In this document: positions 1-64,000 of the stretch, in pieces
Numbering within the stretch: position 1 is the stretch's first letter
Layout of the letters: each line of letters opens with the position of its first letter
From: Caballeronia grimmiae
GTDB taxonomy: Bacteria > Pseudomonadota > Gammaproteobacteria > Burkholderiales > Burkholderiaceae
Direction: 5' to 3'
Assembly: GCF_000698555.1 (NCBI RefSeq)
Contig: NZ_JFHE01000008.1
Span: 1 to 64,000 of the forward strand
DNA length: 64,000 nt
Notes under the pieces: model-generated
Told to the model about the DNA's origin: nothing
Databases searched by the model: none
The model's input: the letters and a program-made list of their open reading frames with translations, nothing else
Position numbers and translations under genes: made by a program

Positions 1-683
1 TCGGCGCGTACTTCATGGTCGATATGGCGCATTACGCGGGTCTCATCGCCGCCGGGCTTTATCCGAACCCGGTGCCGCATGCGGACTTCGTCACGACCAC
101 CACGCACAAGAGCCTGCGCGGCCCGCGCGGCGGCGTCATCCTGATGAAGGCGGAGTTTGAGAAGCAGATCAACTCGGCCATTTTCCCCGGCATTCAGGGC
201 GGCCCGTTGATGCACGTGATTGCGGCGAAGGCCGTCGCGTTCAAGGAAGCGCTCGCGCCCGAGTTCAAGACGTATCAGCAAGCCGTGATCGACAACGCGC
301 GCGTGCTCGCTGAAACGCTGGTCAAGCGCGGGTTGCGCATCGTGTCGGGCCGCACCGAGAGCCACGTGATGCTCGTCGATCTTCGCGCGAAGAAGATTAC
401 CGGCAAGGCAGCGGAAGCCGCGCTCGGCAACGCGCACATCACGGTCAACAAGAACGCGATCCCGAACGATCCGGAGAAGCCGTTCGTCACGAGCGGCGTG
501 CGTCTGGGCTCGCCCGCGATGACCACGCGCGGCTTCGGCACGAAGGAAGCGGAGATCGTCGGCAATCTGATTGCGGACGTGCTTGAAGCGCCGGAAGACG
601 AGGGCACGCTCGCTCGCGTGAGACAGACCGTCGCGGACTTGACGCGCCGCTTCCCGGTTTACTCGGGCAAACAAACTGGTTGA
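1..683 (+). CDS. glyA: Serine hydroxymethyltransferase, C-terminal part (5' end outside window)
   Basis: GlyA is a cytosolic PLP enzyme that interconverts serine and glycine while charging tetrahydrofolate with a one-carbon unit. The reading frame enters open from the left edge, so about 226 residues, roughly the last half of the usual 415-420, are visible. The fragment carries the VDMAH segment, whose Asp contacts the PLP ring nitrogen, and the [14 protein letters not shown] signature, whose Lys (codon at 108-110) forms the Schiff base. The C-terminal domain is complete to its stop. A strong GC hairpin lies 10 bases after the stop. Nothing looks broken. In Burkholderiaceae glyA is often followed by nrdR, but no nrdR follows here. 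Confidence 0.97.
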
Positions 684-692
684 TGCGAGTGC

Positions 693-723
693 GCGGCGGC
701 GCCTGTGGCATTGGCGCCGCCGC
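693..723 (+). terminator. Hairpin terminator after glyA
   Basis: Two perfect 11-base arms, GCGGCGGCGCC (693-703) and GGCGCCGCCGC (713-723), enclose a 9-base loop just after the glyA stop. There is no T-run, so it would be a U-poor terminator or an mRNA 3'-end stabiliser. Confidence 0.6.
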
Positions 724-1277
724 TCTCACGAACGAGCTCCTACGCTCGACATCCCGCTGTTCTTCAAATCGTCCGTCCCGCCTACGTCCGGCTTACTATG
801 CGGGCAAAATCGCAACGAGCTAGCGAAAGCTGCGCTCATTCATCTCGGCGCATCCGCGCCTCATTCCGTCTCCTCTCCATACAACGCGCGGCACGTTCCT
901 GCCCAGAGCGTCACTGTGAGGATTTTTCGGAATTCAGCCATTTGTCGTTCGACATTCTTCCTGGACAATCCGAGGCCCGTCACAAACGGAAGCCGTCTGT
1001 AAGCCGCTGAACTGACTCGTCACCGGGTAGACCCGAAGCAAGTCATAAGCGCGCCTTAAGCAAAGCTGCAATAGCGTGCTGTTGGCGTGGACGGCAAGCC
1101 AAAGTGATAACGAGGCTCGCGATCCGCGATCATCTTTACCGCCTTTAGTGCGTTCGGTGAAAGCACAGACGCAACGATTGCCATAACGATGAACGCAGTT
1201 TATCTGCCAGTCATGCGGATTCGCTCTGCTTCAAGCCGTGCGTATCTGTCTGCCAGCAATTCTTTTTTTTCGAGTGA
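724..1277. other. Gene-free stretch between glyA and the DUF4118 gene
   Basis: About 550 bases with no convincing gene. An open frame at 705-1010 lacks the GC-rich third positions of real genes here and overlaps the glyA hairpin. A T8 run lies at about 1263-1270, just before the next start. No tRNA or recognisable regulatory RNA was seen. Confidence 0.5.
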
Positions 1278-2078
1278 ATGCGAGTCAATAATTCCCGGCG
1301 CTGGGCGCCTCGTGGTGTCAGGCGATGGATCATCGCGGCGGCCGCGCTTCTTGCCGCGGCTGTCGTTCGCGCACTGTTGCATCCGGTACTCGGCCCGGTC
1401 ATGCCGGGGACGGCCTTTCTCATCGCAGCCGTACTCGTGCAGTACTATTGCGGGCTCGCGCCTGCTGTCTCTGTCATGCTGGCTGGCTTGTGCATCGCGG
1501 ATTATCTTTTCGTTCCGCCTTACGGACGCCTCGATTTCATTGATCAGTCCGACATCGTTCTGTTGGTCTCTTACCCTTTCATTACAGTTCTATTCATCAC
1601 GCTCGTCGAGCGGCTCAGGCGCGCGCAGTACCGCGCGAAGCTGCTTGCCGCAGTGGCGCAGTCGCGTTATGAAATGCTGCTGCGTCACGACAACGAGCGG
1701 CTGCTGGCTCAACGGTCGACCGATGAGATGCATCGCCTGCTGCATCACATCGCTCAATACAACCGCTCACTCATTCTGATCAAGGCACTCGACGCAGCCA
1801 CCAGCGTTGAAGGAAGCCTCCTGGCTGCGTCGTCGCCTGTGACTGCCGATGCTTCTATCGACATGCAGTCGTTCAGCGCAGGCGTCGTGTTCGGCCGGAA
1901 GCATGCACATGTGCATCAGGAAGACCTCGCTCGCGTAGCCGACCGACTGGTTCCCGGGCGGCATCGCATGCGTTTTCGTTCGGATGGCCATGACTGGCGC
2001 CCGGCCGAATGCGTTTGTGAAAGATTCACTACGCCGCCTGGCGATTTTCTTATTCTGCGAATGGAAGAGCGATCGTGA
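1278..2078 (+). CDS. DUF4118 (KdpD-like membrane domain) protein without a kinase domain
   Basis: A 266-residue protein. Hydrophobic segments at about residues 17-35, 43-75 and 88-108 form the short-helix bundle typical of DUF4118, the membrane sensor part of KdpD-type histidine kinases. A helical linker (about 108-165) and a small C-terminal region follow. No HisKA or HATPase motif is present, so it is a sensor-like module without an output domain. It probably sits in the inner membrane. Its stop overlaps the next start (ATGA at 2075-2078), which indicates cotranslation with the hydrolase. The start has only a weak ribosome site and could lie slightly downstream. Function is unknown. Confidence 0.75.
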   Translation: MRVNNSRRWAPRGVRRWIIAAAALLAAAVVRALLHPVLGPVMPGTAFLIAAVLVQYYCGLAPAVSVMLAGLCIADYLFVPPYGRLDFIDQSDIVLLVSYPFITVLFITLVERLRRAQYRAKLLAAVAQSRYEMLLRHDNERLLAQRSTDEMHRLLHHIAQYNRSLILIKALDAATSVEGSLLAASSPVTADASIDMQSFSAGVVFGRKHAHVHQEDLARVADRLVPGRHRMRFRSDGHDWRPAECVCERFTTPPGDFLILRMEERS

Positions 2079-2956
2079 CGCAGCCCAGCTTCAAGACATC
2101 ACAAAGCGGCGATCACGCTGTTCTCCTTCTGCATGGGCTTTCGAGTTCGCCGCTCGAACTGCGCTTCATTGCCCGCTTTCTTGGCGACGAAGGTTTCGCG
2201 ACGCACACGCCGGAGTTGCCCGGTTACAGCGCGGGCACCGGACACCTGTCGATGGAACAGTGGATCAGCGCAGCGGTGAGTGAGTTCGACGCACTCGCCG
2301 TCCGCTATCGGCATGTATCGATATGCGGACTTTCGATGGGAGCCACGCTCGCGGCAGCCGTGGCGCACCAGCGGCCGGATGCACGTGCGCTACTGCTGCT
2401 TTCGATCACGCTCGACTATGACGGCTGGGCGATTCCGTGGTACCACTTCCTAGTGGACTGGTGTTACTACACGCCACTGCGCTCGCGGTACAAGTATCGC
2501 GAGCACGAACCCTATGGCCTCAAGAACGAAGCGTTGCGGTCGAAGATTGCACGTGCGATGCAGAAGAGCGGTATCAGCGAGGTCGGGGCCGCGTCGATCG
2601 CGATGCCCGCGCTTCACGAAGCGAGCCGTCTCGCTTCTTTGGTAAAAAGGACAACGAAGGAAATTTCGAGCGATTGCCTGATCATTCACGCGATCGACGA
2701 TGAAACGTCGAGCCCGCACAATGCGGAATTTGTGGGGGCGAACATCGGCGCTTCATTCCTCCGAACGATCTGGCTCGATGACTCCTATCACATGATCTCA
2801 TCGGATAACGAGCGCGAGGTCGTGGCACGCGAATGCGCGCTTTTCTTGCGGGAAAGCGCGGCTGCCAGCACTTGCGCCGACAATCCCACGCCCGTCGTGT
2901 CGCGCGCGCTGGCGCGGCGGCTGCGTCAACTGGCTTCAATTGCGGAGAAGGCGTGA
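2075..2956 (+). CDS. Alpha/beta hydrolase (carboxylesterase-like)
   Basis: A 293-residue alpha/beta-hydrolase fold protein. LLLHGLSSSP near the N-terminus carries the HG oxyanion motif. The nucleophile elbow is GLSMG. The late Asp (AIDDETSS) and His (DDSYHMIS) complete a Ser-Asp-His triad in the usual order. The pattern resembles Est30-type carboxylesterases/monoacylglycerol lipases; the substrate cannot be read. No signal peptide, so cytosolic. It overlaps the DUF4118 gene by four bases and its TGA is nested in the GTG start of the MipA gene, so the three genes form one operon. Confidence 0.85.
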   Translation: MTQPSFKTSQSGDHAVLLLHGLSSSPLELRFIARFLGDEGFATHTPELPGYSAGTGHLSMEQWISAAVSEFDALAVRYRHVSICGLSMGATLAAAVAHQRPDARALLLLSITLDYDGWAIPWYHFLVDWCYYTPLRSRYKYREHEPYGLKNEALRSKIARAMQKSGISEVGAASIAMPALHEASRLASLVKRTTKEISSDCLIIHAIDDETSSPHNAEFVGANIGASFLRTIWLDDSYHMISSDNEREVVARECALFLRESAAASTCADNPTPVVSRALARRLRQLASIAEKA

Positions 2957-3774
2957 AGCGCACCGTCATGTCACGCGGCGTTCGCGCGCGCGTTGCAGGG
3001 TGCGTTGCTCATGCATTGTTATGGGGCTGCGGCAGCGTCAGCGCCGCCGAACCGCAAGCACAAGCGCAAGGACAAGCACAAGCGCAAGGTGACTGGAAAG
3101 TCGCGGTCGGGCCAGGGCTGTACGTCTTCCCGGCGTATCCCGGCTCCTCCCGGCTCAAGCTGTTTCCGCTGCCCGCGCAAGACATCTCGTGGCGCGATCG
3201 CATCTTCTCTCAGGGACCAGATGTGCTCGGCATCAACATGCTGCAAGGCGAGAACTATCACGTCGGCACGTCGTTGAGTTTCGATTTCCAGTCACGCAGC
3301 GCATCCGACGATGCCCGGCTCAAAGGCTTGCCCGATGTGCACTACGGGCCGAAGTTGCGCATCTTTGCCGATTACACCTGGTGGGCGTTCACCGGCGCGG
3401 CGGCGGTCTATCAGGACATCGCCGGAACCGGCCAAGGCATGACCGCCATGGCCGATTTCTACATGTCCGCGCCGCTCGGCAAATGGCTCGTGTCGATGGG
3501 GCCGGGCATCACATGGGCCAGCGCGACGTATACGGAGACGTTTTTTGGTGTGAACGCGCAGGAAAGCGCCGCGTCGGGGCTGCCGCAATACGCCACTCGA
3601 TCGGGCCTGCGTGACGTCCATCTGAATGTGAACGCCACGTATGAGATCGACTCACACTGGTCCGCGAATGTTGCGGCCGTAGTCGGACGCCTCGAGAAAT
3701 CCGCCGCTGGTAGCCCGATTACGCAGCGGCGACTCGATGTCAACGGAATGGCGTCGGCGGTCTATCGGTTTTAA
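2953..3774 (+). CDS. MipA/OmpV family outer-membrane protein
   Basis: A 273-residue exported beta-barrel protein of the MipA/OmpV family, members of which scaffold murein synthesis or serve as outer-membrane porin-like proteins. A signal peptide ends near VSA-AEP. The body begins with the family's GLYVFPAYPGSS pattern and ends in a C-terminal aromatic (AVYRF), the barrel insertion signal. The GTG at 2953 is chosen because GGAG sits five bases before it and it overlaps the upstream TGA; ATG at 2968 is an alternative. The mature N-terminus carries a Gln/Ala repeat (see 3055-3090). Operon with the hydrolase suggests an envelope lipid or ester role, but that is inference. Confidence 0.88.
   Translation: MKRTVMSRGVRARVAGCVAHALLWGCGSVSAAEPQAQAQGQAQAQGDWKVAVGPGLYVFPAYPGSSRLKLFPLPAQDISWRDRIFSQGPDVLGINMLQGENYHVGTSLSFDFQSRSASDDARLKGLPDVHYGPKLRIFADYTWWAFTGAAAVYQDIAGTGQGMTAMADFYMSAPLGKWLVSMGPGITWASATYTETFFGVNAQESAASGLPQYATRSGLRDVHLNVNATYEIDSHWSANVAAVVGRLEKSAAGSPITQRRLDVNGMASAVYRF
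3055..3090 (+). repeat. Two tandem 18-bp repeats encoding QAQAQG
   Basis: Two copies of an 18-base unit (3055-3072 and 3073-3090), differing only at the last base, encode QAQAQG twice just after the predicted signal cleavage of the MipA protein. The in-frame unit length means copy number could change by slippage without breaking the gene. Confidence 0.8.
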
Positions 3775-3844
3775 AACGTTCGTTGCGGAATGGCGTTAAG
3801 ACAGCGCGTTTCCGCCGCGACGATCCAGGCGCTCCTGTCGAAGT

Positions 3845-5515
3845 TCAAAAGGCCGACCAGTCCGCGCCGGACAACGCCGGTGTCACCGGCGGCTTCACGG
3901 CGCCCGTTGCCTTAAGTGGCTTGTCACGCAGCAGCGTTCGCGTGACTTGTGGCGCCACCGCATACGTCTGGCCGGTGCGAAACACCGCGACCGCTTCGGT
4001 CAGTTGCTTGGCCTGATCCTCCATCGATCCAGCCGCGGCCGCCGCCTCTTCGACCAACGCGGCATTCTGCTGCGTCACCTCGTCCATCTGCGAGATGGCC
4101 TGATTCACCTGCTCGATACCGCGCGTCTGCTCATTGGATGCCGACGCAATCTCGCCCATGATGTCAGTGACGCGCTGAATGGCAGTACCGACCCGCTGCA
4201 TCGTTTCGCCTGCCTTTGCCACTAACTCCGTACCGGTCTGCACGCGATCGCCAGACGCTTCGATAAGTTCTCTGATCTCTTTCGCAGCAGTCGATGATCG
4301 CTGCGCGAGGCTGCGCACTTCGCTCGCGACGACTGCGAAACCGCGGCCCTGTTCGCCCGCGCGCGCGGCTTCGACTGCGGCATTGAGCGCGAGAATGTTG
4401 GTCTGGAACGCGATGCCCTCGATCATGCCGATGATCTCCCCGATCTTGCCCGAGCTTTGCTCGATCGCGTCCATCGTTTGAATGACTTGCCCGATGATCG
4501 CGCTGCCTTCGTTTGCGACGCCATTCGCGTTGTCGGCGAGGCCGCTTGCCTGCATCGCGTTCTCGGAGTTCTGCTTGACGGTTGCAGTGAGTTCTTCCAT
4601 GCTCGCCGCGGTCTCTTCCAACGATGCGGCTTGCTGTTCGGTGCGTGACGACAAATCCGTGCTTCCAGCCGCGATCTCACCCGATGCCGTTCGAATGACG
4701 TCGACGGACTGCTTGATTCCGTTCGCGAGCGAAGACAGCTTGGTGAATGCGGCTTGTATTGCACGCATCAGGGTGGCGAGTTCATCGCGGCCAGCGGCTT
4801 CGACGCGATGAGTCAGATCACCTTGCGCCAATGCGGTCATTGCATCGAGCGCGTCCTTGACCGGCTTCGTCACCGATCGCGTGATGACCAGCATGGCGGC
4901 AATCGCCATGAGCACGGCCGCGATGGTTGCCCCAAACGAGAGCAGGCACGCGCGATCGTAGGCGGCATTCGCTTCCTTCGCGGACTCGTCGGCCAACTGA
5001 AACTGGTAGGCAACCATCGCGTCCAACGCCGCGAAATACTGGCCTTGGGCTGTTGTGAGCGGTCCGGCGATATACGCCCGGGCATGGTCGACTTGACCTG
5101 CGGTCAACATGTCGACGGCGACATTGCGCGCGGCGGTGTTACGGCCACGCGCTTCGACAAGCGCGTTGAACAGTTCATGACCGCGTGATGACGAAATCAT
5201 CCGTCGAACGTGTTCAAGGCGCTTCGAAGTTGATTCGGATGCCTCAGTAATACCGGCCTTCATCGCCTGAATGTCTTCCTGACGTCCCGTGATTGCGGCG
5301 CGCTGCAATCGCAGAACGGTCTGACTTGCCGAGTCCTTGGCTTTGGATATCTCGGCCGCCTTGACCATCCGGTCTTCGGTGATAAGCGTGATTCCATGGT
5401 TGAGCGTGCGCATGTTGAAGAAGCTGATCGCAGCCACGATCACGAGCATCGCAACGACGACGCCAAAGCCAACGGTCAGCCGCGTGCCGACCTTGAGATG
5501 GTGCAATTTGAACAT
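3845..5515 (-). CDS. Methyl-accepting chemotaxis protein (4HB sensor, HAMP)
   Basis: A 556-residue inner-membrane chemoreceptor. TM1 is at about residues 12-32. A helical periplasmic sensor of roughly 155 residues (4HB/Tar-like) follows, then TM2 at about 190-212, a HAMP domain and the long signalling coiled coil. The hairpin tip reads [28 protein letters not shown] in frame, the CheA/CheW contact region. The methylation-region motif [22 protein letters not shown] is intact. No CheR/CheB-tethering pentapeptide ends the protein. ATG at 5515 is preferred because the [13 protein letters not shown] start leads straight into TM1. A sigma-28-like promoter lies about 105 bases upstream. The ligand is unknown. 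Confidence 0.93.
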
Positions 5516-5618
5516 TGATGAATCCCAGAGCCGGTTATTGGTATTAGGGCAGACGCAGGACGGACCACTCGACAAAAACCTAACAGTGGGTTGCTGCTAC
5601 CTGTCGATGTCCTTTCAG

Positions 5619-5645
5619 TTATCGACGGCTCAAGAGGAAACTTTA
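5619..5645 (-). promoter_or_regulatory. Sigma-28 (FliA) type promoter for the chemoreceptor gene
   Basis: On the minus strand TAAA, a 15-base spacer and GTCGATAA occur, against the FliA consensus TAAA-N15-GCCGATAA: spacing is exact with one mismatch. It lies about 105 bases before the chemoreceptor start, so the gene is probably a late flagellar-regulon member. Confidence 0.65.
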
Positions 5646-5766
5646 TCTATTTGGTTAATTTTCAGCCGGAGGTATGTAATAGATACCTAATACATGAATT
5701 TTCTCGTGGCTGGTGGATGCGACGCCAGCGCAGACAAATGGTGGACGAACTATTCAACCCGATGGT

Positions 5767-7276
5767 TCACCACAACGCTCTCACAGGATTCACCGCGATG
5801 AAGTTCTTGAAGGTTTCATATGCCGGGCCCTTCTTCACGCCGTCGGCGAGGATCAGGCCGTAGTCGACGTCGATCATCGTGAACATCATGATGCTTTCAA
5901 GGTTGTACGTATCCTTAATTGCGTAGTACGACGCCATCGTTTCCTGCACATAAGCCGATTGCGCCGCCGGTGCATCCTCCGAGCCGGACCAGCCCCATTC
6001 CGTGAGCCAGATCGGCACGTTGAACGAGTCCTTCAGAACTTGCAGCACATTGATGCACGCGTTGTCGCGCCCGCCGCACTCGATCTTGCCCGAGCTGTGA
6101 TACCAGTGATAAGCCGTGTTGTCCCACCGGAGTGTCGCCGCACCCGATACGCCCGTTGCCGTCCCGTTCGGCGTGATGCCGTTCCAGAGCATTTGCAGCG
6201 CGCGATAAGCCATCGGTGTACCGAACGTTTACGCCGCACTTGATGGTCGGATCGACCGCCTTCACGCCGGCGATCATGCCGCGGATCACGCCCCGGAACG
6301 ATGGCCACTCAGCCGGGTTCCAGTCCGACGTGTGGCTGCCGTCGCCGCCGATTTGCAGGCCGACGGTATCCAGTTCGTTGCCGCATTCGATATGCGTGAC
6401 GAGGCCCTTCAACGGTTGCGTGCAGCGCACGGCAAGGTCATAGCCGAGCGAATACGCGGTGGCTTCCGTGCCCCTCGGATTCCAGTCTGACGAACGCGGA
6501 TTGAGCACCGGCATGATGCCGACGCCGCTGCCTGCGAACGCGCCGCGCAGCGCCATCGCGAGCGTGGTGGACATGCCGGCATCGGCCGTGTCGCAGCGAT
6601 ACATCGTCACGCCGAGGTCCTTCAGAATGGCGAGCTGCTGCTCGGCAGTCATCGTGTTGTAGATGCCCGAGCCCCATGCCATGTGGCCGTTGATGCCATA
6701 GAACAGCGACGTGTTCGACGGCTTCACCACGTTGCGCGGATCGATCGTGCCGATGTTTTTCCACGGCACGCCGTTCTGATACCAGACGCCGCGCGAATTC
6801 CGTGCGAAGACGATGCCGTTGAGATACAGAATCAACGCTAGCGTGACACTCGAGCCAGTCAGGACGTTGATGCCATTTCTCATTACACGGCCGCTGACCA
6901 GCGTCCAGATATCGCCCGCGCTGTCAGTGATGGATGCGGCGGGCGGAATGGTAATGCCGGGCGAATAGGTTGCGGCCGCCGAAACCCCGGTGCTGGGCGG
7001 ACGAGTTGCATCTCCCGAGACGGTGGTAACGGGCGGACGGATGGCATCTCCCGAGACCGTGGCAGTGGGCGGGTTGATTGCGTTCGCTGGTCCAGATACG
7101 CCGTTTGCGGCTTGCGTCGCGGGCTGCTGGTCCCCGCCGCCTCCGCCTCCGCATGACGACAACGCAGCGCCACCCGCTCCCGCCATCAGCAGACGCAGGA
7201 AGTCACGGCGAGACAAGATTTGGTGGATAGATGCGTCGGGTGAAAACCGAGTAACGTCTTTGCTGCGCTTGTTCAT
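5767..7276 (-). pseudogene. Tat-exported glycoside hydrolase-like lipoprotein, frameshifted
   Basis: The N-terminal part (7276 to about 6230) begins with a twin-arginine signal (SRRDFLRLLMAGAGG) and a Cys-poly-Gly lipobox (SSCGGGGGG). A Gly/Pro/Ser-rich linker and a TIM-barrel-like body follow. HIECGNELD supplies a probable acid/base Glu. At about 6213-6230 the frame breaks: the continuation MAYRALQMLWNG lies one base out, and the rest (6213-5767) carries WLTEWGWSG, the expected nucleophile Glu, to a natural stop. Removing one base would restore about 500 residues. Both halves keep coding-like composition, so the break is recent or a sequence error. It resembles clan GH-A enzymes such as GH39/cellulase-like proteins; the exact family is unsure. 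ATG 7276 is used because the longer frame starts at TTG. Confidence 0.75.
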
Positions 7277-7630
7277 TGAGCGATGCGTATGCAATGAGTT
7301 GAACCATGCACGCTTTTGCTTTTATATCGATGCGGTCGGATTAACTTCCGGATGAATAAAAAGGAAAACTAACGATATGGATCTTGTTGAAACAGGACTT
7401 TGAGACGCGGACCCGTGCATTTAGTAGCTAGTCAAGTTTGGGTGAATCGGCCGCGCTTCGCCGCAATGCGAACGACAACTCAGATTTACGGGATCGACAC
7501 TTGCAGTCGAAATCGTTTCCTGGATCTGACTTGCGGCACCGAGACCGGGTCGTTTGTTGCAACGTGGAGCCGCATGCACTTTGTCAACGGAGAGTCGTAT
7601 AGTTCACAAACGGGGCACTCGAGGACGATC
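7277..7630. other. Divergent intergenic region
   Basis: About 350 bases between two divergent genes. The 7320-7390 part is AT-rich (TTTATATCGAT, AATAAAAAGGAAAAC) and likely holds the glycosidase promoter. No gene was identified. Confidence 0.4.
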
Positions 7631-8044
7631 ATGGCCAACGACTGGAAGCATCGCGCCGCACGGTTCATTCAGCGTTTCTGGCAGCCGACGTGCGCTTGCA
7701 TGACATGCATGCCGGGCAGCTGGAGCCAGATCATGAGTCTCGCGCACTGGACGATAGCGCTCAGGACCGGTCTCCTCACTGGCCTGTTAGCGGTGCTCGT
7801 CACGTTCACTCCCGCGCGCAAGCTCTATACGAATCGCTATGGCAATGCGGCCGTTGTCGCCGTGCTGAGTATGTTGGGCGATGCCTATTCGCACGCGAGC
7901 CACTATCGCGTCCCTTATCTGGAGCACGTCCTCACCGGCGCAATCGCGGGTGTGCTCGCGCTAATTGCTTCTTACGTGTTCGAAGACCGCGCCGTTCGCG
8001 TGCGAAGGGCGCTAAACCGTGTTCTGCATTCCCGCGCGCACTGA
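7631..8044 (+). CDS. Small hydrophobic membrane protein of unknown function
   Basis: A 137-residue protein starting at ATG 7631, which has GAGG six bases upstream. A basic N-terminus with three cysteines (PTCACMTCMPGSW) precedes three likely transmembrane segments at about residues 42-60, 72-88 and 102-120. The basic tail ends in VRRALNRVLHSRAH. The cytosolic-positive pattern suggests an inner-membrane protein. I do not recognise a characterised family. The reading frame extends far upstream, but the ribosome site supports this start. Confidence 0.65.
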   Translation: MANDWKHRAARFIQRFWQPTCACMTCMPGSWSQIMSLAHWTIALRTGLLTGLLAVLVTFTPARKLYTNRYGNAAVVAVLSMLGDAYSHASHYRVPYLEHVLTGAIAGVLALIASYVFEDRAVRVRRALNRVLHSRAH

Positions 8045-8219
8045 AGGATTCAATCGCTTCGCGCGCCGATTGGAGAAAATGCTTGGAAGAAGCGGCAGCA
8101 GGGCGAGTTCGATCATGGCTGAAGCGTTTAGGTGCAATGCAGAGCTTTTCCCTTTTGGGTTTTAACGCGTATCACCGGAAGGCGTTTCAGCATGAGTCGA
8201 TCGCGCTCGCAATCGACTC

Positions 8220-9107
8220 TCACGCAACGCTCGCCAGTTGCCCGCTCGAGGCAACGTCACCCGCCATCGATTCCCGCACGCAGCGTGCGAACTCAAGCGC
8301 CGCCGGCTGAACCGACTTCGGCAACAGCAGGCAGATAGCGAACGAGGGGAGCGCAGGCAGACCGGCTACACGAGGCGCGAGCGTCTCGAGGTCGGCGGGC
8401 ACCGTCGACACGAGCCACGCAGTAATCGCAAGGCCCGCTCGCACCGTGGCGGCAGTGGCTTCGATGTTGCCGCTCTCGAACACGGTGCGCCAGAGTATGC
8501 CTTCGTCCGCGAGTGCACCGAGCACGACCGGGCGAAAGGCGCAGCGTTCGTCCACCATCGATAGAGGCAAGGGCCGCTTCCGCCACGCGTCGCTGTCACG
8601 CCCCGTCACCCAGACGAGCGGCTCCACGCGAATCACTTCGCCCTCGGCCTCGCTTGCAGGGTATTCCGCCAGCGATACATCCACGCGCCCGCCATCCAGC
8701 GCCTCGCGCAATTCGGGCGACGCGCCGCAGACCAGTGAGATTTCCACCTGCGGATGCGTCTCGGCGAACGCTTTCATCGCCGGGGCGAGCGGCGTCACGA
8801 GATCGTACGGCACGCCGACGCGCAAACTGCCGCTCAGCGACTGCCCGGTCAGGTCGCCCCATATTTCATCGTTTAGCCGCATCAACTGACGCGCCTTGAC
8901 GAGGAACTGCTCGCCTTGTCGCGTTAGTTCCAGCTTGCGCGTCTTGCGCACGAACAACAGGCAGTCCAGCACGTCTTCGAGACGTTTGACCTGCTGGCTG
9001 ACAGCGCCTTGCGTGAGGTGCAGCCGATTGGCGGCGACCGTCATGCTGCCGCTGTCGGCGACGGTGACGAAAGTGCGGATCAGATCGAGATCGAGGTTTC
9101 GAGGCAT
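8220..9107 (-). CDS. LysR-family transcriptional regulator
   Basis: A 295-residue LysR regulator. The winged helix-turn-helix occupies about residues 5-64 (LIRTFVTVADSGSMTVAANRLHLTQGAVSQQVKRLE), followed by the linker helix and an effector domain starting near GSLRVGVPYDLV. The ATG at 9107 gives the canonical LysR length. It is transcribed away from the LysE-type exporter at 9208, with 100 bases between them, the usual arrangement in which a LysR protein controls a divergent transporter in response to the exported solute. The ligand cannot be read. Confidence 0.92.
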   Translation of the reverse strand: MPRNLDLDLIRTFVTVADSGSMTVAANRLHLTQGAVSQQVKRLEDVLDCLLFVRKTRKLELTRQGEQFLVKARQLMRLNDEIWGDLTGQSLSGSLRVGVPYDLVTPLAPAMKAFAETHPQVEISLVCGASPELREALDGGRVDVSLAEYPASEAEGEVIRVEPLVWVTGRDSDAWRKRPLPLSMVDERCAFRPVVLGALADEGILWRTVFESGNIEATAATVRAGLAITAWLVSTVPADLETLAPRVAGLPALPSFAICLLLPKSVQPAALEFARCVRESMAGDVASSGQLASVA

Positions 9108-9207
9108 ACATGCATTATGCGGCGTAATGGGCGGCATCAATATTATTGGATTTGCTGATGCATCCGCGACCGATAGAGTGCAGGCTGGCTCACTCGCATT
9201 CGCACCG

Positions 9208-9801
9208 ATGGCTTCCCTCGATCTCTCGCTTCTCTTGTTCGCAGTCGTCGCGACCATCACACCCGGCGGTGCGACGACGCTCGCCACCGCGTCGGGAGCA
9301 AGGTTCGGCTTCAGGCGCTCGATTCCGCTGATGCTCGGCATCGCGATCGGTCTTGCCTTGCTCGCCGCCGTCGCCGCGCTCGGTCTAGGCAGCATGCTGC
9401 TCGCGATGCCCGCGCTGCAAATCGTCGTGAAGATGCTGGGGTCGGCGTACTTGCTGTGGCTGGCATGGCGCGTGGCTCGAAGCGGCCCGCCGACTGCGAA
9501 TAGCGGTCCCGCGCAGCCGGTCACGCTCGCGAACGGCATGCTGCTATTGTGGCTGAACCCTAAAAGCTGGGCGATGACCGTCGGCGCGGCGGCTTCGTTC
9601 GCGATGCTTGCGAGCAGTCCTCGCCAGCTCGCGGTCCTGCTTGGCGCGGCGTTCGGCGTGGCGGCGAGCGGGTCGCTGGCGCTTTGGTGCGCGCTCGGTG
9701 CATTGCTTGCGCGGGTGCTGCGAACGCCGGCTCACTGGCGCGTGCTCAATCTTGCGATGGGTGCGCTGCTGGCCGCATCCGTCTTGTCCATCTGGAGATG
9801 A
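9208..9801 (+). CDS. LysE/RhtB family exporter
   Basis: A 197-residue inner-membrane protein with about six hydrophobic segments and the family pattern TPGGATTLATASGARFGFRRS near the N-terminus, matching the PGP...G...G motif of LysE/RhtB amino-acid exporters. LNPKSW mid-protein is also characteristic. The start is ATG 9208, just before MASLDLSLLLFAV. It is divergent from a LysR gene and directly followed by a cupin gene whose ribosome site lies inside its 3' end. Probable substrate is an amino acid or a related small metabolite. Confidence 0.9.
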   Translation: MASLDLSLLLFAVVATITPGGATTLATASGARFGFRRSIPLMLGIAIGLALLAAVAALGLGSMLLAMPALQIVVKMLGSAYLLWLAWRVARSGPPTANSGPAQPVTLANGMLLLWLNPKSWAMTVGAAASFAMLASSPRQLAVLLGAAFGVAASGSLALWCALGALLARVLRTPAHWRVLNLAMGALLAASVLSIWR

Positions 9802-9803
9802 TG

Positions 9804-10196
9804 ATGTCCGTTATTGCGTTTGCCGAATCGTTCAACCTCGAAGCCGCATTCAGCGATGTGTCCGAATACTGGTCGCCCAAAGTCGTCGCGCAGGTCAACG
9901 ATCAATACGTGAAGGTCGCAAAGGTGCGCGGCCAGCTCGTCTGGCACGACCACAAGCACGAGGACGAGCTCTTCTTCGTCGTGCGCGGGCATTTGAAGAT
10001 CGAGTACGATGGCGGCCGCGTCGTCGACTTGCCTGCTGGTTCGATGCACGTCGTGCCGCGCGGCACGCTGCACAATCCCGTCGCCGATGAAGAATGCTGG
10101 ATCGTGCTCATCGAGCCGGTGCAGACGAAGCACACGGGCGACGTGGAATCGCCGCTGACGAGGACGATCGACGAGCAGCTGGGGCAAGCGCGCTGA
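9804..10196 (+). CDS. Cupin-domain protein
   Basis: A 130-residue single-cupin protein. WHDHKHEDELFFVVRGHLKIEY fits cupin motif 1 (two His, Glu) and PAGSMHVVPRGTLHNP fits motif 2 (His), so a metal site is likely. Three ATGs are stacked at 9798, 9801 and 9804; GGAG at 9794-9797 best places initiation at 9804. It is translationally coupled to the LysE-type exporter, so it may act on or bind the same metabolite. The reaction is unknown. Confidence 0.88.
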   Translation: MSVIAFAESFNLEAAFSDVSEYWSPKVVAQVNDQYVKVAKVRGQLVWHDHKHEDELFFVVRGHLKIEYDGGRVVDLPAGSMHVVPRGTLHNPVADEECWIVLIEPVQTKHTGDVESPLTRTIDEQLGQAR

Positions 10197-10225
10197 GAAG
10201 GTTCAGCGCGCTTGCCGCCGGTTCG

Positions 10226-11677
10226 CTAGTGGGAGATGCTTTCGAGAGACTTGCCCAAGGTTCGGGGACCCATCAGGCCTATCGCGAGAATCACGCAGAA
10301 CATCGCGCTCGCAATGAACACGAAGACACCGTGAACCCCGAAATCTCGCAGGACGAACGCAATCACGAACGAGCTGAAGACGGCGGACAGGCGGCTCCAC
10401 GAGTACACGAACCCAACGGCACGGGCGCGAATCGTCGTCGGATAAAGCTCCTGCTGATAGGTGTGATACGTGAATGAAATGATATTGCCGGCCAACGTGA
10501 GAAGCACGCCAAGGACGACGATGGTGGCGGGCGAGCCTGCCTGACTGAAGAGCAAACCAGCGGCGATATTCACCGATGCCATCGCGACGATCACGTGCTT
10601 GCGCTCGAAGCGGTCGGCGATCCAGTAGCCGAGTAACGGGCCGATCGGCGCCGCGAGTCCGATGACCGTGGTGTACAGCAAGCTAGACGTCACCGTGATG
10701 CCTTGTTTCACCAGCAACGTCGGAACCCAGTTCGCGAAGCCGTAGAAGCCCACTGTCTGGAAGATGTGGAAGATGATGAGCATCAAGGTCCGGCGGCGAT
10801 AGGGCGGCTTCCACATATCGGCGAAACTCGCGCGTCGCGGAACAGGTTCGGATGGACCCGGCGGCGGCAGTGGCTGCCCGAACTGGCTTTCTACTTGCGC
10901 CTCCAGCTTCTTCAGGGCGGCGTCGGCTTCATCGACGCGGCCCTTGCTCGCGAGCCATCGCGGGCTCTCGGGAAGGTTGCGGCGGAAGTACCAGACAAAC
11001 AGCGCGCTGACACCGCCGATCAAGACGACCCAGCGCCAGCCGTCGAAGCCGAACGGCGCGACGGGTACGAGCAAGTAGGACAGGTAAGCGACGACCGGCA
11101 CAGCCGAGAAGCCGATGGCCTGACACACCGCGAAGGCCCTGCCTCGCAAATGCTTCGGCGCGAGTTCGGACATGTAAGTGCCGATGGTGATCAATTCGAC
11201 GCCGATACCGAGTCCCGAAATGAAGCGCCACAGGTTCAGCCCGAACGCGGTGTCCTGAAACGCCATGATCGTGTTGGCCGCTACGTACCAGAGCAGCGAG
11301 TAAGTGAAGATCGCGCGGCGGCCGAACTTGTCGGCGAGAAAGCCGCATGCCGCCGTGCCGATGAACAGGCCGGAGAACAGCGCCGCAATGAAGCTCGCCA
11401 CGCCCGATGTGCCGAACAGCCCGTGCGTGGTCGATGAAAGGATGCCGCTCTTGACCAGTCCCGGCGCGATGTACCCTGTGAAGAGCAGGTCGTACAGTTC
11501 GAAGAAGAAGCCGAGGCTCAGAAGCAGGATGAGTTTCCATACCGCCTTCGTCGCGGGCAGCCGATCCAGCCGGGCGGAGATTTCACCGACTTCACCGCCG
11601 CTTATGCGGGTGATCGCTTCGCCTGACGCGCCTTCGGCTGGCGCTCGAAAGCTCGGGGTACTTTCCGCGATGGCCAT
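10226..11677 (-). CDS. MFS transporter
   Basis: A 483-residue major-facilitator protein with 12 expected membrane segments. The loop 2-3 motif GFLADKFGRRAIF and the later RFERKHV loop fit the MFS A-motif; LPESPRWLASKGR after TM6 is typical of the sugar/metabolite:H+ symporter group. It follows the aconitase-family gene by about 100 bases on the same strand, which suggests it imports the organic acid handled by that enzyme. The substrate is inferred from context only. Confidence 0.9.
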   Translation of the reverse strand: MAIAESTPSFRAPAEGASGEAITRISGGEVGEISARLDRLPATKAVWKLILLLSLGFFFELYDLLFTGYIAPGLVKSGILSSTTHGLFGTSGVASFIAALFSGLFIGTAACGFLADKFGRRAIFTYSLLWYVAANTIMAFQDTAFGLNLWRFISGLGIGVELITIGTYMSELAPKHLRGRAFAVCQAIGFSAVPVVAYLSYLLVPVAPFGFDGWRWVVLIGGVSALFVWYFRRNLPESPRWLASKGRVDEADAALKKLEAQVESQFGQPLPPPGPSEPVPRRASFADMWKPPYRRRTLMLIIFHIFQTVGFYGFANWVPTLLVKQGITVTSSLLYTTVIGLAAPIGPLLGYWIADRFERKHVIVAMASVNIAAGLLFSQAGSPATIVVLGVLLTLAGNIISFTYHTYQQELYPTTIRARAVGFVYSWSRLSAVFSSFVIAFVLRDFGVHGVFVFIASAMFCVILAIGLMGPRTLGKSLESISH

Positions 11678-11779
11678 AGGTGTCTCCTGAATAGTATTGT
11701 GGTGGTCGGGTGCGCTGGAACTGAAGCATGCGGAGCGACTGCGCGCCTCGTTGCTGCATCGAAGCGCGCAACGAATGCG

Positions 11780-13738
11780 TCACGCGTAGATTCGTTGCAA
11801 CTCGTCGAACGACGTTACCTTGCCGGCGATCGCGCTTGCCGCGACGGTAGGCGGGCTCGCGAGCCACACTTTCCCCGGTCCCGACCGGCCGTTGAAGTTG
11901 CGATTGATCGCGCTGATCGTGACCTGCGACGACTCCGTCGACGAGCCGGGGCCGCAGTTCGCACACGCGCCGCAAGCGGGCTGCAGCAATACCGCGCCGA
12001 CCTGCTCGAACGCCTTCAGATAGCCACGCGCGACGCAATAGTCGCGCACGTCGGAGGTTCCGAACTGCAGGAAAAGCTGCACGTTCGATGGCACCGACAG
12101 CCCGCGAGCGGCAGCCCACGAAAGCACTTCGTGATAGTGATCGAAGTCCTCGCGCTTCCCGGCCGTGCACGATCCGCCGTAGGCGATGTCCACCGCCGGC
12201 CGCTCGCTGAGCGCGGACAAGGGCACACCGTTGCCGGGATCGCCGGGCGCCGCGAGCATCGGCGTGATGCCGGAGCAGTCGATATCGATCACGGCTGCGT
12301 AGGCCGCGCCGTCGTCGCTGCACATCCACGGTTCGAGCACGAAGTCGATGCCGCGTCGTTCCTTCAGAAAGCGGACCGTCTCCTGATCGGGTGCGACGAT
12401 GCCGGTGAAGCCGCCGAGTTCGGCGGTCATGTTGGTCAGCGTGGTCCGTTCGTCCGTCGTCAGGTCGGCGATGGCCGGGCCTGCAAATTCGAAAACCTTG
12501 CCCACGCCCGAGCCCTTTCGAATCCCGGGATCGGCCAGAAGATGCAGGACGATGTCTTTGGCTGTCACGCCTGCCGGCACGCGACCGTTGAGATTGACAC
12601 GCAGCGACTGCGGCACGGTCAGGCGGACCGCGCCCGTGACGAACGCATTCGACATGTCGGTCGTGCCGACGCCGAAGGCCACGCAACCCAGCGCGCCGCT
12701 GTGCGGCGTATGCGAATCGGTTCCGACGACGACCTGGCCCGGAAGCGCGTACTGCTCCGCCATCATCGCGTGCGAGATGCCCTCCGAGCCTTCTTCGATG
12801 CCGCCGTCGCGTTCATTCAGATAGCCGTGATTGACGAGCCCGTAGTCCCTCGCGAACTGACGATGCGCGCTCGATAGTTCTCGCACGTTGGGAAGCAGGC
12901 CGTTCCTGATATGAAGCTCGCTCTTATGTGAATAAGAGAGGTGATCCTCGAACGCAAGGATCGTTTCCGGCTGATGCAAAGTCAGCGGACGGCCGAAAGT
13001 CTTGTGCAGCATGTGCGCGGCCATGCCGGTGTAGTACTCGTGGATGAAGCGCCAGTCGGCGCGCACGAACGTCCCCGAGCCGGGAGCAAGCGTCCCGTCG
13101 GTTCCTTCGGTTTTCAGCGCATGACGCTCGAGTATCTTCTGGGTCAGCGTGCGCGGCCCGCTGCTCGGTTCGGCCGATACCGGAACGATCTCCTTCATGT
13201 GCGCCGCGCCGTATCGCAGAAGCCCGCCGTTACGGAGGATCGCGGCTGCCAGAGCGTCGCGGGAACCGACCAGCTCTTCGATGTCGATCGCCTCGCCGCG
13301 CTGAATGCGCTCGATCAAACCGAAGTCTGTCGACGTAAAGAGCCCGAGGTTGTCCGCATTTTGCCGATAGATCCGCTCGAAGCTGTGAGCGATGACGAGA
13401 CGAATGCCGGCGCTGTACTCGGCGAGCGGACTATGCTCGCGCGACGATCCCTTGCCGTAACGATTCCCGCCGACCGTCACGCAGAACTTGCCGTCGCGGA
13501 CCGCGTTCTGGCCGATGGGATTGCGCTCGCCCGTATGAAACCCGACGTAAGGCACCGCGCCGAGCCGTTCGTCGAAGCGCGTAAGGACGCTCACCGGCGT
13601 GATCTCGTCGGTCGAGATGTCGTCTCTCAGCGCGCCCGCCGTGGCGAGCGTGAGGTCGTGGCCTTCGAGCTGTCGTTGCACGAGGTCCGGGTCCGTGCTG
13701 AGAAAAAGAATCCGGCCCGTCAGGGTTAGGCTTGCCAT
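11780..13738 (-). CDS. Aconitase/isopropylmalate dehydratase-family protein with N-terminal swivel domain
   Basis: A 652-residue hydro-lyase. The first ~190 residues are a LeuD-like swivel domain (YGKGSSREHSPLAEYSAGIRLVIAHSFERIYRQNADN). The rest is a LeuC-like catalytic domain with HEYYTGMAAHML, VVVGTDSHTPHSGALGC, GGSCTAGKREDF and CGACANCGPG, the last two carrying cysteines for the [4Fe-4S] cluster. ATG 13738 has AGGAG seven bases upstream. Separate LeuC/LeuD or AcnA place the swivel last, so this order is closer in layout to AcnB but lacks its HEAT domain. It likely isomerises or dehydrates a hydroxy di- or tricarboxylate. Two LysR genes upstream and an MFS gene downstream form a catabolic unit. 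Confidence 0.87.
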   Translation of the reverse strand: MASLTLTGRILFLSTDPDLVQRQLEGHDLTLATAGALRDDISTDEITPVSVLTRFDERLGAVPYVGFHTGERNPIGQNAVRDGKFCVTVGGNRYGKGSSREHSPLAEYSAGIRLVIAHSFERIYRQNADNLGLFTSTDFGLIERIQRGEAIDIEELVGSRDALAAAILRNGGLLRYGAAHMKEIVPVSAEPSSGPRTLTQKILERHALKTEGTDGTLAPGSGTFVRADWRFIHEYYTGMAAHMLHKTFGRPLTLHQPETILAFEDHLSYSHKSELHIRNGLLPNVRELSSAHRQFARDYGLVNHGYLNERDGGIEEGSEGISHAMMAEQYALPGQVVVGTDSHTPHSGALGCVAFGVGTTDMSNAFVTGAVRLTVPQSLRVNLNGRVPAGVTAKDIVLHLLADPGIRKGSGVGKVFEFAGPAIADLTTDERTTLTNMTAELGGFTGIVAPDQETVRFLKERRGIDFVLEPWMCSDDGAAYAAVIDIDCSGITPMLAAPGDPGNGVPLSALSERPAVDIAYGGSCTAGKREDFDHYHEVLSWAAARGLSVPSNVQLFLQFGTSDVRDYCVARGYLKAFEQVGAVLLQPACGACANCGPGSSTESSQVTISAINRNFNGRSGPGKVWLASPPTVAASAIAGKVTSFDELQRIYA

Positions 13739-13833
13739 CGAACGTCTCCTTGGGAGCAGACTGTAGACGGCAAGCGCGCCACGGTGGAAGTGCTGATTGA
13801 GCAAGGGCCCTCTCGCAGATTGCGAGATCGGAA

Positions 13834-14724
13834 TTAACCCTTATGCGTGAGGAAATCGACGAGCGCCTGAACCGCGCGCAGTGCCGGCGTCTTCCGGTGC
13901 GCGTGGACTTGCAGCGAGCGGTTGCGCGCCCACGCTTCATCGAGCGGCTTGCGGACGAAATTGCGCGATCCGGCGAAGGCCGACGCGGCGCTCGTCGGCA
14001 CGACGCCAATGCCGAGACCGGCTTCGACCATCCGGCACTGCGCGTCGAAGCTGTTCACGGTGACGACGAGTTTCAGCGGTGCTCTGCCCGCTTCCGCCCG
14101 CTCCTTGAGGACCTGATCCAGCGAGCCGCCCGCCTGCAATGCGACCACCGGGTAGCGGATCACATCGTCGAAAGCGACCGTATCGTGCTGCTCGAGTTCG
14201 TGCCCCGGCGGCAGCACGACCATCAGCGGGTCATCGGCGAAGTGCCACGTTTGCAGTTGTGACGGCGCCTCGGGATTCGCCGATATCCCGACGTCGGCGC
14301 GACCGTCCAGACATGCGCGGACCACTTCGTCGCTGATCTGCTCGGTGAGCGCAATTTCCACGAGCGGATACGCAGCCTGAAAGCCCTTCAGCAGCTCCGG
14401 CAGGAAGCCCACGATCGCTGAAGCGTTCGCGAATAGCCGCACCGTCCCGGCCACTTGCCCGCCGAGCGACTGTATCTCGCGCGCCATCTGCCGCAACTGG
14501 CCGTCGACCGACTTCGCGCACGAAAGCGCATGACGTCCCGCTTCGGTCAGCTCGACGCCGGCCGCCGAGCGGATGAGCAGCGGCAGGCCCATGACTGCTT
14601 CGAGATCGGTCAGCCGCCTGCTCAGTGCGGATGCAGCGATGTGATTCAGGCTCGCCGCCCGCGCGATGGAGCCGGTTTCCGCAACGGAGATGAAGAGTTC
14701 GAGGCTGTAGTGATCGATTCGCAT
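13834..14724 (-). CDS. LysR-family transcriptional regulator (proximal to the aconitase-family gene)
   Basis: A 296-residue LysR protein with the HTH at about residues 6-65 (ELFISVAETGSIARAASLNHIAASALSRRLTDLE) and an effector domain from GTVRLFANASAIVGFL. Late segments EAGLGIGVVPTSAASAF are typical of the ligand domain. It lies 95 bases upstream of, and is codirectional with, the aconitase-family gene, and follows a second LysR gene by 11 bases. It probably controls this organic-acid unit. Confidence 0.92.
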   Translation of the reverse strand: MRIDHYSLELFISVAETGSIARAASLNHIAASALSRRLTDLEAVMGLPLLIRSAAGVELTEAGRHALSCAKSVDGQLRQMAREIQSLGGQVAGTVRLFANASAIVGFLPELLKGFQAAYPLVEIALTEQISDEVVRACLDGRADVGISANPEAPSQLQTWHFADDPLMVVLPPGHELEQHDTVAFDDVIRYPVVALQAGGSLDQVLKERAEAGRAPLKLVVTVNSFDAQCRMVEAGLGIGVVPTSAASAFAGSRNFVRKPLDEAWARNRSLQVHAHRKTPALRAVQALVDFLTHKG

Positions 14725-14735
14725 CTGGCGTCCCC

Positions 14736-15641
14736 CTAAACTCCGCGCCCGTAGCCGAGGAAATCGACGAACGCGCTCGCCGCAGGAGACAACGGCGAGC
14801 CCTTCTTCCACAACATGCCTACGTCCATCTGCGGAACGGGATCGGCGATCTCGCGCGCCTCGATGCGCTTGCCTTCGAGCGACCACGGCCGGAACACCAT
14901 CTCCGAGAGAATCGTCACGCCGAATCCGTGCGACACCAGTCCGCGTAAGGCTTCCATCGATCCCGTGCGCAGGAAGACGTCCGGCTGAGGCGTCACCTTC
15001 TTCCAGTAGCGCAGTGCGGATTCCTCGCCCTCGTCGACGGTCAGCATGATGTAGCGATGCGCTGCGATATCGCGAAGAGTCGGCCGCTGGATTTTTGCGA
15101 GCGGGTGCGAAGGCGCGACCCACAGCTTTCTTGGCGAAATGACGAGGCTGCGGTGCTCGAATCGGCCGATAGACTCCAGATTCGACAGGATAGCCACGCC
15201 CACGTCGATGCCGCCCGACGCCACCGACGCTTCCAGTGTCGCCCGGTCGAGGTCGTGCAATTCGAAGTGCACTTGCGGATAACTCGCGGCAAAGCGCGCG
15301 AGCACTTCGGGAAGGAAGTATCCGAGCACCGTGTACGAAGCCCCGATACGCACCGTTCCCTGAGCTTCTTTCGAGCGGGAGCGGGACTTGTGGAGCGCAT
15401 CACTGAGCGAGTCGAGCACGTGCCGCGCGTGATTGTAGAAGTCGTGGCCGTCCAGCGTCAGCGCGACGCCATGGGGCAAGCGTTCGAAGAGCCTGGTCCC
15501 GAGCGCGCTTTCGAGCGACGACACCGCGTTCGTCACGGCCGACTGCGACACATGCTCGTTTGCCGCGGCCATCGAAATCTGACCGCTTTGCGCGGCGGCG
15601 ACGAAGTACCGCAATTGACGGATCGTGATGTCGCTCGGCAT
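14736..15641 (-). CDS. LysR-family transcriptional regulator (divergent from fused oxidoreductase)
   Basis: A 301-residue LysR protein. The HTH spans about residues 8-66 (LRYFVAAAQSGQISMAAANEHVSQSAVTNAVSSLE); the effector domain starts near GTVRIGASYTVLGYFLPEV. It is divergent from the indolepyruvate oxidoreductase gene with about 100 bases between starts, and is the first gene of the leftward run that continues into a second LysR. It could regulate either direction or both. It shares little with the neighbouring LysR in the effector domain, so the pair is not a recent duplication. Confidence 0.92.
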   Translation of the reverse strand: MPSDITIRQLRYFVAAAQSGQISMAAANEHVSQSAVTNAVSSLESALGTRLFERLPHGVALTLDGHDFYNHARHVLDSLSDALHKSRSRSKEAQGTVRIGASYTVLGYFLPEVLARFAASYPQVHFELHDLDRATLEASVASGGIDVGVAILSNLESIGRFEHRSLVISPRKLWVAPSHPLAKIQRPTLRDIAAHRYIMLTVDEGEESALRYWKKVTPQPDVFLRTGSMEALRGLVSHGFGVTILSEMVFRPWSLEGKRIEAREIADPVPQMDVGMLWKKGSPLSPAASAFVDFLGYGRGV

Positions 15642-15740
15642 TCGAAAAAGTCATAGCGGGTTTCCGAATTTATGATTTTACGATGAGCGAGGCGCTTCCT
15701 ACACTCCGTGGAAACCAAAGACATACCCGGAGACTCGACG

Positions 15741-18700
15741 ATGTTCATCTCGCTGGAAGACAAGTATGTGAAGCCGCACGGACGCGTCTATATGACCGGC
15801 ACTCAGGCGCTCGTGCGGATGCTGCTAGCCCAGAAACAGCGCGACGAGTCTCAGGGTTTGACGACGGGAGGCTTCGTATCCGGTTATCGCGGCTCTCCGC
15901 TGGGCGCGGTCGATCAGGAACTGTGGAAAGCCAGGAAACACCTCGATGCGAACACCATCCGGTTCACGCCGGGCCTCAACGAAGAACTGGCGGCCACGGC
16001 GGTCTGGGGCACACAGATGGTCAACCTCGATCCCAACGCGACGGTCGACGGTGTGTTCGCGATGTGGTACGGCAAGGGGCCGGGCGTCGACCGCAGCGGC
16101 GACGTGTTCAAGCACGGCAACATCGCGGGGACATCGCGGCACGGCGGCGTACTCGTCATCGCGGGCGACGATCACAGTTGCAAGTCGTCGAGCTTGCCGC
16201 ATCAGAGCGAACATGCGTTTATCGCCGCGATGATGCCGGTGATGAATCCGTCCGGCGTTCGGGAATTCGTCGAATTCGGTCTTCACGGCTGGGCGATGTC
16301 GCGCTATTCGGGCTGCTGGGTCGGCTTCAAGACCATCACGGACACGATCGAAACGTCGTCGTCGTTCGAAGTCGATCCGGCGTCGGTCGAGATCAACATC
16401 CCCGACAGCTATCCCGTTCCGCCCGACGGCTTCTCCTTGCGCTGGCCCGACGCGCCGCTGGAACAGGAGAACCGGCTGCAGCGCGAACGGCTTTACGCGC
16501 TCCTCGAATACGTGCGATTGAACCGGCTCAATCGACAACTCTGGGACGCGCCGCGGGCACGCTTCGGCATCGTGACGACGGGCAAGAGCTACCTCGACAC
16601 CCGCGAGGCGCTCGCGCTACTCGGGCTCGACGAGGATGCCGCGAGCGCGCTCGGCATTCGCCTGTTGAAAATCGGCGTCTCGTGGCCGCTCGAGCCGCAA
16701 TGCGTCCGAGCGTTCGCGGACGGTCTATCGGAGATTCTCGTCGTCGAAGAGAAGCGGCAGATCATCGAATATCAGATCAAGGAGCAGTTGTACAACGAGC
16801 CGGTGTCGTCGCGTCCGCGCGTAGTCGGCAAGTACGCCGAAATGGGCGAATGGGTGCAGGTCCCCAAGGACGGCATTCTTCTATCGCCCAACGGAGAACT
16901 CAACGCTTCGACGATTGCTGCGACCATCGCGGCGCGGCTCGCGCGCGTCTTCGGACCGGACGGCTTGCCGGCGAGCGTTCACGCTTTTCTCGAAACCCTC
17001 GCAGGCAACACGGCGCGTCCTGCGCTGGACATGAAACTCCCGCAGCGCGTGCCGTATTTCTGTTCCGGGTGTCCTCACAACACGTCCACCAGGGTGCCCG
17101 AGGGCAGCCGGGCGGTGGCAGGCATCGGTTGCCACTTCATGTCGATGTGGATGGACCGCAGCACGGAGACGTTCACGCAGATGGGCGGCGAAGGCGCTTC
17201 GTGGATCGGGCAGGCGCCCTTCACGACGACGCGCCATATCTTCGCCAATCTCGGCGACGGCACGTATATGCACTCCGGTTCGCTGGCGATTCGGGCGGCG
17301 GTCGCGGCGGGCGTCGACATCACGTACAAGATTCTCTACAACGACGCCGTCGCCATGACGGGCGGACAGCCGGTGGAGGGCGGGCCGAGCGTGCTGCAGA
17401 TCGTGAATCAGGTCGCCGCCGAGGGCGTGAAGCAGGTTCACCTCGTGACGGACGACCCGGGGCAGTTTGACGCGGCTGCGTTGCCAGTCGGCACGCGGCT
17501 TCTGCATCGCGACAAGATGGACGAGCTGCAACGCGAGCTACGCGACGTGGCGGGTGTGACGGTCATCGTCTATGCGCAGACGTGCGCCGCTGAAAAACGC
17601 AGACGCCGCAAGCAGAAAAAACTGGCTGATCCTGCACGCCGCGTGTTGATCAACGAGGAAGTCTGCGAGGGATGCGGCGATTGCGGCACGCAGTCGAATT
17701 GCGTGTCGATCCTGCCGCTCGAAACGCCGCTCGGCCGCAAGCGCACCATCGACCAAAGCTCCTGCAACAAAGACTTCTCGTGCGTGAAGGGCTTCTGTCC
17801 CAGCTTCGTGACGGTGGAAGGCGGCACGTTGCGCAGGCCGCGCAAGGCGGAAATCGCCATTCCGTCCGGTCTTCAGGCGGCGACGCTGCCTGACTTGAGC
17901 GAGCCGTACAACGTGGTCGTGACCGGTGTCGGTGGAACGGGTGTCGTGACGATCGGTGCGCTGATGGGAATGGCGGCGCATATCGAAGGCAAGGGCGTGC
18001 TCGTCCTCGATATGGCGGGCATGGCGCAGAAGGGCGGTGCGGTGATGTCGCACATCCGCATCGCACGCGCGCCCGACGCGCTGCATGCTGCGCGGGTTGC
18101 ATCCGGGAAAGCGCACTTGATCCTCGCCTGCGACGCGATGGTGGCTGCGGGCAAGGATGCGGTTGCACTATGCGATTCGGCTCGCACGGTGTCCGTTGCG
18201 AATACCGATGTCGCTCCGACCGGCAGCTTCGCCCGCGATCCGGACTGGTCCGCGTCGCCGGAAGGCTTGCTCGCGCAGGTGCAAGCGCATTCGCTGCGCA
18301 CGGATTCGCTCGAAGCGACGCGCATTGCAACCGCGCTCATGGGCGACGCTGTTGCAACCAACATGTTCCTGCTTGGCTTTGCATGGCAGCGCGGGCTCGT
18401 TCCGCTCGAAGAAGAATCGTTGATGCGCGCGATCGAACTGAATGGCGCGGCCATCGAGATGAACAAGACGGCTTTCGCGTGGGGCCGGCAAGCGGCGCTC
18501 GACTTGAACACCGTAAAAGCAGCAGCGGGTATCGGCGACCCAGTAAGCATCGTTTCGATGCCGCCGAGGAGAGAATCGCTGGAGCAGATCATTGCTGATC
18601 GCGTGCGGAGGCTGACGGCTTATCAGAGTGCCGCATACGCGCATCGCTACGAGCGTTATGTCGGAGAAGCGGCTCAGAGAGAACGCGAGCGCGTGGGCGG

Positions 18701-19229
18701 CGAGAAAGTCAGTCGGGAGATCGCCGTGAGCTTATACAAGCTGATGGCGTACAAGGACGAATACGAGGTCGCGCGGCTGTATGCGGAAACGGACTTCGCC
18801 CAGCGCGCGACGGCGATGTTCGAAGGTGATGTCAGGCTTCGATTCCATCTCGCGCCACCGTTGCTGGCAAAGAAGGACAAGCAAGGGCGATTGCTCAAAC
18901 AGGAATACGGAAGCTGGATGCTGACCGTGTTCAGGATGCTGGCGAAAGGCAAAGTGCTGAGAGGGTCCGTGCTCGATCCGTTCGGATATACGGCAGAGCG
19001 TCGGCGGGAACGAAAGGCGATCGAAGTGTACGAAACATCGATGCGCGAGGTGCTTGAATCGCTCGATGCACCACGGCTTGCGACGGCTGTCGAGCTTGCG
19101 AAGCTGCCGCAAAGCGTTCGCGGTTTCGGGCATGTGAAGGAGCGTAACGCCGAGATGGCCGAAGCGAAGCGTACGGCGTTGATGGAGCAATTTGAGCGGG
19201 AGCATGCGGTGACGAAAGAGGCGGCTTGA
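15741..19229 (+). CDS. Fused indolepyruvate ferredoxin oxidoreductase family protein
   Basis: A 1162-residue cytosolic enzyme combining the alpha and gamma parts of 2-oxoacid:ferredoxin oxidoreductases. The N-terminal ~600 residues are the TPP-binding part (FVSGYRGSPLGAVDQEL, then GIGCHFMSMWMDR and NLGDGTYMHSGSLAIRAA). A cysteine cluster follows (EEVCEGCGDCGTQSNCVSILP, later SCNKDFSCVKGFCPSF) for [4Fe-4S] centres. The IorB-like gamma domain starts at VVVTGVGGTGVVTIGAL. A long C-terminal region (DUF6537 type) ends the protein. Family members oxidise aryl- or branched-chain 2-oxoacids to acyl-CoA. ATG 15741 has GGAG eight bases upstream; an in-frame GTG at 15708 is less likely. Divergent from a LysR gene. 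Confidence 0.93.
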   Translation: MFISLEDKYVKPHGRVYMTGTQALVRMLLAQKQRDESQGLTTGGFVSGYRGSPLGAVDQELWKARKHLDANTIRFTPGLNEELAATAVWGTQMVNLDPNATVDGVFAMWYGKGPGVDRSGDVFKHGNIAGTSRHGGVLVIAGDDHSCKSSSLPHQSEHAFIAAMMPVMNPSGVREFVEFGLHGWAMSRYSGCWVGFKTITDTIETSSSFEVDPASVEINIPDSYPVPPDGFSLRWPDAPLEQENRLQRERLYALLEYVRLNRLNRQLWDAPRARFGIVTTGKSYLDTREALALLGLDEDAASALGIRLLKIGVSWPLEPQCVRAFADGLSEILVVEEKRQIIEYQIKEQLYNEPVSSRPRVVGKYAEMGEWVQVPKDGILLSPNGELNASTIAATIAARLARVFGPDGLPASVHAFLETLAGNTARPALDMKLPQRVPYFCSGCPHNTSTRVPEGSRAVAGIGCHFMSMWMDRSTETFTQMGGEGASWIGQAPFTTTRHIFANLGDGTYMHSGSLAIRAAVAAGVDITYKILYNDAVAMTGGQPVEGGPSVLQIVNQVAAEGVKQVHLVTDDPGQFDAAALPVGTRLLHRDKMDELQRELRDVAGVTVIVYAQTCAAEKRRRRKQKKLADPARRVLINEEVCEGCGDCGTQSNCVSILPLETPLGRKRTIDQSSCNKDFSCVKGFCPSFVTVEGGTLRRPRKAEIAIPSGLQAATLPDLSEPYNVVVTGVGGTGVVTIGALMGMAAHIEGKGVLVLDMAGMAQKGGAVMSHIRIARAPDALHAARVASGKAHLILACDAMVAAGKDAVALCDSARTVSVANTDVAPTGSFARDPDWSASPEGLLAQVQAHSLRTDSLEATRIATALMGDAVATNMFLLGFAWQRGLVPLEEESLMRAIELNGAAIEMNKTAFAWGRQAALDLNTVKAAAGIGDPVSIVSMPPRRESLEQIIADRVRRLTAYQSAAYAHRYERYVGEAAQRERERVGGEKVSREIAVSLYKLMAYKDEYEVARLYAETDFAQRATAMFEGDVRLRFHLAPPLLAKKDKQGRLLKQEYGSWMLTVFRMLAKGKVLRGSVLDPFGYTAERRRERKAIEVYETSMREVLESLDAPRLATAVELAKLPQSVRGFGHVKERNAEMAEAKRTALMEQFEREHAVTKEAA

Positions 19230-19265
19230 AGCGGGGACCTGAGCGCCGAGAAATCGAATCGGACA

Positions 19266-20156
19266 CTACCCGAGCCATTCGGCGGCGCGTGTTCGCAGCA
19301 TCGCGCCGAACTCGTCGAGCCAGCCGATGGAGAGCCGCCAGCTTTGCCAGTACAGCGCCACGTCGAGGTGACGGCCGGGCGCCATCTGCACGAGTTCCCC
19401 GCGCTCCAGATGTTCGCCGATCATGCGCTCCGGACACATGCCCCAACCGAGTCCGGCCACGCATCCACGCAGGAAGCCCGCGACATGCGGAATCCAGTGC
19501 AGCGGCGGATTCACTTCCGCACGTGTCACGCGCCGGATGAAGCGCTGCTGCAACTCGTCCTTTGCATTGAAAGAAACGCACGGCGCGGCGCGCAACGCTT
19601 CGCGCGTCACACCGTTGGAGAAGTACGTCTCGTGGAAGTGCGGCGAACACACCGCGAAATAACGCATGCGTCCGAGATGCGTCGAGCGGCAGCCTTGCAC
19701 CGGCTCCGCCTGCGTGGTGACGGCGGCCTGTACCGCGCCTTCGCGGATGAGTTGCGCCGTGTGATCCTGATCGTCGATGACGAGATCCAGCAGAATCTGC
19801 CGCTCGACACAGAAGGGCGCAGCCGCATCGACGAACCAGGTTCCGACGCTGTCGTCGTTGACGGCGACGCGCAATGTAGGCCGCCCGTTGTCGAGTCCAG
19901 GCACATTGGGCAGCGTGCCCGCAAGCTGCGCTTCGAGAATCTGCACCCGCTCGGTATGGCGGCACAGCAGCGCACCGGACGGCGTCGCGACACAGGGCGT
20001 GCCGCGCTTGACGAGCACCGTGCCGACTCGCTCTTCCAGCAGCTTGACGCGCTGTGAGACCGCCGACGGCGTCACGTTGAGCGCGCGCGCCGCCCGCTCG
20101 AAGGAGCCGTGACGAACGACGGCGCACAGGGCATCGAACAGGGCGTAGTCGAGCAT
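19266..20156 (-). CDS. argP: ArgP/LysG-type LysR regulator
   Basis: A 296-residue LysR regulator of the ArgP/IciA/LysG branch. The HTH (ALCAVVRHGSFERAARALNVTPSAVSQRVKLLEERVGTVLVKRG) closely follows the ArgP pattern. The effector-domain segment DDQDHTAQLIREGAVQAAVTT is also typical. These proteins sense lysine and arginine and activate the divergent lysE/argO exporter, which is exactly the layout here, with 112 bases between the starts. Confidence 0.9.
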   Translation of the reverse strand: MLDYALFDALCAVVRHGSFERAARALNVTPSAVSQRVKLLEERVGTVLVKRGTPCVATPSGALLCRHTERVQILEAQLAGTLPNVPGLDNGRPTLRVAVNDDSVGTWFVDAAAPFCVERQILLDLVIDDQDHTAQLIREGAVQAAVTTQAEPVQGCRSTHLGRMRYFAVCSPHFHETYFSNGVTREALRAAPCVSFNAKDELQQRFIRRVTRAEVNPPLHWIPHVAGFLRGCVAGLGWGMCPERMIGEHLERGELVQMAPGRHLDVALYWQSWRLSIGWLDEFGAMLRTRAAEWLG

Positions 20157-20268
20157 TAGCGTTGCTTAATCGGATTAAAGGAAATTAGCTTTGCTTCGTC
20201 GAAGCTGTCGGGCAATCTAGCGCAACTCGTCGGGTCTGTCCAACTCTCTTCTGATTTGCATTGCATCC
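20157..20268. promoter_or_regulatory. Divergent argP-argO control region
   Basis: The 112-base region between the two starts contains an AT-rich patch (TTGCTTAATCGGATTAAAGG and GAAATTAGCTTTGC, 20163-20196) in otherwise GC-rich DNA. It is the expected binding site for ArgP controlling argO; no exact operator is claimed. Confidence 0.5.
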
Positions 20269-20889
20269 ATGAACTGGCTCTCCTTTTCTCACGGCGCGGT
20301 CCTGTGCGCGTCGCTTATCGTCACCATCGGCGTGCAGAACGCTTACGTCCTTCGGCAGGGCATCATGCGCTCGCATGTCGGCAAGATCGTCGCTTTGTGC
20401 GCACTGTCTGATTTCGCATTGATCGCAGCAGGGGTTGGCGGGGCATCGGCATTGGTCGAAAGCTATCCGCGCGTGGTGCATGCGCTGCTCTACGTCGGGC
20501 TTGCCTACTTGCTGTGGTTCGGTCTGAATGCACTGTGGCGCGCATGGAAGCCGTCACACGCGACGATGGATGCCACGGCCGGCGGCAAGACGGCGTCGAC
20601 GGTCGGTGCGCGTGCGGCCATTTTGACGACGCTTGCGTTGACGTGGCTCAATCCGCATGTGTATCTCGACACCTTTTTGCTGATCGGCACGGCAGGCGCT
20701 CGCGAACCCGCCGATGCGAGGTTGGCGTTCGCCATCGGTGCAATGGCTGCGAGTCTGGTGTGGTTTATCGCGCTCGGCTACGGCGCGCGGTTGCTGGCGC
20801 CGCTGTTTCGGCGTGCAGGTGCGTGGCGTTTGTTCGATGGCGCGATTGGGGCGATGGTGATTGGCATCGCGGTGACGCAGATGCGTTGA
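20269..20889 (+). CDS. argO: LysE/ArgO-type basic amino acid exporter
   Basis: A 206-residue inner-membrane exporter with six hydrophobic segments. VTIGVQNAYVLRQGIMR near residue 22 and LTWLNPHVYLDTFLLIG near residue 125 are signatures of the LysE/ArgO subfamily that exports arginine and lysine (or canavanine). It is divergent from argP, its known regulator in other proteobacteria. No other gene is coupled to it. Confidence 0.92.
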   Translation: MNWLSFSHGAVLCASLIVTIGVQNAYVLRQGIMRSHVGKIVALCALSDFALIAAGVGGASALVESYPRVVHALLYVGLAYLLWFGLNALWRAWKPSHATMDATAGGKTASTVGARAAILTTLALTWLNPHVYLDTFLLIGTAGAREPADARLAFAIGAMAASLVWFIALGYGARLLAPLFRRAGAWRLFDGAIGAMVIGIAVTQMR

Positions 20890-21130
20890 GGGGTGCGTTA
20901 TTGGATGTCTTTGATGCAATCGCTATCTCAGAGGCGGAGCATTCTGCATATTGCATCGATGGGCGGCTTGGTCACAAGGCCCGGTATCGCGGGCTACTGT
21001 GAGAGTTTGTTCGCGCTCGAAGGTATCTGCGAGGCGATTCTGGAATACTCCATGTCGACGCCGATGGAAAGAAGGAGGTCGCGCCGCCCACGCACGACCA
21101 CCCTTCCCGAATCCAGACGAGTTACAGTCC

Positions 21131-23293
21131 TCAGAACTCCACGCGAGCATTGACCGCCAGGGTGCGCGGTTCGCCCGGTTGGATATAGTCGGCGTACTGG
21201 AATTCCCAATAGCGATGATTCGTCAGGTTATCGATCGCCGCACGCACGCCGACGTTATGTCCTGCAATCTTCGTCGTGTAAGTTGCGCCGAGACTGTAGA
21301 TCATGTAGCCCGGAACCTTGATGTCGCCCGCGGGACGCAGGCTCGTGTTGCCCGTGAACTTGGCCGATGCACCCAGCGTCAGACCCGGCACCACCGGCAC
21401 CGAATAGGCCGCGTGCGCAGTCGCAACGAAGCCCGGCGCGCCCGCCACACGATTACCGTCGTAGTCCGAACCTTTCTTGTACTTCGTCGCAATCCACATC
21501 ACATCGCCGCCGACGGTCCAGTCGCGGCTTAGCCGCACGTCCGCGCCTGCTTCCACGCCCTGAAACACGGACTCGCCATCTTCGACGAAGACGTTGTCGC
21601 TATTCGCGTACTGCGCGCCGCGCTCGATGCGGAACAGTGCGGCAGTCGCACTCCAGCGTTCGTTTTGCGTCTTGACGCCGACTTCGTACTGCTTGCTGCG
21701 CAGCGGATTCAGCACCGCGCCCGAATTCGCGTATGTCGTGCCGACGACGTTGCCCGCTTCGAGCGATTCGACGTAGCTCGCATAAAGGGTCGTGCCGGGC
21801 GTGAGCTTGTACATCAACGCGACCGACGGTGTGGCGATCCCGTTCTTCGAATACGTCGAAGTCGTCGCGCCGTCGACACCGTAACCGTGCTGTTCGTAAT
21901 TCGTGAAGCGCACGCCGCCGAGCACGGACCAGCGTGACGTCAGCGCGATCGTATCGCTCGCAAAAAGCGCCTTCTGCACGATGTCCGCATTGCGATATGT
22001 GGTGTAGCCGCCGCCGCTGTAGCGGTTCGTGTTCGGCTGATAGATGTTGCCGATGCCGATCTGATCGTAGAACGAGTTCGCGGTGTTGTCGTTCGTCTGC
22101 TTCTGATACGACGCGCCGAACACGAGTTGATGCTGGAACGGCCCCGTCTTCACCAGGCCCTCGGCCATGATCTGCCACGCGTTAAGCTGATGCCCCTCCT
22201 TGCCTTCGTAGCGCATATCGTTGTAGTCGCCGGCGGGATCGGTCAGGTAGAAGGTGCTCTCATTGCGATAACGCGTGCTCTTGCTGAAGCTATAAGTCGC
22301 CGAGATCGTCCAGTCCTGATTCAGGTTGTAGCGCAGGCCGGCCGTATAAAGCTGCAGGTTCGTGTTGAGGTGCTGATCGGGTGTGACGAGCGTGCTGCTG
22401 CCACCGCTCAACGGCACGGGCAGCGTGTTCCCAGTGAGTTCAGCGGTCGATATCGCCGTCGTGATGCCCGATGCATGCCGCTCCTGGTACAACGCGCCGA
22501 ATGTCGCGGTGAGGTCGCGGGTGAGGCGGGCGTCGGCGGACAGCGAGAATGAATCGCGCCGCACGTTGCCGTCGTTGTAGGTCTTGCCTTCCTCATGCGT
22601 GGCGTTGAAACGGTAACCGAACATGGCGTTGGGTCCGACGCGCCCCCCGAGATCGATATGCTCGGACCACACGTTGGTGGACGCATAGCCGACGTCGACG
22701 CTCGCGATCTGCCGGTCCGTGAGCGGCGGCTTCTTCGTCACGTAGTTCACGACGCCGCCCGGCGCGCCGAAGCCATACATGAAGCCGGAGAGACCCTTCA
22801 GCAATTGCACGCTTTCGAGTTGCTCGTAGGGCATCGTGATGCCGTAGGCGTTGAACGGCTGACCGTCGATGCGAAAGCCGTTCTGCCAGTCGAGCTGCAT
22901 GCCGCGCACGGTGATGTAGCTTGCCCATGCGTTATACGGATTGCTGTTGTCCGATACGGACGCGTCCTGCGAGAAGACATCCCCGAGCTTCTTCGCCTGC
23001 CGATCCGCGAGTTCTTCGCCGGTGACGATGGTCGTCGAGTAGGGCGTGTCGAGCTGCGTGCGCGTGCCGAGCGCGCCGGAGCTGACATCGCTCTGCAAGT
23101 GCTGCCCCTGGTCTCTTTCAGTGGTCGCGGTGACGGAGACGGCGGGAAGCGTCGCATCGGCCGCCCCCGGCGATGACGGCGATGCCCCGGCATCGTTTTC
23201 TTGCGCCATTGCGCAGTGGGTCGTGGCGAACAGGAGCAGTACCGCCAAGGTCGAGGGCCGGAGGGTCCATCCGCCGCATGCTGCTGTGGTCAT
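21131..23293 (-). CDS. TonB-dependent siderophore receptor (FauA-like)
   Basis: A 720-residue outer-membrane receptor. The signal peptide ends near CAMA-QEND. A TonB-box-like LPAVSVTAT follows, then the plug domain (GVVNYVTKKP and GMQLDWQNGFRIDGQPFNAYGITMP patterns) and a 22-strand-type barrel ending in the aromatic NARVEF. ATG 23293 is the start nearest the signal peptide. The plug pattern resembles the ferric alcaligin receptor FauA as I recall it, and a Fur-like palindrome 25 bases upstream is nearly identical to one before the alcaligin-type operon at 46709. I therefore infer it imports the siderophore made there. It is some 16 kb from that operon's end and has no neighbouring permease. 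Confidence 0.9.
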   Translation of the reverse strand: MTTAACGGWTLRPSTLAVLLLFATTHCAMAQENDAGASPSSPGAADATLPAVSVTATTERDQGQHLQSDVSSGALGTRTQLDTPYSTTIVTGEELADRQAKKLGDVFSQDASVSDNSNPYNAWASYITVRGMQLDWQNGFRIDGQPFNAYGITMPYEQLESVQLLKGLSGFMYGFGAPGGVVNYVTKKPPLTDRQIASVDVGYASTNVWSEHIDLGGRVGPNAMFGYRFNATHEEGKTYNDGNVRRDSFSLSADARLTRDLTATFGALYQERHASGITTAISTAELTGNTLPVPLSGGSSTLVTPDQHLNTNLQLYTAGLRYNLNQDWTISATYSFSKSTRYRNESTFYLTDPAGDYNDMRYEGKEGHQLNAWQIMAEGLVKTGPFQHQLVFGASYQKQTNDNTANSFYDQIGIGNIYQPNTNRYSGGGYTTYRNADIVQKALFASDTIALTSRWSVLGGVRFTNYEQHGYGVDGATTSTYSKNGIATPSVALMYKLTPGTTLYASYVESLEAGNVVGTTYANSGAVLNPLRSKQYEVGVKTQNERWSATAALFRIERGAQYANSDNVFVEDGESVFQGVEAGADVRLSRDWTVGGDVMWIATKYKKGSDYDGNRVAGAPGFVATAHAAYSVPVVPGLTLGASAKFTGNTSLRPAGDIKVPGYMIYSLGATYTTKIAGHNVGVRAAIDNLTNHRYWEFQYADYIQPGEPRTLAVNARVEF

Positions 23294-23317
23294 TTTTCTT
23301 CGTCGTGAACGTGTGTG

Positions 23318-23338
23318 AAATGCGAACCATTCGCATTT
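23318..23338. promoter_or_regulatory. Fur-like operator of the siderophore receptor gene
   Basis: A perfect inverted repeat with 9-base arms AAATGCGAA and TTCGCATTT around CCA, 25 bases before the receptor start. It has the GCGAAT...ATTCGC look of Burkholderia Fur sites. It matches the site at 46799-46817 almost base for base. Confidence 0.7.
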
Positions 23339-23564
23339 GAAGGACGCATTCTGACGGAGCGACAAAACTTTGTAAACCGGTGGATGGAAATTCGTCGGCG
23401 GCGGTTGGAAGGGCGTTAAGCCGGCGAACCATTGCGTCGTGGCGTCTTGCTGCGAAGTGGACGGGCGGTGGTTCAGCTTTCTTCTGTCGAATTACTCTGT
23501 TCGGTGCGACGCGAGTACACGTTGCTGCCGTCGCACGTGCATGTATTCGAGCCGCATGCCGCCC

Positions 23565-24800
23565 TCAACCCTTCACGCAAACGACCTGCTTGAGGGTATG
23601 GACTACTTCGACCAGATCCCGCTGCGCTTCCATCACCGCGTCGATGTCCTTGTAGGCCATCGGGATTTCATCGATCACGTCCACGTCCTTGCGGCATTCG
23701 ACGCCTTGCGTCGCCCGCACCTGATCGTCGATGGTAAAGCGGCGCTTTGCTTCCGTGCGGCTCATCGTGCGTCCGGCGCCGTGGCTGCAGCTATGGAAGC
23801 TCTCGGGATTACCCTTGCCGCGAACGATATAACTCTTTGCGCCCATCGAACCGGGAATGATGCCGAGTTCACCTTGTCGCGCCGACACTGCGCCTTTGCG
23901 CGTCAAAAGGACGTCCTTGCCGAAGTGATGTTCCTTCTGCACATAGTTGTGGTGGCAATTCACCGCTTCGACGTGCGGTTCGAACGGCTTCGTGATGACC
24001 GTGCGAACGGCGGCGATCAGGTTGAGCATCATCACTTCGCGGTTCATGCGAGCGAACTTTTGCGCCCAGCCGACAGCCTCGACGTAGTCGTCGTAGTGCT
24101 GCGTTCCTTCCGGCAGATAGGCGAGGTCCTGATCGGGAAGATTCACGAAATGCGTGCGCATGTCCTGCTTTGCGACTTCGATGAAGTGCGAACCGATGGC
24201 GTTCCCCACGCCTCGCGACCCCGAGTGCAGCATCAGCCACACGAAGGCTTCTTCGTCGAGGCAGATTTCGATGAAGTGGTTGCCTGTTCCAAGCGTGCCC
24301 AGATGCGCGTAGTTGTTCGTGTTCCTAAGCCTCGGAGTCTTCTGCACGATGACATCGAACTGGTCTTTCAGCTTCGCCCAGGCCTGATCGACTGGCTGCG
24401 GCGGCTTTTCCCACGATCCTTTGTCCCGGCCCTTGAACCCGCGCGTTTTCGGCGACATGCCGTGAGGAACGGCCTTCTCGATGGCGCTGCGCAATGTGCC
24501 CAGATTGTCCGGCAGATCGTTCGCGCTCAAGGTCGTCTTGGCTGCCATCATTCCGCACCCGATATCGACACCGACGGCGGCCGGAATCACCGCGCCGAGC
24601 GTCGGGATCACGGTGCCGATCGTCGATCCCTTGCCGACATGAACATCGGGCATCACCGCGATGTGCTTGTAGATGAACGGCATCCGGGCCGTGTTGCTCA
24701 GTTGTCGCCTGGCTTCGTCTTCGACGGGTACGCCCTTGGTCCACATCTTTACCGGGCGGGCGCCGTCGACGTTCATTACGTCGTATTCGTCGTGCTTCAT
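23565..24800 (-). CDS. rtcB: RtcB-family RNA ligase
   Basis: A 411-residue RtcB protein. RtcB joins RNA 2',3'-cyclic phosphate (or 3'-phosphate) ends to 5'-OH ends using GTP and manganese. Visible motifs are GVDIGCGM (metal Cys and Asp), LGTLGTGNHFIEI, LHSGSRGVG (metal His), NCHHNYV, and HSCSHGAGRTMSR, whose His is the expected GMP acceptor. ATG 24800 is chosen over an upstream alternative because MKHDEYDVMNVDG matches the usual N-terminus. No rtcA, rtcR or archease gene lies nearby, so it stands as a single gene. Confidence 0.95.
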   Translation of the reverse strand: MKHDEYDVMNVDGARPVKMWTKGVPVEDEARRQLSNTARMPFIYKHIAVMPDVHVGKGSTIGTVIPTLGAVIPAAVGVDIGCGMMAAKTTLSANDLPDNLGTLRSAIEKAVPHGMSPKTRGFKGRDKGSWEKPPQPVDQAWAKLKDQFDVIVQKTPRLRNTNNYAHLGTLGTGNHFIEICLDEEAFVWLMLHSGSRGVGNAIGSHFIEVAKQDMRTHFVNLPDQDLAYLPEGTQHYDDYVEAVGWAQKFARMNREVMMLNLIAAVRTVITKPFEPHVEAVNCHHNYVQKEHHFGKDVLLTRKGAVSARQGELGIIPGSMGAKSYIVRGKGNPESFHSCSHGAGRTMSRTEAKRRFTIDDQVRATQGVECRKDVDVIDEIPMAYKDIDAVMEAQRDLVEVVHTLKQVVCVKG

Positions 24801-25515
24801 CGTGGTTCTTCTCAAAACCAGAATGATAGGTGACGAGAGCGGGCGATGAGATATTCCGGTTGCTGTTTTGCGGCGCGCGTCGGCGTATGGCGGCTTATGG
24901 TCCAGCTTACGGCGGACGCTTAGTAGTGTTGGCCAGCGTACGCTTATGCATCATGTAGCGATCATCCGAACGCTGATAACGCCGACACGATAATCACGTC
25001 TGTACGCGTGAGTTGTTGTCGAACGATCGTTCGATCCGACGCCTCCGCAATGCGTCGATTCCGCAACGCTTGTCCGCGCACTTCTAAAGCGCTGCGGTCT
25101 AGTTGCCCGCAGTCGTATCCTGTTGCGCGCTCTGACCGCCACTGCCTCCAAGGTGAAGTCTTGCCGATTGCCTCTGGCTCTCAGGCTGACATATATAACG
25201 GCGGCCGCGTGCGAAAGCTCAATAGGCAAGCTGACCGAACAACCACGTGCGAAGCCAGTTCCGACGAACCAGAACCTTCTATCGAACGCCATCAAACGAT
25301 GCTTATTAACGTCGGTCGATGAAGCCGAACCAGTTGGCTACATGCGTCGCATTTCTTCGCCCCGATAGCCGCATATCGCCCGAAAGCTGTCTCGCCTGGC
25401 GATCGAGCGCGCGTCCCCTGTCAAGTCACGCAGATCACAGCCGTTAATGCGAATGTACGCCAAGACCCTACGACGGCTTCCATCGAAATCAACGACATTC
25501 AACGACTAACGACGC
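24801..25515. other. Gene-free divergent region between rtcB and a chemoreceptor gene
   Basis: About 715 bases without a convincing gene; small open frames here lack coding-like third positions. The only clear element is a 16-base palindrome at 25019-25034. GC content appears lower than in neighbouring genes. No sigma-28 promoter matching TAAA-N15-GCCGATAA was found before the chemoreceptor. Confidence 0.5.
25019..25034. promoter_or_regulatory. Perfect 16-bp palindrome
   Basis: TCGAACGATCGTTCGA is fully self-complementary. It lies about 220 bases before the rtcB start (reading left) and 480 before the chemoreceptor start. It could be an operator; no regulator gene is adjacent. Confidence 0.35.
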
Positions 25516-27057
25516 ATGACTTTCTCTAGAAAACTTTGGCTGCCCCTGCTGCTTAGCCTCGTATGCCTTGCAGGGATCTCCATTGCTGACGCTTATCGCA
25601 TGCGAGCGGTGCGCATGGAACAGACCCAGTTGGGCATCAAGCACGCCACCGAGGTTGCGAACAGCATCATCCGCGAATTCGCCCAGCAGGCGACTACCGG
25701 CGAGATCACGCAAGAGCAGGCCAGGCAAGGCGCGCTGAACGCAATCCGCGATATCCGGTTCGGCGACAACGGCTATTTCAGTGTCTTTGATTCGCAGGCG
25801 AAGGTGCTGGTGCATCCGATGAAACCCGAATTCGTCGGCAAGACGATGATGGACTTCAAGGACCCGAATGGCGTCTATCTGTATCGCGATCTGATCGATG
25901 TGGGCAAGCGCCAGGGCGCAGGCTACACGTACTATTCGTTCGCGAAGCCCGGCAGCACTGAGATCCTGCCGAAGATGTCCTACGTGTCGTGGTATCAGCC
26001 GTGGGACTGGTTGATCGTCACGGGCGTCTATATCGACGACATCGATGCGGCGTTCTATAGCTCGCTTGGCTGGAGTCTCGGCGTGCTGGCTGTGATCGCG
26101 GTGTTGTTGAGCCTTGTCGTGTCGCGCCTCAATCGCGGCATTCTTCGCTCGATGGGCGGCGAACCGGCATACGCCGCTGAAGTGGCGAATCAGATTGCGG
26201 ACAACAACCTCGCCGTTGAGGTCGCAACGGCAGCCGACGACCGTTCGAGCCTGATGTATTCGATGGCTCGTATGCGCGGTCAGTTGCTGGCTGCGATCGA
26301 AAGTGTGAAGACGTCCGCCAACGCGATCGCAAGCGCGAGCCGCGAAATTGCGGTCGGCAACACGGACTTGTCCTCACGCACCGAGCAGCAGGCCGCATCG
26401 CTCGAGGAGACAGCGGCGAGCATGGAGGAGTTGACCGCAGCCGTGAAGCACAATTCCGAAAACGCGCGTCAGGCGAGCGGGCTGGCTGGAACCGCACGCG
26501 ATGTTGCTCACGAAGGCGCGACTATCGTCGGGAACGTCGTCGGCACGATGGCCGAGATCGAGGAAAGCTCGCACAAGATCGCGGAGATCATCGGCATGAT
26601 CGAAGGTATTGCGTTCCAGACGAATATCTTGGCGCTGAATGCGGCGGTGGAAGCCGCGCGTGCCGGCGAGCAGGGGCGCGGTTTTGCAGTGGTCGCGGGC
26701 GAAGTGCGCAGCCTGGCGCAGCGTTCGTCGACGGCGGCGAAGGAGATTCGCGAACTGATTGAAGCATCGAGCACGCGCGTTCACGCGGGCACCGAGCTTG
26801 TCGGTCAGGCCGGAGAGACGATGGCGAAGATCGGCTCGGCAATCCAGAAAGTGACGGACATCATGGATGAGATCGCGTCTGCGTCCAACGAACAAAGCCG
26901 TGGCATCGAGCAGGTGAATCAGGCGATCAGCCAGATGGACGAAGTCACGCAACAGAACGCGGCGCTCGTCGAGCAGGCTGCGGCTGCGGCGGGTTCGCTT
27001 CAAGATCAAGCTGAAACGCTGCGGTCGACGATGGGCGTGTTCAAGACGGCCGCTTGA
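25516..27057 (+). CDS. Methyl-accepting chemotaxis protein with single Cache sensor
   Basis: A 513-residue chemoreceptor. TM1 is at about residues 8-26. The periplasmic domain (about 30-185) shows the single-Cache_2 pattern: [22 protein letters not shown] and later [40 protein letters not shown]2 is at about 190-210, followed by a short linker and the signalling coiled coil with the intact tip [21 protein letters not shown] in frame. Cache domains of this kind usually bind small organic acids. A decayed copy of the gene's 3' tail follows directly downstream (27070-27146). Confidence 0.93.
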
Positions 27058-27069
27058 GGTGGCGTTTTA

Positions 27070-27146
27070 GGCTGCTGCAGGTTCAGCCCGAGATCAGGCG
27101 CGAAACGCTGCGCGCGACGATGGGTGTGTTCAAGACCGCTGGTTGA
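27070..27146 (+). pseudogene. Decayed 3' tail of a second chemoreceptor gene
   Basis: This 77-base stretch repeats, with changes, the last ~80 bases of the preceding chemoreceptor gene. It has GCTGCTGCAGGTTCA for the AAAGS region, GATCAGGCG, then GAAACGCTGCG...ACGATGGGTGTGTTCAAGAC and a TGA. Read in frame near the end it gives [14 protein letters not shown] against [14 protein letters not shown], with one frame slip before. It is probably what is left of a tandem chemoreceptor gene after recombination. Confidence 0.7.
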
Positions 27147-28215
27147 GCAGGCGTTGTCTGCGCGGCGCGGCTGGCGTCATTGGGCGGGGCCATTGGCACG
27201 CGCACGGCGTTTCGATAACCCCGTAGCCGACGGCGCGAAGCGATGCAGGGAAGAATTTTGCGCGCCGTGACGGAGTTGCTTGATCAGGGCTTGTTGGTTG
27301 AGAAGATCGGGCCGAGCCTTGGCGAGAGCGTCTTGGCGGTGGAAGGGCTGCTAAGCATGAAACGCCGAGTTTGGGGAGATGACCGTTTCCACTGCTTATC
27401 GAGCTACGGAGTGCGGGGGCTTCGCTCTCGGCAAGCATCAAGCCAGTTGAACCGCTTTGTCGCTATTCGGAAGTGCCGGGAAGCTCAGGCATTGGCGCGC
27501 GGACCTATTCCGTGTTATCGAATGCATCGACTACTTGTGTGCGCTCGCTCGATGTCAACGCTCGAGGCTCGCGCCTTCGATGTCATATCGACAGTTCATC
27601 GGACGAGGGAATTGGAATGGAATCGCGTGCGGATCGACGTTCCGCTCCAAGAAGGGCAACGATCGCTCCACGTTAGATGACATGCGGCTGCTGTACGTTG
27701 CGCTTAGCGGGTGCAGCACTTACTCAGCCTTTCCGATGTGACGATCAACAAGCCAAGTCCGCCACGTTCGACAGATATCGGGCGAGAGGACTTGAATGAA
27801 AGCGCGAGCGAATCGTCAACGACATTCCGCTTCCGGAGGGTCGACGGTCGATTCAAGTTTGACTAAATGCGGCTGTTGTACGTTGAGCCCACGCGGGCGC
27901 AGCAAGTATTCGACTTTCCAGATGTGAGGATCAATAGGCCAAGCCCACTAGCTTCGACATCTATCGGGCGAGCCAATCTGAATGGAGCGCGTGTGGATCG
28001 TCAACGGCTTCCACTCCAGGAGCGTCGACGGTCGATTCGTGTTGGACGAATGCGGCTGCTGTATGTGTGAGCAGCAAGTACTCACCTTCTGCAATCCGAA
28101 GAACGATAAGCCGGGCCCGCCACGTTCGACATCCGACTTAGCGCGCAAAAGCGCTTCGGGATGAGTTTCTGCGGCTCTCCAACCTGCCGAGAGCCGCTTG
28201 CAGCCGGCAAAATGT
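27147..28215. other. Gene-poor region between chemoreceptor and flhC
   Basis: Over 1 kb with no confident gene. Open frames at 27243-27680 and 27457-27741 are not supported by homology I recognise. The right half is occupied by the degenerate tandem array described separately. The first part (27150-27575) shows nothing firm. Confidence 0.5.
27576..28140. repeat. Degenerate tandem array of ~172-191 bp units (three copies plus a partial)
   Basis: Units begin with TTCGA(C) at 27576, 27767, 27953 and 28125, giving lengths of 191, 186 and 172 bases and a short fourth start. Shared words recur in the same order: ATCGG(G)CGAG near the start, a GGATCG/AATCGTCAACG block, CGCTCC or GGTCGACGGTCGATTC, ATGCGGCTG(C/T)TGTA(C/T)GT, GCAGCA(C/A)(G/T)TA, and CGAT(C/A)A(A/T)(C/A)AGCC near the end. 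The third unit lacks about 14 bases. In one frame units 1 and 2 encode similar peptides (SIGR/FIGR, NG, MRLLYV), but stops and frame changes interrupt. There is no short repeat/spacer structure, so it is not CRISPR. Confidence 0.75.
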
Positions 28216-28800
28216 TCAGGCCGCCTGTGCCTGTAATGCCGCGCTTCGCTCGAGCGCTGCTTTTGCGGCAGCCTTGGTTTTTCCTGCTCGCGACGGCGGC
28301 TGGCAAATCCCACAAACCATCGAGTGCGACGGCTCATGCGCGTGCGCGACGAACTTGCCACGGCAGCGCGTGCAACCCGCGAGACGCAGAATCCCGGCAT
28401 CCTTGAAGCGGATGAACGTCCAGGCGCGCGTCAGGTCCATCTGCAACGGCTCGCCGTTCATCTGGAAATGCTCTGCGTAGAGCGCATAGGCGCGAGTCAG
28501 CAGGTCGACGCGATCCATTCCTTCGCTGTTCGCTTCGAGGAAGGCATAGACGTTGGCGAACATCGACGTATGGATGTTCGGCGCCCATGTCAAATACCAG
28601 TCTTCCGAGAACGGCAGCATGCCCTTGGGCGGCGATGCGCCTTTAACTTCGCGATACAGGCGGATCAGTCGCTCACGCGAGAGCTTCGGGAACTCGGACT
28701 CCAGCACCTGCATGCGAGCGCCAAGCTGAATCAGCTTGACCGCGCGCAGTACGTCGGCGGCGTCATCAGCGAGGCGCTTGGGGGACGTGGTCGTGCTCAT
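28216..28800 (-). CDS. flhC: Flagellar master regulator FlhC
   Basis: A 194-residue FlhC protein. With FlhD it forms the FlhD4C2 activator of class II flagellar promoters. ILRLAGCTRCRGKFVAH and SHSMVCGICQPPSRAG contain the two CxxC pairs that bind structural zinc. The central ALYAEHFQM and RAWTFIRF segments are characteristic. It starts two bases after the flhD stop region, with ATG at 28800, so the pair is cotranscribed in the order flhD-flhC. The C-terminus is Ala-rich (AAAKAALERSAALQAQAA). Downstream lies the tandem repeat array. Confidence 0.96.
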   Translation of the reverse strand: MSTTTSPKRLADDAADVLRAVKLIQLGARMQVLESEFPKLSRERLIRLYREVKGASPPKGMLPFSEDWYLTWAPNIHTSMFANVYAFLEANSEGMDRVDLLTRAYALYAEHFQMNGEPLQMDLTRAWTFIRFKDAGILRLAGCTRCRGKFVAHAHEPSHSMVCGICQPPSRAGKTKAAAKAALERSAALQAQAA

Positions 28801-28802
28801 GG

Positions 28803-29105
28803 TTAGGCTGCGAGAAGAACGTGATTGGACACGGACGCCGCAGCCGTCGCTTCGTGGCCGCGGCTCGCGAGGCCACCCAGCATCGCATCGGCGCTCAGGC
28901 GGAAGAAGCACAGCAGTTGCGACGACGACGCGAGCTTTTCTGTCTGCGCCGGCGAGAGCTTGAGCAGCGTATCCGCCATTTCCGACGACAGGCCCAGATG
29001 CGCCTGTGCCGCCTCGCGGTCGGCCGCCAGAACGCGTTGAGCGAGCATGAGATACGACATATTCAACTCGCGGATGGAACCGAGGTCGGAGGAAGCGTGG
29101 ATCAT
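28803..29105 (-). CDS. flhD: Flagellar master regulator FlhD
   Basis: A 100-residue FlhD protein, the partner of FlhC in activating flagellar class II operons. SIRELNMSYLMLAQRVLAADREAAQAHLGLS is the family hallmark, followed by the LCFFRLS segment. The ATG at 29105 gives the usual short N-terminus before the conserved helix. It leads the flhDC operon. A long non-coding region of almost 1 kb upstream is typical of the heavily regulated flhD promoter. Confidence 0.96.
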   Translation of the reverse strand: MIHASSDLGSIRELNMSYLMLAQRVLAADREAAQAHLGLSSEMADTLLKLSPAQTEKLASSSQLLCFFRLSADAMLGGLASRGHEATAAASVSNHVLLAA

Positions 29106-30065
29106 GGCGGCGGACCAGTTAGAAGTTCGACTTGCTCATCGCGCCGCATCGTTGAGGCGCAAGCAAATTGTCTGACTACGCACCGGGATTTGCAACATTT
29201 AGTTACATCGAGCAATCGTTTGCTACAGAAAATCCAACGCACGCAATCGTGCGCGAAGAGAGGGATATTTTCTTCAGTTCGGGGGTTAGCGCGTGATTGA
29301 ATGCTGATAGACGGCACAAGCTTTCATTTTTCTTCCTGCGTTGCGCCGGATTCTGAATGTTGATTCTTGGCATGCATCAGGGGCGTGTAGGCGAAAATCG
29401 GTAACAGCTACTCGATAAGGTGTTACCCGACTGATGCGAGAAAACGACAGAGTTACTTCTGTCGGCAAAGTTGTGGTCGGTACGTTACGCCGACCGCGAA
29501 CCTTCTTCTATCCGTCACCCCTCGGTAAGCGTTCGCGACTCGCATGAAGGCAAGGCCGCAGGCATCTCACGCGTTCGCGCGCCTCGCTCGCGGCCTTTTT
29601 TCGGCGAACGAGCGTTTTGTTTTTACGGGTACGAGCGAGTGGCTCATTTGAAAACGGCCGGCATGTAACCGATTCAGCCGCAGCGCGCGTGACCAATCTG
29701 CGGCCTACAGGTCGCGCACGACGAAAAGAATCGGCCCTTTGTATATGCGCCTGCCAAGCCCATACCAGAGACCCGAAGCGCCGACTAAGCGAAGCGCGTC
29801 GTATGCATAGAGTGCCGCGCATATGAAAGCCGTGAAGCTTAGGGGCCGCGCACAGCGCGCAACAAGACAAAGCTCAAGGCGATCCCGCCCAGCAAACAAA
29901 ATCGGCGCGCGTACCGTGGAAGATGGAACGAGAGATCAGGACTGAAATCAGTTGCCGGTATCGCGACGATTCGCGGCGTTACGATCGCAAGCGTCTCAAA
30001 CTCGTTAAGTCAGGCATCACTTCTTGCTCAGCAGTGAAATGGCGAGGCGCGGATCGAATAGCGCC
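29106..30065. other. Long region upstream of flhD
   Basis: About 960 bases without a confident gene. The part next to flhD (29150-29500) is AT-richer than its surroundings and should hold the flhD promoter(s) and long leader. The part at 29500-30060 contains scattered open frames, of which only the minus-strand frame at 29705-29899 looks at all protein-like. Confidence 0.5.
29705..29899 (-). CDS. Possible small hydrophobic protein
   Basis: A 64-codon frame with a TTG start. It has a hydrophobic middle (FTAFICAALYAYDALRLVGASGLWYGLG) followed by a basic end and the tail GPILFVVRDL. The peptide looks membrane-compatible, but third-position GC is only moderate and no ribosome site is clear. It could be a small protein or chance. 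Confidence 0.2.
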   Translation of the reverse strand: MFAGRDRLELCLVARCARPLSFTAFICAALYAYDALRLVGASGLWYGLGRRIYKGPILFVVRDL

Positions 30066-30872
30066 TCACGACAATTGTGCAGCCGACAGATCGATCGTTC
30101 CTTCCAGATATTGCACCGCGTGACCCGAAATCAGCACTCTGTCCGCTTCAAGCTCGCAATACAGAACGCCGCTCCGCTCGGAAGCCTGTAGCGCAACGAG
30201 TTTTCTTTTACCGATCAATGTCGACCAGAGCGGAGCAAGAGCCGCGTGAATGGACCCGGTCACCGGGTCTTCAGCGCCGCCGTTTGCCGGCCAAAAGTAG
30301 CGAGACACAAAGTCGTGACGGTCTCCGCGCGCAGTCACCACGACGTCTCGTGGACCAAGCTGCGCAATGAGTTCGAGCTTGGGCACGACCGCGCGTACAT
30401 CGGTCTCCGTGTCGTACAGGGCAATGTAGGCCTGCTCGCTCGTGAAGACCGCTTTAGGTTGAATCGATAAACCGCGCACAAGGTCGCCGGGAACGTCCTT
30501 CGTTGGCTCGTACTCGCGCCGTGGAAAGTTCATTTCTATCAGACCTTGTGACCGGTACACCGAGAACGCCCCGGTCGCTCGTGCATGGAAATCGATGTGG
30601 GTGGCTTGAGGAAGGTGCTTGAATAGAACGAAGGCGCTTGCCAGCGTCGCGTGTCCACAGAAGGCAATTTCCTTGATCGGAGAAAACCACCGGATGTCGA
30701 ACCCTCCATCATCCCGGCGCACGACGAACGCCGTTTCCGACAGATTGCTTTCGCTAGCGATCGCTTGCATCAGGGAAGCGGAAAGCCATGAGTCGAGCGG
30801 AACGACTGCTGCGTAATTTCCTTTGAACAAGTCGCTTGTAAACGCGTCGATCTGATAGAGCTTCAGTTTCAT
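30066..30872 (-). CDS. PhzF-family isomerase-like protein
   Basis: A 268-residue PhzF/diaminopimelate-epimerase-fold protein. The N-terminal QIDAFTSDLFKGNYAAVVPL fits the family F-x-GNPAAV motif with Tyr in place of Pro. LSETAFVV supplies the conserved Glu, IAFCGHATLASAFVLF matches the GHAT motif, and GAEDPVTGSIHAALAPLW the second-lobe motif. Reactions are known for few members (PhzF isomerises a phenazine precursor). ATG 30872 is chosen because MKLKLYQIDAF is the family start. No phenazine gene is nearby, so the substrate is open. Confidence 0.93.
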   Translation of the reverse strand: MKLKLYQIDAFTSDLFKGNYAAVVPLDSWLSASLMQAIASESNLSETAFVVRRDDGGFDIRWFSPIKEIAFCGHATLASAFVLFKHLPQATHIDFHARATGAFSVYRSQGLIEMNFPRREYEPTKDVPGDLVRGLSIQPKAVFTSEQAYIALYDTETDVRAVVPKLELIAQLGPRDVVVTARGDRHDFVSRYFWPANGGAEDPVTGSIHAALAPLWSTLIGKRKLVALQASERSGVLYCELEADRVLISGHAVQYLEGTIDLSAAQLS

Positions 30873-31118
30873 AGGCACACTCGGGCAAGCGGACGGTATG
30901 GGAAGTGATCCGCATGGTATCGACCAACACGCTCTGCAAACAGACACACTTTGAAGCGCACACGCCGATAATTGACAGCAATGCGCCGATGAAAGAGCTT
31001 CGCCACTTCAAAGACACTCAATCCCTCAAGTTTCCAAACCCACACGCCGACATAACGCTTAACTCGTTTTACAACACCCTCGCGCTGCAGTGGCACCAGC
31101 TACAAGAACCGGACAAAA

Positions 31119-33629
31119 ATGGAACATAAGAACGCACCGGGCCTCCGAGTCATCGACTGCATGCTTCACGCGCACGACACGAGGCTCATGCTGCTCGCTT
31201 GCATCGTATGCGCTATCGGCATTTACGCATCCTTCGCGGTCGGACGACATGCCGCCCGCGCGTCGGGCAAAGCGCGGATTCACTGGGGCGTCGTCAATGT
31301 CGTGGCAAGCGGATGCACGGCGTGGGCGACCCACTTCATCGTGCTGCTCGCTTTCGAGCCGCACATGCCTGCGGCGTTCGAACCATTCCTGACGGCGGTG
31401 TCGCTGGCGTGCGCGATCATCGGCATCGGCGCGGGCGCAACCGTGTCGATCACCGATCCGCGCTCGCCACGACAGTTCCTGGCCGGGATGATCATCGGTA
31501 CCGGCGTGGCGGCCCTTCACTACATCGGACAGAGCGCCTATCTGGTACAGGGCACGGTGTCATGGGACCTGGAACTGGTCGTGTCGTCGATTGCAGTGAG
31601 TCTGCCGTTGTTCGGCCTGTCCATGGTGGCGATCGCCAATCGCAACCGGCGCATCAGGCAGTGCGCCGCTCCGCTAATGCTCTTCGCGATCGCGCTGCTG
31701 CATTTCTGCGGCATGGCGGCAATGACGTTGCGCTACGATCCCAGCGTTGCCTTTCCCTCCGATGCCGTTTCTCCCCAGGCCGTTACGCCCGTCGTCGCCG
31801 GCGTTTCGCTCGCGCTGATCATGCTGGCGGTGCTCGGCTGGCGATTCGACCTTGCGGCGAAAGCGCGGCTCCGGCAAGACAGGCGACGGCTGCGCGACCT
31901 CGCCGACGTTGCACTGGAAGGCCTGCTCATCACCCAAAGCAACGTGATCGTCACGTCGAACAGCAGCATCGAGCGCCTGTCGGGCTTTGCACAGGACGAT
32001 CTTGCAGGGAGGCATGTCAGCGCGCTGCTTCCGCACTTCGATCTCGCCGGCTTGCCCGAGAAGGAGGAGCGCGAAACGGAACTGGTCGGCGCGACAGGGC
32101 AGCGCATTCCGGTTCGCGTGCTTCGTTCCGAAGTACCACTGGGCCACAAGCTGCAGACCGTCATCGCGGTGCGCGACCAACGGGAACGCCTGCGCACCGA
32201 GGCGAAGATGCGCGCGCTCGCCTTTAACGATTCGCTCACGGGCCTGCCCAACCGCGCGAGCTTCTATGAGCTGCTTACGCTGCAAACCGCTGTTCCTGCC
32301 GATGCCGACAAGCCCTTCGCCGTGGTGTTGGTCGACCTCGATCGCTTCAAGCAAGTGAACGATACGTTCGGTCATCTCACCGGCGACACCGTCCTGATGC
32401 AGATAGCTGATCGGTTGCGGGCGCTCGTCAAGGCCGGCGACGTGGTCGCACGCCTCGGCGGCGACGAGTTCGCGGTAATGCACAGCGGCGCCCAGGCGGA
32501 AGCGGCGTGCGCGCTGTGCGTCGGCATCGTCGAAGCATGCAACAGCGGGACATTCGTCGTGGACGGTCAGTCGATTCACCTCGGCGCAAGCGTCGGCTTT
32601 GCGCTTTACCCGGCAGACGGCGGCGCGCCCGCTGAACTGCTGCGCAACGCGGATCTCGCGCTCTACGCGGCGAAAGCGGACGGCAAGGGAACGTATCGGC
32701 GTTACGAGTCCGCGTTGAACGACAAGACGCAGGAAAGACAGGCGCTGGAAGCCGGGCTGCGGCGCGCGCTGACGGACGGACAACTGGAGCTTCACTATCA
32801 GCCGCTGGTCGATGCCAAAACCGGTCGCATCGCCTCCGCGGAAGCGCTGGTGCGTTGGCGGCATCCCGAGCGCGGGCTCGTTTCTCCAGCGGAGTTCATC
32901 GAGATCGCGGAAGAGTCGGGCCTCATCATTCCACTGGGCAACTGGGTGCTGCGAACAGCTTGTGCCGAAGCGGCGACGTGGCCTGCGAACATCGGCGTGG
33001 CGATCAATCTTTCGCCCGTGCAATTCCGCGACAAGGCGCTGGCGTCGAATGTGGTATCGGCACTCAAGGAGGCCGGACTCGAGCCACAGCGACTCGAACT
33101 GGAAATCACTGAAGGCGTCTTGCTCATGGACGAGGCTCGCACGCTTCATACGCTGAACCATCTGCGTGCGATGCACGTGAGAATCTCGATGGACGATTTC
33201 GGCACGGGCTACTCGTCCCTGAGCTACATCCGCAAGTTTCCATTCGACAAGATCAAGATCGACCAGTCATTCGTTCGCAACATTCCTCACGACGCAGAGA
33301 GTGTCGGGATCGTGCGGGCGATCATCACGATGAGCGCATGTCTTGGGCTTCCGACCACGATGGAAGGCGTGGAGACAGCCGAACAGTTCGGCTTCGCTGT
33401 GTCTGAAGGCTGCAGCGCGATACAAGGCTATTTTGTCAGTCGCCCGGTTCCGGCTGCTCAACTTCGCACGCTGTTGGGACACGACACGTTATGTGCGAGC
33501 GTGGAGGGTGATGGTGTCGGGCGTTCAATCCTTGCAGATTCGCGCGACGAAGGGTTGGACAGTGCATCGAGCGATGAACTGGTCTTGCAGCATTCGGCTA
33601 CTGACCGGAGCATCAACCGATACGCCTAA
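31119..33629 (+). CDS. MHYT-PAS-GGDEF-EAL cyclic-di-GMP signalling protein
   Basis: An 836-residue inner-membrane protein. About seven N-terminal helices (residues 20-245) form an MHYT sensor, with the histidines seen in WATHFIV, ALHYIG and LLHFCGM; this module is thought to bind metal and sense gas. A PAS-like segment (about 250-350) leads to the cyclase domain with RLGGDEFAV. The phosphodiesterase domain follows with EALVRW, INLSPVQF, EITEG, DDFGTGYSS and KIDQSF. Both catalytic sites look intact. The usual inhibitory RxxD is replaced by KAGD. It may make or break c-di-GMP and so link respiration or gas signals to motility; flhDC lies 2 kb away. Confidence 0.93.
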   Translation: MEHKNAPGLRVIDCMLHAHDTRLMLLACIVCAIGIYASFAVGRHAARASGKARIHWGVVNVVASGCTAWATHFIVLLAFEPHMPAAFEPFLTAVSLACAIIGIGAGATVSITDPRSPRQFLAGMIIGTGVAALHYIGQSAYLVQGTVSWDLELVVSSIAVSLPLFGLSMVAIANRNRRIRQCAAPLMLFAIALLHFCGMAAMTLRYDPSVAFPSDAVSPQAVTPVVAGVSLALIMLAVLGWRFDLAAKARLRQDRRRLRDLADVALEGLLITQSNVIVTSNSSIERLSGFAQDDLAGRHVSALLPHFDLAGLPEKEERETELVGATGQRIPVRVLRSEVPLGHKLQTVIAVRDQRERLRTEAKMRALAFNDSLTGLPNRASFYELLTLQTAVPADADKPFAVVLVDLDRFKQVNDTFGHLTGDTVLMQIADRLRALVKAGDVVARLGGDEFAVMHSGAQAEAACALCVGIVEACNSGTFVVDGQSIHLGASVGFALYPADGGAPAELLRNADLALYAAKADGKGTYRRYESALNDKTQERQALEAGLRRALTDGQLELHYQPLVDAKTGRIASAEALVRWRHPERGLVSPAEFIEIAEESGLIIPLGNWVLRTACAEAATWPANIGVAINLSPVQFRDKALASNVVSALKEAGLEPQRLELEITEGVLLMDEARTLHTLNHLRAMHVRISMDDFGTGYSSLSYIRKFPFDKIKIDQSFVRNIPHDAESVGIVRAIITMSACLGLPTTMEGVETAEQFGFAVSEGCSAIQGYFVSRPVPAAQLRTLLGHDTLCASVEGDGVGRSILADSRDEGLDSASSDELVLQHSATDRSINRYA

Positions 33630-33755
33630 CAGACACGCACGACAAGCAATCAACGATCGCCATACCCCCACGGTATAGCCTCAGTCCGCATCGGTATTAG
33701 ACGCGCCGCGCGCCGCTCACTTACGCTCCGACGCATAACTCACAACGGAGACACC

Positions 33756-35093
33756 ATGAGCACGCCTCTCGATATCGCGTCGCTGATCGATCGCGAACGC
33801 GTTCGTCCGTTTCAATGGACGGTCTTTCTGCTGTGCTTCGCGACCACGCTGTTCGATGGCTTCGATACGCAGGCCATCGCATACACCGGTCCTGCAATCG
33901 TCGCGGCATTCCATCTCGCCCCTGGCGATCTCGCGCCGATCCTCATCGCGGGCACGCTCGGCATGACCATCGGCGCGATGACGCTCGGGCTCGTCGGCGA
34001 TCGCGTCGGGCGGCGTCCGGCGTTGCTCGGCGGCGTCGCGCTGTTCAGCATCGCATCGCTGGCGACAGCATTCGCGACCGGCACGACGCAGATCATCGCG
34101 CTGCGCTTCATCGCGGGGCTCGGTATGGGCGGTTGCACGCCGGTGCTGCTCGCGCTCGCGGCGGAGTATGGTCCGGCGCGGCATCGCGGCGCCATCATGA
34201 CGGGCGTGCTGCTCGGCCTGCCCGCCGGCGCGATGCTCGGCGGACTGCTCGCGGCGCGGATGCTGCCGGTAATCGGCTGGCAAGGCGTGTTCGTGGTCGG
34301 CGGCGCGGCGCCGCTCGCGCTACTCGTGGTGCTCTGGTTCGTGCTGCCCGAATCGCTGCATTATCTCGTGACGCGCACGCGCGGCGATCATCGCGCGGTG
34401 ACTGCGGTGCTGGCGCGCATCGTGCCGCAACCGTTCGCGCACGACACGCGCTTCGCCGTGAAGGAAGCCGCCGGGCGCGCGAGTGTCGCCGCGCTGTTTC
34501 GCGAGGGCAACGCCCGCAACACCGTGGCGATCTGGGCCGTCTATTTCTTCAACTGGATCGCGTGGTTCATGTTCCTGTCGTGGCTGCCGACGGTACTGAA
34601 AGCCGCAGGCCTGCCCGCCGCGCAAGCGCCGCTCGGCACGGTCGTCGTGAATGCTGTGTTCATCGTCTGCGCGATTCCGCTTTCCTGCGTGTTGCCGAAA
34701 GTGAGCACGCGGCGGCTGCTGATCGCGCTGCTTTTGCTCGGCATCGCGATTGCGATCGGGCTCGCTTACGCCGATACCTCGTGGGGACTCGTGTTTACGC
34801 TCGCGGGCGCGGCGGGGCTCGGCATCGGCGGGCAGCAGATCGCGCTCAACTACCTGGTCGTGAGCGCGTATCCGACGACGCTGCGCGCGACCGCCACCGG
34901 CTGGGCCATCGGCATGGGACGCGTCGGCGCGATCGCCGGATCGGCCGTCGGCGGCACGTTCCTGAACATGGGCGGGCCGAGCGGCTTCTATCTGACGCTC
35001 GCCGTGCCGCTCGCGGCGGCGCTGCTCGCCGTCATCGCGATCCGCACGAACGCGCGCGAAGCGGACGCGTCGCTCGTGACCGCCGCGCACTGA
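33756..35093 (+). CDS. AAHS-type MFS transporter (aromatic acid:H+ symporter family)
   Basis: A 445-residue, 12-segment MFS carrier. LCFATTLFDGFDTQAIAYTGPAI in TM1 carries the DGxD motif that marks the aromatic acid:H+ symporter group (PcaK/BenK). GLVGDRVGRRPALLGG is the loop 2-3 motif, and LPESLHYLVTR follows TM6. It likely imports a benzoate-type or related carboxylate. No catabolic gene is beside it, so the substrate is not fixed. Its GC content is visibly high. Confidence 0.9.
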   Translation: MSTPLDIASLIDRERVRPFQWTVFLLCFATTLFDGFDTQAIAYTGPAIVAAFHLAPGDLAPILIAGTLGMTIGAMTLGLVGDRVGRRPALLGGVALFSIASLATAFATGTTQIIALRFIAGLGMGGCTPVLLALAAEYGPARHRGAIMTGVLLGLPAGAMLGGLLAARMLPVIGWQGVFVVGGAAPLALLVVLWFVLPESLHYLVTRTRGDHRAVTAVLARIVPQPFAHDTRFAVKEAAGRASVAALFREGNARNTVAIWAVYFFNWIAWFMFLSWLPTVLKAAGLPAAQAPLGTVVVNAVFIVCAIPLSCVLPKVSTRRLLIALLLLGIAIAIGLAYADTSWGLVFTLAGAAGLGIGGQQIALNYLVVSAYPTTLRATATGWAIGMGRVGAIAGSAVGGTFLNMGGPSGFYLTLAVPLAAALLAVIAIRTNAREADASLVTAAH

Positions 35094-35176
35094 CTGCGAC
35101 ACGAGGGCGGCGCGTTGCGGACGCTGTTCAGCATCGCCGATGCATGAACGGCGTCCGTCGCAAGCCGCAGCGTACG

Positions 35177-36283
35177 TTACTCGTTCGGCACGCCGATTTG
35201 CGGATCGGCGGGCGTCGCCGGATCGGGACTCACCGCAACGGGCGCATAGTTGACGACGTTCGGCAGTCGCGGATTGCTCGAGTTCGTACTGTCGAGGATG
35301 CGGGACTGAATCGTCGTGGTATCGGTCACGCCCCAGAAGTTGTTCGAGAAGTCGAGCGTATGAATCGCCGATGCAGCGTACGTGCCGTGAGCCGCAATCA
35401 CCATGCGGTTCGTATTCGGCGAAGTCTTCTTGAACAGGAACGAATTGTTCTTCGCGATGCCGGCAGGCGCGCCGCTCGCCGGGAAATTGTCGATGAGCAC
35501 GAGCGGATCGACCATGTTCACGAACAGGTTGTTCTGCACGATCACCGAAGGATCGAAGGCGAAGGCAGCCGAATCGACGAACGTGTTGTACTTGACCGTC
35601 GAGTTCTTGAAACTCGGATAGCCGTTCGTTCCCGCCTCGTAGGTGGTCACACCGGCGCGAACAATAGGCGTCACGTTCAGGCGGTAAGCCTGCGTGTAGG
35701 TCATCGAGAACGGCGCAGCGGGGCTGATCTGCACGAACGCGTCTTCGAGACGCGCATGCTGGATGCTCACCGTGCCGCCGCCCACATTGGCGTCGACGTT
35801 GCTGACCGTCACCCCCAGCAGTTGCGACTGATCGCTGCCACCCACGTTCAGCTTCCCGGCGACGTTGATGATTCCCTTAGTCGGAATCTTCCCGATGCAG
35901 TCGGCCGTGCATGGCACCGGCTTCATGCTCTCGACGATGACGCCATCCGGGATCGTGAGCGTAGCGCCCTTGGCTACCTGCACCGTGCCGGCGATGTAAT
36001 AGGGCGATCCGCTCGCCGGCCATGTGGTGTCGGCCGAAATCACGGTGCCGTCAGCGATGACCGTTTGCGGCTGTGCGTAGACGTAGGCGGTGACGAGCTT
36101 GCCGGACGCATCGGAACAGACCTTGGCCGGGTCCGTCGTGAAGGGGCCGCCTGAACATGCGGCGGCAGTCGAGCTGGACGCAGGCGCGGCTGACGCTGCA
36201 GACGTCGCGCTGGTTTCACCGCCACCGCCGCCGCCACATGCCGCAAGCACAACGCTCAGTCCAACCGCCATGCGTGATTTCAT
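35177..36283 (-). CDS. Secreted lipoprotein with beta-helix-like repeats
   Basis: A 368-residue lipoprotein. MKSRMAVGLSVVLAACGGGGGG gives a lipobox (LAAC) and the poly-Gly tether often seen in Burkholderia lipoproteins. A Ser/Ala-rich linker follows. The body has a repeating pattern of short strands and Asn residues (IAGTVQVAKGATLTIPDGV, TVKYNTFVDSAAF, VIVQNNLFVNMVD, IAKNNSFLFKK, LDFSNNFWG), as in right-handed parallel beta-helix proteins such as polysaccharide lyases. Four cysteines lie in the first third. ATG 36283 is chosen for the signal sequence. No catalytic motif is recognised; function is unknown. Confidence 0.82.
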   Translation of the reverse strand: MKSRMAVGLSVVLAACGGGGGGETSATSAASAAPASSSTAAACSGGPFTTDPAKVCSDASGKLVTAYVYAQPQTVIADGTVISADTTWPASGSPYYIAGTVQVAKGATLTIPDGVIVESMKPVPCTADCIGKIPTKGIINVAGKLNVGGSDQSQLLGVTVSNVDANVGGGTVSIQHARLEDAFVQISPAAPFSMTYTQAYRLNVTPIVRAGVTTYEAGTNGYPSFKNSTVKYNTFVDSAAFAFDPSVIVQNNLFVNMVDPLVLIDNFPASGAPAGIAKNNSFLFKKTSPNTNRMVIAAHGTYAASAIHTLDFSNNFWGVTDTTTIQSRILDSTNSSNPRLPNVVNYAPVAVSPDPATPADPQIGVPNE

Positions 36284-36461
36284 GATTTTCCCCGTGGTCT
36301 TTTCGTAGTTGCTCGCCTGCTCCGAGGCGATGAGACACGAGGTTATCGAATGTGGCGCAAAGCGATTGTGCGCTGTTCCACTTATCGCGATGATTCGTCT
36401 TATGTTTGGAAGTTGCGCCGGGACAGGCTGACAGCCGCGAAGGTACGGGCTTAGACGACGT

Positions 36462-36809
36462 ATGGACCGATGGTCGGCCGTTCGATCACGGCGGCATGGA
36501 TGGGAAAGCATTAGCCTTTTGCAAAACGGCGTGGCAGCGTGGTCCGCCTCGTCGCTGTCGTACGATCGCATCGTGGCCCAGCAGCGGGTAAAGATCGTGC
36601 GCCGGCCGGCGCGCAGCGATCGCTTTCGAAACATGCTGACGAAGAGCCTCAGTTTCGCCTCGTCGTTCTCGCGCAGTACGGCGGCGGTGTCCTCGATTCT
36701 AGGTCTCGGTGAACCGGCTGTATCGCTTCTGGCGCATCAGCCGGCTGCCGATGCGGACCGGGCAGCGAACGGCCTCGCCAACCGTTCGCGGCCTGTCCTG
36801 AACGGATGA
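36462..36809 (+). CDS. Hypothetical protein, possible small gene
   Basis: A 115-codon frame ending five bases before the convergent purine nucleoside permease gene. Third positions from about codon 20 onward are strongly G/C, as in real genes of this window, and the C-terminal half (MLTKSLSFASSFSRSTAAV, then GEPAVSLLAHQPAADADR) looks protein-like. The start is uncertain: ATG 36462 or an internal ATG at 36633, neither with a good ribosome site. No family recognised. Confidence 0.4.
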   Translation: MDRWSAVRSRRHGWESISLLQNGVAAWSASSLSYDRIVAQQRVKIVRRPARSDRFRNMLTKSLSFASSFSRSTAAVSSILGLGEPAVSLLAHQPAADADRAANGLANRSRPVLNG

Positions 36810-36814
36810 CTTCT

Positions 36815-37930
36815 TCAGTGCGACGGCACGCCTTTTTGCCAAGCGCCCCAGTGCGTGACGATCTCCTTGACGACTGGCCCGCCCGTCAGATACAGATTCT
36901 GTATCGCCGGCGCGAAGCCGCCCTGTGAAGCGTAGTTGAGTAGATTGTCCGCAGCCGTCTGTCCTTGATACGGCCGGTCGAAGTCCGATCCGGTACGCAG
37001 CACCGCCACGCGCGACAAGTCCACCCGGTTCACGCTGGCCGCGCGCTTGAGCGCTTCGAACGTCGCGTTGTCTTCCTGCTGCGTCGTGCAATAGACGCCT
37101 TTACCGTCGGTCAAAAGACGCGTCCAGTCACGCGCTCGCTCGCCGATGTATTTGCCCGACCACCACGTATCGCCGGCGAGCGTATCGCACTGGATCACGG
37201 CGGGCGGCTGGTTCGCTGGCGCGTAGCTGAATTTTGCGCGGGCCACTTTGGCTTCATCGCTGTCGGACAGCTTGACGTTGCGCGAGATCGCGTAGGCCGC
37301 GTCCGCGAGGGATGCGTTGAGCGCGAACACTTCAGTGCGGTAATCGAGCGGCGGCTTCTCCTTCGGGCCTTTGGTGTTGATGCCCGTGAAGCCGGTTTCC
37401 CAGTCGGCGGGTTTCTCGCGTGCGTCCAGTTCCCACTGAATGCCGAAATCCACCAGATACTTCGCCCATGCCGCCGCGCCGACCGTGCCGCGAGCCGGAT
37501 CGATGCCCGCGATTCCCGCGACCAGAAAGTACGTGTGCCGCAAATCGAACTGGTCGGAGAAGCCCAGCGCCATGATGGACGCCGCCGCATTGGTGTGGCC
37601 CATGCCCGTCGTCATCACGCAGACATCGTCGCGATTGCAGTTCACATTTGGGTAATCCGGCGATAACCCAGGCACCTTGACGGGCTGCCATGGACCGAGG
37701 TTGTCGAGCCAGACCTGACCTTCGGGGCCGAACATGGAGATGATCATGACCTTGACGTGCCGGCCACCGTTGTCATGCCGGTCGTAGCCGCGGTCGGAGT
37801 CGTCCTGTGCGGAAGCGCAGCCGGTGATGACCGAGAGACTCGTCAGCGCGACGGCGGCGTTCCTTGAGGTGAGAGCTTTGCGGGCGTGCCTTGCATAGAC
37901 GTTCCGTCGAAACGCGGCAACTATTCTCAT
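36815..37930 (-). CDS. Purine nucleoside permease (NUP family)
   Basis: A 371-residue exported protein of the NUP/purine nucleoside permease family. The N-terminus is basic, then hydrophobic, ending in a lipobox-like VITGC. The body has VKVMIISMFGPEGQVWLDNL, VMTTGMGHTNAAASIMALG, YFLVAGIAGIDPARGT, WWSGKYIGERARDW and VLRTGSDFDRPYQGQTA, all resembling nucleoside phosphorylase-fold proteins of this family. It probably binds or processes purine nucleosides in the envelope. ATG 37930 is used because the longer frame adds a non-signal-like stretch. Confidence 0.9.
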   Translation of the reverse strand: MRIVAAFRRNVYARHARKALTSRNAAVALTSLSVITGCASAQDDSDRGYDRHDNGGRHVKVMIISMFGPEGQVWLDNLGPWQPVKVPGLSPDYPNVNCNRDDVCVMTTGMGHTNAAASIMALGFSDQFDLRHTYFLVAGIAGIDPARGTVGAAAWAKYLVDFGIQWELDAREKPADWETGFTGINTKGPKEKPPLDYRTEVFALNASLADAAYAISRNVKLSDSDEAKVARAKFSYAPANQPPAVIQCDTLAGDTWWSGKYIGERARDWTRLLTDGKGVYCTTQQEDNATFEALKRAASVNRVDLSRVAVLRTGSDFDRPYQGQTAADNLLNYASQGGFAPAIQNLYLTGGPVVKEIVTHWGAWQKGVPSH

Positions 37931-38136
37931 GGCAGGGTTCGTCCTCTTGGAGGTTCGAACTTCGAAGGAAAGCCGCACGAGCAAGCGACCCTTGTGGCGC
38001 GCCGAGCGATTATAGTCGGCATCGCGAAGGAAAGCTGCGGTGGACAAATGTGCCCTGTCGGCAGGCCGCGCGTCCCACAAGCAAGCTCGTTGTCAGGCAC
38101 CGTCGGCGGGATTTAAAGCACCATCCTTGCTGATTC

Positions 38137-38452
38137 ATGACCTCGAATGGATCAGGCTCGATTCGGCACGGACAGGCCGTGCTGACCCAAGTGCTAGAAA
38201 CTCGCTGCGAAGTGCGGCATTTACATCGCGGACTCGTGCGCGCTTACAACGAGGTAACGGAGCGCATCGGCATCGTGCGCCGCCTGACTCATTGAAGCCG
38301 CATCACCACAGCGCGAATCACGACGAGCACGCGGAGATGCCTCGCCTATTCGATCGCGGCAAGTACGGCGAAGCGGGCATGCTGTTGCGCGCGCATATCA
38401 CGTGTCGATGCTGAGCGAGGCACGCGCGAAGAAGCTGCCTTTCATCGGATGA
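38137..38452 (+). pseudogene. Remnant of a GntR-family (FCD domain) regulator
   Basis: Three frames in succession give pieces that read together like the end of an FCD ligand domain. They are EVRHLHRGLVRAYNEVTERIGIVRRLT (frame of 38137), then KPHHHSANHDEHAEMPRLFDRGKYGEAGMLLRAHIT after a shift near 38293, then SMLSEARAKKLPFIG after a second shift near 38403, ending at the TGA at 38450-38452. No DNA-binding domain is seen upstream. It is a truncated, twice-shifted relic just before the SDR gene, which it may once have controlled. Confidence 0.55.
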
Positions 38453-38561
38453 GACGAAGAGGATAGAGGTCTGCCGAGTTCGGCGAAGCCGCCGCGAAAC
38501 GGATAGCATAAAGCCCCACGGTCGACGACCGGACGCTATCCACACTCAATGGAGCTCGAAC

Positions 38562-39416
38562 ATGATGAATCGCGACAACCCCGTCTGGCTGATCACTGGC
38601 TGTTCGACCGGCTTTGGCCGTGAACTGGCGAAGGCGGTGCTCGAACGCGGCTGGCGCGCGGTCGTGACGGCCCGCGATGCGTCGAAAGTGCGGGATATCG
38701 TCGAGGGGTACGAGGACCGCGCGATCGCGTTGCCGCTCGACGTGCAGAAGGCCGATCAGATCGCGAGCGTCGTCGAGCAGACGAAGCAACGCTTTGGCCG
38801 CATCGACGCGCTCGTCAATAACGCGGGTTACGGCTATCTCGCGGCGATCGAGGAAGGCGAGGACGATGCCGTGCGCGACATGTTCGAGACGAACGTGTTC
38901 GGTCTCGTCGACATGACCAAGGCAGTGCTTCCAGTGATGCGGGCGCAGAAGAGCGGCATCGTCATCAATGTCTCGTCGATCGGCGGGCTCGCCAGCTTTG
39001 CCGCGACAGGGTATTACCACGGCACGAAGTACGCGGTCGAAGGCATATCCGAATCGCTCGCGGTGGAGGTGAAGCCGCTCGGCATCGACGTGCTGATCGT
39101 CGAGCCCGGCCCGTTCCGCACGAACTGGGCGGGGCCGTCGATCAAGGCATCGGCGATCGAAATTGCCGACTATGCCGCGACGGCCGGCGAGCGCCGCAAG
39201 CAGACCTCGGCGCGCAATGGCAATCAGGTTGGCGATCCGGTGCGCGCGGCGCATGCGATCATCGAAGCGGCGACCGCGGACGCGCCGCCGCTGCGTCTGC
39301 TGCTGGGAAAGACTGCGCTAGAACTGGCGCGCAAGAAGCTCGATACGCTCAAACGCGACTTCGACGCGTGGGAGAAGACGACTTTAAGCGCGGATTTTCC
39401 CGACGATCAGGGGTAA
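38562..39416 (+). CDS. Short-chain dehydrogenase/reductase
   Basis: A 284-residue classical SDR. LITGCSTGFGRELA is the nucleotide-binding TGxxxGxG motif. DVQKADQ, NNAGYG and INVSSIGG follow, and YYHGTKYAVEG supplies catalytic Tyr and Lys. The absence of a basic residue cluster after strand 1 beyond TARD leaves cofactor choice open. Such proteins oxidise or reduce alcohol/ketone groups. It stands alone, convergent with the siderophore operon, with a GntR relic upstream. Confidence 0.92.
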   Translation: MMNRDNPVWLITGCSTGFGRELAKAVLERGWRAVVTARDASKVRDIVEGYEDRAIALPLDVQKADQIASVVEQTKQRFGRIDALVNNAGYGYLAAIEEGEDDAVRDMFETNVFGLVDMTKAVLPVMRAQKSGIVINVSSIGGLASFAATGYYHGTKYAVEGISESLAVEVKPLGIDVLIVEPGPFRTNWAGPSIKASAIEIADYAATAGERRKQTSARNGNQVGDPVRAAHAIIEAATADAPPLRLLLGKTALELARKKLDTLKRDFDAWEKTTLSADFPDDQG

Positions 39417-39560
39417 GCGCGTCGTTCCGCAGCAGGGGGCAGTACCGTCGCCGGTCCTGCCTTGCTGACGCGTTCGGAGCGTGCGCCTGGCGCTCGGCCA
39501 CGGTTCGCGTATCTGCTTGCTGAGACACGCTGCCAGCACGACTTCGTTGCGCATACGCTG

Positions 39561-40754
39561 TCACTCCCACCCCTCACCAAGCGCCCGGCGATACCACGCA
39601 TGAAAGTGCCGCATGCCATCTTCTAGCGGCGACTGATACGGACCGGCATCGCTCACGCCACGACGATGCAGCCTCAGGCGACCCGCATCCATGCGCTCCG
39701 CGATCTCGTCGTCCTCGATCATCGTTTCCAGATACGCGGCGCGTTGCGCATCGACGAACTCGCGCTCGAACGCCGCGATTTCCTCGGGATAATGAAACTC
39801 GATGACGTTGAGCGTCTCCTGCGGCCCCTTGGGATACAGCGTCGAAACGACGAGCACGTGCGGATACAACTCGATCATGTGAGTCGGAAAATACGCGAGC
39901 CATATCGCGCCGAAAGCGGGCGGCTCGCCGCCGTCGAATGCCAGCAGCCGGTCGTGCCATGTTCCATAAACGTCGGAGCCGGCTTGAGCGAGCGCGTTGT
40001 TCACGCCGACTCTTTGCATGCTGTAGGTCTCGCCGAAATCCCATTCGAGATCGTCGCAAGTCACGAAGCGGCCCAGCCCCGGATGAAAGGGCGCGACGTG
40101 GTAGTCCTCCAGATAGACTTCGATGAAGGTCTTCCAGTTATAGCGGCATGTGTGAGTTTCCACGTGATCGAGGACATAGCCGGATAGATCGAATTCAGGG
40201 CGCGCGAAAACGTCCGCCAGGTCACGCGCTGGATCGCGCGGGCCTTCGTATAGCAGACCGTGGAAGTCGTGCAGTGGGAACCGCTCCAGATTGCGGCATG
40301 GCTTTCGATCAAATTCAGGCGCACCGATCAATTCGCCGTGGCCATCGTAGGTCCAGCGATGCAGTGGGCACACGATGTTGCCGCCCGTCGCTGCCAGATT
40401 GCCGCGCGTGAGCGTGATCGACTTCGCATCGCCGCCTGACATGACGCCGACGTTGCCCGCCTCGCCGCCAAGCATCAACGCTTGCCGGTGACGGCATACG
40501 TTGGACAGCAACTGCACGCCGTCTTGGCCGCGCACGAGCACGCGCGCGCCATCGTCCTGAGGCAGACGGCGCCAGTCGCCCGCGTTCGGCACCGTCTGCT
40601 CATGCGCGACGTAGCGAGCCGATTGCGCAAAGATGTGCGTCATTTCCCGCTCGAAAAGCGCCTCGTCGAAATAGGCGCTCGCGGGCAATTGCAAGCGAGC
40701 GTCCTGCGCATCGTCGGGCAGCGCGAGATGCGTGAGGTTGCTGATGTCGTTCAT
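39561..40754 (-). CDS. alcE: Rieske-type oxygenase of siderophore biosynthesis (AlcE-like)
   Basis: A 397-residue Rieske non-haem iron oxygenase alpha subunit. The Rieske ligands are C87-x-H89 and C129-x2-H132. The mononuclear iron site is in EVYLEDYHVAPFHPG (H219, H224). In Bordetella, AlcE belongs to the alcaligin operon and is thought to put the C-hydroxyl on the putrescine backbone. Being last in an alc-type operon makes the same role likely here. Between the two Rieske ligand pairs lie 39 residues, where 15-17 is usual: an insertion of about 20. It is 38 bases after the FhuF-type gene. Confidence 0.88.
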   Translation of the reverse strand: MNDISNLTHLALPDDAQDARLQLPASAYFDEALFEREMTHIFAQSARYVAHEQTVPNAGDWRRLPQDDGARVLVRGQDGVQLLSNVCRHRQALMLGGEAGNVGVMSGGDAKSITLTRGNLAATGGNIVCPLHRWTYDGHGELIGAPEFDRKPCRNLERFPLHDFHGLLYEGPRDPARDLADVFARPEFDLSGYVLDHVETHTCRYNWKTFIEVYLEDYHVAPFHPGLGRFVTCDDLEWDFGETYSMQRVGVNNALAQAGSDVYGTWHDRLLAFDGGEPPAFGAIWLAYFPTHMIELYPHVLVVSTLYPKGPQETLNVIEFHYPEEIAAFEREFVDAQRAAYLETMIEDDEIAERMDAGRLRLHRRGVSDAGPYQSPLEDGMRHFHAWYRRALGEGWE

Positions 40755-40792
40755 CGATGAATCCCTTTTGCGCGGACGCTGCGCACCTGCGA

Positions 40793-41587
40793 TCAGGCGT
40801 CGAGTGCAGCGTCCCGTTCCATGTTCAGGCGCACGATGCGCTCATGCTTCGCGAGGCGTGGACAGGTGCTGCACAGGTCGCCCTCGCCGCGTCGATAGTG
40901 ATAGCAGCAGGTCTTCCGGTCGAGTGCGAGCGCGCATGAACCGTCGGTGCGCTCGAACGCGAAATAGCCGCCGTGCCCGTCGAGGGCAAGCGCGTCGAGC
41001 CATCGCAGGCCGAGTGCTTGCACGTGCGTGTCGCTCCAATCGGGCCGCGCCTTGCGAGCGGCCAGCAACGCCGCAAGCACGACATCGGCCAGCGTGCCGT
41101 TCACCATCGCGGGATTGAGGCGGATGACCGGCATGAGGTCATCGCGCATCTGCCGCGAGCACGCGGCGATCTCGCTGGCAGCATGCGTGATGAGTGCCGC
41201 GCCTGCGCAGTGCTCGGGTGCGTGATCGGGCATGCGGACTTCGCGAGTCCATCCTCGATCGATTGGCTGCGCGATGCGTGCAAGCGATAACGACGCGCCC
41301 GCTGCATGCACGCCGATCACGCTCAGATAGACCGGCTGCCAGATTAGAACGCCCCAGCAGCGCGACGCCCAGTACGCACGTCCCGCTTCGGGATATGCGT
41401 TCGCCCAGTAAGCGAGCAGCGCGTCAAGCGCGGCGCGGTTCGGCGCATGTGGTCCGCCACGAACATGCACGTGATCGCCGACGCCTTCGCTCCGTGCGGT
41501 GTCGTCGACGATACCGCTCAGCCCCGGTACGAGTCGCGCCGCGACATCGAGCAGATTCTCCAACGTGCAGTTCGTGCGCTTGCTCAT
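40793..41587 (-). CDS. FhuF-type siderophore-iron reductase
   Basis: A 264-residue protein ending with the FhuF [2Fe-2S] signature: C227-C228-x10-C239-x2-C242 in KTCCYHYRRGEGDLCSTCPRL. FhuF-type proteins reduce Fe(III) on hydroxamate siderophores in the cytosol to release iron. Its start overlaps the IucA/IucC-type gene by four bases (41584-41587), so the two are coupled. By position it corresponds to alcD of the Bordetella operon; whether AlcD itself is FhuF-related I cannot confirm here. Confidence 0.88.
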   Translation of the reverse strand: MSKRTNCTLENLLDVAARLVPGLSGIVDDTARSEGVGDHVHVRGGPHAPNRAALDALLAYWANAYPEAGRAYWASRCWGVLIWQPVYLSVIGVHAAGASLSLARIAQPIDRGWTREVRMPDHAPEHCAGAALITHAASEIAACSRQMRDDLMPVIRLNPAMVNGTLADVVLAALLAARKARPDWSDTHVQALGLRWLDALALDGHGGYFAFERTDGSCALALDRKTCCYHYRRGEGDLCSTCPRLAKHERIVRLNMERDAALDA

Positions 41588-43476
41588 GCGTCGACGGATT
41601 CCGCGTTCGCATGAGCCACCGCAGTCGGCCTTGCACTCAGCGCGGCGCGACGTCCGGCAAGCGGATTGCGCAGGTTGCCCGCCATCTTCAGATTAGCAGC
41701 GGGATCGGCGAGATTCACCATCTGCAGGTTGTTGCCGAGCTGAAGGCGGTTCAGGCACGAATGCAGAAACTCGGGCGCGAAGAGGTCGTACTTGGCGAAC
41801 TTCGCCGCAAGTTGCGGATGTTCGTCCTGATAGCGCGCGACACAACGCGCCACTGCGTTCCAGAAGTCGTCTTCGCTGCACACCCGGTGCTCGACGAGAA
41901 TCTGGTTCACGTAGCGGAAAAAGCCGTCGAAGACATCGATAAAAATCGCGAGCAGCTTGACGTTCTCGGGCACATCGACGGCAAGGCGCTGCACGTTGGC
42001 GGGCAGGTTCGCGTCCTTGTTGAGAATTGCGGATTCCTCGGCGATGTCCTTCATGATCGCGCGCACCGGCACGTTGTTCTCCATCACCAGAATCAGGTTC
42101 TCGCCGTGAGGCATGAAGACCAGATCGTGAGCATAGAAGCAATGCACGAGCGGCGCGAGATAGGCATCCAGATAACGCTCGATCCACGCTGGCCCGCCGA
42201 GTCCGGAGGCCTCGATCAGCGCAGGCAGCAGCGCGCGGCCTTCGCGGTCGGTGTGAAGGAGCGCGGCCATCGTCATCAGGCGCTGTCCATCGGAGACGAG
42301 CGAGAGCGGATTCTCGCGCCACAGCGCGGAAAACATCTTCTTGTAAGGGCTATCCGTCTGAACGGCCGCCTCGTAGTAGCGATTCCTGAAGCCGAGCGAC
42401 GCCACCTCGCGCAGGATCGTGAAGCCCTTGCCGCGCAAGTAAGGATCGGCTTCGACCATGCCTTTGATGAAGTCGTTGATCGCCGGCGTGCCCGACATGT
42501 AGTAAGGCGAAAGGCCGCGCATGAAGCCCATGTTGAGAATGGAGAGGGAGGTCTTCACATAACGCTTCGACCTGTCCGATACGTTGAAGAACGTGCGGAT
42601 GGACTGTTGCGCGAGATAGCGGTCGTCGCCATAGCCGAGACAGATAATGCGATTCGTCGCCACATACGACGCAAAAGCGATCGAGAGCTTGTTGAACCAC
42701 TGCCACGGATGCGCGGGCATCAGGTGATAGTCGTCGGGGTTGCCACCGTGGGCTTCGATGATGCCGTGAAAGTGCGAGATGGCCGCGCCGCCGAGCTCTT
42801 CGTCCATCAGCCGGTCATAGTCGATATCTTTCGCGCTGTGAAACGCGGCGTTGTCCTTGTGCACCGCGAGCCATACGAGCTGGATCGGCGACGCCGCCTC
42901 TGGCGCGAACGCGCGATAGTCGCCCGCGTCGAAGCCGAGCCGTCCGTTGTTCGCGACGAAGCCGGGATGGCCTTCGCTCATCGCGGTTTCGATTGCCTGA
43001 AAATCGGCGCTAAGTAGCGCAGGCGTATCGGGTCCATCCTTCACTTGCTTATAGGCCGCACCGTAGAGCGTGCTGCTGATTTCATCGAGATAAATGGGAA
43101 GGTTGTCTTCCCGGATACCCAGACGCGCCTTCACATCGAGAATGAACGCGAGTGCGTCGAGGGCTTGCGGCACGCCCTCCTGCGTGCAGACGATGCTTTC
43201 TGCGCGAATGCTCCAGTGACGCAACGCCAGCAGACGCGCTTCGAACCGATAGACGCGCGTACCGTCGTCCGATTCGAGTTCATACCGCGCATAACCGTCG
43301 CTGGCTTCATCGGCAAGACGGCGTGGTTCGACGATCAATTCGTGAGCGTATTCGGCGATGGCCTTGCGAATCAGCATGCGGTTCGCTCGCTCCCAAACCT
43401 CGGGCGTAAGATGATGCGCGGCATCGGCGGGCTGAAGAAGCGTGTGTTGCATCGTGGCGCGAGTGTCGATGGTCAT
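41584..43476 (-). CDS. alcC: IucA/IucC-family siderophore synthetase (AlcC-like)
   Basis: A 630-residue NRPS-independent siderophore synthetase. Motifs include EGHPGFVANNGRLGF (the GHP-x-H/K-type substrate loop), HPWQWFNKL, RTFFNVSDRSKRYVKTSLSILNMGFMRGL (ATP and phosphate contacts) and FMPHGENLILVMENNVPVRAIMKDIAEES for nucleotide binding. The C-terminal FhuF-like thumb is present. AlcC condenses N-hydroxy-N-succinyl-putrescine units into the macrocyclic dihydroxamate alcaligin; this protein is inferred to do the same. ATG 43476 has AAGGAA nine bases upstream. It lies 20 bases after the acyltransferase gene and overlaps the reductase gene. Confidence 0.94.
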   Translation of the reverse strand: MTIDTRATMQHTLLQPADAAHHLTPEVWERANRMLIRKAIAEYAHELIVEPRRLADEASDGYARYELESDDGTRVYRFEARLLALRHWSIRAESIVCTQEGVPQALDALAFILDVKARLGIREDNLPIYLDEISSTLYGAAYKQVKDGPDTPALLSADFQAIETAMSEGHPGFVANNGRLGFDAGDYRAFAPEAASPIQLVWLAVHKDNAAFHSAKDIDYDRLMDEELGGAAISHFHGIIEAHGGNPDDYHLMPAHPWQWFNKLSIAFASYVATNRIICLGYGDDRYLAQQSIRTFFNVSDRSKRYVKTSLSILNMGFMRGLSPYYMSGTPAINDFIKGMVEADPYLRGKGFTILREVASLGFRNRYYEAAVQTDSPYKKMFSALWRENPLSLVSDGQRLMTMAALLHTDREGRALLPALIEASGLGGPAWIERYLDAYLAPLVHCFYAHDLVFMPHGENLILVMENNVPVRAIMKDIAEESAILNKDANLPANVQRLAVDVPENVKLLAIFIDVFDGFFRYVNQILVEHRVCSEDDFWNAVARCVARYQDEHPQLAAKFAKYDLFAPEFLHSCLNRLQLGNNLQMVNLADPAANLKMAGNLRNPLAGRRAALSARPTAVAHANAESVDA

Positions 43477-43496
43477 AAGAATATATTCCTTGTTGA

Positions 43497-44099
43497 TTAG
43501 TGATCCGTATTGATAACGCGATAGAAATCGTCGCGGGTGCAGAATGCGAGCGATGCGGTCTTGTCGCGGAACGCCACGTTTTTCCAGTAGACGAATCCGG
43601 CGGAACGATTGAGCGCATGGATGCGAGTATTCCCGGCATCCGGTTCGACGACGATGCGCTGCGCGTGAAGGTGGCTGAACAGGAACCTCATCACGGCGCG
43701 GAATACACGACGCGTATAGCCCGGAATCGGCGTCGCTGCCGGGCCGACGAACAGATGCATGCCGAGGTCGCCCCGCTCGGGGATGTAATGCTCGCCGACC
43801 TCTTCGTGCGCCGGGTCATACGTTTCGATGAGAAACGCGGCCTTGCCATGCCGATGCGCGAGCCAGGCATCGGCATGATTCGAATCGACGATATCCTGAT
43901 AGAACGCCGCCACTTGCGCGACGCTCCAGTCGCGCATGTTCCAGAACGCGGCACGATCCTCGATGAACCACCGATGCAGCGTCGGGGCGTCGTGTTGCGC
44001 GTCGAGCGGGCGGATGTCGAAGCCATCGATATGAGCGTCGGGTATCTCGCACGTTGCATCGAGCAGGGCGATTTCGTGAGCGGCAATATCAGTTCGCAC
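43497..44099 (-). CDS. alcB: Siderophore N-acyltransferase (AlcB/IucB-like)
   Basis: A 200-residue GNAT-type acyltransferase of the IucB/RhbD/AlcB group. FDIRPLDAQHDAPTLHRWF, ERAAFW-like DRAAFWNMRDW, WLAHRHGKAAFLIETYDPAHEEVGEHY, GDLGMHLFVGPA and VVEPDAGNTRIHALNRSAGF are typical. It should acylate N-hydroxyputrescine, with succinyl-CoA in the alcaligin pathway. GTG 44099 is chosen: AGGAG lies nine bases upstream and the gene then overlaps the exporter stop by 11 bases. Part of the six-gene operon. Confidence 0.9.
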   Translation of the reverse strand: MRTDIAAHEIALLDATCEIPDAHIDGFDIRPLDAQHDAPTLHRWFIEDRAAFWNMRDWSVAQVAAFYQDIVDSNHADAWLAHRHGKAAFLIETYDPAHEEVGEHYIPERGDLGMHLFVGPAATPIPGYTRRVFRAVMRFLFSHLHAQRIVVEPDAGNTRIHALNRSAGFVYWKNVAFRDKTASLAFCTRDDFYRVINTDH

Positions 44100-45318
44100 G
44101 GGCGCGGACTCCTGTGTCGGAAAGCTGGTCGGTATGAATGGATGCGGGCGCATCCGTACGCGGGCGGCCGAGTAGGTACACGCTGATGAGCGTGGTCGCC
44201 GCAAGGCCCGCCGCTGCAACGAAGAACGGCGCGCGCAGACCTGTCTCGTCGACGATCGCGCCCGCTGCGAAGGACGCGAGCAGCACGCCGACGTTCTGGA
44301 AGAAGTTGACGACGCTATAGTCCGACGCATAAGACGCGGGCGTGCTCAACGAGAACATGGTGACGTCGAGCTTGACGACGATCTGGAACAGCGCCCAGCC
44401 GAACATCACGCGGCCCACGATGATCCATAGCGGCGCCTCGATGCCTTGCAACAGCATGCCGGTCGCGCAGATCAGCAGATTTGCAATCAGGTGATCCGGC
44501 AGCCGCTTGCCGCGTTGCGCGATGCGCTTGTTGAGGCGCAGGGCCACCAGCGCAACCATGCCTGGAATCGCGAACACGAGACCGGGAACGAGTTCGCCCT
44601 GTCCGCCGGTGACCGACTGCCAATACGAGGACATGAACGGGCGGACCAGATACACGCAGAAGTCGAATACGAGCATGAGCAACGCAAGGCGCAGGATCGG
44701 CAGTCGCTTGCGCAGACTCGGGCGCACGGATGCGTCCCGCGCTTCGTCGGCGAAGCGGCAGCGTCGCGCGATGCGATGCGAGCGGATGAGGCTCATGCAG
44801 ATAGCCATCTGAACGAAATCGCCAGCGGCCATCGCGAAGATGCACGCATGCGCGCTCCACACCTGCATGACGAAGCCGCCAGCCGCGGCGCCTGCAATTG
44901 CGCCGAAATGCACGACGGCGGACAGCACGCCGATGGTATGCGCATGTGACTCTTTTGCTTCGAGCCGCATCATGTAGGGATACATCAGCAGGTAGCTGCT
45001 CTTGCACATGAACATGGCGAGCGAGAGGACCCAGAAGTGCGCGACCGTCGGAGCAAGATAGCTTGCCAGCGAGAGTACGCCCGCCGCGCATTGCGTGTAG
45101 ACCAGCAGATGCATGGCGTCCAGCCGCTTCGCAATGCGTGCCCATAGCGGCAGCGTCAACATGACGACGATGGAGATGAACGCCACGTAAGCGCCCGCGT
45201 GCAAGGGACTCGTCACGCCATATCGGGCGGCGAAGAACTGCGGATAGAACGGAATGAGGATCGCATCGCTTACGACGGCGAACGTCGTCATCGCGATGAT
45301 GGTATTGCGCAGATTCAT
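44089..45318 (-). CDS. MFS transporter, probable siderophore exporter (AlcS-like position)
   Basis: A 409-residue, 12-segment MFS protein starting MNLRNTIIAMTTFAVVSDAILIPFYPQFFAARYGV. A cytoplasmic loop (RCRFADEARDASVRPSLRKR) separates the two halves. Its ATG overlaps the hydroxylase gene's TGA (45315-45318) and its stop lies inside the acyltransferase gene's start, so it sits within the siderophore operon. In Bordetella the exporter AlcS is the counterpart but lies at the other end of the locus. Export of the finished siderophore is inferred from context. Confidence 0.88.
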   Translation of the reverse strand: MNLRNTIIAMTTFAVVSDAILIPFYPQFFAARYGVTSPLHAGAYVAFISIVVMLTLPLWARIAKRLDAMHLLVYTQCAAGVLSLASYLAPTVAHFWVLSLAMFMCKSSYLLMYPYMMRLEAKESHAHTIGVLSAVVHFGAIAGAAAGGFVMQVWSAHACIFAMAAGDFVQMAICMSLIRSHRIARRCRFADEARDASVRPSLRKRLPILRLALLMLVFDFCVYLVRPFMSSYWQSVTGGQGELVPGLVFAIPGMVALVALRLNKRIAQRGKRLPDHLIANLLICATGMLLQGIEAPLWIIVGRVMFGWALFQIVVKLDVTMFSLSTPASYASDYSVVNFFQNVGVLLASFAAGAIVDETGLRAPFFVAAAGLAATTLISVYLLGRPRTDAPASIHTDQLSDTGVRARAN

Positions 45319-46709
45319 TGCGCCTCCAGCGGCGACTTCACGAACGCGTCGGTGTCCGGCACGGAGAAGTCCTGCAATGCGATGCGTCGCTCGATCTTGT
45401 AGTGCTCGACGCCGGTAATTTCGCGCAAGATGCACGAGTTGCGATAGCAGCTCATGCCAAGGTCCGGGTTCGTCAGACCGTGGCTGTAGAGGCCTGCGTT
45501 TTGCACGAATATTTCGCGCTCGTTCAGGTCGATCGCATAGTTGCGCGAGAGCCGATAGCGTCCTTTTTCATCCCAGCGAATGCGGCTGCGAATGCCGTCG
45601 ATGAAGCGCGGCACGTTCTGCGTATAGCCGGTAGCGAACACCGCGCCATCGGTGACGTGCGTGTACTGGACGCCTTCATCGCGCTGAACGAAGCGCAGGT
45701 GATAGCAATCGTTTTCGTCGTAGTGACAACCAGTAAGCTCGGAATTGGTGATGAGCCGGGCGTTCGTGTGGCCGCGGCTGCGACGGTCGTCGAGACGGTC
45801 GTAAATCTGATTGATGAGCGATGCGTTGACGCCCTTGTAAAGACTGTCCTGCTTCGCGATGATGCTTTCGCGCACGCTGTCCGACAGGTTGAAGAAGTAG
45901 TCGATATAGTCCGGCGAGATCATTTCAAGCGTGAGCTTGGTGTTTTCCATCTGGAAGAAGCGGGGCGAGCGGGTGATCCACGTTAGCGAATAGCCGTGCT
46001 CGTCGCTCTCTTTCAACAGGTCATAAAATATTTCGGCGGCGCTTTGTCCACTCCCGATCACGGCGATGGAACGCTTCTTCTGAACTTGAGGCTTCTGTGA
46101 GGTGTACTGAGCGCTGTGGACACAACGATCCCGCACGGGCTCGCAACAGGCCGGCAACTGCGGTACCGACCCCACGCCGATGACGATCCGCTTCGCGCGA
46201 TAAACGAAGGGTTCCCCGCTGCGTACATGTTTGCCGGTGACTACATAGTGGCTGTCGTTCTCGTCGTAATCGATTCGCTGCACGTCCGAGCCGAACGCAA
46301 TGCTCTTTAGCTGGCGTATCGCCCATTTGCAGTAGCGGTTGTATTCAGCGCGGCTCAGGTAGAAGCGCTCGCGAATGTAATACGCATATAGCTTGCCTTC
46401 TTGCTTGCAGTAATTGAGAAAGCTGAACTTGCTCTTGGGATCGGCAAGGCTCACGAGATCGGCCAGAAACGGGTTCTGCAGCGTGGTGTCGTCGATCAGC
46501 ATGCCGGGATGCCAGTCGAAATCCTCGTTGCGTTCTAGGAATACGCCGCGCAGATCGCGTATCGGATCGGCGAGACAGGCGAGACTGAGATTGAACGGCC
46601 CGAGGCCTATGGCGACGAAGTCGAGCACAGGCGAGCGCGACGCATGGCGGCTTGCTCGTACGCTCGGATCGGACATGAAGTGAGTTTTATCTGGACCGCA
46701 CGTTGCCAT
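45315..46709 (-). CDS. alcA: N-hydroxylating monooxygenase of siderophore biosynthesis (AlcA-like)
   Basis: A 464-residue flavin-dependent L-lysine/ornithine/diamine N-monooxygenase. FVAIGLGPFNLSLACL holds the FAD GxGxxN site (G35-G37-N40), IAVIGSGQSAAEIFYDLL the NADPH site, and FATGYTQNVP the C-terminal ATGY motif. In alcaligin synthesis AlcA N-hydroxylates putrescine, and the operon context supports that substrate. ATG 46709 has GAGG nine bases upstream; ATG 46676 has none. It is first in the operon, with a Fur-like palindrome about 90 bases upstream, so iron repression is expected. Confidence 0.93.
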   Translation of the reverse strand: MATCGPDKTHFMSDPSVRASRHASRSPVLDFVAIGLGPFNLSLACLADPIRDLRGVFLERNEDFDWHPGMLIDDTTLQNPFLADLVSLADPKSKFSFLNYCKQEGKLYAYYIRERFYLSRAEYNRYCKWAIRQLKSIAFGSDVQRIDYDENDSHYVVTGKHVRSGEPFVYRAKRIVIGVGSVPQLPACCEPVRDRCVHSAQYTSQKPQVQKKRSIAVIGSGQSAAEIFYDLLKESDEHGYSLTWITRSPRFFQMENTKLTLEMISPDYIDYFFNLSDSVRESIIAKQDSLYKGVNASLINQIYDRLDDRRSRGHTNARLITNSELTGCHYDENDCYHLRFVQRDEGVQYTHVTDGAVFATGYTQNVPRFIDGIRSRIRWDEKGRYRLSRNYAIDLNEREIFVQNAGLYSHGLTNPDLGMSCYRNSCILREITGVEHYKIERRIALQDFSVPDTDAFVKSPLEAQ

Positions 46710-46798
46710 GTTCAGCTACCTCATGGATGACGAAGGTGAAAAAGGGCGCGCGTCGAGACACATTGGTCGTCGACACGAATCGGTATCTCTTATGCGTG

Positions 46799-46817
46799 AA
46801 TGCGAATCATTCGCTTT
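46799..46817. promoter_or_regulatory. Fur-like operator of the alcaligin-type operon
   Basis: AATGCGAATCATTCGCTTT, with arms GCGAAT and ATTCGC around a central C. It lies about 90 bases before the alcA-like start and differs from the receptor-gene site (23318-23338) at only two of 19 aligned positions. Confidence 0.7.
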
Positions 46818-46859
46818 TAAGGATGATAGGAAACGCCGTGTCGAAACGCAAGAGGGTTT

Positions 46860-47324
46860 CGTTAGCGGTTCGGCTATTTGACGAGTGGGAGCGCTGAACC
46901 AGCGCTGGCACTCAGGCAACCTTTGTTCACGCGAAGTCTGCGTGATCAAAGGTTTAGCGCACGTCTGACGCGAAGCCCGAGGGGTTGAGCCCTCTGTTAT
47001 CCACCACTAATTAATTCTTCTGGCCCGCTCGAAGACCCTGTGATAACTGAGGGGATACGCGACCGAATGCTTGGTCACATGTACCATCCGAGCCCGGTAA
47101 GAGTCGACGATTAACGATTGAGTGCGCTGCGAGCAGGCTTCGCGAACATCGCCAGATCATGCTATTGCTCACGTCGGTTATGGCGCATGCGCGCGAAGTC
47201 GACGCGTTCCGTCAGCGACCTCCAGCGCATTCGCATCCCACCTGAGACGACCTCTTTCGGGCGACAAGCACCACATTCGGAAAACGCAGTGCTTTAATGC
47301 GAGCGATCCAAGTTTCCAGAATGC
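46860..47324. other. Gene-free region upstream of the siderophore operon
   Basis: About 465 bases with no convincing gene. The notable element is a large stem-loop at 46918-46954. The rest shows only short frames without coding-like composition and no tRNA. Confidence 0.45.
46918..46954. other. Two-part perfect stem-loop
   Basis: Outer arms AACCTTTG and CAAAGGTT and inner arms TCACGC and GCGTGA are separated by a single T/T mismatch and enclose the 7-base loop GAAGTCT. It could fold in RNA from either strand or act as a DNA operator. No T-run follows on either strand. Confidence 0.5.
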
Positions 47325-47777
47325 CTAGTCCGCTCCCATCCGCTGCCGCGCGCTCATGAAAGGGCCGGTCGGCTGGCGTTCGGGCGCGAAGCGGTCGAAG
47401 CCCGCGGGCTCGGGCATGTCGATATAGACCGCCTCCATTCCTTGCCGGCTATACGTTTCATGCCAGAAGCCTGCGCCGCGGCTATCGCGCAGGAAGTCAC
47501 GCCACCAGCGGGAATGGGGCTCGCTGCGAGTGAATGCTTCGAGACTCTCGAGATCGCGCCAGTACTGACGAATACCGATATGGTTGAGCGCGAAGAACAC
47601 TTGCTGACTCGAGAGCAAGCCATCGGGCGGATTCGATTCGATCTGCCGCAGCCCTTTGCCGATGCCTGATATCGCCGCAATTCCTCGCAGCCGGCGCACG
47701 CGGAAGCCCAATAAGACGACGACGAGATTCGGATAGGCACTGAGATCGACGGACCTGCGGACGACGGACGCTTGCAT
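47325..47777 (-). CDS. DUF4188-type monooxygenase-like small protein
   Basis: A 150-residue protein that appears to belong to the DUF4188 family, a dimeric alpha/beta-barrel-like fold. Segments VVVLLGFRVRRLRGI, IGIRQYWRDLESLEAFTRSEPHSRWWRDFLRD and GFWHETYSRQGMEAVYIDMPEPAG are typical. ATG 47777 has AAGGAG six bases upstream. No partner gene is adjacent; a perfect 19-base palindrome lies about 145 bases upstream. The reaction is unknown; some relatives are annotated as haem-dependent dehydratase- or monooxygenase-like. Confidence 0.75.
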   Translation of the reverse strand: MQASVVRRSVDLSAYPNLVVVLLGFRVRRLRGIAAISGIGKGLRQIESNPPDGLLSSQQVFFALNHIGIRQYWRDLESLEAFTRSEPHSRWWRDFLRDSRGAGFWHETYSRQGMEAVYIDMPEPAGFDRFAPERQPTGPFMSARQRMGAD

Positions 47778-47921
47778 GGCGGCTCCTTGCTGTTGATGCT
47801 GTAAGCATAGTCGCCGATGATCCGCTTGTACGTTGACAGTCGCGAGAGGTTTCGTCGTCGGCGCAAAGCAATCCTTCTCGCGCAACGACTAGTCGCTCGT
47901 TCCAGGCCGTGCTCGAAGTCG

Positions 47922-47940
47922 TTCACATACGGTATGTGAA
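47922..47940. promoter_or_regulatory. Perfect 19-bp operator-like palindrome
   Basis: Arms TTCACATAC and GTATGTGAA flank a single G. It lies between the 3' end of ehuA and the DUF4188 gene, 145 bases before the latter's start, and is the size and symmetry of a TetR- or GntR-type operator. Confidence 0.5.
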
Positions 47941-47948
47941 GCCGATTA

Positions 47949-47970
47949 CGCCGATGCGCGACGATCGGCG
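47949..47970 (-). terminator. Hairpin at the end of the ehu operon
   Basis: Arms CGCCGAT and ATCGGCG, 7 bases each with an 8-base loop, begin one base after the ehuA stop. No T-run follows, so it is a weak terminator or 3'-end stabiliser. Confidence 0.45.
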
Positions 47971-47971
47971 T

Positions 47972-48796
47972 CTACAAAGCCTCCGTCACCGCACGCAAAA
48001 ACTGTTGTGTCCGCTCATGCTGCGGTGAAGAGAAGAACTGCTGCGGCGGCGCTTGCTCAATAATTTTCCCTTGCGAAAAGAAGCACACGCGATCGGCAAA
48101 ATCCTTGGCAAACCCCATCTGATGCGTGACCATCAGCATCGTCAGATCGTGCTCCGCGCCGAGACGGCGAATTACATTGAGCACTTCACCACACAGCTCA
48201 GGATCGAGCGCAGACGTGACTTCGTCGAAGAGCATGACCTTGGGACGCATTGCAAGCGCACGTGCAATGGCGACGCGCTGCTGCTGTCCCCCCGATAGCT
48301 GCGACGGATAGTGATTGCACTTCTCGTCGAGACCGACCATCGACAACAGCTCGCGCGCCCGTTCGGCGGCTTCCTTCTTCGACAGACCCAGCACGCTGAT
48401 CGGCGCTTCTATCGTGTTCTGCAAGGCCGTCATATGCGGAAAGAGATTGAAGCTTTGAAACACCATGCCGATCTTGCTGCGCACCTTGCGAACATGCCGC
48501 GGTGACGCCGGTATCAGCTTGCCATTACGTATCTCATGCGTCAGCGGTTCTCCATCCACTTCGATGACGCCATGGGTCAGCGGGTCGAGCGTCATCAGCA
48601 CGCGCAGCAGCGTCGATTTACCCGAACCGCTCGGCCCGATGATCGCCACTTTCTCATTGCGTGCGACGTCGAGGTCGAGGCCATCGAGCACGGTCAGCGG
48701 GCCATAGCGTTTCGTCACGTTGCGAAAGCGCACGATCGGTGTGTCGGCATTGGCGGCGGCCGCCGCGCCCAGTGCAGGGTCGAGGTCTCGTTTCAT
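47972..48796 (-). CDS. ehuA: Ectoine/hydroxyectoine ABC importer, ATP-binding subunit
   Basis: A 274-residue ABC ATPase of the polar amino acid family. It has Walker A GPSGSGKST, the Q-loop in GMVFQSFNLFPHMT, signature LSGGQQQRVAIARAL and Walker B VMLFDEVTSALD, followed by the H-loop VTHQMGFAKD. ATG 48796 is preferred over an ATG seven codons upstream because AGGAG sits seven bases before it. It is the last gene of the ehuB-C-D-A run, 73 bases after ehuD. It powers uptake of ectoines through EhuC/EhuD. Confidence 0.93.
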   Translation of the reverse strand: MKRDLDPALGAAAAANADTPIVRFRNVTKRYGPLTVLDGLDLDVARNEKVAIIGPSGSGKSTLLRVLMTLDPLTHGVIEVDGEPLTHEIRNGKLIPASPRHVRKVRSKIGMVFQSFNLFPHMTALQNTIEAPISVLGLSKKEAAERARELLSMVGLDEKCNHYPSQLSGGQQQRVAIARALAMRPKVMLFDEVTSALDPELCGEVLNVIRRLGAEHDLTMLMVTHQMGFAKDFADRVCFFSQGKIIEQAPPQQFFSSPQHERTQQFLRAVTEAL

Positions 48797-48869
48797 CTGC
48801 TGCTCCTGAAGATCCATTTCCGTGCGCCGTCCGCCGGGTTCGAGTGTTCACCACGCGTGATGTCCTGCA

Positions 48870-49538
48870 TCATGGCAAGCGCACGCGTCGTTCCAGGTGA
48901 CGCACGCCCGAGGCGAAGGTCACGCTGATGATGAGAAAGAAGATGCCGGTCATGGTGATCGGCTCCAGATACCGGAAGGTCTCCGAACCAATATTCTTGG
49001 CTTGCTGCATCAACTCGACGACGGTGATTGCGGACAGCACAGGGGTGTCCTTGAACATCGCGACGAGATAGTTGCCAAGCGCGGGAATCACAGGACGTAT
49101 CGCCTGCGGAAGAATGACGCCGCTATACGTGCGCCACGGCGAGAGCGACAGCGCACACGACGCTTCCCACTGCCCACGCGCCACGCCGTTGAGCCCCGCG
49201 CGATACACCTCCGACACATAACAAGCGTAGTGAACCGCAATGCCGATGGTTCCTGCTGTCAGAGCGGACATCGTCAGCCCATAAAGTGGAGCGACATAGA
49301 ACAGCACATACACCTGAATCAGCAACGGCGTGCTGCGTATGAACTCGATGAAAAAGGCCGTGATCTTCGCAACAGGCGCGATGTCACTGCGCCGCAGAAT
49401 GGCGAGCACGAGCCCGAGAACCAGCGCTATCGCGAAGCCGATCAGCGTAATGCCGATGGTGTAGGTCGCCGCGCGTGCGAGTTGGGGGAGGATATGCAGC
49501 GCATACTTCACATCGAACAATTGGCTAAGTGTGCTCAT
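48870..49538 (-). CDS. ehuD: Ectoine/hydroxyectoine ABC importer, permease
   Basis: A 222-residue inner-membrane permease of the HisMQ type with about five hydrophobic segments. It has EFIRSTPLLIQVYVLFY early and the cytoplasmic coupling motif near residues 125-150 (EVYRAGLNGVARGQWEASCALSLSPW). It overlaps ehuC by four bases (49535-49538), so the two permeases are translated together and probably form the heterodimeric channel fed by EhuB. Confidence 0.92.
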   Translation of the reverse strand: MSTLSQLFDVKYALHILPQLARAATYTIGITLIGFAIALVLGLVLAILRRSDIAPVAKITAFFIEFIRSTPLLIQVYVLFYVAPLYGLTMSALTAGTIGIAVHYACYVSEVYRAGLNGVARGQWEASCALSLSPWRTYSGVILPQAIRPVIPALGNYLVAMFKDTPVLSAITVVELMQQAKNIGSETFRYLEPITMTGIFFLIISVTFASGVRHLERRVRLP

Positions 49539-50218
49539 GATGCAGCCCTCGGAACGGCACGACGCACGGCGACATGGCTGCTGACGCGCCGCTCGAAATA
49601 GCGCATCACGGTCGCGATGATCTGCGCCAGGACGAAGTAGATGAGCAGCGTGAGCGCAAAGATTTCGGCGGTCTTGAAGGTCGCTTCGTCGAGCTGGCGC
49701 GCGCGGAAGGTGAGGTCCGACAGCGTGATGAGCGACACGAGCGACGTCCCTTTTAGCAATTCGATCATCAGGTTCGTCGCGGGCGGCAATGCATAGATCA
49801 TCGCCTGAGGCAGCACGATCCGGCGCAGCCTTGCCGACGCCGGCATGTTCAGCGCGAGCGCCGCTTCATACTGGCCGCCCGGCACCGAACGCAACGCCCC
49901 GCGCAGAATCTCCGAACCGTACGCGCCGTAATGCAGGCCAAGACCGACGATCGCGACCGTGAACGGCGTCAGTTGGAGATTGAACGGCGGCAAGGGCAGC
50001 ACGAAGAATAGCCAGAACAACTGCACCAGGAGCGATGTGCCGCGAAAAATCTCGACGTACGCGTTGCCGGCCCATCTCAGGATTCGATACGGCGCCGTGC
50101 GCACCACGGTTGCAACGCACGCCATGATGATCGCCAGAAGAATACTGAAGATCGCGATCTGGATCGTGACGAGCGTGCCCTTCATCATCAAGGGTAGAAG
50201 CTCATTGAGGTCACTCAT
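49535..50218 (-). CDS. ehuC: Ectoine/hydroxyectoine ABC importer, permease
   Basis: A 227-residue HisMQ-type permease. It has EIFRGTSLLVQLFWLFFVLP in the first half and the ATPase-coupling loop EILRGALRSVPGGQYEAALALNM. It lies 50 bases after ehuB and overlaps ehuD. EhuC and EhuD resemble each other only moderately, as usual for paired subunits. The basic C-terminus ends RRAVPRAAS. Confidence 0.92.
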   Translation of the reverse strand: MSDLNELLPLMMKGTLVTIQIAIFSILLAIIMACVATVVRTAPYRILRWAGNAYVEIFRGTSLLVQLFWLFFVLPLPPFNLQLTPFTVAIVGLGLHYGAYGSEILRGALRSVPGGQYEAALALNMPASARLRRIVLPQAMIYALPPATNLMIELLKGTSLVSLITLSDLTFRARQLDEATFKTAEIFALTLLIYFVLAQIIATVMRYFERRVSSHVAVRRAVPRAAS

Positions 50219-50268
50219 GACGGGTCCTCGTTAATGGGTGCATGCAGCGCGCGCCTCGACTGAAACGT

Positions 50269-51123
50269 TTATCCGCCGCAGAGCTCAGGCGCTTTCTTGG
50301 TGGTCACGTTGGACTTGTCGAAGCCGAACGGACCGACCGTCTTCAAGTGATCGTCGGTGCCGAGCCATGCATGCAGTTCCTTGTTGACGGCATCGCGCAA
50401 GTCGGTGTCTTCGGGGCGAAAGGCCAGCGCGCCATAGCCCGTATGTTTGGGATCGTCATTGAACTGGCTGATGGCTTCCACCTGGGGGCCGCCCTTCGAG
50501 GCGAGACCCTTCATCGTCAGCGCGGTTCCGACGGCGGCATCCGCACGGCGTGCACGCACGGCCTGCAATTGCGCGGTCGTGTCGGGTACCTGAAGAATCT
50601 GATCGTCCTTGATGCCCGCCTCGCGCGCGTAGCCGAGTTCCGCCGTTCCCGCCATCACCGCGAGCTTGGTGTCCGGTTGTTTGGCGACATCGGCATAGCT
50701 GTGAAGATTCTTCGGGTTGCCCTTCATGGTCAGAAGCGTGTCGGGGATCTGGTACTGCGGATCGGCAAAGGCAACCTGCTTGCAGCGTTCCGGGGTGATG
50801 TACATGCCGGCCGCGATGACATCGAAACGGCCCGCCTTGAGGCCCGGAATCAAGGCGCCCCATTCTGTCAGCACCGCATCCACTTTCTTGACACCGAGCT
50901 TCGCAAAGACCTTCTTGGCGATTTCAGGCGATTCGCCCGTCACGGTGCCGTCGGCCGTCGTATAGGCAAACGGCGTTTCGTTTGCATAGCCGATGCGCAC
51001 CTCGCCCGTGCGCTGAATGCGCTGCAGCGTCGTCTCGGCGCTTGCGCTTGCAGCATAGCCCGTGAAACTCGCCGTCGCGACGCAAGCCGCTACCAGCATT
51101 CCAGACAGTCGCTTCGTCTTCAT
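50269..51123 (-). CDS. ehuB: Ectoine/hydroxyectoine-binding periplasmic protein
   Basis: A 284-residue solute-binding protein. The signal peptide ends at SASA-ETTL. The mature part begins RIQRTGEVRIGYANETPFAYTTADGTVTGESPEIAK, the EhuB pattern whose aromatics enclose the ectoine ring. Later FDVIAAGMYITPERCKQVAF and AVMAGTAELGYAREAG are typical of family 3 binding proteins. It leads the leftward importer operon and is divergent from enuR, with a 233-base control region between. A Cys pair (ERCKQ and ELCGG) may form a disulfide. Confidence 0.93.
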   Translation of the reverse strand: MKTKRLSGMLVAACVATASFTGYAASASAETTLQRIQRTGEVRIGYANETPFAYTTADGTVTGESPEIAKKVFAKLGVKKVDAVLTEWGALIPGLKAGRFDVIAAGMYITPERCKQVAFADPQYQIPDTLLTMKGNPKNLHSYADVAKQPDTKLAVMAGTAELGYAREAGIKDDQILQVPDTTAQLQAVRARRADAAVGTALTMKGLASKGGPQVEAISQFNDDPKHTGYGALAFRPEDTDLRDAVNKELHAWLGTDDHLKTVGPFGFDKSNVTTKKAPELCGG

Positions 51124-51274
51124 ATCGTTCCCGTTCGTATGGTTGGTCTTTGCTCGGAGAATCAGGCCGCATGACGCCGCGACACCGGAGAAACCCTTAT
51201 GGCTGAAGCCGTTGAGCGGCCTTTCAACGCAGCCACGATGCAGAATACAAAGCCATATTTGTGTTGCGATTGCT

Positions 51275-51290
51275 CTAGGACAATTATTTT
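51275..51290. promoter_or_regulatory. AGGACA motif in the ehuB-enuR region (candidate EnuR site)
   Basis: CTAGGACAATTATTTT lies between the divergent importer and regulator genes and shares CTAGGACA with the motif pair before eutB (52756-52790). The shared word next to the genes of one pathway suggests a common operator, probably for EnuR. Confidence 0.5.
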
Positions 51291-51356
51291 CGAACGCGCT
51301 TTTGCGCCACTATTGGGCATGGGCGAAGCGAACATGAGCATCAGGAGAGCGACAAG

Positions 51357-52754
51357 GTGAACGAACGATGGCGCGACGCGGTGCGCACGGGGCAGGGCGT
51401 GCAATCGAAATACAAGCGGCTCGTCAAGGCGATGGCTGCGGACATCGAGAGCGGCGCGCTTGCATCGGGCGCGCGCCTGCCGCCGCAGCGCGACGTGGCG
51501 GCGGACCTGCAAATCAGCGTGCAGACGGTCACCAATGCCTATAAGGAACTGGAGAGGCAGGGCCTCATCCGGTGCGAAGTCGGACGCGGCAGCTTCGTCA
51601 CGGCACGCGTGACGGAGACGATGTCCAATTACATGCTCGATACGGCGGAGCGCTCCGTCGTGGATTTTTCGATCGCGCGCATCGTTCATACGCCGGAGCA
51701 CGATGCGATGTGGCGTAAGGTCTGCGCGACGTTGTCGACCATCGAGGATCAACCCTGGATTCGCGCGTTCAGGCCCATCGCCGGCTTCGAGAACCACCGT
51801 CAGGCGGGCGTCGAATGGCTCGCGACGCTCAACATGCCCGCAAGCGCCGACACCTTGCTCGTGACCAACGGCGCCGCGCACGGCATTTTTCTGGCGCTGG
51901 CATCGACTGTCGGTCCGGGCGATACGGTGTTATGCGAAAGCCTCACCGATCACGGCGTGATTGGTTCGGCTAACGTGCTCGGCTTCACGCTCAAGGGTCT
52001 GGAAATCGATGAATACGGCATACGTCCCGAACATTTCGAGGAAGTCTGCGACAGCGAGCGCGTCAGCGCACTCGTTTGCACGCCGACGCTGAACAATCCT
52101 ACCGTCGCCCTGATGCCCGACTCGCGCCGCCGCGCCATCGCGCGAATCGCCGAGCGATATGGCGTGTATGTCATCGAGGACGATGTGTATGGAGCATTGC
52201 CCGCGAAAACGCAAACGCCGATCTCCAGCCATATTCCCGACCTCGCGTTCTATTGCACGAGCATGACCAAGTCGGTGCTGAGCGGCCTGCGCACGGGCTT
52301 CATGACCGTGCCGCGCCGTCTCGCCTTGCGCGCGGAAAGCGTGCTGCGCGTGAGCTGCTGGATGGCGACATCGCCGATGGCGGAAGTCACCGCGCGCTGG
52401 ATCATGGATGGCACGGCGCAACGTCTCGTGCAGATCCAGCGCGAACGTCTTGCGGCGCGGCAGGCCGTCGTGCGCGAGTTGCTCGGCGAATACGTGCTCG
52501 GCAGTCATCCGAATGCGTTGTCCGCATGGCTGCGGGTGCCAGAAGAATGGGAAGCAGAGCGCATGACGCGTGAGCTGCGCAATCGGAACATCGCGGTCAC
52601 ATCGCCCGATCCCTTTCTCGTGCGCGGCGCTGAGCGGCCCAACGCAGTGCGATTGTGCGTCGGCGCGGAGGTCGGCGAGCGCACGTTCCGCAGGGCCGTG
52701 GAAACGATGCGCGAGGTGTTCGGACAATATCCGCACGTGCACGACTTCAATTGA
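51357..52754 (+). CDS. enuR: MocR/GntR-type regulator of ectoine catabolism
   Basis: A 465-residue fusion of a GntR winged helix (about residues 15-80: YKRLVKAMAADIESGALASGARLPPQRDVAADLQISVQTVTNAYKELE) to an aminotransferase-fold PLP domain. FYCTSMTKSVLSGLRTGF holds the PLP lysine, and IEDDVYGALP and CTPTLNNPT are further cofactor contacts. EnuR represses ectoine genes until the catabolites alpha-ADABA or DABA react with its PLP. The start is GTG 51357 behind AGGAGAGC. It heads the rightward set; eutB begins 76 bases later. Confidence 0.93.
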   Translation: MNERWRDAVRTGQGVQSKYKRLVKAMAADIESGALASGARLPPQRDVAADLQISVQTVTNAYKELERQGLIRCEVGRGSFVTARVTETMSNYMLDTAERSVVDFSIARIVHTPEHDAMWRKVCATLSTIEDQPWIRAFRPIAGFENHRQAGVEWLATLNMPASADTLLVTNGAAHGIFLALASTVGPGDTVLCESLTDHGVIGSANVLGFTLKGLEIDEYGIRPEHFEEVCDSERVSALVCTPTLNNPTVALMPDSRRRAIARIAERYGVYVIEDDVYGALPAKTQTPISSHIPDLAFYCTSMTKSVLSGLRTGFMTVPRRLALRAESVLRVSCWMATSPMAEVTARWIMDGTAQRLVQIQRERLAARQAVVRELLGEYVLGSHPNALSAWLRVPEEWEAERMTRELRNRNIAVTSPDPFLVRGAERPNAVRLCVGAEVGERTFRRAVETMREVFGQYPHVHDFN

Positions 52755-52755
52755 A

Positions 52756-52790
52756 CTAGGACATTCAAAATCGATTTTTTAGGACATTAG
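52756..52790. promoter_or_regulatory. Direct repeats of AGGACATT before eutB (candidate EnuR operator)
   Basis: CTAGGACATT (52756-52765) and TTAGGACATTAG (52779-52790) are direct repeats whose AGGACATT cores start 23 bases apart, on either side of an A/T-rich stretch. Direct repeats are typical of MocR-family operators. A third related motif lies at 51275. Confidence 0.6.
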
Positions 52791-52830
52791 ACTGAGTTGC
52801 ATTGATCAACGAATAGCAACTCAGTCCCAC

Positions 52831-53793
52831 ATGTCCAGACTCTCGCTTGCCGATGTCTATCGCGCTCGCCAGCGCATTGCGGGCCGCGCGCTCGTCACGC
52901 CGCTCCTGCAATCGGTGGCGCTCAGCAAGGTGGCGGGCGTTGCGGTCTATCTCAAGCTCGAGACCGTTCAACCGACCGGCAGCTTCAAATTGCGAGGCGC
53001 GACCAATGCGCTGGCGCAACTGGCCGATGAAGGCTGCAAACGCGTCGTGACGGCGTCGACCGGCAATCATGGCCGTGCAGTCGCTTATGCGGCGCGCGCC
53101 CTCGGTATCGAAGCGGCCGTGTGCATGTCCTCGCTCGTGCCAAGGAACAAGGTCGATGCCGTAGCCGCGCTGGGTGCGCGCGTCGTCATCGTGGGCAAGA
53201 GTCAGGACGATGCGCAGGTGGAGGCGCAACGTCTCGTACGCGAAGAAGGCTATGCATTCGTGCCGCCGTTCGATGACCCGCGCGTGATTGCAGGCCAGGC
53301 CACTATCGGCATCGAGATCCTCGAAGCGCTGCCCGATGTCGCGACCATCGTCGTGCCTTTATCGGGCGGCGGCTTGTTCAGCGGCGTTGCATTCGCGGCC
53401 AAAAGCATTGCGCGCGCCACCGAAATGGTCGGCGTATCGATGGAACGCGGCGCGGCCATGCATGCCAGTCTCGAAGCAGGTAGAGCCGTCCATGTCGATG
53501 AACTCGAAACCCTTGCCGATTCGCTTGGCGGCGGTATCGGCCTCGATAACCGGCATACCTTCGACATGACGCGCGAACTGATCGACCGCGTCGTGTTGCT
53601 CGACGAGGTATCGATTGCACGCGGCATCACCCATGCGTATCGCGAGGAGCGGCTCGTCGTGGAAGGCGCGGCGGCGGTCGGCATGGCCGCGGTGCTCGAT
53701 GGCGCGGTTCGTTCGCAAGGACCGATCGTGATCGTCGTCAGCGGCTGCAACATTGATATCGACACCCATCGCCGTTTGATCGGAGACGCGTGA
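52831..53793 (+). CDS. eutB: Hydroxyectoine utilisation dehydratase EutB
   Basis: A 320-residue fold-type II PLP enzyme of the threonine dehydratase/serine racemase group. PTGSFKLRGATNAL carries the PLP lysine, TASTGNHGRAVAYAA the Asn/Gly contact loop, and VPLSGGGLFSGVAF the phosphate-binding glycines. EutB acts in the conversion of 5-hydroxyectoine products toward ectoine-type intermediates. Alone it would be called threonine dehydratase; the eutC, doeA and enuR neighbours decide the name. Its TGA overlaps the eutC start. Confidence 0.9.
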   Translation: MSRLSLADVYRARQRIAGRALVTPLLQSVALSKVAGVAVYLKLETVQPTGSFKLRGATNALAQLADEGCKRVVTASTGNHGRAVAYAARALGIEAAVCMSSLVPRNKVDAVAALGARVVIVGKSQDDAQVEAQRLVREEGYAFVPPFDDPRVIAGQATIGIEILEALPDVATIVVPLSGGGLFSGVAFAAKSIARATEMVGVSMERGAAMHASLEAGRAVHVDELETLADSLGGGIGLDNRHTFDMTRELIDRVVLLDEVSIARGITHAYREERLVVEGAAAVGMAAVLDGAVRSQGPIVIVVSGCNIDIDTHRRLIGDA

Positions 53794-54803
53794 ATTCCAT
53801 GGCCGCCATTGATCAATCCACTGTGCTGCTCTCGCAAGCGCAACTACGCGAACTGGTGCCGCTCGATCACGACGCGATCGAGCAAGTCGAGGCCGCGTTC
53901 CGCTCGCTGGCGACCGAAGCCGTTGCCATGCCCCCGGTCCTGCGTCTCGACATCCCGGAACACGCAGGCGAAGTCGACGTAAAAACCGCTTATTTGCCGC
54001 GCTTTTCGAGTTTCGCAATCAAGGTGAGTCCGGGTTTTTTTCAAAATCCTTCGCTGGGCCTTCCGAGTCTGAACGGTTTGATGCTCGTGCTGTCCGCGCA
54101 TACGGGACTGACCGAAGCGGTGTTGCTAGACAACGGTTATCTCACGGCGGTACGCACCGCGGCGGCGGGCGCAGTGGCCGCACGATGGCTCGCACGTCGC
54201 GATGCGAAGCGCGTCGCGATCATCGGCGCGGGCGAGCAGGCGCGCTTGCAACTCGATGCCTTGCGCCTCGTGCGAGACATCGAGCATGTGACGGTATGGG
54301 CGCGCGAACGCGAGCGTGCGCTGCAATACGCACGCGAATGCACGGGGCTGCCGTGCGAAGTGGCCGACAGTGTAGGCGATGCGCTCCGGTACGCCGATAT
54401 CGTCATTACGACCACGCCGAGCCGCGAGCCGTTGATTCATGCACGCGATCTGCGTCCCGGTTTGTACATCACGGCGATGGGCTCGGATGCCGAGCACAAG
54501 AACGAGATCGCGCCCGATGTCTTCACAAAAGCGCTCTATGTTTGCGATCGCCTTCAGCAAACGCGCGTGCTTGGCGAACTGCATCACGCCATCGAGGCTG
54601 GCGTGGTCGACGCGGATGCGTCGTTTGCGGAGCTTGGACAGGTCATTGCTAACCAAGCGCCGGGCCGCACGAGCGACGGACAAATCACGCTGTGCGATCT
54701 CACCGGCACAGGGGCACAGGACACCGCCATTGCGACACTTGCGCTGCAGCGTGCGCGTGCCGCACGGGCAGGAACCATTTTCCACAACGACGTGACGCTC
54801 TGA
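53790..54803 (+). CDS. eutC: Ectoine utilisation protein EutC (ornithine cyclodeaminase-like)
   Basis: A 337-residue protein of the ornithine cyclodeaminase/mu-crystallin family. DNGYLTAVRTAAAGAVAARWLAR contains the substrate Arg motif, and RVAIIGAGEQARLQLDAL the NAD-binding GxGxxx loop. ADIVITTTPSREPLI and ITAMGSDAEHKNEI follow the family. With EutB it is assigned to 5-hydroxyectoine use. GTG 53790, with GGAG four bases upstream and overlap with the eutB stop, is preferred; ATG 53799 is possible. Confidence 0.9.
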   Translation: MNSMAAIDQSTVLLSQAQLRELVPLDHDAIEQVEAAFRSLATEAVAMPPVLRLDIPEHAGEVDVKTAYLPRFSSFAIKVSPGFFQNPSLGLPSLNGLMLVLSAHTGLTEAVLLDNGYLTAVRTAAAGAVAARWLARRDAKRVAIIGAGEQARLQLDALRLVRDIEHVTVWARERERALQYARECTGLPCEVADSVGDALRYADIVITTTPSREPLIHARDLRPGLYITAMGSDAEHKNEIAPDVFTKALYVCDRLQQTRVLGELHHAIEAGVVDADASFAELGQVIANQAPGRTSDGQITLCDLTGTGAQDTAIATLALQRARAARAGTIFHNDVTL

Positions 54804-54814
54804 GAGAGAGGACG

Positions 54815-56032
54815 ATGTCCGAGATCAAGCAACAACGGGAAGGCGAGACGCCGATGGTGCGCTTGCCGTTCGAGCGCGGCGAATACGATGCGCGCATCGC
54901 GAAGACGCGGCGCGCGATGGAGAAGGCGGGCATCGATCTGCTGATCGTGACCGATCCGACCAACATGGCGTGGCTCACCGGTTACGACGGCTGGTCTTTT
55001 TACGTGCATCAGTGCGTGCTGCTCGCGATGGACGGCGAACCGCTCTGGTACGGACGCGGGCAGGATGCGAACGGTGCGAAACGCACGGTGTTCATGGGGC
55101 ATGACAATATCATCGGTTATCCTGATCACTACGTGCAGTCGACGGTGCGTCATCCGATGGACTATCTGTCGAGCGAAGTCATCGCCGCGCGTGGCTGGAA
55201 CGCGCTGCGCATCGGCGTGGAAATGGACAACTATTATTTCAGCGCGAAGGCGTATGCGTCGCTTGTGCAGCATCTTCCCGAAGCGAGCTTCGTCGATGCC
55301 ACCGCGCTCGTGAACTGGCAGCGAGCAGTGAAGTCGCCGCGCGAGATCGAATACATGCGCATTGCGGCGCGGATTGTCGAAAAGATGCATGCGCGCATTC
55401 TCGACAAGGTCGAGCCGGGCATGAGAAAAAGCGATCTTGTCGCGCATATCTATGAGGCAGGCATCACCGGTATCGAAGGATACGGCGGCGACTATCCGGC
55501 TATCGTGCCCTTGCTGCCGACCGGTTCCGATGCAGCAGCGCCGCATCTCACCTGGGACGACTCCAGATTCACGGCGAATGCGGGCACTTTCTTCGAGATC
55601 GCGGGATGCTTCAAGCGCTATCACTGTCCCCAGTCGCGAACAGTCTATCTCGGCAAGCCGCCGCAGCATTTCATCAATGGGGAAAGAGCCGTCGTTGAGG
55701 GCATCGAAGCGGGCCTTGCTGCAGCGAAACCCGGCAACAGGACAGAAGATATTGCCAATGCATTTTTCGCGGTGCTGCGTAAGTCGGGCATCGAAAAAGA
55801 CAGCCGCTGCGGTTATCCGATCGGCGCGAGTTATCCGCCGGATTGGGGCGAGCGCACGATGAGCCTGCGTCCAGGGGACAAGACCGTCCTCGAACCCGGT
55901 ATGACGTTTCACTTCATGCCGGGCCTCTGGCTCGACGACTGGGGTCTCGAAATCACGGAGAGCATCCTGATCACGGACACAGGCGTGGAGACGTTCTGCA
56001 ATACGCCTCGCCAACTGTTCGTGAAGGAGTAG
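54815..56032 (+). CDS. doeA: Ectoine hydrolase
   Basis: A 405-residue member of the M24/creatinase fold family. DoeA (also called EutD) opens the ectoine ring to give N-acetyl-diaminobutyrates. The N-terminal domain begins VRLPFERGEYDARIAKTRRAMEKAGIDLLIVTDPTNMAWLTGYDGW. The C-terminal pita-bread domain has FFEIAGCFKRYHCPQSRT and FHFMPGLWLDDWGLEITES; the normal metal ligands of M24 peptidases are not clearly retained, as expected for this subgroup. ATG 54815 has GAGAGAGG upstream. The gene is 11 bases after eutC. Confidence 0.94.
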   Translation: MSEIKQQREGETPMVRLPFERGEYDARIAKTRRAMEKAGIDLLIVTDPTNMAWLTGYDGWSFYVHQCVLLAMDGEPLWYGRGQDANGAKRTVFMGHDNIIGYPDHYVQSTVRHPMDYLSSEVIAARGWNALRIGVEMDNYYFSAKAYASLVQHLPEASFVDATALVNWQRAVKSPREIEYMRIAARIVEKMHARILDKVEPGMRKSDLVAHIYEAGITGIEGYGGDYPAIVPLLPTGSDAAAPHLTWDDSRFTANAGTFFEIAGCFKRYHCPQSRTVYLGKPPQHFINGERAVVEGIEAGLAAAKPGNRTEDIANAFFAVLRKSGIEKDSRCGYPIGASYPPDWGERTMSLRPGDKTVLEPGMTFHFMPGLWLDDWGLEITESILITDTGVETFCNTPRQLFVKE

Positions 56033-56036
56033 CTCG

Positions 56037-57068
56037 ATGCGCGCGTCACCGATCAGCCCGACCGTCGACTTCGACGCGAACGGCGTTCAGCACGGCTTTC
56101 TGAAATTGCCGTATTCGCGCGACGATTCCGCGTGGGGCGCGGTGATGATTCCGGTCACCGTGATCAAGCGCGGCGAAGGACCGACCGCGCTGCTCACGGG
56201 AGGCAATCATGGCGACGAGTATGAAGGGCCCATCGCGCTGGCCAAGCTGGCATCGACGTTGAAGGAAGAGGAGGTGAGCGGCAGGGTGATCATCGTGCCG
56301 TACATGAACTATCCCGCGTTTCGTGCAGGCACGCGCACATCACCGATCGACGCGGGCAATCTGAATCGCAGCTTTCCCGGCAAGCCCGATGGCACCGTGA
56401 CGCAGAAGATTGCCGATTACTTTCAGCGTCACCTGCTGCCGCTCGCCGATTATGTGCTCGACATCCACGCGGGGGGCCGCACGCTGGACTTTCTGCCGTT
56501 TGCCGCGGTTCACGTGTTGAATGACTCGTCACAGCAGGCGCGTTGCGAAGCCGCGATGCGCGCATTCGGCGCGCCGTACTCGATGCGCATGCTCGAACTC
56601 GACAGCATCGGTCTCTATGACAGCGCCGCCGAAGATGCGGGCAAGGTCTTCGTCTCGACTGAACTGGGCGGCGGCGGTTCGTCGACGGCGCGCAGCATTG
56701 CCATTGCAGAACGCGGCGTCTACGGGTTCCTCGCGCATGCGGGCATCGTCGACAAGCAGACGGCTCGCAGTGGCGAAGCGCGCACGAGCACGCTACTCGA
56801 TATGCCCGATGGCTCGTGCTATACGACAAGCGAACACACGGGCCTGCTCGAGATGTGCTGCAATCTGGGCGACATGGTGCAAGCGGGCGAAGTGCTGGCG
56901 CGCATCCATGACATCACGCGCTCGGGCGCGGCGCCCGTCGAATACACGGCGAAGCGCGCCGGATTGCTTGCGGCGCGTCACTTCCCCGGTCTCGTGCAAA
57001 TGGGCGATACGGTCGCGGTCGTCGCCGATATCCTCGAGTGCAATATTCCGGTCTCCGTGGCGCAATGA
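56037..57068 (+). CDS. doeB: N2-acetyl-L-2,4-diaminobutyrate deacetylase
   Basis: A 343-residue zinc enzyme of the succinylglutamate desuccinylase/aspartoacylase family. TGGNHGDEYEGPIAL supplies His and Glu zinc ligands and LDIHAGGRTLDF the third ligand His. DoeB (EutE) removes acetate from the DoeA product to give L-2,4-diaminobutyrate. AAGGAG lies seven bases before ATG 56037, inside the end of doeA. Its own TGA overlaps the doeX ATG. Confidence 0.94.
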   Translation: MRASPISPTVDFDANGVQHGFLKLPYSRDDSAWGAVMIPVTVIKRGEGPTALLTGGNHGDEYEGPIALAKLASTLKEEEVSGRVIIVPYMNYPAFRAGTRTSPIDAGNLNRSFPGKPDGTVTQKIADYFQRHLLPLADYVLDIHAGGRTLDFLPFAAVHVLNDSSQQARCEAAMRAFGAPYSMRMLELDSIGLYDSAAEDAGKVFVSTELGGGGSSTARSIAIAERGVYGFLAHAGIVDKQTARSGEARTSTLLDMPDGSCYTTSEHTGLLEMCCNLGDMVQAGEVLARIHDITRSGAAPVEYTAKRAGLLAARHFPGLVQMGDTVAVVADILECNIPVSVAQ

Positions 57069-57544
57069 AGCTCGACCGATACGATCTCGCCATCCTGCGC
57101 ATCCTCGCGCGCGATGGCCGCATTACGAAGTCGCGTCTGGCCGAAGAGGTCAACCTCTCCGTCTCGCCCGCGTGGGAGCGCGTGAAAAAGCTCGAAGAGA
57201 GCGGCCTTGTCGAAGGCTATCGGGCGGAGATCGACTGGACGACTGCGTTCAAGGGCAGCCGCATCGTCGTCGAAGTGACGCTGTCGCGTCATACGGCGCA
57301 AGACATGCGTCGCTTCGAAGAACGGGTCAACGCGGCGTCCGAAGTCGTGCAGTGCTATGCGACGGGAGGCGGTGTCGATTACGTGCTGCATGTCGTGTCC
57401 CGGGACATCGATCACTATCAGCGTTTCATCGATTCCTTGCTGGTCGAGGAACTCGGCATCGAACGTTACTTCACTTATATCGTCACGAAGGTGGTGAAGA
57501 AAGTCGCCGAGGGTCCGCCGTATTGGGCTGAAGAAGCGCTCTGA
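57065..57544 (+). CDS. doeX: Lrp/AsnC-type regulator of ectoine catabolism
   Basis: A 159-residue Lrp/AsnC protein. The HTH is at about residues 4-60 (DRYDLAILRILARDGRITKSRLAEEVNLSVSPAWERVKKLE) and a RAM ligand domain follows (VVEVTLSRHTAQDMRRFEERV, GGVDYVLHVVSRDIDHYQRF). It overlaps doeB by four bases. In ectoine degraders an asnC/doeX gene is commonly embedded in the cluster and is thought to fine-tune it together with EnuR. Confidence 0.92.
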   Translation: MKLDRYDLAILRILARDGRITKSRLAEEVNLSVSPAWERVKKLEESGLVEGYRAEIDWTTAFKGSRIVVEVTLSRHTAQDMRRFEERVNAASEVVQCYATGGGVDYVLHVVSRDIDHYQRFIDSLLVEELGIERYFTYIVTKVVKKVAEGPPYWAEEAL

Positions 57545-57672
57545 AATATCGGCAAGCCAATCGCGATAAAACAGAAAAAACCTCAACGGAACAGGCGCGA
57601 AACGAAAAACAATCAGTGCGCCCGACGCCTAAAGTGGATGCATCGAACGCATCTTCCAGACGGAGACCTCAC

Positions 57673-59151
57673 ATGTTGCTCGGACATCCCGTACTCTTCA
57701 AATCACACTGCTATATCGATGGCCGTTGGGTTCATAGCGACAGCGCCGCATCCATCGCGGTCACGAATCCGGCGGATCAGAAAGTGATCGGTCATGTCCC
57801 GATGCTCGACCGGCCGCAGATCGTCAGTGCCGTCGATGCCGCGGATCGCGCATTCCAATCCTGGCGCTGGGTGCCGCAACACAAGCGCAGCGCACTGCTA
57901 TTGCGCTGGCATGAACTCATCATGCGGCATCAGGCGGATCTCGCCGACATTCTGTCGCTGGAACAAGGCAAGCCGCTTGCCGAATCGAAAGGCGAGATCG
58001 CCTATGCAGGGAGCTTCGTCGAATGGTTCGCAAACGAAGCGAAGCGGCTCTCGGGCCGCACCATTCCGACGCATATCGATCGTGCGCATCTCGGCACCGT
58101 CATGGAGCCGGTCGGCGTGGCCGCGCTCATTACGCCCTGGAACTTCCCCGTCGCGATGATCACGCGCAAAGCCGCCGCGGCGATCGCGGCGGGCTGCACA
58201 GTCGTTGTCAAGCCCGCGCACGAGACGCCGTTCTCCGCCATCGCGCTGGCGCAACTTGCGGAAGAAGCAGGATTCCCCGCGGGCGTGTTCAACGTCGTCA
58301 TCGGCGAGCCTCAAATGGCGATGGAAACGCTCGTTAGCGACATGCGCGTGCGTGCCGTCAGCTTCACCGGTTCCACGCGCGTGGGTGGCCTCGTTGCGCG
58401 GACTGCGGCCCAGGCAGGCATCAAGAAACTCGCGCTCGAGTTGGGCGGCAATGCGCCGTTCATCGTGACGGAAGACGCTGATGTGGAAGAGGCCGTACGC
58501 ATTGCGGTTGGCGCGAAGTTTCAAACGTCGGGACAGGATTGCTGCGCGGCCAATCGCATTTTCGTTGCACGTCCGGCCTATGAGCGCTTCGTTGAACGCT
58601 ACGGCGAAGCGGTGAAGGCATTGAAGGTCGGCAGCGCATTCGAAGCGAATGTCGATGTAGGGCCGCTCATGCATCAGGCCGCTTTCGATGCGACTGTTGC
58701 ACGTATCGACGATGCGAGATCGCGCGGCGCGCGCATCGTCGCTGGCGGAAAGCCGCACGAGCGCGGCGGATGGTTCTATGAGCCGACCGTCGTCGCCGAC
58801 GCGGAGCCGGGCATGCGTATTTACGACGAAGAAAATTTCGCGCCGATTTCGGCTGTTTGTGCGTTCGACACGCTCGATGAAGTCGTGACCCGCGCGAACG
58901 ACACCGAGCATGGCCTCGCTGCGTACGTCTGCGCGACGCGCATCGACACGATCTTCCAGTTGGTGCGCCGGCTCGACTTCGCGATGATCTCGGTCAACGG
59001 CGTCAAGTTCACCGGCGCGCCGATTCCCTTCGGCGGCATGAAAGCGTCAGGACTTGGACGCGAGGGAGGCGCAGAAGGCTTCGAGCCGTTCGTCGAAACC
59101 AAATACTTCTGCCTCGGCAACCTGGGACTGCCGCTTACGAGCGCAGCCTGA
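57673..59151 (+). CDS. doeC: Aldehyde dehydrogenase DoeC (aspartate-semialdehyde oxidation)
   Basis: A 492-residue NAD(P)-dependent aldehyde dehydrogenase resembling succinate-semialdehyde dehydrogenases. ITPWNFPVAMITRKAAAAIAAG and SFTGSTRVGG contact the cofactor; LELGGNAPFIV has the general-base Glu and SGQDCCAANRI the catalytic Cys. In this cluster it should oxidise aspartate semialdehyde to aspartate, the last step of ectoine breakdown. ATG 57673 has GGAG nine bases upstream. The gene lies 128 bases after doeX, so a separate promoter is possible. Confidence 0.92.
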   Translation: MLLGHPVLFKSHCYIDGRWVHSDSAASIAVTNPADQKVIGHVPMLDRPQIVSAVDAADRAFQSWRWVPQHKRSALLLRWHELIMRHQADLADILSLEQGKPLAESKGEIAYAGSFVEWFANEAKRLSGRTIPTHIDRAHLGTVMEPVGVAALITPWNFPVAMITRKAAAAIAAGCTVVVKPAHETPFSAIALAQLAEEAGFPAGVFNVVIGEPQMAMETLVSDMRVRAVSFTGSTRVGGLVARTAAQAGIKKLALELGGNAPFIVTEDADVEEAVRIAVGAKFQTSGQDCCAANRIFVARPAYERFVERYGEAVKALKVGSAFEANVDVGPLMHQAAFDATVARIDDARSRGARIVAGGKPHERGGWFYEPTVVADAEPGMRIYDEENFAPISAVCAFDTLDEVVTRANDTEHGLAAYVCATRIDTIFQLVRRLDFAMISVNGVKFTGAPIPFGGMKASGLGREGGAEGFEPFVETKYFCLGNLGLPLTSAA

Positions 59152-59196
59152 AGAGACTCTTATCAAAGACTCGTATCGAGATTCAAGGAGAAGCAC

Positions 59197-60615
59197 ATGA
59201 GCCAACAACACCAATCACTCGATCAACTGTTTGCGGACGACCGCGCGCATTTCATGCACCCGTCGACGCACGCGCACGATCACGCAAGCGGCGCGCTGCA
59301 AGGCAAGATCATTACCGGCGCGAAGGGCATTCGCATTGAAGACCATCAGGGAAAGAGTTACATCGATGCATTCGCGGGCCTGTATTGCGTGAACATCGGT
59401 TATGGCCGTACCGAGGTGGCGGAAGCCATCTATGAGCAGGCGAAGAAGCTCGCTTATTACCACACGTACGTGGGCCATTCGACGGAGGCCATCATCGAAC
59501 TGTCGGCGCGCATCATCGACTGGTCGTCGGAAGGCATGAAGAAGGTGTACTACGGCATGTCGGGATCGGATGCCAATGAAACGCAGATCAAGATCGTCTG
59601 GTATTACAACAACGTACTCGGCCGTCCCAACAAGAAGAAGATCATTTCGCGCGAGCGCGGCTATCACGGCTCGGGCATCGTGACCGGTAGTTTGACGGGC
59701 CTGCCGAGCTTTCACCAGCATTTCGATTTGCCGGTCGATCGCGTGAAGCACACCGTTTGTCCGCATTGGTATCGCAAAGCGCCGGCCGGCATGAGCGAGG
59801 CGCAATTCACGGCGCATTGCGTGGACGAGCTGGAAAAACTGATCGCGAAGGAAGGCGCGGATACGATCGCTGCGTTCATCGCGGAACCGGTGATGGGCAC
59901 GGGCGGCATCATCACGCCGCCGCAAGGCTACTGGGATGCGATTCAACAAGTGCTGCGCAAGCACGACATTCTGTTGATCTCCGATGAAGTCGTGTGCGGC
60001 TTTGGCCGTCTCGGCTCGAAGATGGGCGCACAGCACTTCGGCATCAAGCCGGACCTCATCACGGTGGCGAAAGGGCTGACGAGCGCGTATGCGCCGCTGT
60101 CAGGTGTGATCGTCGGCGAGAAAGTGTGGGACGTCATCGACAAGGGCTCGCAAGAGTTCGGTCCGATGGGTCATGGCTGGACGTATTCGGGCCATCCGAT
60201 TTGCGCTGCCGCGGCGCTTGCGAACCTCGATATCCTCGAGCGCGAGAATCTCGCGCAGAATGCCGCGGATGTCGGCGCTTATCTCCAGCAGCAATTGCAT
60301 GCAGCGTTCGATTCGCATCCGCTCGTCGGCGAAGTGCGTGGCGCGGGCATGCTGGCGGCGCTTGAATTCATGGCGGACAAGCAAGGCCGTAAGCCGTTCG
60401 ATGCAGCGTTGAAGGTCGGTCCGAAGGTATCCGCTGCGGCGCTCGAGCGCGGTGTGATCGCACGCGCGATGCCGCACGGCGATATCCTTGGCTTCGCGCC
60501 GCCGCTGGTCACGACGCGCGCTGAAGTCGATGAGATCGTCGGCGTCGTCAAGGAGGCTGTCGATGTGGTCGCTAACGAAGTCATTGGCTCTGCTTTGAAA
60601 ACGCCTGCGCTTTGA
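59197..60615 (+). CDS. doeD: Diaminobutyrate transaminase DoeD
   Basis: A 472-residue class III aminotransferase. GMSGSDANETQIKI binds the phosphate, LLISDEVVCGFGRLGSKMG has the PLP Asp, and ITVAKGLTSAYAPLSGVIV the PLP Lys. It would convert L-2,4-diaminobutyrate to aspartate semialdehyde for DoeC. AAGGAGAAGCAC precedes ATG 59197. The gene ends the ectoine island; doeC and doeD are 45 bases apart. Confidence 0.93.
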   Translation: MSQQHQSLDQLFADDRAHFMHPSTHAHDHASGALQGKIITGAKGIRIEDHQGKSYIDAFAGLYCVNIGYGRTEVAEAIYEQAKKLAYYHTYVGHSTEAIIELSARIIDWSSEGMKKVYYGMSGSDANETQIKIVWYYNNVLGRPNKKKIISRERGYHGSGIVTGSLTGLPSFHQHFDLPVDRVKHTVCPHWYRKAPAGMSEAQFTAHCVDELEKLIAKEGADTIAAFIAEPVMGTGGIITPPQGYWDAIQQVLRKHDILLISDEVVCGFGRLGSKMGAQHFGIKPDLITVAKGLTSAYAPLSGVIVGEKVWDVIDKGSQEFGPMGHGWTYSGHPICAAAALANLDILERENLAQNAADVGAYLQQQLHAAFDSHPLVGEVRGAGMLAALEFMADKQGRKPFDAALKVGPKVSAAALERGVIARAMPHGDILGFAPPLVTTRAEVDEIVGVVKEAVDVVANEVIGSALKTPAL

Positions 60616-61190
60616 GAAGATGTGGATTTGCTGATGTTGGATGAGTAGTGTCGAACGGCCGGGCGGACATTGCCGCCGCCCTGGCTGTGCGCTTGCGCCG
60701 GCTCGTGCGCTGCGGTGAACGTGGGGCCGCCTCCGTTCGCAATGGCAAGGCATCGCAGAAACAGAGCCTTTAGTCAGCGCACACAGCGCCTCGCTGCCAA
60801 GCACCGACTCTTGCTAAGAACAAAAGCAAGCCCTCGTTCTCTGCCAATAGTAATTGATTCGCCAGCAACGCAATCAATCATGTGCGCAAGGACCGGCGCG
60901 CTCTCTAGCTGAGCGTTCGCGAGCTCAGTCATTGAGCGATGCGCCGACTCTTTATCACCGCGTGCTGCGCAGGTGAAAACGGATAGGCCACGCACACCAC
61001 GCGTCATCGCGCCAAGCCACGAAACCGCGCCAGTTCGCTCACTCCAGTAATTGGCTATCCGGACGCCACGTCCGTTCAAGCCCCTTTCTCCCGTAAGGCC
61101 CTCCAGACAAACCCCCCAGCAGGGTTATCCCCGATCCGTCTCCACGCGCAAACATGCAATCATATATATGAATTGCTTGGGAGGCGACAG
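60616..61190. other. Gene-free region between doeD and the GntR gene
   Basis: About 575 bases. A GC-rich imperfect hairpin (arms GGGCGG and CCGCCGCCC, 60661-60681) may end the doe transcript. A minus-strand frame at 60774-61079 uses a TTG start and lacks GC-biased third positions, so it is not called. The GntR operator lies at the right end. Confidence 0.45.
61156..61176. promoter_or_regulatory. Palindromic site before the GntR gene
   Basis: The 10-base palindrome CATATATATG is flanked by GCAAT on the left and, after one A, ATTGC on the right. It ends 14 bases before the GntR start and overlaps where a -10 box and leader would be, as expected for autoregulation. Confidence 0.5.
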
Positions 61191-61913
61191 ATGCAGACGG
61201 ATAGCCGATTACCCCGTTATCAGCGCTTGCGCGACGAAATGGTGGCTCTTATCGCGGCCCGCAAATGGCGTCCGGGAGAGGCGATTCCTACCGAACAAGC
61301 GCTCGCTCAAAGCTATGGCCTTGCGGTGGGAACCGTTAGAAAGGCCGTCGATCTGCTCGTCGCGGAGGGGTTGCTCGAGCGCTTTCAGGGCAGAGGGACG
61401 TTCGTGCGCCGCGCGAACTTCGACGGCTCTCTGTTTCGCTTCTTCCGCTTCCAGACCCGGGAAGGCGAACGCCGCATTCCGGAGAGCCGCATCCTGCGTC
61501 GCGAGGTCGTCGATGCACCGTCGGCGGTGGCCGCGACGTTGCAGATAGCGAGCACTGCGCGCGTAATCCGGATGTCGCGTCTGCGGCTGATCGACGGCGA
61601 GCCCATGCTCGCCGAAGAAATCTGGTTGCCGTACAAGCGTTTTGCGGCGTTCGCGCAGATGGACCTGAGCGAAGTCGGCGATCTCCTGTACCCCGTGTAC
61701 GAGGCGCAATGCAACCAGATCGTGGCGTCCGCGACGGAAACCCTGACCGTGGAAGCCATCGGCGCGCTGCACGCGAGGCTTCTGCGGATCGAACCCGGTA
61801 CGCCGGCCGTCGTCATCGAGCGTCTCGCGTATGGCTACGATCGACAGCCGCTCGAATGGCGCCGCTCACGCGGTCCGGCCAGCGCTTTCATCTACCAGGC
61901 TGAGATCCGCTAG
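61191..61913 (+). CDS. GntR-family regulator with UTRA ligand domain
   Basis: A 240-residue HutC-type regulator. The winged helix occupies about residues 5-72 (PRYQRLRDEMVALIAARKWRPGEAIPTEQALAQSYGLAVGTVRKAVDLLVAEGLLERFQGRGTFV pattern). The UTRA effector domain follows, with VIRMSRLRLIDGEPMLAEEIWLP. ATG 61191 has GGGAGG six bases upstream. It is followed 59 bases later by an MFS gene and then an amidohydrolase gene, and likely controls that set in response to its substrate. Confidence 0.92.
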   Translation: MQTDSRLPRYQRLRDEMVALIAARKWRPGEAIPTEQALAQSYGLAVGTVRKAVDLLVAEGLLERFQGRGTFVRRANFDGSLFRFFRFQTREGERRIPESRILRREVVDAPSAVAATLQIASTARVIRMSRLRLIDGEPMLAEEIWLPYKRFAAFAQMDLSEVGDLLYPVYEAQCNQIVASATETLTVEAIGALHARLLRIEPGTPAVVIERLAYGYDRQPLEWRRSRGPASAFIYQAEIR

Positions 61914-61972
61914 CAATCGCGGGCGATCGGAAACACGTTGTTCTCGACGAAGAACGGCGACGAGGAGACGGC

Positions 61973-63268
61973 ATGTTCAAGTGGTTCAGTGAGATTTCAG
62001 GCAACGAACGCCGGACGTTCTGGGCGTGTTTCGGCGGATGGGCGCTCGACTCGCTGGACGTGCAGATGTTCAGCCTCGTGATTCCGGCGATCATCGCCGA
62101 GTGGTCGATCAGCCGCACGCAGGCGGGACTCGTGAGCGGCGTCACGCTGGTCGCGTCTGCGCTGGGCGGATGGATCGCGGGCATGCTGTCGGACCGGTTC
62201 GGGCGCGTCAAGACGCTGCAATGGACGGTGGCGTTCTTCTCCGTGTTCACGTTCCTGTGCGCGTTCGCGCAAAACTATCCGCAGTTTCTCGTGCTGAAAA
62301 CGCTACAGGGCTTCGGCTTCGGCGGGGAATGGGCGGCAGGCGCGGTGCTGATGGCCGAAACCATCCGCAACGAGCATCGCGGCAAGGCGATGGGCAGCGT
62401 GCAGAGCGCATGGGCCGTCGGCTGGGGCGCAGCGGTGCTGCTCTATGCGCTCATGTTCTCGTTGCTGCCCGCACACACCGCATGGCGTGTGATGTTCGCG
62501 ATCGGCATCGTTCCCGCGCTCCTGATCCTGTACGTTCGACGTGGCGTGCAGGAGCCGGCCGCGCCGGCGCAATCGGCGCGCGACGCGCGCGCGGATGGCG
62601 ACGAGCGCACACGCGACATGGTCTTCGGCATCTTCTCGCCAGCCATGCTGCGCATGACGTTGATCGGTGCGCTGCTCGGCGTCGGCGCGCATGGCGGTTA
62701 CTACGCGCTGATGACCTGGCTGCCGACGTTTCTGAAGACCGAGCGCCATCTGTCCGTGCTCAGCACCGGCGGCTATCTTGCCGTCGTGATCGTCGCGTTC
62801 TTTTGCGGGTGCATCGTCAGTGCGCAACTGCTGGATCGCATCGGACGTCGAAAAACCATTCTCAGCTTCGCGATCTGCTGCGTCATCACGGTGGTCGCCT
62901 ATTTGTTTCTTCCGCTCGGCGATACTGCGATGCTCTTCTTCGGCTTTCCGCTGGGATTCTTTGCAGCCGGCATTCCTGCGAGCATGGGTGCGCTGTTCAA
63001 CGAACTGTATCCGCGCGGAATGCGTGGCACCGGCGTCGGGTTTTGCTACAACTTCGGCCGCGTCGTATCCGCCGGATTTCCAGTGTTAGTCGGTCATATG
63101 TCCGCGAACATGTCTCTTGGAACGGCGATCGGCATCGATGCTGGTCTGGCTTACGCGATCGTCGTGGTGTCCGTGCTGATGCTGCCGGAGACGCGAGGCC
63201 GCGTGCTGGGTGACGCTGCTCCCGATAGCGAGGACGCAAGCCTTCTCACTCACGCGCAAAGGCATTGA
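61973..63268 (+). CDS. MFS transporter (metabolite:H+ symporter type)
   Basis: A 431-residue, 12-segment MFS carrier. FGGWALDSLDVQMFSLVIPAI in TM1 has the D-x2-D motif of the aromatic acid/sialate-type symporters; MLSDRFGRVKTLQW is the loop 2-3 motif; QGFGFGGEWAAGAVLMAE in TM4 and LNELYPRGMRGTG-like NELYPRGMRGTGVGF in TM10 are also typical. It lies between a GntR regulator and an amidohydrolase, so it probably imports that enzyme's carboxylate substrate. Confidence 0.9.
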   Translation: MFKWFSEISGNERRTFWACFGGWALDSLDVQMFSLVIPAIIAEWSISRTQAGLVSGVTLVASALGGWIAGMLSDRFGRVKTLQWTVAFFSVFTFLCAFAQNYPQFLVLKTLQGFGFGGEWAAGAVLMAETIRNEHRGKAMGSVQSAWAVGWGAAVLLYALMFSLLPAHTAWRVMFAIGIVPALLILYVRRGVQEPAAPAQSARDARADGDERTRDMVFGIFSPAMLRMTLIGALLGVGAHGGYYALMTWLPTFLKTERHLSVLSTGGYLAVVIVAFFCGCIVSAQLLDRIGRRKTILSFAICCVITVVAYLFLPLGDTAMLFFGFPLGFFAAGIPASMGALFNELYPRGMRGTGVGFCYNFGRVVSAGFPVLVGHMSANMSLGTAIGIDAGLAYAIVVVSVLMLPETRGRVLGDAAPDSEDASLLTHAQRH

Positions 63269-63302
63269 CGGAGCGCGTCGACCCATTGATGGAGAAATAT
63301 TC

Positions 63303-64000
63303 ATGCTCGTTGAGTCGGGGGCAGACGTGAGCCATGAGGCCGGCATCGCATCGATCGATACGCATGCCCATGTTTTCAGACGCGGCCTTCCGCTCGCTGA
63401 GCATCGCCGTTATGCGCCGGATTACGACGCGCCGCTGGACGCGTATCTGGCGCAACTCGATGCGCACGGAATAGGGCGCGGCGTGCTGGTGCAGCCGAGT
63501 TTTCTCGGCACTGATTGCGGCTATCTGCTCGATGCGCTGCGTCGCGCGCCTGATAGGTTACGTGGCGTTGCGGTGATCGCACGCGAGTGCGAACTGGTTA
63601 CGCTGACTGAAATGCGCGAAGCGGGAATCGCGGGAATTCGGCTGAACCTGATCGGTCATGTGGATGAGCCGCTCGAACACTGGTTGAGCGCGCAAACGCT
63701 GGCCCATGTTCGAACACTCGGATGGCACGTCGAGATTCATGCGGAAGCAGCACGGCTGGACGGCATCATCGAGCCGCTTCTGAATGCGGAAGTCAATGTC
63801 GTCATCGATCACTTCGGCAGGCCCGATCCCCGACTCGGTGCAAGCGATCCAGGTTTTCGCCGTCTTCTTGAGTGGTCTCAAACGCAGCGTGTCTGGGTAA
63901 AAGTATCAGGTGCGTATCGGATTGAGTCGGACCGTAGCCAGTTCGGCGATGAGACGCGCAAAGCGTTCGGTATGCTAAAGGAAGCCTTCGGTGTGCATCG
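63303..64000 (+). CDS. Amidohydrolase (TIM-barrel metal hydrolase), 3' end outside window
   Basis: A 232-codon fragment of an amidohydrolase-2 family enzyme; the right edge cuts it. ASIDTHAHVFRRGLP near residue 17 holds the HxH metal ligands. GIRLNLIGHVDEPLEHWL, WHVEIHAEAARLDGI and NVVIDHFGRPDP place further barrel-end His and Asp residues, a layout close to lactonase/pyrone-dicarboxylate hydrolase-like proteins. ATG 63303 has GGAG eight bases upstream; GTG 63327 is an alternative. It should hydrolyse a lactone or decarboxylate a cyclic acid imported by the MFS carrier upstream. Confidence 0.88.
   Translation, partial: MLVESGADVSHEAGIASIDTHAHVFRRGLPLAEHRRYAPDYDAPLDAYLAQLDAHGIGRGVLVQPSFLGTDCGYLLDALRRAPDRLRGVAVIARECELVTLTEMREAGIAGIRLNLIGHVDEPLEHWLSAQTLAHVRTLGWHVEIHAEAARLDGIIEPLLNAEVNVVIDHFGRPDPRLGASDPGFRRLLEWSQTQRVWVKVSGAYRIESDRSQFGDETRKAFGMLKEAFGVH

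Follow-up and report, generated by a model that had tools for sequence, protein, structure and literature searches.

Does the six-gene operon in this stretch of Caballeronia DNA (64,000 nucleotides, hereafter the window) direct the production of alcaligin, and if so, how would the siderophore be exported, recovered and regulated? Alcaligin production is best known from Bordetella and Achromobacter, and a positive answer would extend it to a lineage of Caballeronia, the closest named relative of which comes from an insect. The best explanation for the locus as a whole, which we hold with considerable confidence, is an operon for alcaligin biosynthesis, export and iron release.

Organization and gene content of the operon

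Six open frames run along the minus strand from 46709 to 39561, each matching its named family in Pfam (Table 1). They are the N-hydroxylase (A), MFS protein (S), acyltransferase (B), IucA/IucC synthetase (C), FhuF reductase (D) and Rieske oxygenase (E) of the preliminary description, which had them as coupled genes that overlap or nearly touch. This is borne out by overlaps of 4 bases (A/S), 11 (S/B) and 4 (C/D) and gaps of 20 (B/C) and 38 (D/E), counted with A and C each taken at its longest. Annotated C. grimmiae orthologues were used to correct the starts of S, to 45318 with an ATGA overlap with gene A, and of B, to a GTG at 44099; they also suggest possible starts of 46676 for A and 43452 for C. 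The operon is intact, with motifs in place. It is not a chance arrangement, since all six recur in C. grimmiae in identical order, at 92 to 97% identity (best segments), there on a 0.9 Mb plasmid.

Table 1 Features of the operon and of its candidate partners in the window
Feature	Position	Strand	Basis and remarks
Predicted gene A promoter	46798..46851	-	TTGCGT (46851-46846), 17-base spacer, TATCAT (46828-46823)
Fur-like inverted repeat GCGAATGATTCGCATTC	46814-46798	-	12/19 matches to Fur consensus
Gene A, AlcA-type FAD amine N-hydroxylase	45315..46709	-	464 aa (longest frame); Pfam PF13434 (Lys/Orn N-oxygenase) 407.6 bits
Gene S, MFS exporter of A-S-B-C type	44089..45318	-	409 aa with C. grimmiae start; PF07690 (MFS_1) 73.7 bits (longer frame)
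Gene B, AlcB-type GNAT N-acyltransferase	43497..44099	-	200 aa; presumed succinyl donor; PF13523 (Acetyltransf_8) 151.6 bits (longer frame)
Gene C, AlcC-type NIS synthetase	41584..43476	-	Pfam IucA_IucC 260.3 bits and its C-terminal domain
Gene D, AlcD / FhuF-like ferric-siderophore reductase	40793..41587	-	Pfam FhuF_C 24.2 bits
Gene E, AlcE-type Rieske oxygenase	39561..40754	-	putative putrescine C-hydroxylation, by homology; Ring_hydroxyl_A (PF00848) 129.1 bits, Rieske (PF00355) 36.4 bits
Candidate TonB-dependent receptor, FemA/BauA-like	21131..23365	-	Plug and barrel, no STN domain found; C. grimmiae start puts 5' end at 23209

Comparison with solved proteins refines these assignments. Gene C best matches 2x0o, the 'alcaligin biosynthesis protein' AlcC (888 bits), followed by dfoC (762) and DesD (714). 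Gene A finds 5o8p of the desferrioxamine pathway, which we take to be E. amylovora DfoA (492 bits), then 6xbb (470) and the putrescine N-hydroxylase 7us3 (420); it is 57 to 65% identical to Achromobacter A (best segments) and has the motifs GxGxxN, GxGxxA and ATGY. An NCBIfam call for gene A was rejected, the top model, histamine N-monooxygenase, scoring 360.7 bits, below its cut-off of 700. The best match of gene B is the N-terminal part of dfoC 5o7o (136 bits). Gene D is without a PDB match at E 1, has a CC-x10-C-x2-C motif, is 37 to 41% identical to Achromobacter D, and scores 178.7 bits with NCBIfam TIGR03950, 'siderophore ferric iron reductase' (cut-off 137.9). The motifs of gene E are intact (CxH, CxxH, ExxH-x4-H). 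As judged by sequence, the operon exporter is not a relocated AlcS, since blastp of S against Achromobacter AlcS yields nothing better than E 1.7, no detectable similarity; AlcS matches the window just once, weakly (25%, E 1e-4), at 62099-62608, which is not part of the operon.

A plausible route from putrescine can be drawn from these families. Putrescine would be supplied by an ornithine/lysine/arginine (OKR)-type decarboxylase, which is present in the genome. The AlcE-type oxygenase would hydroxylate it on carbon and the AlcA-type flavoenzyme on a nitrogen, in either order, after which the AlcB-type transferase would add succinyl. The AlcC-type synthetase would then join two such units and close the ring to give alcaligin. 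The MFS protein is the predicted exporter, and the FhuF-like protein may reduce the returning ferric siderophore.

Promoter and receptor

The predicted promoter ahead of gene A includes a Fur-like repeat. A Fur consensus scan is weak on its own (the score before gene A was equalled by 15 of 300 Markov shuffles); an alignment of upstream regions was used. TTGC and TATnAT, with parts of the Fur-like block, are unchanged in all 12 of the regions aligned, and the promoter block is common to the window and 10 of 19 Paraburkholderia loci, these ten being the ones included in the alignment. An AlcR-type regulator had been described as absent, and agreeably, tblastn with Achromobacter AlcR gives no match within the window at E 1e-3. 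A single promoter under Fur repression would probably drive transcription, with no activator of the AlcR type. A Fur site before the candidate receptor was also considered; there, 243 of 300 shuffles were as good, and no Fur claim is made for it.

Recovery of the ferric siderophore is less straightforward. No TonB-dependent receptor gene lies within the operon, a point that the preliminary description did not raise, and the genome's eight full receptors include no FauA-type one. The candidate in the window, 16 kb beyond gene E, scores 75 bits to FauA versus 167 to FemA and is 57 to 61% identical to receptors encoded divergently from the operon at 10 Paraburkholderia loci. Uptake would probably proceed through this FemA/BauA-like receptor rather than through a FauA orthologue. 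The receptor could not be upheld as a settled partner, because its nearer relatives, closer to it than the operon-linked kind, are found mostly in genomes that lack the operon.

It may instead serve foreign siderophores, with ferric alcaligin entering by another receptor, a reading to which we give a substantial chance, somewhat short of even. Among 144 Paraburkholderia genomes (set g60), receptors at least 66% identical to the candidate occur in 29, and the synthetase in just one of these; the 58 to 61% kind is present in 38 genomes, 22 of them with the synthetase. In the window's genus three operon carriers were found; one (G014) lacks any receptor match at E 1e-150, and in another (G015) the match is interrupted by four stops. 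According to passages of PMC10866019, B. cenocepacia imports alcaligin by FhuA. Against this reading, the remaining seven full receptors of the genome are neither FauA- nor FoxA-type (best 28% identity), and the candidate is its only one near the operon-linked kind. At E 1e-220 a receptor of this kind is present in 23 of 23 synthetase-bearing g60 genomes versus 44 of 121 without the synthetase (Fisher 2e-9, uncorrected for kinship), and in Caballeronia sp. M1242 the receptor sits directly behind a remnant of gene E, whose damaged end remains beside it.

The likely product and its alternatives

The preliminary description had assigned the operon to the alcaligin type, and phylogeny upholds this. 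In a quick tree of synthetases, gene C falls inside a clade of AlcE-bearing clusters (SH-aLRT 97). Gene E joins the AlcE of other operons, those of Achromobacter and Bordetella genomosp. 2 among them, at 100/100, and the genome's second AlcE copy (C13:122860-123921) groups apart from it with solo enzymes. The company kept by AlcE is informative as well. An adjacent DfoJ-like (lysine-decarboxylase-like) gene is found beside none of 54 AlcE-bearing loci, two of which (L028, L038) begin on a contig less than 350 bases from A, where a decarboxylase would not be visible, versus 17 of 31 others; the independent changes behind this split are few (sign test on 3 independent pairs, p = 1). The remaining 14 AlcE-less loci comprise 8 with neither gene and 6 cut by a contig end. 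AlcE is missing from all 17 decarboxylase-bearing clusters, whose synthetases belong to a different group in the tree (SH-aLRT 84). Percent identity of C was tried as a classifier and dropped, being 61 to 64% to Achromobacter and 63 to 64% to the decarboxylase-bearing Pseudomonas luteola and its kin.

Chemistry is reported on both sides of this split. Halomonas gemina ATCH28 (L096), with a decarboxylase and no AlcE, makes desferrioxamine E by NMR according to an excerpt of PMC10291192, and Achromobacter denitrificans produces alcaligin in the portion of PMC10913535 available; all eight Achromobacter loci examined, from species other than A. denitrificans, carry AlcE. On this comparative evidence alcaligin is the likeliest product.

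An unlikely alternative, with a small chance in our estimate, is a macrocyclic dihydroxamate akin to alcaligin, or a mixture of products (putrebactin, its mono-hydroxylated form, rings combining putrescine and cadaverine), the supposed cause being incomplete C-hydroxylation or a permissive synthetase. Shewanella algae B516 makes bisucaberin and avaroferrin besides putrebactin, as extracts of PMC8891985 have it, and the window's receptor is of another class than FauA. That the core can do without E is seen in the near relative G145 (synthetase 77 to 78% identical), where A-S-B-C is present and neither D nor E turned up in the 17 kb examined. Yet G145 is the exception in the window's synthetase clade, the other 21 of 22 loci having AlcE; the window's own E is motif-intact and operon-type, and no match to Pantoea DfoJ is found in the window at E 1e-3. 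A cadaverine-based cluster of desferrioxamine or bisucaberin type is highly improbable. Among solved proteins A and B do come closest to members of the desferrioxamine pathway, but the matches listed include nothing named AlcA or AlcB and so do not decide the matter. Against such a cluster, the window has neither the DfoJ-like gene nor the synthetase grouping of the 17 decarboxylase clusters without AlcE.

Elsewhere in the genome, at G000:C2, lies an NRPS of two modules that ends in a reductase domain. It was considered as a second siderophore locus and set aside; a scan of eight frames over 19 kb showed no N-hydroxylase, and two of these frames had no family match.

Comparison with known systems

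An alcaligin-like cluster is already in print for Paraburkholderia: passages of PMC13184526 say that P. tropica ABIP 659, which from the number we infer to be PSP659, encodes an 'alcaligin-like siderophore'. Alcaligin is also among the siderophores annotated in 38 root isolates, according to a passage of PMC12352056 that does not name the producer. A literature search, with subscription journals mostly outside its coverage, found no published alcaligin cluster in Caballeronia among the papers listed.

Gene E belongs to the same family as solo AlcE-type Rieske oxygenases of Burkholderiales (50 to 73% identity in the loci listed, partial matches included), one copy of which lies elsewhere in the window's own genome. 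Of these, 28 of 32 examined form a clade separate from operon AlcE, and no genes A to D were found beside them in the stretches examined (about 1.5 kb each side for L157-L185). They are probable putrescine 2-hydroxylases. The family, a likely source of operon AlcE, occurs in 163 of 200 Burkholderiales genomes sampled, which fits 2-hydroxyputrescine as a chemotaxonomic marker there, as it appears in reference titles in PMC7857480.

Desferrioxamine-type clusters (Pantoea, Halomonas, Pseudomonas luteola) share A, B and C with the window, and those of Halomonas and Pseudomonas the MFS family of S too. In them a DfoJ-like decarboxylase adjoins A and AlcE is missing, whereas the window is the opposite on both counts.

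Clusters with the same six genes in the order A-S-B-C-D-E are found in Paraburkholderia (e.g., P. tropica PSP659; 80 to 86% identical to the window in C), Ralstonia, Variovorax, Polaromonas, Cupriavidus and Bordetella genomosp. 2. In Ralstonia, Variovorax, Polaromonas and Bordetella genomosp. 2 a FoxA-type receptor lies upstream on the same strand. The 10 Paraburkholderia loci instead have the FemA/BauA-like receptor divergent from A, and in the window the candidate lies 16 kb beyond E. The exporter had been noted as second rather than outside; its position is as described, but it is no peculiarity, as 46 of 54 AlcE-bearing loci, the window and Bordetella genomosp. 2 included, have the MFS gene between A and B.

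The gene order of classical Bordetella is background here, eight Achromobacter loci having been examined in its place. Relative to the Bordetella/Achromobacter alcaligin system (AlcABCDE, AlcR, AlcS, FauA), the window keeps A, B, C, D and E in the same relative order, with C best matching AlcC among solved proteins and E in one clade with its counterparts. It differs in an MFS gene that is second and unlike AlcS, in lacking AlcR, and in a receptor that is not FauA-type.

Exporter, receptor and regulator vary between lineages around a shared synthesis core. Tentatively, this would be one alcaligin core with at least four transport and regulation sets: AlcR, AlcS and FauA in Achromobacter; the S exporter with a FoxA-type receptor in Ralstonia, Variovorax, Polaromonas and Bordetella genomosp. 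2; the S exporter with a FemA/BauA-like receptor and Fur alone, probably, in Paraburkholderia and Caballeronia; and the S exporter with a fourth receptor kind in Stutzerimonas. On the same tentative footing, the Caballeronia receptor may outlive the synthesis genes, as in M1242, turning its carriers into users of the alcaligin of others. The definition of an alcaligin system becomes directly testable in these terms, as a conserved synthesis core set against an exchanged exporter, receptor and activator.

Layout of the operon and class of the synthetase

The window (bases 1-64000) belongs to a 202 kb contig in a 6.7 Mb genome and carries six coupled genes on one strand, as the preliminary description had it, in the succession A-S-B-C-D-E. 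Neighbors overlap at A/S (4 bases), S/B (11) and C/D (4), and 20 and 38 bases separate B from C and D from E. The C. grimmiae annotation would make A 11 codons and C 8 codons shorter than in the table below. Plasmid p1 (916,501 bp) of C. grimmiae Lep1A1, whose source is Leptoglossus zonatus, matches a 31.9 kb stretch around the operon over its full length at 94.8%, which places the host in Caballeronia, near that species. Upstream of the operon, alignment to the annotated C. grimmiae plasmid identifies genes for ectoine import and degradation (ehuBCDA, eutB, doeA, doeB).

Features of the window, with positions and strand
Feature	Position	Strand	Remark
A, N-hydroxylase	45315-46709	minus	
S, MFS exporter	44089-45318	minus	start per C. 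grimmiae annotation
B, acyltransferase	43497-44099	minus	start per C. grimmiae annotation
C, NIS synthetase	41584-43476	minus	
D, FhuF-like reductase	40793-41587	minus	
E, AlcE-type Rieske oxygenase	39561-40754	minus	
Candidate receptor	21131-23365		
RtcB-type RNA ligase	23565-24815	minus	
EhuA	47972-48817		
Ectoine genes	47972-58472		

The synthetase has a single match in its own genome. The operon's alcaligin-type membership holds up; among solved proteins AlcC scores best against the synthetase (2x0o, 888 bits, versus 762 for dfoC and 714 for DesD). For comparison, the best 80 of 217 synthetase relatives from a scan of the species-genome collection were combined with those of the window, C. 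grimmiae, Cupriavidus campinensis, Pantoea and genome G145. Among these 85 (best 80 of 217 plus five), an AlcE homologue lies in the locus of 54, a DfoJ-like decarboxylase precedes A in 17, 8 have neither, and in 6 the contig ends ahead of a possible AlcE. The two markers are never found together (0/85, the window and the G145 locus included in the DfoJ search), with the decarboxylase position out of view in two AlcE-bearing loci, L028 and L038, where the contig starts less than 350 bases from A. A quick synthetase tree, with SH-aLRT support only, groups the 54 AlcE rows with three of the "neither" rows and five cut rows (97), and the 17 decarboxylase rows with three "neither" rows and one cut row (84); two Chitinibacter rows are separate from both. 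The association is numerically strong but comes down to a small number of independent changes (3 pairs; p = 1 in a sign test). The locus of Halomonas gemina ATCH28, a desferrioxamine E producer by NMR (PMC10291192), has the decarboxylase and no AlcE. Achromobacter denitrificans is an alcaligin producer (PMC10913535), and AlcE is present in 8/8 Achromobacter loci, all from other species of the genus. The kind of cluster is already known, and the window adds a Caballeronia case; no description of an alcaligin-type cluster in Caballeronia was found in the searched literature.

Several neighboring cases were also seen. Two Herbaspirillum loci (L080, L081), whose synthetases form the sister branch of Achromobacter, have AlcR- and AlcS-like genes and no AlcE in the locus. 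A near relative in G145 (L189, G145:C2:2415000-2432000) has A-S-B-C and a divergent FemA/BauA-like receptor, with an aromatic amino acid lyase next on the opposite strand; D and E were not found in its 17 kb, so its predicted product lacks C-hydroxyls, barring a copy that acts from elsewhere. The window's own genome also encodes a two-module NRPS with a reductase domain at its end (G000:C2:259271-266550, L191).

Gene E and its solo relatives

AlcE homologues are common in Burkholderiales (163/200 genomes and 90/108 genera at E 1e-90), and a second copy of this Rieske oxygenase type, belonging to the solo clade, is encoded elsewhere in the window's genome (G000:C13:122860-123921, L190). In a midpoint-rooted tree built from 54 operon proteins and 32 solo ones, some of them long-branched, a branch with 100/100 support places all 54 operon AlcE and four solo proteins (family f4) on one side and the other 28 solo proteins, L190 among them, on the other. 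Because this branch separates operon E from L190, the window's E belongs to the alcaligin kind and did not arise by recent duplication of the second copy, which is probably a polyamine enzyme. AlcE is said to have been assigned as a putrescine C-hydroxylase by Li et al. in 2016. Solo AlcE-type enzymes may make 2-hydroxyputrescine, a compound present in Ralstonia pickettii (PMC7857480).

Promoter and candidate receptor

Upstream of gene A, TTGC, a spacer, TATnAT and then a Fur-like block are common to all 12 aligned regions (the window, C. grimmiae and 10 of 19 Paraburkholderia loci). The window's Fur score alone is weak, being equalled in 15/300 shuffles, and since the 12 sequences are related, their conservation counts as support, not proof. 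In Cupriavidus campinensis, unlike the window, the alcaligin-type operon is immediately preceded by a gene for a small factor of the sigma-70 family, ECF-like (L006 5853-6410).

There is no receptor within the operon. Across the 53 other AlcE-bearing loci, the fetched stretch holds a FoxA-type receptor in 13, a FauA-type one in 8 and, in 10 loci that are all from Paraburkholderia, a receptor of the window's FemA/BauA-like kind that points away from A. A fourth kind occurs in 9 loci, 7 of them from Stutzerimonas/Halopseudomonas and the others from Roseateles and Methylibium (45-49%). In the last 13, none was found in the fetched stretch, which is short in some. The window's candidate is FemA/BauA-like (FemA 167 bits, BauA 162, FauA 75), with no STN domain found, and is the best candidate for the operon's partner, a pairing we regard as moderately probable. 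It is 57-61% identical to the ten divergent Paraburkholderia receptors, a receptor of this kind (E 1e-220) occurs in 23/23 synthetase-bearing genomes of a genus (g60) inferred to be Paraburkholderia from the identical contig coordinates of G616 and L038, versus 44/121 without the synthetase, and none of the eight full receptors of the window's genome is FauA- or FoxA-type. However, closer relatives (at least 66%) occur in 29 genomes of that genus, 1 of them with the synthetase, which instead goes with the 58-61% kind (22/38 genomes). Among the three operon carriers in the window's own genus, the receptor copy in G015 (C200) has four stops and G014 has no receptor match at E 1e-150, in draft assemblies.

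Caballeronia sp. M1242, whose source field reads Homo sapiens, ETA, has lost the synthesis genes and kept the receptor gene, perhaps not intact. On its 0.91 Mb plasmid (L008 12001-15044), a damaged 3' piece of gene E (residues 149-395, in two frames) is immediately followed by a receptor gene; the receptor shares 91% identity with that of the window across 646 residues, and its extended frame contains a stop. The synthetase had no match at E 1e-100 in G045, probably the M1242 genome, as the contig coordinates of its receptor match are identical. An RtcB-type RNA ligase gene, directly upstream of the receptor gene in the window, is not there in M1242.

Gene order compared with known systems

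The preliminary description put the exporter second and took this as peculiar; the position stands, and the peculiarity does not, as S lies between A and B in 46/54 AlcE-bearing rows (45 loci and the window), Bordetella genomosp. 2 among them. Bordetella petrii MY10 also has S second, on a contig that ends after C. The remaining 8/54 rows, all Achromobacter, read A-B-C-D-E; from these counts, S-second is the common order among the compared loci, and the Achromobacter arrangement, like that of classical Bordetella, is the exception. Most of the clusters with the decarboxylase contain a member of the S family as well. In Stutzerimonas and Halopseudomonas, D is set apart on the other strand, and in one Caballeronia carrier (L186, G015:C403) S appears in two tblastn pieces, which, like the four stops in the receptor copy of that genome, reflects either decay or assembly faults.

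Of greater interest than the new case itself is that exporter, receptor and regulator have been swapped while the core stayed stable. In the Achromobacter loci, E is succeeded by genes for a homologue of AlcR (of AraC type in L054), an MFS protein of the AlcS type and a receptor of the FauA type (1204 bits to 3efm in L054). The window has S between A and B, and this exporter shows no recognizable resemblance to the AlcS of Achromobacter (best E 1.7).
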